A stretch of 20,029 bases of DNA from a virus: IMG/VR virus record IMGVR_UViG_3300022752_000494, positions 1-20,029 of that record. One strand, 5' to 3'. The notes under the pieces were generated by a model that saw only the letters and a list, made by a program, of their open reading frames with translations, was not told where the DNA came from and did not search any database. A program made the position numbers and the translations under genes. Position 1 is the stretch's first letter; the number at the start of each line of letters is the position of its first letter. This document shows positions 1-20,029 of this stretch, in pieces.

Positions 1-8
1 TAAAAAAT

Positions 9-1943
9 GTGTACGGAATCCCGAAAAGTTCGCCTATTGTACGGCAGGACTTTGAAACCAAGCTACCCGAATTTAAGGTAGTGAACGGAAAGGATTACGT
101 AATGTATGGGGAGAGCAATCGTTACCCAGATTATTTGTTGGAAATGTACCAACGTAGCGCAAAGCATAACGCTATTGTGAACGGTAAAGTCAACTACATT
201 ACGGGTAAGGGATGGACGTATGAAGCGGATAAAGTACCGAGCGAAATGCTTGGTGAGTTGAACCGATTGATGGATAACCCGAACCCTTACGATGACTTGA
301 ACGATATTCTTTACAAGACCGCTTTGGACTTCGAAATTTTCAACGGCTTTGCCTTGGAAATTGTGTGGAATATGCACGGGAAAGTTAGCCAAATCGCACA
401 TAAAAACTTTGGTAACCTACGTCGCAACGTGGATGGAAGCAAGTTTTATTACGCTGATGAGTGGAAGGAGTTTGGCGAACCCGAAGGACTTACGGAATAT
501 ATGCCGTTTGATCCCGAAAAGCGGTTAGGTAAGCAACTATTCTATTACTGTTCTTACGCTCCGAGTGTGCGTTATTACCCTATCCCAGAATACTTGGGTG
601 CGCTTGCTTACATCGAAACCGATGCAAGGATAGCCAATTACCACGTGAATAATTTACGTAATGGTTTTCTTGGTGGTTTCCTTTTCAACTTCAACAACGG
701 AGTACCTTCCGATGAAGAGCAAAGGGAAATCAAACGTCAATTACAGAAGCAATTAAAAGGCGACGATGGGGAGCGTATCGTGGTGAACTTCAATGATAGT
801 GCTGATACGGGTTTAAAGATTGAGCCATTAAACGCTAACGACCTCGATAAGCAGTTTAATATTCTCAACGAAACCATCCAGCAAGAAATCTTTGTTGCTC
901 ACCGCGTAACCTCCCCGATGTTGTTTGGTGTACGTGTTAGCGGTCAACTTGGTGGCCGTTCAGAGTTGGTTGAAGCATACGAACTGTTTAAGGCGGTTTA
1001 TATTAACGACCGAGTTCAAAAGTTGGAAAAGGTGTTTAACTACATTTTTTCCTTCAATGGTTTGGGCGTGTTGGAAATCGAACCAACTGAACCGATCACA
1101 GAGCAGTTGAGTGAAGCTACATTATTGCAAATTGCAAGCCGTGCTGAACTACGTGCTATGATGGGATTGAAAGACGATACTGTAAGCGTGCCGAAAACAA
1201 CCGACATGATTCAAGCCCTTTCTCCATTGGTTGCGAATAAGGTGTTGGAGAAGTTAAGCGACCTCGAAATTAGACAGTTGGTTGGATTGGATTTAACCCA
1301 ACCTGAACAATCGCAAGCCTTCACTCACCACGATTTCCGTAAGGAAAAAGAAGAGTTAGCGTTGTTTCAAAAGTTTGGCCGTGACGCTTCCGAGTTTATT
1401 GAAGTAACACGTAGGCCCATGCGCTACGGGTTCGAGTTATTAGAGCAAGAATTTGCTTCCGAGTACGCAGAACTTGACGGAGATATTTTGAAGTTGATCG
1501 AGAAAGACCCAGCAATTACTTCGGATAAATTAGCCGAAAAGTTAGGCAAGGACATACAGCTAATTTCAGACCGTATCAGCGCACTTATTGAAGCGAAGGC
1601 TATCAATATACGTGGAGCGTTAAAAGAGCTTGGTGAGTCTGCAAAGGACTTTATTAAGCCACGCAATCCCGAAGGTGAGCCGTTGGTGCAAGTGATGTAT
1701 AAATACGACGTGCTACCGGAGTTCGGTCCTCAAAAGTTGATTGCAGGTAGCCGTGAATTTTGCTCGAAAATGATTGAACTTGGAAGGTATTACACCCGTC
1801 AAGACATTAACCAAATTTCAGACATTATGGGGTACTCGGTTTGGGAGCGTAAAGGCGGTTGGTATACAAAACCTGGCACTAACCAACACTACCCAACGTG
1901 TAGACATACTTGGATGCAAACCTTAGTAAAACCGAAAGCATGA
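9..1943 (+). CDS. Phage portal protein with C-terminal winged-helix-like and MuF-like segments
   Basis: Portal proteins form the dodecameric ring at the capsid vertex through which DNA is packaged. Roughly residues 1-400 read as a portal: an N-terminal region with YGESNRYPDYL, then a long helical core and a segment ending near VTSPMLFGVRVSGQLGGRSE. Residues about 489-537 look like a small winged-helix domain (DGDILKLIEKDP, then SDKLAEKLG). The last 90 residues carry SREFC, GYSVWERKGGWYTKPGT and CRHTW, resembling the end of Mu gpF-like minor head proteins. At 644 residues it is longer than a plain portal, which fits a fusion. The frame opens with GTG at 9 and stays open to the window edge, because the codon spanning the edge ends in TA and cannot be a stop. 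The true start may therefore lie outside the window. The ATG at 7 is out of frame. The next gene overlaps by ATGA. I am confident of the portal call and less so of the C-terminal domains. Confidence 0.82.
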   Translation: MYGIPKSSPIVRQDFETKLPEFKVVNGKDYVMYGESNRYPDYLLEMYQRSAKHNAIVNGKVNYITGKGWTYEADKVPSEMLGELNRLMDNPNPYDDLNDILYKTALDFEIFNGFALEIVWNMHGKVSQIAHKNFGNLRRNVDGSKFYYADEWKEFGEPEGLTEYMPFDPEKRLGKQLFYYCSYAPSVRYYPIPEYLGALAYIETDARIANYHVNNLRNGFLGGFLFNFNNGVPSDEEQREIKRQLQKQLKGDDGERIVVNFNDSADTGLKIEPLNANDLDKQFNILNETIQQEIFVAHRVTSPMLFGVRVSGQLGGRSELVEAYELFKAVYINDRVQKLEKVFNYIFSFNGLGVLEIEPTEPITEQLSEATLLQIASRAELRAMMGLKDDTVSVPKTTDMIQALSPLVANKVLEKLSDLEIRQLVGLDLTQPEQSQAFTHHDFRKEKEELALFQKFGRDASEFIEVTRRPMRYGFELLEQEFASEYAELDGDILKLIEKDPAITSDKLAEKLGKDIQLISDRISALIEAKAINIRGALKELGESAKDFIKPRNPEGEPLVQVMYKYDVLPEFGPQKLIAGSREFCSKMIELGRYYTRQDINQISDIMGYSVWERKGGWYTKPGTNQHYPTCRHTWMQTLVKPKA

Positions 1944-2521
1944 GCCAAAAAGCTTTATTCATAACCGAGAAGCAGTTAAAGGATGCTTCATTGATTAACG
2001 AGAATGTTTCTATGGTGAAGTTGCGCCCTACGGTTATTATGTGCCAAGAGATGCACATTCAACCGATATTAGGTAGCGACCTTTACAAAGAAATTGCTGA
2101 TCAAATCATTAACAATAATCTTACCCAAGAGAATGAAGACCTGCTTATTGACTACATTCAGCCATGTTTACAAATGTTTGTTCAAATGGAGTTCCCGATG
2201 GCCTTCGGGTTTCAGTTACGCAATAAGAATGTGGAACGTGGTACGGATCAAAACAGTACACAGGCCTCCATGAGTGAATTGCAAAGGTTGATTGATTACT
2301 ACAAATCGAAAGCGGAGTGGTATGCTGAAAGGATTACACGTTATATCTTAACAAATATTACCGACTTTCCTGCGTATCAATCACCAAGCGGACAAATCGA
2401 TACTATATTGCCGAACCGACGTAATTACACTGCGGGATTGGTGTTAGATAATTACGGTTGTTGTGGCGATTACGCAAAGCGTTACCAAGCAAACTATAAC
2501 CGAGATTGTGACTGTTATTAA
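1940..2521 (+). CDS. Probable head-tail connector (adaptor) protein
   Basis: This is a 193-residue protein starting at the ATG that overlaps the portal stop codon (ATGA). An in-frame TTG at 1910 gives a longer reading but lies inside the portal gene and is less likely. The pattern ITEKQL, NV..VKLRPTVIMCQEMHI, ILGSDLYKEI, IDYIQPCL, then a mid-protein helix with ADWYAER-like spacing (AEWYAERITRYIL), matches my recollection of adaptor-type proteins that follow portals in Bacteroidota phages. These are predicted to sit under the portal ring. The last 25 residues are rich in cysteine and tyrosine (CCGDY, CDCY), which is unusual for a connector and might bind metal. The position directly after the portal supports a neck role, but the function is inferred from context and pattern, not from a catalytic motif. 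Confidence 0.6.
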   Translation: MSQKALFITEKQLKDASLINENVSMVKLRPTVIMCQEMHIQPILGSDLYKEIADQIINNNLTQENEDLLIDYIQPCLQMFVQMEFPMAFGFQLRNKNVERGTDQNSTQASMSELQRLIDYYKSKAEWYAERITRYILTNITDFPAYQSPSGQIDTILPNRRNYTAGLVLDNYGCCGDYAKRYQANYNRDCDCY

Positions 2522-2526
2522 AATCT

Positions 2527-2649
2527 ATGAGTTACCACAAAAAGAACGTAGAAAAGTTACGGGTTTACCTATCAAAAGAACAAAATGCAAAGTTGGAACA
2601 CGATAAAAAGAAGCTTAAAGGAGTTCAGCGAGAGCCATCCACTCGTTAA
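2527..2649 (+). CDS. Small lysine-rich protein of 40 residues overlapping the next gene
   Basis: The ORF begins with ATG five bases after the connector stop codon and encodes 40 residues starting MSYHKKNVEKLRVYLSKEQ. It is basic and probably helical. Its last 65 bases overlap the next gene in another frame. The spacing suits a translated phage gene, since otherwise a 63-base gap would separate the connector from the next gene in a region with almost no gaps. No family is recognised. It could also be a chance ORF. Confidence 0.4.
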   Translation: MSYHKKNVEKLRVYLSKEQNAKLEHDKKKLKGVQREPSTR

Positions 2650-3400
2650 TTCGTTTGGTACGGGTAACATCCTTGACCCTGATAGCGCACAAATAACCAA
2701 CTTTGTTACTCCCGAAATCGATCGGGTGTATTACCCTTTGGTTTTCGCCACGTTGGACGGTGCAAGATTCGGTTCTAATTCGGCCACGTTCACGGTTGGA
2801 TTGGTGTTCATGGATAAAATTGAGGAAAGCCAAAAGGTTGCAGATCGTCCGACTGGTTCAAATGCTTTGAACTTCCAAACGCTTCAACCCGACGAGGTTA
2901 TGTCCGACATGACTCAACTGGCAGGGGATTTCATGATTAAATACCAACGGACTTTTGGCAATGACTTCGATATTTCGGTGGATGCTAACGTGGATTACTT
3001 CGTTGATAGGTTTGGCGATCGTGTTGCGGGATGTAGAGCGGTGCTATCGTTTAACGTTCCACTTGCTTTGAGCGTGTGTACCATTCCAACGGAAATGGAC
3101 CCTGACACGTGTTATTATGGTGGCGTTGAAGCCACTAATTTAATCGACCTTTACGACGGCGATACGTTAGCCGTTGCGATTGATAAACCGATAAACATTA
3201 TCTTTGATGGTGGAGCGGTGAGTAACTTATTCCTTTGGTTTGCCGTACCTTCCACTTATTCGTTCTCGCATTGGTATCGAAGCGCATTCGATCAAGGTTC
3301 ATTCGTGGATTTATTTGAGGTGTACGATACTCAGGACGGATACGATATTTACGTAACAAGTTGGCAAACGGAAGCGACCGTACAAATGACAATACAATGA
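2585..3400 (+). CDS. Virion structural protein, probable neck or tail completion protein
   Basis: This is a 271-residue protein. The N-terminal part (about 1-170) has FSESHPLVNSFGTGNI, VYYPLVFATL, TVGLVFMDK and a long alternating beta region ending in LSFNVPLALSVC. That order is typical of neck or tail-terminator-like proteins next to connectors in Bacteroidota phages. The C-terminal 90 residues form a second domain with LFLWFAVPSTYSFSHWY, resembling a beta-sandwich module found at the ends of tail proteins. There is no signal peptide and no membrane segment. It lies between the connector and the tail fibre, and its stop codon overlaps the fibre start (ATGA). A tail or neck role is inferred from position; the exact protein is uncertain. 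The ATG at 2585 is chosen because the recognisable pattern begins right after it. Confidence 0.5.
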   Translation: MQSWNTIKRSLKEFSESHPLVNSFGTGNILDPDSAQITNFVTPEIDRVYYPLVFATLDGARFGSNSATFTVGLVFMDKIEESQKVADRPTGSNALNFQTLQPDEVMSDMTQLAGDFMIKYQRTFGNDFDISVDANVDYFVDRFGDRVAGCRAVLSFNVPLALSVCTIPTEMDPDTCYYGGVEATNLIDLYDGDTLAVAIDKPINIIFDGGAVSNLFLWFAVPSTYSFSHWYRSAFDQGSFVDLFEVYDTQDGYDIYVTSWQTEATVQMTIQ

Positions 3401-4773
3401 TTAGATTAAGCGATAATTTAGAAATCAACAAACCCGCACCAGTTGATGATCGATTAGGTGTATTTGTTTCCACGGCCTCGGCTTTGAGTTCCATTGCAGA
3501 GGACCGACGTTATGTAGGGTTAACCGTTATTGTGGACGATGGGACCGGAGCGGAAGAGTATTGGTTCAAAGACGGTGTGGCCGATGGTGATTTGGAAGTA
3601 AAATCTACGGGTGGAACGCAAGTCAATTCAGATTGGAATGCCGTAAGCGGTGTTGCTGAAATCCTAAATAAACCAACCATCCCAAATGCTCAGGTTAATT
3701 CAGATTGGAACGCTGTAAATGGTGTTGCTGAAATTTTGAACAAACCAACCATTCCTACATCACTTCCACCAAATGGGAATGCCGGTGGGGATTTGCAAGG
3801 CACATATCCTAACCCAACAGTTCACAGGGTTCATGGGGTAGATTTTCAAAGTGGTACACCGCAAGCGGGTGATGTTTGGATTTATGGTGGCAATCCTGCA
3901 AAGTGGCAACATCAATCATTAACAAGTAGTGATTTACCAAGTTCTATTGATGCTACAAAGATTGCAAACGGAAACGTAAGCAATGCAGAATTTCAGTACC
4001 TTGACGGGGTAACCTCGGCAATTCAAACGCAATTAGATGCAAAAGCACCAATTGCTTCACCTACTTTTACGGGTACTGTTTCGGGTATTACCAAATCAAT
4101 GGTTGGACTTGGAAACGTTGATAATACGAGCGATGCAAATAAGCCAGTATCAACTGCCACACAAACTGCTTTAAATGCCAAGGAAGACACAATAACAGCA
4201 GGAACAACCTCACAATACTATCGAGGCGATAAAACGTTTCAAACGCTCGATAAAACGGCCGTAGGACTTGGAAACGTAGATAATACAAGCGATGCAAATA
4301 AGCCAATAAGCACGGCTACACAAACGGCTTTAAACCGAATTACAAGCCTTTTCCAAGACGTTAGTCAATTAAGCACTACATCAACTACTGCGGTAACTTT
4401 AACGACGTTTACGGTTGCTTCTGCAAACATTCCAGTCGGTGGTGTAATTCGTATTTCGGGAGTAATTGAGCGAACCGCAGGAACGGGAAATACAGCAGTT
4501 GGAATTAACGTTAATTCAGGCGGTGCGAGGTATTTGCAATCCTCAGGAACTAACTCACAATTTGAAATTCTTGTTTGCAAAACAACATCTACAAACGTTC
4601 GCTATGGATTGGGCGCATCGAATACAACGGGAAACTCATTTTCAGGGCACAATTCAACAACCATTTCAGTTGCACAAGATGGAAGCGGTAATTTTGCTAT
4701 TGCATTTCTTGGTTTAGTTGGAACGGCAGGGGCGACGTTAACTGTTCAATTTGTTAAAGGGAATCTGTTATGA
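3397..4773 (+). CDS. Tail fibre / receptor-binding protein
   Basis: This 458-residue protein is likely to recognise the host surface. An N-terminal part of about 70 residues (MIRLSDNLEI, VDDGTGAEEYWFKDG) probably anchors it to the tail. Then come repeats typical of trimeric fibre shafts: two copies of VNSDWNAV.GVAEILNKPTIP, a phage LxGxxLxGxYPNPTV-type stretch (GGDLQGTYPNPTVHRV), ASPTFTGTVSG, and two copies of GLGNVDNTSDANKP. The last 120 residues (from about SQLSTTSTTAVTLTTF) are beta-rich and full of Ser, Thr and Gly, fitting a jelly-roll-like tip. A TTG at 3361 gives 12 extra residues, but ATG 3397 overlaps the upstream stop codon and is preferred. The internal repeats make the gene prone to recombination, which is common in host-range genes. 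Confidence 0.85.
   Translation: MIRLSDNLEINKPAPVDDRLGVFVSTASALSSIAEDRRYVGLTVIVDDGTGAEEYWFKDGVADGDLEVKSTGGTQVNSDWNAVSGVAEILNKPTIPNAQVNSDWNAVNGVAEILNKPTIPTSLPPNGNAGGDLQGTYPNPTVHRVHGVDFQSGTPQAGDVWIYGGNPAKWQHQSLTSSDLPSSIDATKIANGNVSNAEFQYLDGVTSAIQTQLDAKAPIASPTFTGTVSGITKSMVGLGNVDNTSDANKPVSTATQTALNAKEDTITAGTTSQYYRGDKTFQTLDKTAVGLGNVDNTSDANKPISTATQTALNRITSLFQDVSQLSTTSTTAVTLTTFTVASANIPVGGVIRISGVIERTAGTGNTAVGINVNSGGARYLQSSGTNSQFEILVCKTTSTNVRYGLGASNTTGNSFSGHNSTTISVAQDGSGNFAIAFLGLVGTAGATLTVQFVKGNLL
3622..3755 (+). repeat. Two tandem 24-residue shaft repeats in the tail fibre
   Basis: Two copies, spaced 72 bases apart (starting at 3622 and 3694), encode VNSDWNAVsGVAEILNKPTIP and VNSDWNAVnGVAEILNKPTIP. Most DNA differences are silent third-position changes, which suggests an older duplication held by selection on the protein. 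Confidence 0.85.
4105..4334 (+). repeat. Two copies of a GLGNVDNTSDANKP fibre repeat
   Basis: The copies start near 4105 and 4264 (159 bases apart) and each run about 70 bases, encoding GLGNVDNTSDANKP followed by S/TATQTALN. The same motif occurs in many phage tail-fibre shafts, where it forms intertwined beta segments. Confidence 0.85.
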
Positions 4774-4907
4774 AGTATTTAGTTATTTATGATAACACCA
4801 ATCATTTCTTTGATGACTTTGAAACCGCAAAAGCGGAGTTCGAAGCGCATGGAGGTTTGTTTTTAGAAGAAAAAGCACCAAACGTATATGAAGCAGTTAC
4901 TACATGA
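4770..4907 (+). CDS. Small protein of 45 residues between fibre and holin
   Basis: The ATG at 4770 overlaps the stop codon of the tail fibre (ATGA), and the end overlaps the holin start by 20 bases. The product (MKYLVIYDNT, then FDDFETAKAEFEAHGG and YEAVTT) is soluble, mildly acidic and probably an alpha/beta fold. It has no recognised family. The neat overlaps at both ends support it as a real gene in the tail fibre-lysis operon, possibly a small fibre accessory protein. Confidence 0.6.
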   Translation: MKYLVIYDNTNHFFDDFETAKAEFEAHGGLFLEEKAPNVYEAVTT

Positions 4908-5187
4908 TTTAGGTATTAACCTCGGCTTGTCATTTGCAGGCTTTGCGGGTTCGCTCGTTATGATCGGAAAGAAAGAATTTTCGTGGAAGAAGGCGATGGT
5001 GAGTATTCCAAGCGGTGTATTTTCTGCAAACTACCTCACTCCTATTGTGGTGGAAGGTTTGAGGATGCAGGGCGGTTCAGCAGAGTACGGTATTGCCTTT
5101 ATCATGGGTTACCTTGGATTAAAAGGTACAGAAATTTTTGCAACTAAATTTATCACTAATGAAAAATCTAAAAAACCTACTGCCTAA
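4888..5187 (+). CDS. Phage holin-like membrane protein
   Basis: This 99-residue protein is probably inserted in the inner membrane and times lysis by forming lesions there. Segments of about 8-27 (LGINLGLSFAGFAGSLVMIG), about 38-58 (VSIPSGVFSANYLTPIVV) and about 68-88 (YGIAFIMGYLGLKG) are hydrophobic, giving two to three membrane spans. The SANYLTP motif and the closing aF.mGylGLKG pattern are typical of one phage holin family. The C-terminus is short and positively charged (NEKSKKPTA), as expected for a holin tail facing the cytoplasm. It follows the tail fibre and precedes a second small membrane protein. The endolysin lies 1.2 kb downstream, in a separate transcription unit. Confidence 0.72.
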   Translation: MKQLLHDLGINLGLSFAGFAGSLVMIGKKEFSWKKAMVSIPSGVFSANYLTPIVVEGLRMQGGSAEYGIAFIMGYLGLKGTEIFATKFITNEKSKKPTA

Positions 5188-5410
5188 AAAGGCAAACGAA
5201 ATGTCGATTTATGAAAGAGCGATGGCTGAAACACCACCATTTTTTAAGAAACTGCGCACTATTGGTATTGTGGTTGGTTTGGTCGGGGGTGCTTTGGCTA
5301 CTGCACCAGTTTCGCTCCCAGCGTCTATTGTAGCTTTGAGCGGTTATTTGATCACAGCCGGAACAATTATTACCACGGTTTCGCAAATTACTGTTGACGA
5401 AGGAAAATAA
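5159..5410 (+). CDS. Second small membrane protein of the lysis region
   Basis: The product has 83 residues when started at ATG 5159. An upstream in-frame ATG at 5138 and an internal ATG at 5201 are alternatives. A hydrophilic N-terminus with AMAETPPFFKKLRTIG is followed by a hydrophobic stretch (IVVGLVGGALATAP) and a second one (SIVALSGYLITAGTIITTVSQI), so two membrane helices are likely. Proteins with the TPPFFKK...G pattern next to holins are familiar from Bacteroidota phages. It may be a second holin, an antiholin or a spanin-like helper, but nothing in the sequence decides which. It overlaps the holin end by 29 bases and is the last gene before the terminator. Confidence 0.65.
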   Translation: MKNLKNLLPKKANEMSIYERAMAETPPFFKKLRTIGIVVGLVGGALATAPVSLPASIVALSGYLITAGTIITTVSQITVDEGK

Positions 5411-5423
5411 AGTCGTATATTTG
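5394..5423 (+). promoter_or_regulatory. Bacteroidota-type promoter upstream of a short leader or small RNA
   Basis: TTG at 5394-5396 and TATATTTG at 5416-5423 are separated by 19 bases, matching the -33/-7 layout of Bacteroidota housekeeping promoters. It lacks the GCACAATT extension of the other phage promoters. Transcription would start near 5430, only about 70 bases before a strong terminator. Confidence 0.5.
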
Positions 5424-5429
5424 TAGAAG

Positions 5430-5499
5430 ATAGCACGGTTTTCGTTGTTTTCGTAGTTTAATTTTTTGGTTAAACCCCTGAGAAATCGGGGGTTTTTTT
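5430..5499 (+). ncRNA. Candidate small RNA between promoter and terminator
   Basis: A promoter-like element ends at 5423 and a strong intrinsic terminator ends at 5499, with no ORF of useful size between them. The predicted transcript of about 70 nt contains two copies of GTTTTCGT near 5438-5454, a U-rich single-stranded stretch and the terminator hairpin. That is the general form of a bacterial small RNA. It could also be only the terminated 3' end of the holin operon. Confidence 0.35.
5472..5499 (+). terminator. Rho-independent terminator closing the virion/holin operon
   Basis: AAACCCCTGA (5472-5481) pairs over ten positions with TCGGGGGTTT (5486-5495), including one G-T wobble, around a GAAA tetraloop. 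It is followed by a T run to 5499. This separates the late structural/holin genes from the next unit. Confidence 0.92.
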
Positions 5500-5538
5500 A
5501 TGCCTTCAAAAAATAATTTCATTTTTTTTCTGAAAAAG

Positions 5539-5570
5539 TTTGCACAATTAAATTTTATTGCTTTACTTTG
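5539..5570 (+). promoter_or_regulatory. Phage promoter 1 of a shared class (extended -33 GTTTGCACAATT)
   Basis: TTTG at 5539-5542 is followed by CACAATTAAATTTTATT and a -7 element TTACTTTG at 5563-5570. The same GTTTGCACAATT...ATT...TTTGT arrangement recurs at 6866 and 12308. The leader is about 30 bases, A-rich (ACCAAAGAGAAACAAACC) and without Shine-Dalgarno sequence, leading to the ATG at 5607. Confidence 0.75.
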
Positions 5571-5606
5571 TAGAACCAAAGAGAAACAAACCAAAAAAAC
5601 AAAGCA

Positions 5607-5801
5607 ATGACAACAGTAATTATCAAAAACCGAGTGAACCATACCGAGCAAATCGAGCGGTTTACTTATTACATCGATGCGCTAACCTTCTTTTTTCATT
5701 GGTGCGCAAAACACGATTACGACTTTCAAACTAACTGGACGGGTTACACGACAACAGGTTTGAACGATTACCAAGTAAAACTAATTAAACCAAATCTTTA
5801 A
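5607..5801 (+). CDS. Small protein of unknown function, first gene of the endolysin operon
   Basis: This 64-residue protein (MTTVIIKNRV, then ERFTYYIDALTFFFHWCAKHDYDFQTNWTGYTT) is rich in aromatic residues but has no clear membrane helix. It is the first gene after a phage promoter, with the A-rich leader typical of the phylum just before the ATG. It has no recognised family. The next gene starts one base after the stop codon, so they are probably co-transcribed. Confidence 0.7.
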   Translation: MTTVIIKNRVNHTEQIERFTYYIDALTFFFHWCAKHDYDFQTNWTGYTTTGLNDYQVKLIKPNL

Positions 5802-5802
5802 T

Positions 5803-6183
5803 ATGAAAACAATCAACGACGAGATGTTTCCAGTTGACGCATTGCGCTTTTGGAAAGTAAAACCAAGCTATGACAAAACCTGCGTAGGTTGGGAAATCTT
5901 TATTGGCCACGCACACTCCGATAATATGTGCGACCCTTTAAGCCATTACATTTTTCAAGATGTTACTGAAATGTTCAAACACCTTCGAGGGTACATCGAT
6001 CACGAAGATCGCCACGTTGGGGAACTGCTTAACGAGGTAATCCGATGGGATATGAAGAACCCTGAACTATGCGTTACCGATGCAAGTTTCAGCGAGCAAA
6101 TTGGAATCGGTGTTGCGATTTCCTTTAAGCTTAATTTCAACACGGTAGAAAATTATTCAATCATATTTAGCTATTTCAAATAA
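5803..6183 (+). CDS. Hypothetical protein of 126 residues
   Basis: The product is a soluble protein with many aromatic, His and Asp residues (RFWKVKPSYDKTCVGWEIFIGHAHSD, YIDHEDRHVGELLNEVIRWD) and a beta-rich C-terminus (GIGVAISFKLNFNTVENYSIIFSYF). The histidines do not form a metal-site motif I recognise. It starts one base after the previous stop codon, and its own stop codon overlaps the next start (TAATG), so it belongs to the endolysin operon. No function is proposed. Confidence 0.7.
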   Translation: MKTINDEMFPVDALRFWKVKPSYDKTCVGWEIFIGHAHSDNMCDPLSHYIFQDVTEMFKHLRGYIDHEDRHVGELLNEVIRWDMKNPELCVTDASFSEQIGIGVAISFKLNFNTVENYSIIFSYFK

Positions 6184-6392
6184 TGCGAGAAATTAAACAA
6201 ATGAAACGGGGGCGAAAACCTGCTCGCCCCTTGGTTTCCACGGCCTTAGCGCAACGATGGGAAACAATCAGAAACGTACGGAAAATATCCGTTCATCAAT
6301 TACCAGTATCACCACCGACGTATCGAAAGGTAATTAACACGGGGTACTGCGATCAACAAACCTTGATTAAACTAACTAAATTTTTCTTGTAA
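6183..6392 (+). CDS. Small basic protein, possibly HTH DNA-binding
   Basis: The product has 69 residues. The N-terminus is strongly basic (KQMKRGRKPARP). The rest reads like a minimal Cro-type helix-turn-helix: LAQRWETIRNVRKISVHQLP, then SPPTYRKVINTGYCDQQTLIKLTKFFL, where TYRKV could be the recognition helix. Small regulators of this kind occur in Bacteroidota phages. Starts at 6183 (overlapping the previous stop codon) and 6201 are both possible. It precedes the endolysin gene by one base. A regulatory role is inferred from weak similarity. Confidence 0.6.
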   Translation: MREIKQMKRGRKPARPLVSTALAQRWETIRNVRKISVHQLPVSPPTYRKVINTGYCDQQTLIKLTKFFL

Positions 6393-6393
6393 T

Positions 6394-6861
6394 ATGCTTA
6401 CCACAAAACAAATAATTCAGAAATACGGGAAACCCGATGACGATGGTTCCGATTACTTGGTAACAATCAATCTACCCTACCCTATGCGGTTGGCCTGGGA
6501 TACCAAAACATCAATCAATAAGATGCGATGCCACCGGTTAATTGCAACAAATTTTCAAAACGTTTTCAAAGATTTGCTCACCCATTACGGGCTTGCAGAA
6601 CTTCAACGTCTTGGTATTGATTTATTCGGTGGTTGCTTTGCTTTCAGAAAAATGCGAGGCGGTAATGATTACTCCCGTCACTCATGGGGTATTGCTATTG
6701 ACCTTGACCCTGTTCGCAATGGATTAAAAACTTCATGGGCACGGGCGCAATTTTCAAAGGATGAGTACAAACCAATGGTTGATATTTTTTACAAGCATGG
6801 GTTTATCAACCTTGGCAAGGAAAAGAACTACGACGCTATGCACTTTGAAATTAAATCTTAA
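6394..6861 (+). CDS. M15-family peptidase endolysin (D-Ala-D-Ala carboxypeptidase-like)
   Basis: This enzyme likely cleaves peptide bonds in peptidoglycan at the end of infection. It has 155 residues, the normal size for a single-domain phage M15 (VanY/L-alanyl-D-glutamate peptidase-like) lysin. The zinc-binding set is visible: SRHSWGIAIDLDP supplies His96 and Asp103, and DAMHFEI supplies His150, matching SxHxxGxAxD and MHFE. FAFRKMRGG about 12 residues before the first His is the usual preceding strand. There is no signal peptide, so export would depend on the holin upstream. The first 60 residues are not diagnostic. It is the last gene before promoter 2. Confidence 0.88.
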   Translation: MLTTKQIIQKYGKPDDDGSDYLVTINLPYPMRLAWDTKTSINKMRCHRLIATNFQNVFKDLLTHYGLAELQRLGIDLFGGCFAFRKMRGGNDYSRHSWGIAIDLDPVRNGLKTSWARAQFSKDEYKPMVDIFYKHGFINLGKEKNYDAMHFEIKS

Positions 6862-6865
6862 AAAG

Positions 6866-6896
6866 TTTGCACAATTAATTTTCATTTGTATATTTG
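6866..6896 (+). promoter_or_regulatory. Phage promoter 2 of the shared class
   Basis: TTTG at 6866-6869, extended by CACAATTAATTTTCATT, then TATATTTG at 6889-6896 with 19 bases between. It overlaps the region just after the endolysin stop codon and sits 18 bases before the ATG of the ERF gene, with an A-rich leader GAACCAAAACAAAATT. Confidence 0.8.
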
Positions 6897-6913
6897 TGAA
6901 CCAAAACAAAATT

Positions 6914-7519
6914 ATGGAAACAATCAAAAACTTGGCGAAAGCTTTGGTTAAAGCAACCGCCCAAATCGAAGGTGCTTCAAAGGACAGTACCAACCCACAT
7001 TTCCGAAACAAGTACGCAGACCTTGCGAGTGTTACGGATGCGATCAAGAAACCGCTTAACGAGAACGGTTTGACGTACTCACAAATCATTCACCGCTTGG
7101 ATGGTGGAGTGGGTGTAGAAACGCTTATCATTCACGAATCGGGTGAAACCATGAGCAACGGCATTACCTTCGTTCCTGCGCCTAAAAACGATCCACACGG
7201 CTACGGTAGTGCGCTGACCTATGCTCGCCGTTACTCCCTTTCTGCTTGCTTCGGTGTTATTCAAGAAGACGACGATGCAAATGGTGCTACCAACCTACGT
7301 ACAACGGGCGATATTAACAAGGTTCAAAGCAAAAAGGAAGCCGCTCCAAAGTTCGCAAAGGCTAACGAACTGCAACCATTCACGGCTGAAAAGTACGCAA
7401 AGCTTTTGGAACTTCACGAAACCGACCCTGACTTATGCAAGAAGTTGGAATCGCATTACCGCATTACGTCTGAAATCAAGGCACAATTCAAGAAAGATAC
7501 CGGAAAGGATTGGAAATGA
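6914..7519 (+). CDS. erf: ERF-family single-strand DNA annealing protein (recombinase)
   Basis: ERF proteins bind single-stranded DNA and promote annealing during phage recombination and genome circularisation. The product has 201 residues. The family core is clear: NPHFRNKYADLASVTDAI (about 27-44), ETLIIHESGE (69-78), DPHGYGSALTYARRYSLSACFGV (93-115) and EDDDANG (118-124). The C-terminal 60 residues are charged and variable. An ORF reading back to 6761 is open, but ATG 6914 lies directly after promoter 2 and fits the family N-terminus. It is the first gene of a run of recombination and accessory genes, and the next ORF overlaps by ATGA. Confidence 0.92.
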   Translation: METIKNLAKALVKATAQIEGASKDSTNPHFRNKYADLASVTDAIKKPLNENGLTYSQIIHRLDGGVGVETLIIHESGETMSNGITFVPAPKNDPHGYGSALTYARRYSLSACFGVIQEDDDANGATNLRTTGDINKVQSKKEAAPKFAKANELQPFTAEKYAKLLELHETDPDLCKKLESHYRITSEIKAQFKKDTGKDWK

Positions 7520-7860
7520 CACACGACCAAAAATTAGAACTATTGAAGCACCTTTACCCGACTACGGGTAACCGTGAAATCGCAAAGCTTATCAATATAC
7601 ACTACACTACCGTACGTTACTATGGTGAAAAGTTCGGCCTTAAAAAGAATGAGGAACTACTCGCAGAGCAGAAAAAGGAAAGCCTTGGTAAGTCGTTGGA
7701 AGTAAGACGTGCGAGTGATTTACGGCATAAGCTTTTATCAGAAAAAACACTAAATTATTGGGAGCGTGTGAAGGAGTTTAAGCAAGATCAGCTACAAACA
7801 CACGGACGTAAGCACCCATTCTATCAATCAATCAAAAATAGCTTTTTCAATCATGGATAA
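7516..7860 (+). CDS. HTH DNA-binding protein
   Basis: The product has 114 residues, started at the ATG overlapping the erf stop codon (an ATG two codons earlier is possible). Residues about 3-35 (LELLKHLYPTTGNREIAKLINIHYTTVRYYGEKFGLKK) form a helix-turn-helix like those at the N-termini of phage HNH endonucleases, including the one at 8911 here. The rest is basic and helical, with KHPFYQSIKNSFFNHG at the end. There is no nuclease motif. It may be a transcription regulator or the detached DNA-binding half of a homing endonuclease. Confidence 0.7.
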   Translation: MTHDQKLELLKHLYPTTGNREIAKLINIHYTTVRYYGEKFGLKKNEELLAEQKKESLGKSLEVRRASDLRHKLLSEKTLNYWERVKEFKQDQLQTHGRKHPFYQSIKNSFFNHG

Positions 7861-8326
7861 TATCATTACCCAATCAAATAACTTACTTTCGTCTGTAACT
7901 GGACGGGAGCAAGTTGAACTGATGCACCAAGAGTTCCGGATTCAAATTGAAGATGGTAATATCAACCCGTTGGAGTTTGCAATCAAAGCACGGATGATTA
8001 TTAAGGCATTAGAACAGACTTTGAGCGATACCCAATACCTTGCAATAGGCGAACAAGAAAAGCACGGGAAAACGGCTGAAATGTTTGGAGCGGTGGCCAC
8101 GACTTCCGAAATGGGAGTTAAGTACGACTACGAAGGATGTAACGATATTGAATGGATTATTTTGAAGGAGAATGTTGAACGTGCAACCGAAATGCTGAAA
8201 GCACGTGAGAAGTGGTTGCGATCACTGACCAAGCCTGAAAACATTGTGGACGGTAACGGTGAAATTGTAACCATTACCCCACCAATCAAAAGAAGTACAA
8301 CAACCTTAAAAGTAACAATGAAATGA
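7853..8326 (+). CDS. Conserved phage protein of unknown function, recombination cluster
   Basis: The product has 157 residues, mostly helical. The pattern GVKYDYEGCNDIEW, LKAREKWLRSL, then IKRSTTTLKVTM at the end recalls proteins that lie next to recombination genes in many phages, but I cannot name a role. It overlaps the upstream gene by 8 bases and the next by 4. Its location between an ERF gene and small helical genes suggests a part in DNA recombination or replication; this is context only. Confidence 0.75.
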   Translation: MDNIITQSNNLLSSVTGREQVELMHQEFRIQIEDGNINPLEFAIKARMIIKALEQTLSDTQYLAIGEQEKHGKTAEMFGAVATTSEMGVKYDYEGCNDIEWIILKENVERATEMLKAREKWLRSLTKPENIVDGNGEIVTITPPIKRSTTTLKVTMK

Positions 8327-8595
8327 AACCAAATCCTCAACAACTAATCGACTTCATTCAAGGCATTAAATTAAAAGCTATGGAAGTACACTTAAACGCT
8401 GAATACACCGCAAAGAAACTTGACCTTTCAAGGGTTAGCCGTTTCGATATTTTGAACCAACGAATGCAACGGTTGTACCGATTGCGTTCCCAGTGCATCG
8501 AGCATAAAGACTTTTACAAGGCACTCCAAGCCATGCACCTGATTAACCGAGTTGGTTTTGAACTTTCCAAAACTTACAACTATACTGCACTATGA
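8323..8595 (+). CDS. Hypothetical helical protein of 90 residues
   Basis: The product is basic and almost fully helical (LIDFIQGIKLKAMEVHLNAEY, then RMQRLYRLRSQCIEHKDFYKALQAMHLINRVGFELSK). No family is recognised. ATGA overlaps at both ends place it in the erf operon. It could be a small DNA-associated protein. Confidence 0.7.
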   Translation: MKPNPQQLIDFIQGIKLKAMEVHLNAEYTAKKLDLSRVSRFDILNQRMQRLYRLRSQCIEHKDFYKALQAMHLINRVGFELSKTYNYTAL

Positions 8596-8960
8596 ATTAC
8601 CCCGATCCAACCAAAGAACAGTTAGCCATTACCCGTGCCGTGGTACTTATGCAAGCCTTAGCGGAAACCTTGGATGACTTGAAACGAACCAATGCCTACC
8701 GTCAATCTTTGAAGAACCGATTGAACTTATTAGAACATGACTTGTCTATTTACCTCAACACGCTTTCCGTAGCGTTTTGGGGTGAGGATGAGGAACTTAT
8801 GATGCAAATAAGCCGAGGTATTGATGCGGTTACGGGTGCGCTTGCAACGTGGCATCCGGCACAAATGGCCGTTCTGGAAGACGTATTAAATCAAATTGAA
8901 ACCCAATTCAATGAAGCAACGCAGATTGACGGAGGAACAGAAGAAGTACATCCTGAATAA
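8592..8960 (+). CDS. Hypothetical helical protein of 122 residues
   Basis: The product is helical and acidic (AVVLMQALAETLDDLKRTNAYRQSLKNRLNLLEHDLSIYL, then LMMQISRGIDAVTGAL), with a probable coiled-coil near residues 25-50. No family is recognised. Its last 50 bases overlap the HNH endonuclease gene in another frame, so the short C-terminus NEATQIDGGTEEVHPE may be a by-product of that gene inserting here rather than the original end. Confidence 0.7.
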   Translation: MNYPDPTKEQLAITRAVVLMQALAETLDDLKRTNAYRQSLKNRLNLLEHDLSIYLNTLSVAFWGEDEELMMQISRGIDAVTGALATWHPAQMAVLEDVLNQIETQFNEATQIDGGTEEVHPE

Positions 8961-9528
8961 TTACCCATTTCAATACTCCAAAGATATTGCAGATCACCTC
9001 GGATTTAATGTTTCAACTGTTTACAATTTTGCTCACCGAACGGACTTAAACAAAGATGCAAAATTTAGAAGTGAAGAATTAAAAAAGCAAGGGGATAGAT
9101 TAAGAGAAATTGGAAAGGTTGGAAGGTTTGCCAAAGGACGAAAGCCACACAATTACGGTAAAAAGATGGATGCAGAAACTTACGAAAAAGTTAAAGCAAC
9201 CATGTTTACAAAAGGATCGAAGCCACATAACTGGAAGCCTGATGGATCGGAGCGAGTTGATGTAGAAGGTTATACAATGATCAAAGTAAATGGCAAGTAT
9301 ATTCAAAAACACGTGTACCTTTGGAATCAAAAGCATGGGGAAGTACCGAGAGGATATGCGGTAATTTTCAAAGATAGAAACAACAAGAACCTAACTATTG
9401 AAAACCTTGAATTGGTTAGTCGCAAAGATTTGATGTTACGCAATACCATTCAACGATACGACCCCGAGTTACAATTTACAATGAAAGTTTTATCAAAATT
9501 AAAAAAACAAATAAATGCCAAAAAATAA
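8911..9528 (+). CDS. HNH homing-type endonuclease with N-terminal HTH
   Basis: The product has 205 residues from ATG 8911; a TTG at 8896 is a weaker option. Residues 7-48 form a helix-turn-helix (LTEEQKKYILNNYP, ADHLGFNVSTVYNFAHRTDL). Two short repeats with FxKGxKPHN (about 73-81 and 99-107) resemble NUMOD-type DNA-contact motifs. Residues 134-171 form the HNH core: KHVYLWNQKHGEVPRGY, then AVIFKDRNNKNLTIENLELVSR with Asp155, Asn160 and Asn165. Where classical members have VxHxDGN, this one has Phe153. The His may be supplied elsewhere or activity may be reduced. The gene is AT-richer than its neighbours and overlaps the upstream gene, which fits a selfish insertion. Confidence 0.8.
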   Translation: MKQRRLTEEQKKYILNNYPFQYSKDIADHLGFNVSTVYNFAHRTDLNKDAKFRSEELKKQGDRLREIGKVGRFAKGRKPHNYGKKMDAETYEKVKATMFTKGSKPHNWKPDGSERVDVEGYTMIKVNGKYIQKHVYLWNQKHGEVPRGYAVIFKDRNNKNLTIENLELVSRKDLMLRNTIQRYDPELQFTMKVLSKLKKQINAKK

Positions 9529-9751
9529 AATCGAAGATTTGAGAAATCATTTATTCTCAACACTGGAAGCTTTGTTAGATGAGGACAAACCGCTTGAATT
9601 AGATCGTGCCAAAGCTATTGCAGACGTGGCCCAGGTCATTGTAAATTCTGCAAAGGTAGAGGTTGACTATGTTAAGGCTACCGAAAGGAGCAGAGGAACG
9701 AGTGGTTTCTTTCCGGATAGCCCAAATGGAAGTTTATACTTAAATGAATAG
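9515..9751 (+). CDS. Conserved small phage protein, function unknown
   Basis: The product has 78 residues with a familiar phage pattern: IEDLRNHLFSTLEALLDED, LDRAKAIADVAQVIVNSAKVEVDYVKA. It is helical with a flexible, serine-rich tail. Such proteins are widespread in tailed phages of Gram-negative hosts and are of unknown role, often near DNA-binding genes. It overlaps the HNH gene by 14 bases. Confidence 0.75.
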   Translation: MPKNKIEDLRNHLFSTLEALLDEDKPLELDRAKAIADVAQVIVNSAKVEVDYVKATERSRGTSGFFPDSPNGSLYLNE

Positions 9752-9754
9752 AAT

Positions 9755-9964
9755 ATGAAATATCAGAAACCACAGAACAAACAGGACGTTGAAGCCTTAA
9801 AATGGAAAATGAGTTACTTAGAGAACCAACTAACGGGTGAGTTATGCGATGAAGAAATGATGCTACGTCAAGAGATCAGCGAAATTAAGCAACTCCTTCG
9901 ATCGGTTGAATACCCTGAACGTCCGACCGATTCAAGTTTTGAATGTTTTGGTTGTGGATCATAA
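9755..9964 (+). CDS. Small coiled-coil-like protein adjoining the attC-like array
   Basis: The product has 69 residues: a long charged helix (WKMSYLENQL, EMMLRQEISEIKQLLRSVEY) followed by a short tail with CFGCGS, which might bind metal. The family is unknown. Its TAA stop (9962-9964) falls inside the left core of the first attC-like site. The two cassette genes end in a similar place relative to their sites, so this could be the cargo of an older cassette. However, the base pattern expected at the start of such a cassette is not found upstream. Confidence 0.65.
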   Translation: MKYQKPQNKQDVEALKWKMSYLENQLTGELCDEEMMLRQEISEIKQLLRSVEYPERPTDSSFECFGCGS

Positions 9965-10056
9965 CGTTTTGCAGCTTGGCGAAGTATCCACCTGCACAAA
10001 TTTAATTATTAACCGAGAAGTATATGTGGCTATTTTGCCAAACTGCTGTTAGGTGC
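9957..10056 (+). repeat. attC-like recombination site 1
   Basis: This is an imperfect palindrome with integron attC layout. The left core ends in TAAC (to 9965), then comes a 5-base spacer GTTTT. The left arm 9971-9991 pairs with the right arm 10026-10046 over 21 positions (17 Watson-Crick, 2 G-T, 2 mismatches). One base then leads to GTTAGGTGC (10048-10056), which has the GTTRRRY core of integron sites. The loop of 34 bases holds AATTATTAACC (10004-10014). The left core is not complementary to the right core, as expected when the right core belongs to the next inserted cassette. Confidence 0.68.
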
Positions 10057-10354
10057 AGTGCTTCTCACAATTTGAAACAAAATGAACAAAATATTTATAT
10101 GTGTATTATTGCAAATTGTTCTTTTTATCCCATTCTATTTGGTTTGGAGGAATGATTGCAAAACAATAGGTAAAGACAACTTAGCAGTCAGTTTACAAGA
10201 ACGATTTTTGTACTGGCTTATATTTTGTCCAATTTGGTTGGCAGGTGTCTTGGATTAGCATTGCACCTAACGGTTTGCGGCTTGGCGCAGTGCCGCATAC
10301 ACTAAAATCAATTATTAACCACTGCACTCTCAGCGGCATTGCGCTAAACCGCTG
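10049..10354 (+). mobile_element. Integron-like gene cassette 1 (306 bp)
   Basis: If cut at G/TT as in integrons, the cassette runs from TTAGGTGCA (10049-10057) to the G before TTGGGCGCA. Its first nine bases are the exact reverse complement of TGCACCTAA (10262-10270), which opens its own attC-like site. That is the signature of a cassette circle inserted at one site. It holds one 58-residue ORF in the same direction as the phage genes and no promoter of its own. No integrase lies in the window. Confidence 0.65.
10082..10258 (+). CDS. Cassette 1 cargo: small two-helix membrane protein
   Basis: The product has 58 residues and was found by reading the intergenic block. Residues 3-22 (KIFICVLLQIVLFIPFYLVW) and 42-57 (FLYWLIFCPIWLAGVL) are strongly hydrophobic, joined by a short charged loop (RNDCKTIGKDN). 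It is therefore a two-span inner-membrane protein with both ends on the same side. The leader AAACAAA just before the ATG is also found before the cassette 2 gene. No family is recognised. Small membrane proteins are frequent as integron cargo and in phage superinfection exclusion, so an exclusion or toxin role is possible but unproven. Confidence 0.6.
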   Translation: MNKIFICVLLQIVLFIPFYLVWRNDCKTIGKDNLAVSLQERFLYWLIFCPIWLAGVLD

Positions 10355-10362
10355 TTGGGCGC
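10262..10362 (+). repeat. attC-like recombination site 2
   Basis: The left core GCACCTAAC (10263-10271) is followed by spacer GGTTT. The left arm GCGGCTTGGCGCAGTGCCGC (10277-10296) pairs with GCGGCATTGCGCTAAACCGC (10333-10352) over 20 positions (17 Watson-Crick, 2 G-T, 1 mismatch). One base then leads to GTTGGGCGC (10354-10362). Spacer lengths and the stem position of a C-A mismatch are the same as in site 1. The 36-base loop again holds AATTATTAACC (10310-10320). Confidence 0.72.
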
Positions 10363-10380
10363 AGTTAATCTTCAAACAAA

Positions 10381-10593
10381 ATGGATAAAAAGGAACAAGA
10401 ATTACAAGATATTGCAGAACAATTAATGCAAAGTGAAAATTTAGCGGCAAGCGTAGAGATACTTCGTCAATTTGCTGAAAAGTGTTGGCAGGAAGGTGCT
10501 TGTGAAGCGCAGAATGATGCCGCTAAATATATCAATGAACACACGGTAAACTATCGTGATATTCCGAATGTTCTATTTACGGGTCGCTTTTAA
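10381..10593 (+). CDS. Cassette 2 cargo: small helical soluble protein
   Basis: The product has 70 residues (MDKKEQELQDIAEQLMQSENLAASVEILRQFAEKCWQEG, then AAKYINEHTVNYRDIPNVLF). It is acidic and predicted helical for the first 50 residues, with no membrane segment and no recognised family. The ATG follows a leader AAACAAA shared with cassette 1, and lies 18-25 bases after the cassette start core. Expression would need read-through from the upstream phage operon, because no promoter is visible inside the cassette. Confidence 0.65.
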   Translation: MDKKEQELQDIAEQLMQSENLAASVEILRQFAEKCWQEGACEAQNDAAKYINEHTVNYRDIPNVLFTGRF

Positions 10594-10594
10594 T

Positions 10595-10619
10595 TGCGCC
10601 CAACTCATTTATTGGCGCA
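10595..10619 (+). repeat. Degenerate or minimal third attC-like end
   Basis: TGCGCCCAA (10595-10603) and TTGGCGCA (10612-10619) form an 8-bp stem with one bulged C around CTCATTTA. It has outer cores like the attC sites but lacks the inner arms and the AATTATTAACC loop. It may be a deleted attC, or may act as a weak hairpin after the cargo gene. Confidence 0.45.
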
Positions 10620-10626
10620 CATTTAT

Positions 10627-10657
10627 TTCGCTTATTTAAAAAATAGTGTTATATTTG
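10627..10657 (+). promoter_or_regulatory. Probable promoter for the replication-initiator gene
   Basis: TATATTTG at 10650-10657 is a perfect -7 element. The -33 region (TTTCG near 10626-10630) is weak, and the GCACAATT extension of the shared promoter class is absent. It lies just after the cassette array and about 105 bases before the next ATG, leaving a long structured leader. Confidence 0.5.
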
Positions 10658-10670
10658 AAGCAGAAACAAA

Positions 10671-10691
10671 AGCAAATTAGCGGATTTGCCT
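10671..10691. promoter_or_regulatory. Inverted repeat just downstream of the promoter, possible operator
   Basis: GCAAAT (10672-10677) and ATTTGC (10684-10689) are perfect inverted copies around TAGCGG, about 15 bases after the -7 element. The position suits a repressor site or a small 5' hairpin. Confidence 0.35.
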
Positions 10692-10707
10692 TTCAATAAA
10701 ACCTAAG

Positions 10708-10752
10708 AACCCTGCCTTGAACGTGTACCGCTATACCGTTCTTGGTGGGGTT
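10708..10752 (+). promoter_or_regulatory. Long leader hairpin before the replication-initiator gene
   Basis: AACCCTGCC (10708-10716) pairs with GGTGGGGTT (10744-10752), including two G-T pairs. Inside it, GAACG (10719-10723) pairs with CGTTC (10737-10741) and GTA with TAC. It ends eight bases before the ATG at 10761 and is followed by a loose T-rich stretch. It could be a weak terminator/attenuator or a translation control element. Confidence 0.5.
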
Positions 10753-10760
10753 TATTATTT

Positions 10761-11534
10761 ATGAACCTAATCGATTACAATTTTCGCCTGAATTCGATCA
10801 TTAAGGAAGGGATGTTAACGACAAACGAAATCGCTTTGATGTTTGTTATTATCAACCTACAAAACACGCTTAAATCGGATTTATTCGGTTTGCCTACCCG
10901 AACAACCTCGGCACATTTGAACCTATCCCATCCGACCTATTACCGTACTTTGGAAGGCTTACAAAACAAGGGATTGATAGCAATTTTAGAGCAAGGAAAG
11001 AAGAACCAAGCACCCATTATTCGAATCACATTCGATAAAAAAATTTTAGCGAATCCGTTTAGCATTTCACAATTCGAAACGAATACGATAAAAGAAAATG
11101 AACAAATGCTATCAAAAAATTTTATCGAATCCGTGCACATAAATAAGAAAGAAGAAAGAATCAAAAATAAAGAATCTAATAATAGTAGTAGTAGTAGATT
11201 TATTAAAGAGCCCTTTCAAAATTTGAAACCAAGTGACTGCAAAGGGTACATTAACGAGCAATTAGAACACCACATATTCAACCTCAAACAAGCAACCAAT
11301 TACACGGTAGAACAAATACGCTCGGCAGTCGATACCTTTGTGAACTATCAAGAACTTGAAAGCAAAATGTACCACTTCAAAAGCGATTCATTCAAACACT
11401 TTGCACACTGGATAAAACGCATTGACCTGAACAAGATCAACAAACCAAAAGAGCAAAAGCTAAACGCCAACCAAATGACCGACGACGAAATCGCAAAATG
11501 GGTGGTAGAAAAACGATACGGAAAACAACCTTAA
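10761..11534 (+). CDS. Winged-helix replication initiator-like protein (DnaD/phage replisome organiser type)
   Basis: The product has 257 residues. Residues about 14-95 form a winged helix (LTTNEIALMFVIINLQNTL, TRTTSAHLNLSHPTYYRTLEGLQNKGLIAI), as in phage replication initiators that bind the origin. A low-complexity linker (NKKEERIKNKESNNSSSSRF, about 127-147) joins a C-terminal helical domain (VEQIRSAVDTFVNYQELE, FKHFAHWIKRIDL). The closing NQMTDDEIAKWVVEKRYG is a typical short tail of DnaD/replication-O-type proteins. The next gene follows ten bases later. The replication role is inferred from domain order and neighbours. Confidence 0.68.
   Translation: MNLIDYNFRLNSIIKEGMLTTNEIALMFVIINLQNTLKSDLFGLPTRTTSAHLNLSHPTYYRTLEGLQNKGLIAILEQGKKNQAPIIRITFDKKILANPFSISQFETNTIKENEQMLSKNFIESVHINKKEERIKNKESNNSSSSRFIKEPFQNLKPSDCKGYINEQLEHHIFNLKQATNYTVEQIRSAVDTFVNYQELESKMYHFKSDSFKHFAHWIKRIDLNKINKPKEQKLNANQMTDDEIAKWVVEKRYGKQP
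11183..11197 (+). repeat. TAG trinucleotide run in the initiator linker
   Basis: Five TAG units encode part of the Asn/Ser linker. A whole-unit change would only alter linker length and would not shift the frame. Confidence 0.8.
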
Positions 11535-11544
11535 AAAAAACGAT

Positions 11545-12300
11545 ATGAAAATCAAAGAAATGAACCAAGCAACCCGAACCGAGTACCTGACAAAGCAACT
11601 GCTTAAACTGTATTCATACTTCGGTAACAACGTAGCAATGGATGAAGGAATTATGCGACAGGTTGAAACACTTGAAGAAGACCTGGAAACCTACACCAAC
11701 TTAACCACCGAACAATTCGAGCAAGCGTTAAGGAACGGACGTAAGGAAAGCACCGACGCTTTCAAGCCTTCCATTCGTTTAATCGTGCAATGGGTGGGTA
11801 ACTACATCGTGCGCTTCAATAAGTCCGAACAAAAGATCACGCATTCAGGAGCGGAGTTCTCACGTAACTATCCAATCGAGCAACGCAAAGCGTGGATAAT
11901 TTCAAGCTACCGACAATATCATGAAGAGGGAAAGGACATGACCAAGTTCTTTGACTTCGGTGCGCCTACCTACGAAGCAATTTACAAGTACTGCGGTTAC
12001 AACCTTTCACACGATCAACGTGAGTGGTGTTTCGAAATGAGCAAACGACTTTCACTTTCGCAAATGTTCAATGCGTTTCTAACCCGTGACGAAAGCGACG
12101 AGTTCAGAAGCAATCCAACCGCCTGTGCTTATGCTTGCAAACTGTTCTTTGATCAGTTCCCAACGGAAGAGGATTTACGCAACCAGTTAGGTTACTTCGA
12201 TAAGGTAAGCCATGATCACTTTGTAGCGAGTTATGAAAAGACACCGCAGTTAGTTGCGTACATGAGAAAGAAGCAAGAAAATATTTATGGACTTTCTTAA
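11545..12300 (+). CDS. Hypothetical replication-cluster protein of 251 residues
   Basis: The product is a mostly helical, charged protein (TEYLTKQLLKLYSYFGNNVAMDEGIMRQVETLEEDLETY, then FEQALRNGRKESTDAFKPSIRLIVQWVGNYI). The N-terminal part resembles the substrate-loading or N-terminal domains of phage helicase loaders, and the gene directly follows the initiator-like gene, the usual place for a loader. There is no Walker motif, so it is not a DnaC-type ATPase. The second half (WCFEMSKRLSLSQMFNAFLTRDESDEFR) is not recognised. An internal ATG at 11563 is an alternative start. The loader role is a context guess. Confidence 0.6.
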   Translation: MKIKEMNQATRTEYLTKQLLKLYSYFGNNVAMDEGIMRQVETLEEDLETYTNLTTEQFEQALRNGRKESTDAFKPSIRLIVQWVGNYIVRFNKSEQKITHSGAEFSRNYPIEQRKAWIISSYRQYHEEGKDMTKFFDFGAPTYEAIYKYCGYNLSHDQREWCFEMSKRLSLSQMFNAFLTRDESDEFRSNPTACAYACKLFFDQFPTEEDLRNQLGYFDKVSHDHFVASYEKTPQLVAYMRKKQENIYGLS

Positions 12301-12307
12301 AAATAAG

Positions 12308-12337
12308 TTGCACAATTCGATTTCATTACTATCTTTG
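12308..12337 (+). promoter_or_regulatory. Phage promoter 3 of the shared class
   Basis: TTG at 12308-12310 is extended by CACAATTCGATTTCATT, then TATCTTTG at 12330-12337 with 19 bases between. The leader (ACCAAAAAACAAACTT) is A-rich and the ATG at 12358 follows about 20 bases later. Confidence 0.78.
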
Positions 12338-12357
12338 TAATACCAAAAAACAAACTT

Positions 12358-12594
12358 ATGAACTTAACAGATTGGCTTACGCTCGAAACCGAAGACGGGG
12401 ATATTGAATTTAAAGTCCTTGTTGATACCGAAGATCCACACGATTGGGAGATTCTCGAAGTAAGACGCAACGGTGAACCCTACGAACAAAACGAAGACGA
12501 ACATTCCGACATGGTAGAAATGGCCGAAGAATGGGCAAGGGATGCGGAGCAGAATTATTTCGACGATATGCGTGAAATGTTCAACGATGATTAA
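12358..12594 (+). CDS. Very acidic small protein, possible DNA mimic
   Basis: The product has 78 residues with 28 Asp/Glu and only 5 Lys/Arg, a net charge near -23 (for example LETEDGDIEF, NEDEHSDMVEMAEEWARDAEQN, YFDDMREMFNDD). It is the first gene after a strong phage promoter, so it is likely made early and in quantity. Small, strongly acidic early phage proteins are sometimes DNA mimics that block restriction or other DNA-binding enzymes. That is inference; no family is recognised. It overlaps the next gene by eight bases. Confidence 0.72.
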   Translation: MNLTDWLTLETEDGDIEFKVLVDTEDPHDWEILEVRRNGEPYEQNEDEHSDMVEMAEEWARDAEQNYFDDMREMFNDD

Positions 12595-12907
12595 ACGCCC
12601 AAAATACAACAATAAAAAAACTAAGGTGAACGGCATCACCTTCGATAGTAAGAAGGAAGCCGATAGATACGTTTTTCTGACGCATAGAGCGACGAACGGA
12701 GAGGTGTTGGATATACACCTTCAAGTGCCTTTTGTTTTCGCCTTAGAGGGCAAAAAAATGTTCACGTACAAAGCCGACTTCGTTTACTACGACAAAACGT
12801 TAAGCAAGACGATAATCGAGGACGTGAAGGGAATGCGCACACCTTTGTACAAACTGAAAAAGAAACTGATCGAAAACCAACACCAAATCACTATCACGGA
12901 AACATGA
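12587..12907 (+). CDS. DUF1064 nuclease-like protein (PD-(D/E)XK fold)
   Basis: The product has 106 residues from ATG 12587; a TTG-type upstream start at 12542 would lie inside the previous gene. The family pattern is plain: KYNNKKTKVNGITFDSKKEADRY (about 6-28), LQVPFVF, KADFVYYD (62-69) and EDVKGMRT (78-85). Glu24, Asp64, Asp79 and Lys81 fit the E...D...(D/E)xK catalytic set of a Holliday-junction-resolvase-like nuclease. In phages such proteins are thought to trim recombination or replication intermediates. Position in the replication region agrees. Confidence 0.82.
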   Translation: MIKRPKYNNKKTKVNGITFDSKKEADRYVFLTHRATNGEVLDIHLQVPFVFALEGKKMFTYKADFVYYDKTLSKTIIEDVKGMRTPLYKLKKKLIENQHQITITET

Positions 12908-13167
12908 AGCCAAAAGAGAAAGCATATAAATTGGTTGATCAATATTACTCGGTATTTGCGAAAAGATTGCAACTATCTGAAAGCTTTACATCTTCACACC
13001 GATATAAATTTTGCAAGCCATTGGCAAAAGAATGCGCATTTGTAGCAGTGGATGATATATTTGAGTTCATGAAAATGGATGATGAGTATACTGAAACAGT
13101 ATCTAATGCAAACTCTAAATGGGTTGATTATTGGTTGGAAGTTAAACAAGAAATTGAAAAGCTATGA
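12904..13167 (+). CDS. Conserved hypothetical Bacteroidota phage protein of 87 residues
   Basis: The product is a helical protein with KEKAYKLVDQYYSVF, PLAKECAFVAVDDIFEFM and YWLEVKQEIEKL. This order (Lv..f..., AK.cAl.aVdeI, YW.eVK.eI) is one I have seen in many short phage and mobile-element proteins of Bacteroidota, all of unknown role. It overlaps its neighbours by four bases on each side. This gene is AT-richer than those around it. Confidence 0.7.
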   Translation: MKPKEKAYKLVDQYYSVFAKRLQLSESFTSSHRYKFCKPLAKECAFVAVDDIFEFMKMDDEYTETVSNANSKWVDYWLEVKQEIEKL

Positions 13168-13538
13168 AACACCCATTCAACAAATCAAAATTCAATACCT
13201 ATGGATTTGAAATAGGGCAAGAGCTGGAATGGTTCGAGTGGATTTACAATTACGAGCGTTCACTTCGGTGCGCCTGTAATACCTATCGAGAACATCGTTA
13301 CGAAGGCGATTACTTCATGCAACAGTATCTTAACATGAAAGTTGAAATGCGTTGTTTACGTCAATATCTACATCAAACACTTTGCAACGCTACCTACCGA
13401 CCATGGCACAAAGTATTTCTAAAATCCACAAAAATAGACGCTCACTTTAAAAGCTTGTTTAAAAAGAATTTGTTAAAAAGCTATGAGGAAAGCCATAAGA
13501 AAGACGCAAAGTATTATCTTTCAATCGTTAAAGCATAA
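13164..13538 (+). CDS. Hypothetical protein of 124 residues
   Basis: The product is basic and aromatic, with several Cys and Tyr residues (WIYNYERSLRCACNTYREHRYEGDYF, MRCLRQYLHQTLC) and a Lys-rich C-terminus (FKSLFKKNLLKSYEESHKKD). It is probably helical throughout. No family is recognised, and the cysteines do not form a standard zinc motif. It lies two bases before the metallophosphoesterase gene. Confidence 0.65.
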   Translation: MKHPFNKSKFNTYGFEIGQELEWFEWIYNYERSLRCACNTYREHRYEGDYFMQQYLNMKVEMRCLRQYLHQTLCNATYRPWHKVFLKSTKIDAHFKSLFKKNLLKSYEESHKKDAKYYLSIVKA

Positions 13539-13540
13539 TC

Positions 13541-14416
13541 ATGGAAACAACCAAGTACGGGCGCAACATCGTTTCAATCCGATGCACAGACGGAGATCAG
13601 TTCCTTCTGCTTTCCGATTTGCACTTCGATCATCCTAAATGCCGTCGTGACCTTCTGCAAGAACACATCGAGAAAGCAATTAACCTGGGTGCGAAAATTC
13701 TAATCAATGGCGACTTCTTTTGTATCATGCAGGGCAAGTACGACAAACGAGCGAGTAAGGACGATATTCGGCCGGAACATCAAGGCGGGAATTACTTTGA
13801 CTTGGTTGTGAACGAAGCGGTTGAATGGTGGGCGAAATACGCTCACCATTTGCTTTTTGTAGGGTACGGTAACCACGAAACGGCAGTAAGCAAACGTCAC
13901 GAAATAGACCTAACCGAGCGGTTTGTTTCGTTACTCAATTACAAGACCGGTGCAAAGGTCCTCAATGGTGGGTATGCAGGTTGGATCGTGTTTAACGTAG
14001 GCCGTGCAACATCAAAGACTTCACTCAATTTCAAACTGAAATACCACCATGGTCACGGTGGCGGTGGTGTGGTAACCAAGGGAGTTATTCAACACCAACG
14101 CATGGGCGCACAGGTTGACGGTGCAGACGTTCTTTGGATGGGGCACGTTCACGAACTTTACCACCACATCAACATCAAAGAAACGATCGGGGATAAAGCA
14201 CCGTACGAAGTGAAGCAACGCATTCAGCACGACATCCGTACATCGACTTACAAGGACGAGTTCACCGATGGGGCTTTCGGTTGGCACGTTGAACGGGGTG
14301 CGTATGGTAAACCAATCGGCGGTTATTTAATGCGATTGAATTACATTCGTGAAGTGAAGGATAAAGAACGTAATTACATTGCACCTGATTTTCAAGCAAT
14401 TTATTCAAACATTTAA
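13541..14416 (+). CDS. Calcineurin-like metallophosphoesterase
   Basis: The product has 291 residues and is a two-metal phosphoesterase. The signature blocks are in order: SDLHFDH (Asp26, His28), NGDFF (Asp58), GYGNHE (Asn111, His112), the HHGHGGGG block (around His170-His172) and GHVHE (His202, His204). Members act on phosphodiesters such as DNA or on phosphoproteins. In phage replication regions this type is thought to act on DNA or nucleotides, but the substrate cannot be read from sequence. The block after GNHE and the C-terminal 80 residues look family-specific. It precedes the SSB-like gene by four bases. Confidence 0.85.
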   Translation: METTKYGRNIVSIRCTDGDQFLLLSDLHFDHPKCRRDLLQEHIEKAINLGAKILINGDFFCIMQGKYDKRASKDDIRPEHQGGNYFDLVVNEAVEWWAKYAHHLLFVGYGNHETAVSKRHEIDLTERFVSLLNYKTGAKVLNGGYAGWIVFNVGRATSKTSLNFKLKYHHGHGGGGVVTKGVIQHQRMGAQVDGADVLWMGHVHELYHHINIKETIGDKAPYEVKQRIQHDIRTSTYKDEFTDGAFGWHVERGAYGKPIGGYLMRLNYIREVKDKERNYIAPDFQAIYSNI

Positions 14417-14420
14417 AAAT

Positions 14421-14699
14421 ATGGAAAACGAAAAGTATGTAGGCAAAGGTTGGGCGAACCAGTACGGGGTGAAGGTTCAACTGAAAAAACAAGATTTGCT
14501 CGATTTACCCACCAACCAATACGGGGATATTGAGGTTTTTGTAGGGCAACGCAAAGAGGTTGACCAAAAGAGCAAAGCTACCCATTGGGTAAAATGGAAG
14601 GCGAAAGATGCACCGATGCAACAAGCGTCAAATATCGAAATTCACCCAGCACTAACAAAGGCGGGGTTCGTTCCCGAAGACGACGGGTTACCTTTCTAA
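14421..14699 (+). CDS. Small protein with SSB-like acidic C-terminal tip
   Basis: The product has 92 residues from ATG 14421, after an AAATTTAAAAAT leader. The body (VGKGWANQYGVKVQLKKQDLL, GDIEVFVGQRKE, KATHWVKWKAK) is basic and beta-rich, suiting nucleic-acid binding. The last residues PEDDGLPF closely resemble the DDDIPF tip by which single-stranded DNA-binding proteins recruit partners. I infer a non-canonical phage SSB. The OB fold is not provable by eye, and an alternative is a protein of unknown function with a chance tail. Confidence 0.72.
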   Translation: MENEKYVGKGWANQYGVKVQLKKQDLLDLPTNQYGDIEVFVGQRKEVDQKSKATHWVKWKAKDAPMQQASNIEIHPALTKAGFVPEDDGLPF

Positions 14700-14704
14700 A
14701 AATT

Positions 14705-14721
14705 CCCATTCAATAAGTATG
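14705..14721 (+). promoter_or_regulatory. Start-site element CCCATTCAATAAGTATG
   Basis: This stretch leads directly into the ATG at 14719. It differs in one base from the element before the ATG at 19326. In this window only these two genes have it. It may aid translation initiation in the absence of Shine-Dalgarno pairing. Confidence 0.4.
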
Positions 14722-15231
14722 CACCCACTGATCGCAGACGTACTCCAACACCAATCCTATCGTAAGTCATGTTACGACATTGTGAGGGGTACGCACTTCG
14801 ACGGTGAAGACTTATACCAAGAAATGTTACTTGCATTACTTGAAAAAGAGGATGCAAAGCTTTGGGAAGTTTGGCATTCGGGCGGTCATCGGTGGTATGT
14901 GCTATCGTTAATCTATCGTTTGTTTTTGGGTAAGGGTTCTTTGTGGGATCAGAAGTATCGTGATCGGTTGTTACGTGTTGACGTGGATTGGACCCGTGTT
15001 GAAGTGATTGCTGAAATATACGACCATGAAAGCGAGCTTCAAACATCCAAGCAAATGGAAGCGATTGAAGAAGCGATTGCTGAACTACATTGGTACGAGC
15101 GCAATTTGTTTATGGTTTATGTAGAAGCCAAAAATATGCGACGTATTAGCACCTCGACCACGATACCATACAACAGTATTAGATTGACCATTAACACGGT
15201 TAAAGACAAATTAAAAAAAAAATTAAAATGA
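14719..15231 (+). CDS. Sigma-70-like (ECF-type) RNA polymerase factor, divergent
   Basis: The product has 170 residues. FDGEDLYQEMLLALLEKED (about 27-45) resembles the region 2 AEDLVQEVFL motif of sigma factors. The C-terminal stretch LHWYERNLFMVYVEAKNMRRIS, then IPYNSIRLTINTVKDKLKKKL (about 123-170), resembles region 4 with its HTH. The middle part is rich in Trp and His and is not standard. Phages of Bacteroidota often encode such reduced sigma-like proteins. A role in switching transcription to late genes is inferred. It could instead be an HTH regulator without polymerase binding. It starts with the repeated element CCCATTCAATAAGTATG. Confidence 0.68.
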   Translation: MHPLIADVLQHQSYRKSCYDIVRGTHFDGEDLYQEMLLALLEKEDAKLWEVWHSGGHRWYVLSLIYRLFLGKGSLWDQKYRDRLLRVDVDWTRVEVIAEIYDHESELQTSKQMEAIEEAIAELHWYERNLFMVYVEAKNMRRISTSTTIPYNSIRLTINTVKDKLKKKLK

Positions 15232-15518
15232 TTTACTTACAAATTTTATTCATTGCGTTTTTCTCTGCGTGTGCAGGGGTAACGATTACCAAGCTTACGG
15301 GCATTGGCGATAAGATCGGATTTAAGCCGTTCAACTGTTTTGTATGCCTTTCGTTTTGGACTGCATCGATTTCTTTTTTTTCAACGGTTGATTTTTCATT
15401 GATACCTTATTACCAAAACAATGTCATACTATTTGTAAACCTTTTCGTGTATTCGATTGGGTGCGGTTTCATGGCTTGTATTATTGCGTACTTTTTAATA
15501 GATAGGATTTACCGATGA
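15228..15518 (+). CDS. Small integral membrane protein
   Basis: The product has 96 residues with three hydrophobic segments: 3-22 (YLQILFIAFFSACAGVTITK), about 36-55 (CFVCLSFWTASISFF) and 63-91 (NNVILFVNLFVYSIGCGFMACIIAYFLI). The FNCFVCLSFWTA motif recurs in membrane proteins of Bacteroidota phages that I recall but cannot name. It overlaps both neighbours by four bases. A role in superinfection exclusion or membrane anchoring of replication is possible but unsupported. Confidence 0.7.
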   Translation: MIYLQILFIAFFSACAGVTITKLTGIGDKIGFKPFNCFVCLSFWTASISFFSTVDFSLIPYYQNNVILFVNLFVYSIGCGFMACIIAYFLIDRIYR

Positions 15519-15706
15519 ACCCTGAACACTACGATAGAAAGGTGCAACCGATTGACCTAATCGATGCCTTTGAGTTGAACTTCAACCTCGGCAATGTGAT
15601 TAAGTACACCGCCAGGGCAAACTACAAACACGACAATCCAAAAGAGGATTTGATAAAAGCAATGTATTATTTAAGACGTGAAATGAAAAAATATGAAAAT
15701 AGCTAA
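15515..15706 (+). CDS. DUF3310 domain protein
   Basis: The product has 63 residues, matching the DUF3310 pattern: EHYDRKVQPIDLIDAF, FNLGNVIKYTARANYKHDNPKEDLIKAMYYLRREM. The domain is common in phage genomes, alone or joined to nucleotide-metabolism enzymes, and its biochemical role is not settled. The next gene overlaps by 14 bases. Confidence 0.85.
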   Translation: MNPEHYDRKVQPIDLIDAFELNFNLGNVIKYTARANYKHDNPKEDLIKAMYYLRREMKKYENS

Positions 15707-16055
15707 CAGAATGACCGACGAACAGTTGAAGCGGTTAGAACCATTGTACCCTAAATGGGTTCAGTTCCAAAACGAAAAGACATTAAGACTTTCACCTGAA
15801 CAAGTAGCGTTAATGGGTGGGGTATGGAGCGAAGTAATGGGTAAGCGTTGGACGGGTGGATGCCAAGCGTGTACCGTTAACGCATTCTCCACGATCATGA
15901 ACCATTACGATGCTGAACTTGACAGTAGGCATAAAGCAATCCATGAGCAACTTATTCAAGAAACGTTCACGGAAAGTGAACCAACCGAAATTGTGAACAC
16001 TAAACAAACAACCGATGCCACTACCAAAAAGAAACCAAGACGAATCAAAAAATGA
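15693..16055 (+). CDS. Hypothetical phage protein of 120 residues
   Basis: The product has an N-terminal helical part (MTDEQLKRLEPLYPKWVQFQNEK), a central block (GKRWTGGCQACTVNAFSTIMNHY) and a charged, low-complexity Lys-rich end (TTKKKPRRIKK). The GGCQAC block holds two cysteines that might bind metal. It is unlike any family I can name. Its end overlaps the next gene by 41 bases. Confidence 0.65.
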   Translation: MKIANRMTDEQLKRLEPLYPKWVQFQNEKTLRLSPEQVALMGGVWSEVMGKRWTGGCQACTVNAFSTIMNHYDAELDSRHKAIHEQLIQETFTESEPTEIVNTKQTTDATTKKKPRRIKK

Positions 16056-16467
16056 ATTCATGGATCGTTGCATGATTAACACAGTCATGAAAACGGAATA
16101 TGAAGACCCAATACAACGTTTAGCGGTGTGCAATGCTTTGAGCCGTAAGGAAAGCTACGCAAAGTTTGAAAGCCATTCCGATTATCCCGAAGCGGTGAAG
16201 AACAATGCCAAGCGAGGTATTGAACTGAACGAAAAGAACGGTAATCAGTGCGCTACCCAGGTCGGTAAGGTTCGAGCGCAACAGCTTGCAAATGGTGAGC
16301 CGTTAAGCGTTTCCACTATAAAACGAATGTACTCCTATTTGAGCCGTGCAAAGACGTATTATGAAACTGGAAAGCCTACCGACTGTGGATATATTTCCTA
16401 TCTTTTGTGGGGTGGTTTAGCTGGACTTCGTTGGAGTGAAGCAAAGCTTAAAGAATTGGACGTATGA
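16015..16467 (+). CDS. Conserved phage protein with two short recurrent modules
   Basis: The product has 150 residues. Residues 1-43 carry ESKNEFMDRCMINTVMKTEYEDPIQRLAVC, a module seen at the start of many phage head-region proteins. Residues 56-145 carry a second one: YPEAVKNNAKRGIELNEKNGN, ATQVGKVRAQQLANGEPLS, TIKRMYSYLSRA and GYISYLLWGGLAGLRWSEAKL. Both are familiar from Bacteroidota and other phages, with unknown function. The placement just before packaging genes suggests a head-related or DNA-related role, which is inference. It begins 41 bases inside the previous gene. Confidence 0.72.
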   Translation: MPLPKRNQDESKNEFMDRCMINTVMKTEYEDPIQRLAVCNALSRKESYAKFESHSDYPEAVKNNAKRGIELNEKNGNQCATQVGKVRAQQLANGEPLSVSTIKRMYSYLSRAKTYYETGKPTDCGYISYLLWGGLAGLRWSEAKLKELDV

Positions 16468-16763
16468 AAGTAGGTTTTGATTTCGACGATACCCTAACGA
16501 CTGAAAAGGGAATGCGAGTAGCGAGGTTTAGGAATAACCCAAACAACGAATTGTATATCGTTTCAGCACGGCACGAAGTAGGCAGTGATATGTTAGAAAA
16601 AGCGAAGGAGTTGGGAATCAGTCCGAGCAATGTGTTTGCAACTGGAAGCAACAAAGCAAAAGTTGAAAAGGTTTTATCGCTTGGTTTAAATATGTTTTAT
16701 GATAATAACAAAGACGTAATCGAAGCATTGAAAGGTAAAGATGTTAAAGCGTTTCAGATATGA
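16464..16763 (+). CDS. Small HAD-superfamily phosphatase-like protein
   Basis: The product has 99 residues. Motif I GFDFDDTLT (Asp6 nucleophile, Asp8), motif II IVSAR (Ser34), a Lys near 64-66 (SNKAKVEKV) and motif IV MFYDNN (Asp80) are all present with correct spacing. The lack of a large cap suggests action on a sizeable or exposed phosphate, such as a nucleic-acid end or protein. Similar short HAD proteins occur in phages near nucleotide-metabolism genes. The substrate is unknown. Confidence 0.82.
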   Translation: MKVGFDFDDTLTTEKGMRVARFRNNPNNELYIVSARHEVGSDMLEKAKELGISPSNVFATGSNKAKVEKVLSLGLNMFYDNNKDVIEALKGKDVKAFQI

Positions 16764-16954
16764 CCACGACAAAAGAAAACGACGTAATCGATCAGGCAAT
16801 TAGTGCGGTGGAGCTTTACTCTTCCATTGCCAATTTGTTGATGGATATAGCCGAAACTGCTGATCATGTGAACGTGGGCGGTGCTACCGATTACGAGTTG
16901 AAGCTTATGTGTATGCAGAAGTTGAAAGAAATCGTTAACAAAATTGAAATCTGA
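16760..16954 (+). CDS. Hypothetical protein of 64 residues
   Basis: The product is a small acidic helical protein (NDVIDQAISAVELYSSIANLLMDIAETADHV, then ELKLMCMQKLKEIVNKI). No family is recognised. It overlaps the HAD gene by four bases and the small terminase by one, and is therefore likely co-expressed with packaging genes. Confidence 0.7.
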   Translation: MTTTKENDVIDQAISAVELYSSIANLLMDIAETADHVNVGGATDYELKLMCMQKLKEIVNKIEI

Positions 16955-17394
16955 TGCCAAGCGGTGAACATTTGAAGGGCAAAAGCCCGCACGGATTTGG
17001 AAGCCATCCCGAAAACATCAATCGGAATGGACGTCCGAAGGCTTTGCGTAACGTAATCAAGGACCTATTCATTGAAGAATTTAACGTTCAGCTATCGAGT
17101 AGTCAAGCCAACGAAATGATTATGGCAATGCTTTGCATGACAGAGCGACAAATCAGTGAATTAGGCGAAAGAGACGATGTGCCCTTTTGGTTGAAAATGA
17201 TTAGCAAAAAGATGGAGCGTGATTTGAGTCGGGGTTCTATTCACTTGATGGAAGTTCTTTTTGATCGTGTTTATGGTAAGCCGAAAGAAACGATTGATAG
17301 TACAATATCGATGCCGAAAGCAGAAATACACGTAGCCACCATTTCAAGTCCTATCGACCTATCAAATAGTGAGGATGCAATTATTCTTGATTGA
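16954..17394 (+). CDS. terS: Terminase small subunit
   Basis: The product has 146 residues. It recognises packaging DNA and loads the large subunit. The start NRNGRPKALRNVIKDL is typical of TerS-like proteins of this type. It is followed by a helical core (MIMAMLCMTERQISELG, DVPFWLKMISKKMERDLSRG) and the characteristic MEVLFDRVYGKPKETI near residue 104-119. The placement directly upstream of the large subunit, with a one-base overlap, strongly supports the call. The last 25 residues are variable. Confidence 0.85.
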   Translation: MPSGEHLKGKSPHGFGSHPENINRNGRPKALRNVIKDLFIEEFNVQLSSSQANEMIMAMLCMTERQISELGERDDVPFWLKMISKKMERDLSRGSIHLMEVLFDRVYGKPKETIDSTISMPKAEIHVATISSPIDLSNSEDAIILD

Positions 17395-18551
17395 TGTTTC
17401 AAACGTCTGTCATATTCGATCGCAATTACAATTCAACTGCCGAGGTTATCGTTAACCAAGGCGGTACAAGCTCGGGGAAAACTTACTCGATATTACAAGT
17501 GCTATGCTTAAAAGCGATTGGAGAAAATGACCAAGTGATTAGCGTTGTAGGTCAGGACGTGCCTAACCTTAAAAGTGGTGCGCTTAGGGATATGCAAACC
17601 ATTGTAGCAAGTTCGCCCGATATTCAATCATGGATTAAAGGGTACAATGCGAGCGATCGTATCTACACGTTTCATAACGGTTCAATTATAGAATTCAAAA
17701 GCTACCAAGATTCCCAGGATGCAAAGAGCGGAAAACGTGACTATTTCTTTTTGAATGAAGCGAACGGGGTTAGTTATGAAATATACTCCGAACTTGCGAT
17801 GCGAACTAAGAAGCAAGTTTACATTGACTACAACCCTAACGCTCGGTTTTGGGTTCATGATAAATTGATAGGAAAGGAAGGTGTTGAGTTGATTATTTCA
17901 GACCACCGCCACAATCCTTTTTTACCCGATATTATTCGTAAGAAGATCGAAGCGATTAGGAGCGAGGATGAAGAACTTTGGAAGGTGTACGCCCGTGGCA
18001 TGACCGGAAAGATTGAAGGGTTAATCTACCGGAACTGGGGAACGATTGGAACGATACCAAGCGATGCGCATTTGATTGGTTACGGTATGGACTTCGGATT
18101 TACCAACGACCCGACCGCAGTTGTTGGAGTATACCGTTACAATGGTGAGTTAATCATTGACGAGGTAATGTATCACAAAGGGTACACAAACCAAGATATT
18201 AGTTTATTCTTTAACCAATCGGGGATAGATAGAAGCGTTACCATTGTGGCGGATTCAGCAGAACCGAAAAGCATCGAGGAAATCAGGCGCATGGGTTGGC
18301 GCATTGAAGGCGCAAACAAGGGGAAAGATAGTATCTTGAATGGGATTGATATTTTGAAACGATTTAGGCTTAACGTAACTAACCGATCAACCAACTTACT
18401 CAAAGAATTGAACGCTTACAAGTGGAAGGAAAAGGACGGGAACGCTACCAACGTTCCCATCGACTCGTTTAACCACGGGATGGATGCGTTGAGGTATTTG
18501 GCACTTAATAAATTAGCAGAAAAAAATAGAGGTAAATATGCAATACAATAA
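17394..18551 (+). CDS. terL: Terminase large subunit (PBSX/phage_term_2 type)
   Basis: The product has 385 residues and is the ATPase motor and nuclease that packages DNA. Walker A GGTSSGKT is at 23-30, and the Walker B-like RDYFFLNEAN with Glu122 follows. The RNase H-like nuclease acids are Asp233 (MDFGFTNDP), Asp287 (VADSAEP) and Asp364 (NHGMDALRY). Length is in the normal range. A TTG three bases upstream gives one more residue, but ATG 17394 overlaps the terS stop codon and is preferred. It overlaps the tail-chaperone gene by 14 bases. The portal gene is not the next gene, which is unusual. Confidence 0.93.
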   Translation: MFQTSVIFDRNYNSTAEVIVNQGGTSSGKTYSILQVLCLKAIGENDQVISVVGQDVPNLKSGALRDMQTIVASSPDIQSWIKGYNASDRIYTFHNGSIIEFKSYQDSQDAKSGKRDYFFLNEANGVSYEIYSELAMRTKKQVYIDYNPNARFWVHDKLIGKEGVELIISDHRHNPFLPDIIRKKIEAIRSEDEELWKVYARGMTGKIEGLIYRNWGTIGTIPSDAHLIGYGMDFGFTNDPTAVVGVYRYNGELIIDEVMYHKGYTNQDISLFFNQSGIDRSVTIVADSAEPKSIEEIRRMGWRIEGANKGKDSILNGIDILKRFRLNVTNRSTNLLKELNAYKWKEKDGNATNVPIDSFNHGMDALRYLALNKLAEKNRGKYAIQ

Positions 18552-19155
18552 CATTTGGAAAAAATTAACGGTTGGTCAGTACCAACTTTTGGCCGATCTT
18601 GACCACTTGGAAGGGTGGGAGTATATGCGCTCGGTAGTTGCAATCGTTGAGGGTAACGGATTCGATGAGGTGGATAACTATCCTTTGATTGACTTACGCA
18701 AACGATATGAAGCCATTGCCAAGCAGTTAGAGAAAGAGCCGTTCAAACCGTTCAAATCATTCGTAAAGATTGACGGAAATCGTTACTATGTAACCCGATT
18801 CTTTGATGAAATCAACACTGCTCAATTCGTGGAAATTAGTGAGTGGAATAAGACGAAAGAGGACGGTGTAAAGAACTTGCATTTGTGCGTTGCATCGTTA
18901 CTACGTGAAACGAAGTTCGGTTGGTTTCCTAAAAAGTACAACGGTAAGGACCATTCAAAGCGTGCGACGTTGGTTAAGGAAAAGATGTTAGCCGTTGAAG
19001 CATTGGGATTGTCCGCTTTTTTTTTGGGCAGTTGGGTGAGGTTGCTCGAAGATTTACCAACCTATTTGGACAAGGAAATGCAGAACTTGAAAGCGGAGAT
19101 GGACGGCCTGATATTGGAACAGGATTCACCGAGCGTTACGGATGGATCGTTGTAA
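18538..19155 (+). CDS. Tail assembly chaperone, in-frame product (G-like)
   Basis: The product has 205 residues. The pattern WKKLTVGQYQLLADLD, MRSVVAIVEG, DNYPLIDLR, NRYYVTRFFDEINTAQFVEISEW and VASLLRETKFGW matches the proteins that precede tape-measure genes and guide tail-tube assembly. Near residue 160 the codons run over nine T residues (AFFLG). From there the 0 frame continues for 43 residues of non-conserved sequence, while the -1 frame opens into a conserved second domain. So this is likely the short product of a G/GT pair made by frameshifting. It follows terL with 14 bases of overlap. Confidence 0.75.
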   Translation: MQYNNIWKKLTVGQYQLLADLDHLEGWEYMRSVVAIVEGNGFDEVDNYPLIDLRKRYEAIAKQLEKEPFKPFKSFVKIDGNRYYVTRFFDEINTAQFVEISEWNKTKEDGVKNLHLCVASLLRETKFGWFPKKYNGKDHSKRATLVKEKMLAVEALGLSAFFLGSWVRLLEDLPTYLDKEMQNLKAEMDGLILEQDSPSVTDGSL

Positions 19156-19298
19156 TTGATAGATTAGCCGGGAGCGATGTGTTGAAATGGAATGAAGTAT
19201 TTGAACTTCCTGCGATTGAGTTCTTGAACTATGCAAGTTACCAAGTTGAGAAAAGCAAGCATGAAGCCTTTGAAATAAAGCGTCGAGCGAATGGGTAA
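18538..19298 (+). CDS. Tail assembly chaperone, -1 frameshift fusion product (GT-like)
   Basis: Predicted by reading 18538-19023 and re-entering the -1 frame at 19023, giving 253 residues. The slip site is T-TTT-TTT inside a run of nine T (19017-19025) followed by GGG. The new part (from GQLGEVARRF to the stop at 19298) ends in YGWIVVIDRLAGSD, FELPAIEFLNYASYQVEKSKHEAFEIKRR. That is the W..i...a......v..mp..eFLN...y..ek pattern of the second chaperone domain. A separate start codon for this domain is poor (TTG 19032), which supports frameshifting. The exact slip point is inferred. Confidence 0.68.
19017..19026 (+). promoter_or_regulatory. Slippery nine-T frameshift site
   Basis: Frame 0 reads GCT TTT TTT TTG. 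After slipping back one base, the TTT codons re-pair with TTT. No strong downstream hairpin was seen by eye within 15 bases, so the stimulating element, if any, is not identified. Confidence 0.65.
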
Positions 19299-19317
19299 CT
19301 TTTTTGATTTACCCATT
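19290..19317 (+). promoter_or_regulatory. Perfect 9-bp hairpin across the chaperone stop codon
   Basis: AATGGGTAA (19290-19298) and TTACCCATT (19309-19317) are exact inverted copies around a 10-base T-rich loop. The left arm holds the stop codon of the frameshift product, and the right arm ends nine bases before the next ATG. There is no T run after it, so it is unlikely to be a terminator. It may gate translation of the next gene. Confidence 0.55.
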
Positions 19318-19328
19318 TAATAAGTATG
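19312..19328 (+). promoter_or_regulatory. Start-site element CCCATTTAATAAGTATG
   Basis: One base different from the element at 14705-14721, and likewise ending in the start codon (19326). Here its left part forms the right arm of the hairpin at 19290-19317. Confidence 0.4.
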
Positions 19329-19883
19329 GCAAACAAATTTATAGATATTGAAGCAGTCGGGTTGAAACCGACCGAAGTAGATATGAATTTTGAGGGTGCA
19401 TCCAAGGTATTAACCGATTGGTGCAACGAAGCTATTAAAGGATTCCAAGCGAACATCGACAAAAATGGGATGAGGTCAACGGGTAATTTGCGCCAAAGCA
19501 TTTTACCGTTACCCGTTAAACGTTTTGGTCAAGGCTACCAAGTAGAAATTGAAGCGGATTTTTATTGGAAGTTTCAGGAGTATGGAGTACGTGGTGCAAG
19601 GGGTGGTCAAGGTGCTCCTAATTCACCTTTCCAGTATCGTGATAAAATGCCACCATTGGAAGCCTTCAAAAAGTGGGTAACCTTCAAGGCTATGAATTCG
19701 GGTGGAAACGAAAAAACGTTGGAGCAAATCGCTGACAAATATAGACGCTTGGTGTATATGTACGGAATCAAGGCAAAACCATTCGTGCAACCTTATTTAA
19801 CTGATGAAAAATTAACTGAACTTGCGGAGAACATGGCCGATTACATGGCAGGCCAAGCCGTTGCAGTTCTATTACCTAAATGA
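19326..19883 (+). CDS. HK97 gp10-like head-tail / tail completion protein
   Basis: The product has 185 residues. The N-terminal half has a helix (VLTDWCNEAIKGFQANIDKNGMRSTGNLRQSI), where STGNLRQSI is the typical S.tG.L..Si of gp10-like proteins. It is followed by beta strands (YQVEIEADFYWKFQEYGVRG) and a C-terminal part ending MYGIKAKPFVQPYL, close to the usual kpF..pa.... ending. These proteins join neck and tail. It follows the tail chaperones, separated by a hairpin, and starts with the repeated element CCCATTTAATAAGTATG. Confidence 0.78.
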   Translation: MANKFIDIEAVGLKPTEVDMNFEGASKVLTDWCNEAIKGFQANIDKNGMRSTGNLRQSILPLPVKRFGQGYQVEIEADFYWKFQEYGVRGARGGQGAPNSPFQYRDKMPPLEAFKKWVTFKAMNSGGNEKTLEQIADKYRRLVYMYGIKAKPFVQPYLTDEKLTELAENMADYMAGQAVAVLLPK

Positions 19884-19884
19884 T

Positions 19885-20029
19885 ATGGCAATAACGATAG
19901 AATCAAATCCGCAAACATTTACGACGATGGGCAATCCCATTACGTTTGTTTTGTCGAGTACCAACGTGGCGCAACCTAACTTCAAATTTGTGGCCGATGT
20001 TTCCTTTAATGGAAACTTAGTGGCGAGGT
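19885..20029 (+). CDS. Start of a probable tail protein, cut by the window edge
   Basis: Only 48 codons are visible: MAITIESNPQTF, GNPITFVLSSTN and NFKFVADVSFNGNLVAR. The order NPI.FVL.STN...NFKFVaDV...G recalls the N-terminal domain of tail or baseplate proteins in Bacteroidota phages. It starts one base after the gp10-like stop codon, so it is in the same unit. The full length and remaining domains lie beyond the window, so the call is tentative. Confidence 0.6.
   Translation, partial: MAITIESNPQTFTTMGNPITFVLSSTNVAQPNFKFVADVSFNGNLVAR

Follow-up and report, generated by a model that had tools for sequence, protein, structure and literature searches.

A candidate gene for a trans-acting antisense small RNA downstream of the holin in a putative Bacteroidota phage

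The window, by which we mean the whole stretch of DNA analysed here, is the 20,029-base virus record IMGVR_UViG_3300022752_000494 (positions 1 to 20,029), in whose ORF list every open reading frame longer than 116 aa lies on the + strand; a few of the window ORFs that we name are shorter than this. Working along that strand, we see genes for a portal protein, a tail-fibre-like protein and a holin, followed by a second small ORF (5159-5410), the element that is the subject of this study, ORFs 5607, 5803 and 6183, an endolysin, an ERF recombinase, a set of DNA-metabolism genes and the large terminase (Table 1). Both matches to ERF (PF04404 and phrog_2324) run from one codon upstream; ORF5803 has no Pfam or PHROGs match, and ORF12358 has none in PHROGs. 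The gene slot at 5607-5801, behind the second promoter, is variable among close relatives and its upstream flank is conserved, as might be expected of a cargo (moron-like) slot. Further along, positions 14719-15231 weakly match a family of RNA polymerase sigma factors (phrog_1740, E 0.0012), and part of the gene set could be under the control of a phage sigma factor.

Among phage records, the best relative of the large terminase (54% identity) is found in an unannotated faecal record and the next (~40%) in Phocaeicola phages; together with the type of promoter described below, these relatives point to a host among the Bacteroidota. Positions 4800-6300 gave no DNA match in the phage collection, the 12 gaps examined in Phocaeicola phage BV674P5 held no -7 box/terminator pair, and the 82 pattern matches obtained with the protein encoded at 1943-2503 in the genome collection included no confirmed relative.

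Table 1. Features of the window that bear on the predicted small RNA and its candidate targets.
Feature	Positions	Strand	Details
Holin	4888-5187	+	phrog_2359
Second small ORF after the holin	5159-5410	+	From the ORF list
-33 element TTG	5394-5396	+	Inside the last codons of ORF 5159-5410
-7 element TATATTTG	5416-5423	+	Consensus TAHHTTTG; 19 bases after the TTG
Predicted 72-nt small RNA	5428-5499	+	Start from the -7 geometry; end at the terminator T run
GUUGUUUUC segment	5444-5452	+	Predicted partner of the start codon and opening codons of targets; no variation at its 9 positions (9/9) in clades I and II
UUUUGGUU anchor	5464-5471	+	Predicted partner of AACCAAAA at the mRNA 5' end of targets
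Intrinsic terminator stem-loop	5472-5495	+	10 pairs, GAAA loop; T run to 5499
Second promoter, TTTGCACAATTAA ... TTACTTTG	5539-5570	+	-7 box one base off consensus; predicted mRNA start ACCAAAG at 5575
ORF5607, variable first gene behind promoter 2	5607-5801	+	Predicted target start; duplex -23.0
ORF5803, family of ~125 aa	5803-6183	+	Predicted target start, from complementarity
Endolysin	6394-6861	+	M15 peptidase family; phrog_17001 endolysin
ERF operon promoter, TTTGCACAATTAA ... TATATTTG	6866-6896	+	mRNA start about 6899-6901 (AACCAAAA)
ERF leader and start region	6899-6931	+	Main predicted pairing site; duplex -24.9; 2/1000 dinucleotide shuffles as good
ERF-family ssDNA-annealing protein gene	6914-7519	+	PF04404, E 3.5e-24; phrog_2324
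Third -33/-7 promoter of this type	12308-12337	+	Leader ACCAAAAAACAAACTTATG
ORF12358, first gene behind the third promoter	12358-12594	+	Predicted target
Large terminase	17391-18551	+	

The original prediction described a TTG, a spacer of 19 bases and a TATATTTG box, followed by a ten-pair terminator with a GAAA loop, and these signals are indeed present, at 5394-5423 and 5472-5499. The consensus reported for Flavobacterium/Bacteroidota sigma-A promoters comprises a -7 box TAHHTTTG (H being any base but G) and a -33 element TTTG (PMC6847099). With its TTG preceded by G, the element matches three of the four -33 bases, and the pair of signals qualifies as a predicted promoter of the Bacteroidota sigma-A type. 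As the G of the -7 box is placed at -5 in Flavobacterium promoters (PMC6847099), transcription would begin at about 5428 and yield an RNA of 72 nt, a small correction to the start near 5430 and the length of ~70 nt first put forward. The accompanying claim that no ORF lies between promoter and terminator holds for the predicted RNA, which contains neither ATG nor GTG. The -33 element itself falls within the end of ORF 5159-5410. A peptide product of the element has been rejected for want of a usable frame, the two TTG codons of the RNA opening frames of 3 and 16 codons; indels cross a TTG-initiated ORF on the minus strand (5388-5651) in relatives. Rfam 15 gives no match in the window at or above the gathering cut-off, with sub-threshold matches to the rimP leader and BSnc120 lying at 5449-5528 and 5454-5517.

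Searching both strands of the window for a TAHHTTTG box that has, no more than 115 bases on, a stretch folding below -9 kcal/mol and a T run gives a single instance, at 5394-5499. The pattern TTG-N18..20-TANNTTTG is found three times on the + strand (5394, 6867 and 12308) and never on the - strand, against 0.76 occurrences per strand in dinucleotide shuffles. Because a second promoter signal lies directly downstream, at 5540, the element looks like a transcription unit of its own rather than the leader of the endolysin unit. In related loci, the leaders behind TTGCA[CT]AATTA promoters contain ACCAAA (promoter listing). A promoter family with the TTTGCACAATTAA box recurs across many of these loci (in the window at 5539-5575 and 6866-6901); besides marking the -33 region, the box may be a binding site for a phage regulator.

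The holin search returned 47 related loci. Counting the window as well, the limits of the element could be set in 42 of 48 sequences, which fall into clades I, II and III (30, 7 and 5 sequences); five others (L018, L033, L045, L047 and L049) break off ahead of the element or inside it, and L042 carries a clade III-like version. Searches with ERF and the protein encoded at 1943-2503 added clade IV (L131, L138 and L172) and clade V (L189, L192 and L193), as well as L136, in which the ERF gene is present and the sequence begins 987 bases before it, short of the small-RNA locus. Two of the loci, L020 and L039, lie on one contig (IMGVR_UViG_3300042868_005071; 41,149 bases) as diverged copies of the phage region, at 251-12547 and 29856-41149; this is perhaps an assembly join of two related phages, or a pair of tandem prophages.

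The terminator lies downstream of the stop codon of the same small gene in 39 of 39 distinct sequences (from a set of 128 loci in which many repeat the same contig), with a stem sequence that varies between clades. A TAHHTTTG box precedes the RNA in 35 of these 39, and TAHHTTTA in the other four, all of clade II; a TAATTTTG inside the clade II RNA of four sequences is not a promoter and is excluded from the count. Promoter, 5' segment and terminator thus recur downstream of the same gene in five clades, which favours the small-RNA interpretation with which the work began. Within clade I, the -7 box reads TATATTTG, TATCTTTG or TAACTTTG: six of eight positions are invariant, and the two that vary are the H positions left free by the Flavobacterium consensus (PMC6847099), where G never appears. 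The -33 TTGAC has a consensus identity of 0.99 in 29 clade I relatives, which is partly explained by coding, and the TTG is lost in L025. In clade II the box ends in TTTA, not TTTG, in five of seven loci (four distinct sequences); in clade III it sits at another position, still just before the hairpin.

Within the predicted RNA, GTTGTTTTC is invariant at 9/9 positions in the 29 clade I relatives, and the conservation of its other parts is 0.91-1.00; four-fold silent sites of the holin gene score 0.77. The corresponding values in the seven clade II sequences are 0.90-1.00 and 0.82. The sequence before the terminator is therefore conserved along with it, and not, as the original prediction had allowed for its own refutation, the terminator alone. 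Elsewhere in the intergenic region, conservation in clade I is for the most part about as high (0.95 behind the terminator, 0.90 in promoter 2 and 0.82 in the promoter 2 leader), so that conservation by itself is not specific to the RNA.

A scan of the viral collection with a pattern derived from the RNA returned 69 stretches. Those with both the -7 box and the terminator are all at this same locus, and further copies of the element elsewhere were accordingly dropped as an idea. Among the 27 distinct matches outside the locus, 18 lie opposite an ATG that opens at least 40 codons; it is this that suggests the RNA as an anti-start sequence.

We ranked all 38 ATG start sites in the window by predicted pairing with the RNA, with Z taken from shuffled RNA. 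The best-paired starts are those of ERF (6914; Z -4.23), ORF5607 (-3.84), ORF12358 (-3.08) and ORF5803 (-2.48), followed by 14421 (-2.20), 12904 (-2.17) and 16015 (-2.12), these last three lacking an ACCAAA promoter. Ranks 1, 2 and 3 of 38 are thus held by the first genes behind the ACCAAA promoters at 6867, 5540 and 12308, an outcome with a chance of 1 in 8436. Pairing is no better than with shuffled RNA at the holin start (4888; Z +1.56), at that of the endolysin (6394; -0.06) or at that of ORF 2585 in the late block (+1.01), and we have dropped the earlier suggestion that the RNA acts on lysis or late mRNAs; complementarity to start regions instead predicts targets among phage genes outside the lysis/late block. 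When the 72-nt RNA is cofolded with bases 1-71 of the ERF mRNA, the energy is -49.0 kcal/mol, as compared with -19.5 and -10.1 for the two alone; the duplex spans the leader and start codon, and the terminator is left intact. ERF lies 1.4 kb and ORF12358 6.9 kb from the element, which shares its strand with the predicted targets and pairs with them imperfectly; it is not, in these respects, a cis-encoded antisense RNA of the OOP/sar type.

The ERF pairing extends to related loci. We took 18 loci for a whole-locus scan and 20 for a reverse scan, chosen for distinct sequence from the delimited 42 of 48, the reverse scan also including two loci of clade IV; ERF was scored in 17 of the former, L028 having no ERF in the locus. 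In 12 of the 17 (with a tie in L017), no scan window on either strand is better than the ERF start, and the scan windows that beat it elsewhere number 7 of 9926 in the window, 4 in L011, 16 in L019, 33 in L032 and 38 in L040. Conversely, in 15 of 20 loci the ERF start finds its best + strand partner in the RNA; other + strand sites appear as partner in L017, L030 and L036 (one each), L138 (two) and L131 (thirteen). Minus-strand segments at least as good as the RNA were found for the ERF start in 15 of 20 loci, and those that were placed lie opposite other ACCAAA leaders (e.g. window 5779; L029 6709).

Measured as the number of shuffles per 1000 that do as well, the ERF pairing scores 2 in the window, 1-44 across clade I (worst in L008), 10-47 in clade II and 0 in clade III (four loci); in clade IV it is weak (65 in L131, 19 in L138), and in clade V it lacks significance (121 and 120). 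The ORF5803 family, whose members are 85% identical within clade I and 30-42% identical between clades, gives 18 in the window, 1 in each of L005 and L016, 10 in L030, 19 in L027, 1 in L040, 0 in L029, 10 in L041 and 12 in both clade IV loci; L042 gives 6, and for the first operon gene of clade V the values are 35 (L189), 4 (L193) and, not significantly, 117 (L192). Combining one locus per clade by Fisher's method (window, L030, L029, L131 and L189) gives 7e-6 for ERF and 1e-6 for ORF5803/first operon gene, values that are indicative only, as the clades share ancestry. The start regions of these phages are A-rich and a U-rich RNA will fit a number of them; the shuffles control for composition, not for shared ancestry. 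A conserved segment is, then, complementary to start regions of mRNAs encoded elsewhere, weakly so in clade IV and without significance for ERF in clade V.

In two clades the complementarity is specific to the phage's own mRNAs. The clade III RNA binds its own ERF leader at -21.7 kcal/mol, compared with -8.9 to -11.5 for the leaders of clades I and II, corresponding to Z of -6.2 for its own and at best -2.0 for the remaining leaders; for ORF5803 the values are -3.6 versus -1.4 or weaker. The clade V RNA (L193) reaches Z -3.3 on its own first operon gene versus -1.6 or weaker elsewhere, with the anchor pairing to the first gene of the next operon changed on both partners (UGUUUUUGAUUG with CAAUCAAAAACA; L189 and L193). 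For ERF, the clade III leader suits the clade V RNA better (Z -2.5) than the leader of its own clade (-1.3), and in the clade V whole-locus scan neither ERF nor the first operon gene is among the eight best sites. The RNAs of clades I, II and IV fit each other's targets about as well as their own.

We consider it probable, from these signals and complementarities, that in this element a Bacteroidota phage encodes a trans-acting antisense small RNA, which would block translation of the phage's own genes. Host polymerase of the sigma-A type would start at about 5428 and stop at the 5472-5499 terminator; the UUUUGGUU anchor, just before the terminator, would pair with ACCAAA at the 5' end of phage mRNAs, and the segment upstream of it, predicted to lie in a hairpin loop in clades II and III, would pair across the start codon and first codons, such that the short leader and the AUG would both lie within the duplex. 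Bacteroidota mRNAs are described as lacking a Shine-Dalgarno sequence, initiation being tuned by structure around an A-rich start and working best if this is unpaired (PMC6847099); a duplex over leader and start should therefore block translation, here of the ERF recombinase, the ORF5803 family and other genes with an ACCAAA leader. From their kind (recombination, DNA metabolism) these are presumably early genes, and the likely purpose would be to limit them or shut them off. As to timing, the position of the element behind the lysis genes would be compatible with action from the first minutes, shaping a pulse, as well as with a late shut-off, because this terminator would also stop a late mRNA.

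A broader proposal, towards which we are divided and slightly on the side of doubt, is that of a phage-wide RNA off-switch, in which one small RNA, made up of an anti-tag and an anti-start-codon segment, would silence all ACCAAA-tagged mRNAs. One promoter class would give mRNAs with the common tag, the small RNA would be encoded at the end of the lysis cassette, and tag and anti-tag would co-evolve (ACCAAA/UUUGGU as against AUCAAAAACA/UGUUUUUGAU in clade V); a switch of this design would work in hosts without Shine-Dalgarno signals.

Other readings of the locus have to be weighed against the small-RNA gene. The pairing segment could be the 3' end of a long late transcript that runs through the lysis genes and silences other genes when late transcription dominates, with no separate small RNA being made. 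The lysis genes do immediately precede the element on its strand, and their transcript would stop at this terminator; five of the seven clade II loci keep the pairing sequence with an altered -7 box; against this, TAHHTTTG is kept in 35 of 39 distinct sequences despite lying outside the ORF, varies in clade I only at its free positions and, in clade III, has another place that is still just before the hairpin. We judge the tail unlikely. The segment could also act only in cis, folding in read-through transcripts onto a start in the next operon and blocking its translation until promoter 2 is used. Such insulation would explain why a gene of the downstream operon (the first gene or the ORF5803 family) is among the best-paired starts in six loci, and why at most 35 of 1000 shuffles do as well in 10 of 10 ORF5803-family loci and in L042, L189 and L193 (117 in L192); the terminator, however, stands between the two halves, so that few read-through RNAs are expected, a promoter of its own would be superfluous, and in the window the distant ERF and ORF12358 starts pair as well as or better than ORF5803. 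We regard insulation as very unlikely.

The element might also be nothing but the terminator of the late operon next to the upstream region of promoter 2, with a chance promoter and a complementarity that reflects U-rich sequence meeting A-rich leaders. Start regions in Bacteroidota are reported to be A-rich (PMC6847099) and the whole intergenic stretch is conserved, both of which suit this account; yet dinucleotide shuffles of the RNA are rarely as good (2/1000 for ERF in the window and 0/1000 in clade III), the pairing segment is invariant where silent sites change, and the pairings of clades III and V are clade-specific, leaving coincidence an improbable explanation. That same fit of the clade III and V RNAs to their phage's own leaders speaks against host mRNAs with A-rich starts as the main targets, phage genes being hit as a by-product, which we find barely credible even though the 18 of 27 outside pattern matches opposite an ATG of at least 40 codons imply that many starts could be bound.

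If the small-RNA gene is the right reading, it would provide a small RNA with named targets and with pairing predictions precise enough for mutation and compensating mutation, and would suggest that one RNA can silence several genes that lack a Shine-Dalgarno sequence by matching a common leader and an A-rich start. No small RNA encoded by a Bacteroidota phage is among the matches listed in the open-access literature. The phage small RNAs 24B_1, PreS and VpdS belong to hosts among the Proteobacteria. In the main text of one review of phage small RNAs, the strings 'Bacteroid' and 'Flavobacter' are both absent (PMC12197685). Antisense RNAs acting on phage genes and trans-acting phage RNAs are already known, and it is the case of a Bacteroidota phage that would be new.

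By description rather than by sequence, the predicted RNA resembles 24B_1, PreS and VpdS, phage RNAs whose targets are encoded at other sites: the phage gene d_ant is the proposed target of 24B_1, VpdS acts on mRNAs of both phage and host, and PreS on host dnaN, all three being tied to Hfq (PMC12197685). Compared in the same way, it is like Rfp18 of Flavobacterium psychrophilum, a Bacteroidota small RNA with predicted mRNA pairing; unlike the phage element, Rfp18 is chromosomal, its deletion lowered two metalloprotease mRNAs, and its pairing is predicted in an operon intergenic region (PMC9723704). The antisense RNAs sar of phage P22 and OOP and aQ of phage lambda are each directed at one phage gene, sar interfering with translation initiation of ant (PMC12197685). 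With these the element would have in common a short phage RNA with its own promoter that pairs with phage mRNA and lowers its expression, as is predicted here; it differs from them in being encoded away from its predicted targets, in its two-part, imperfect pairing, and in addressing several genes through a common leader.
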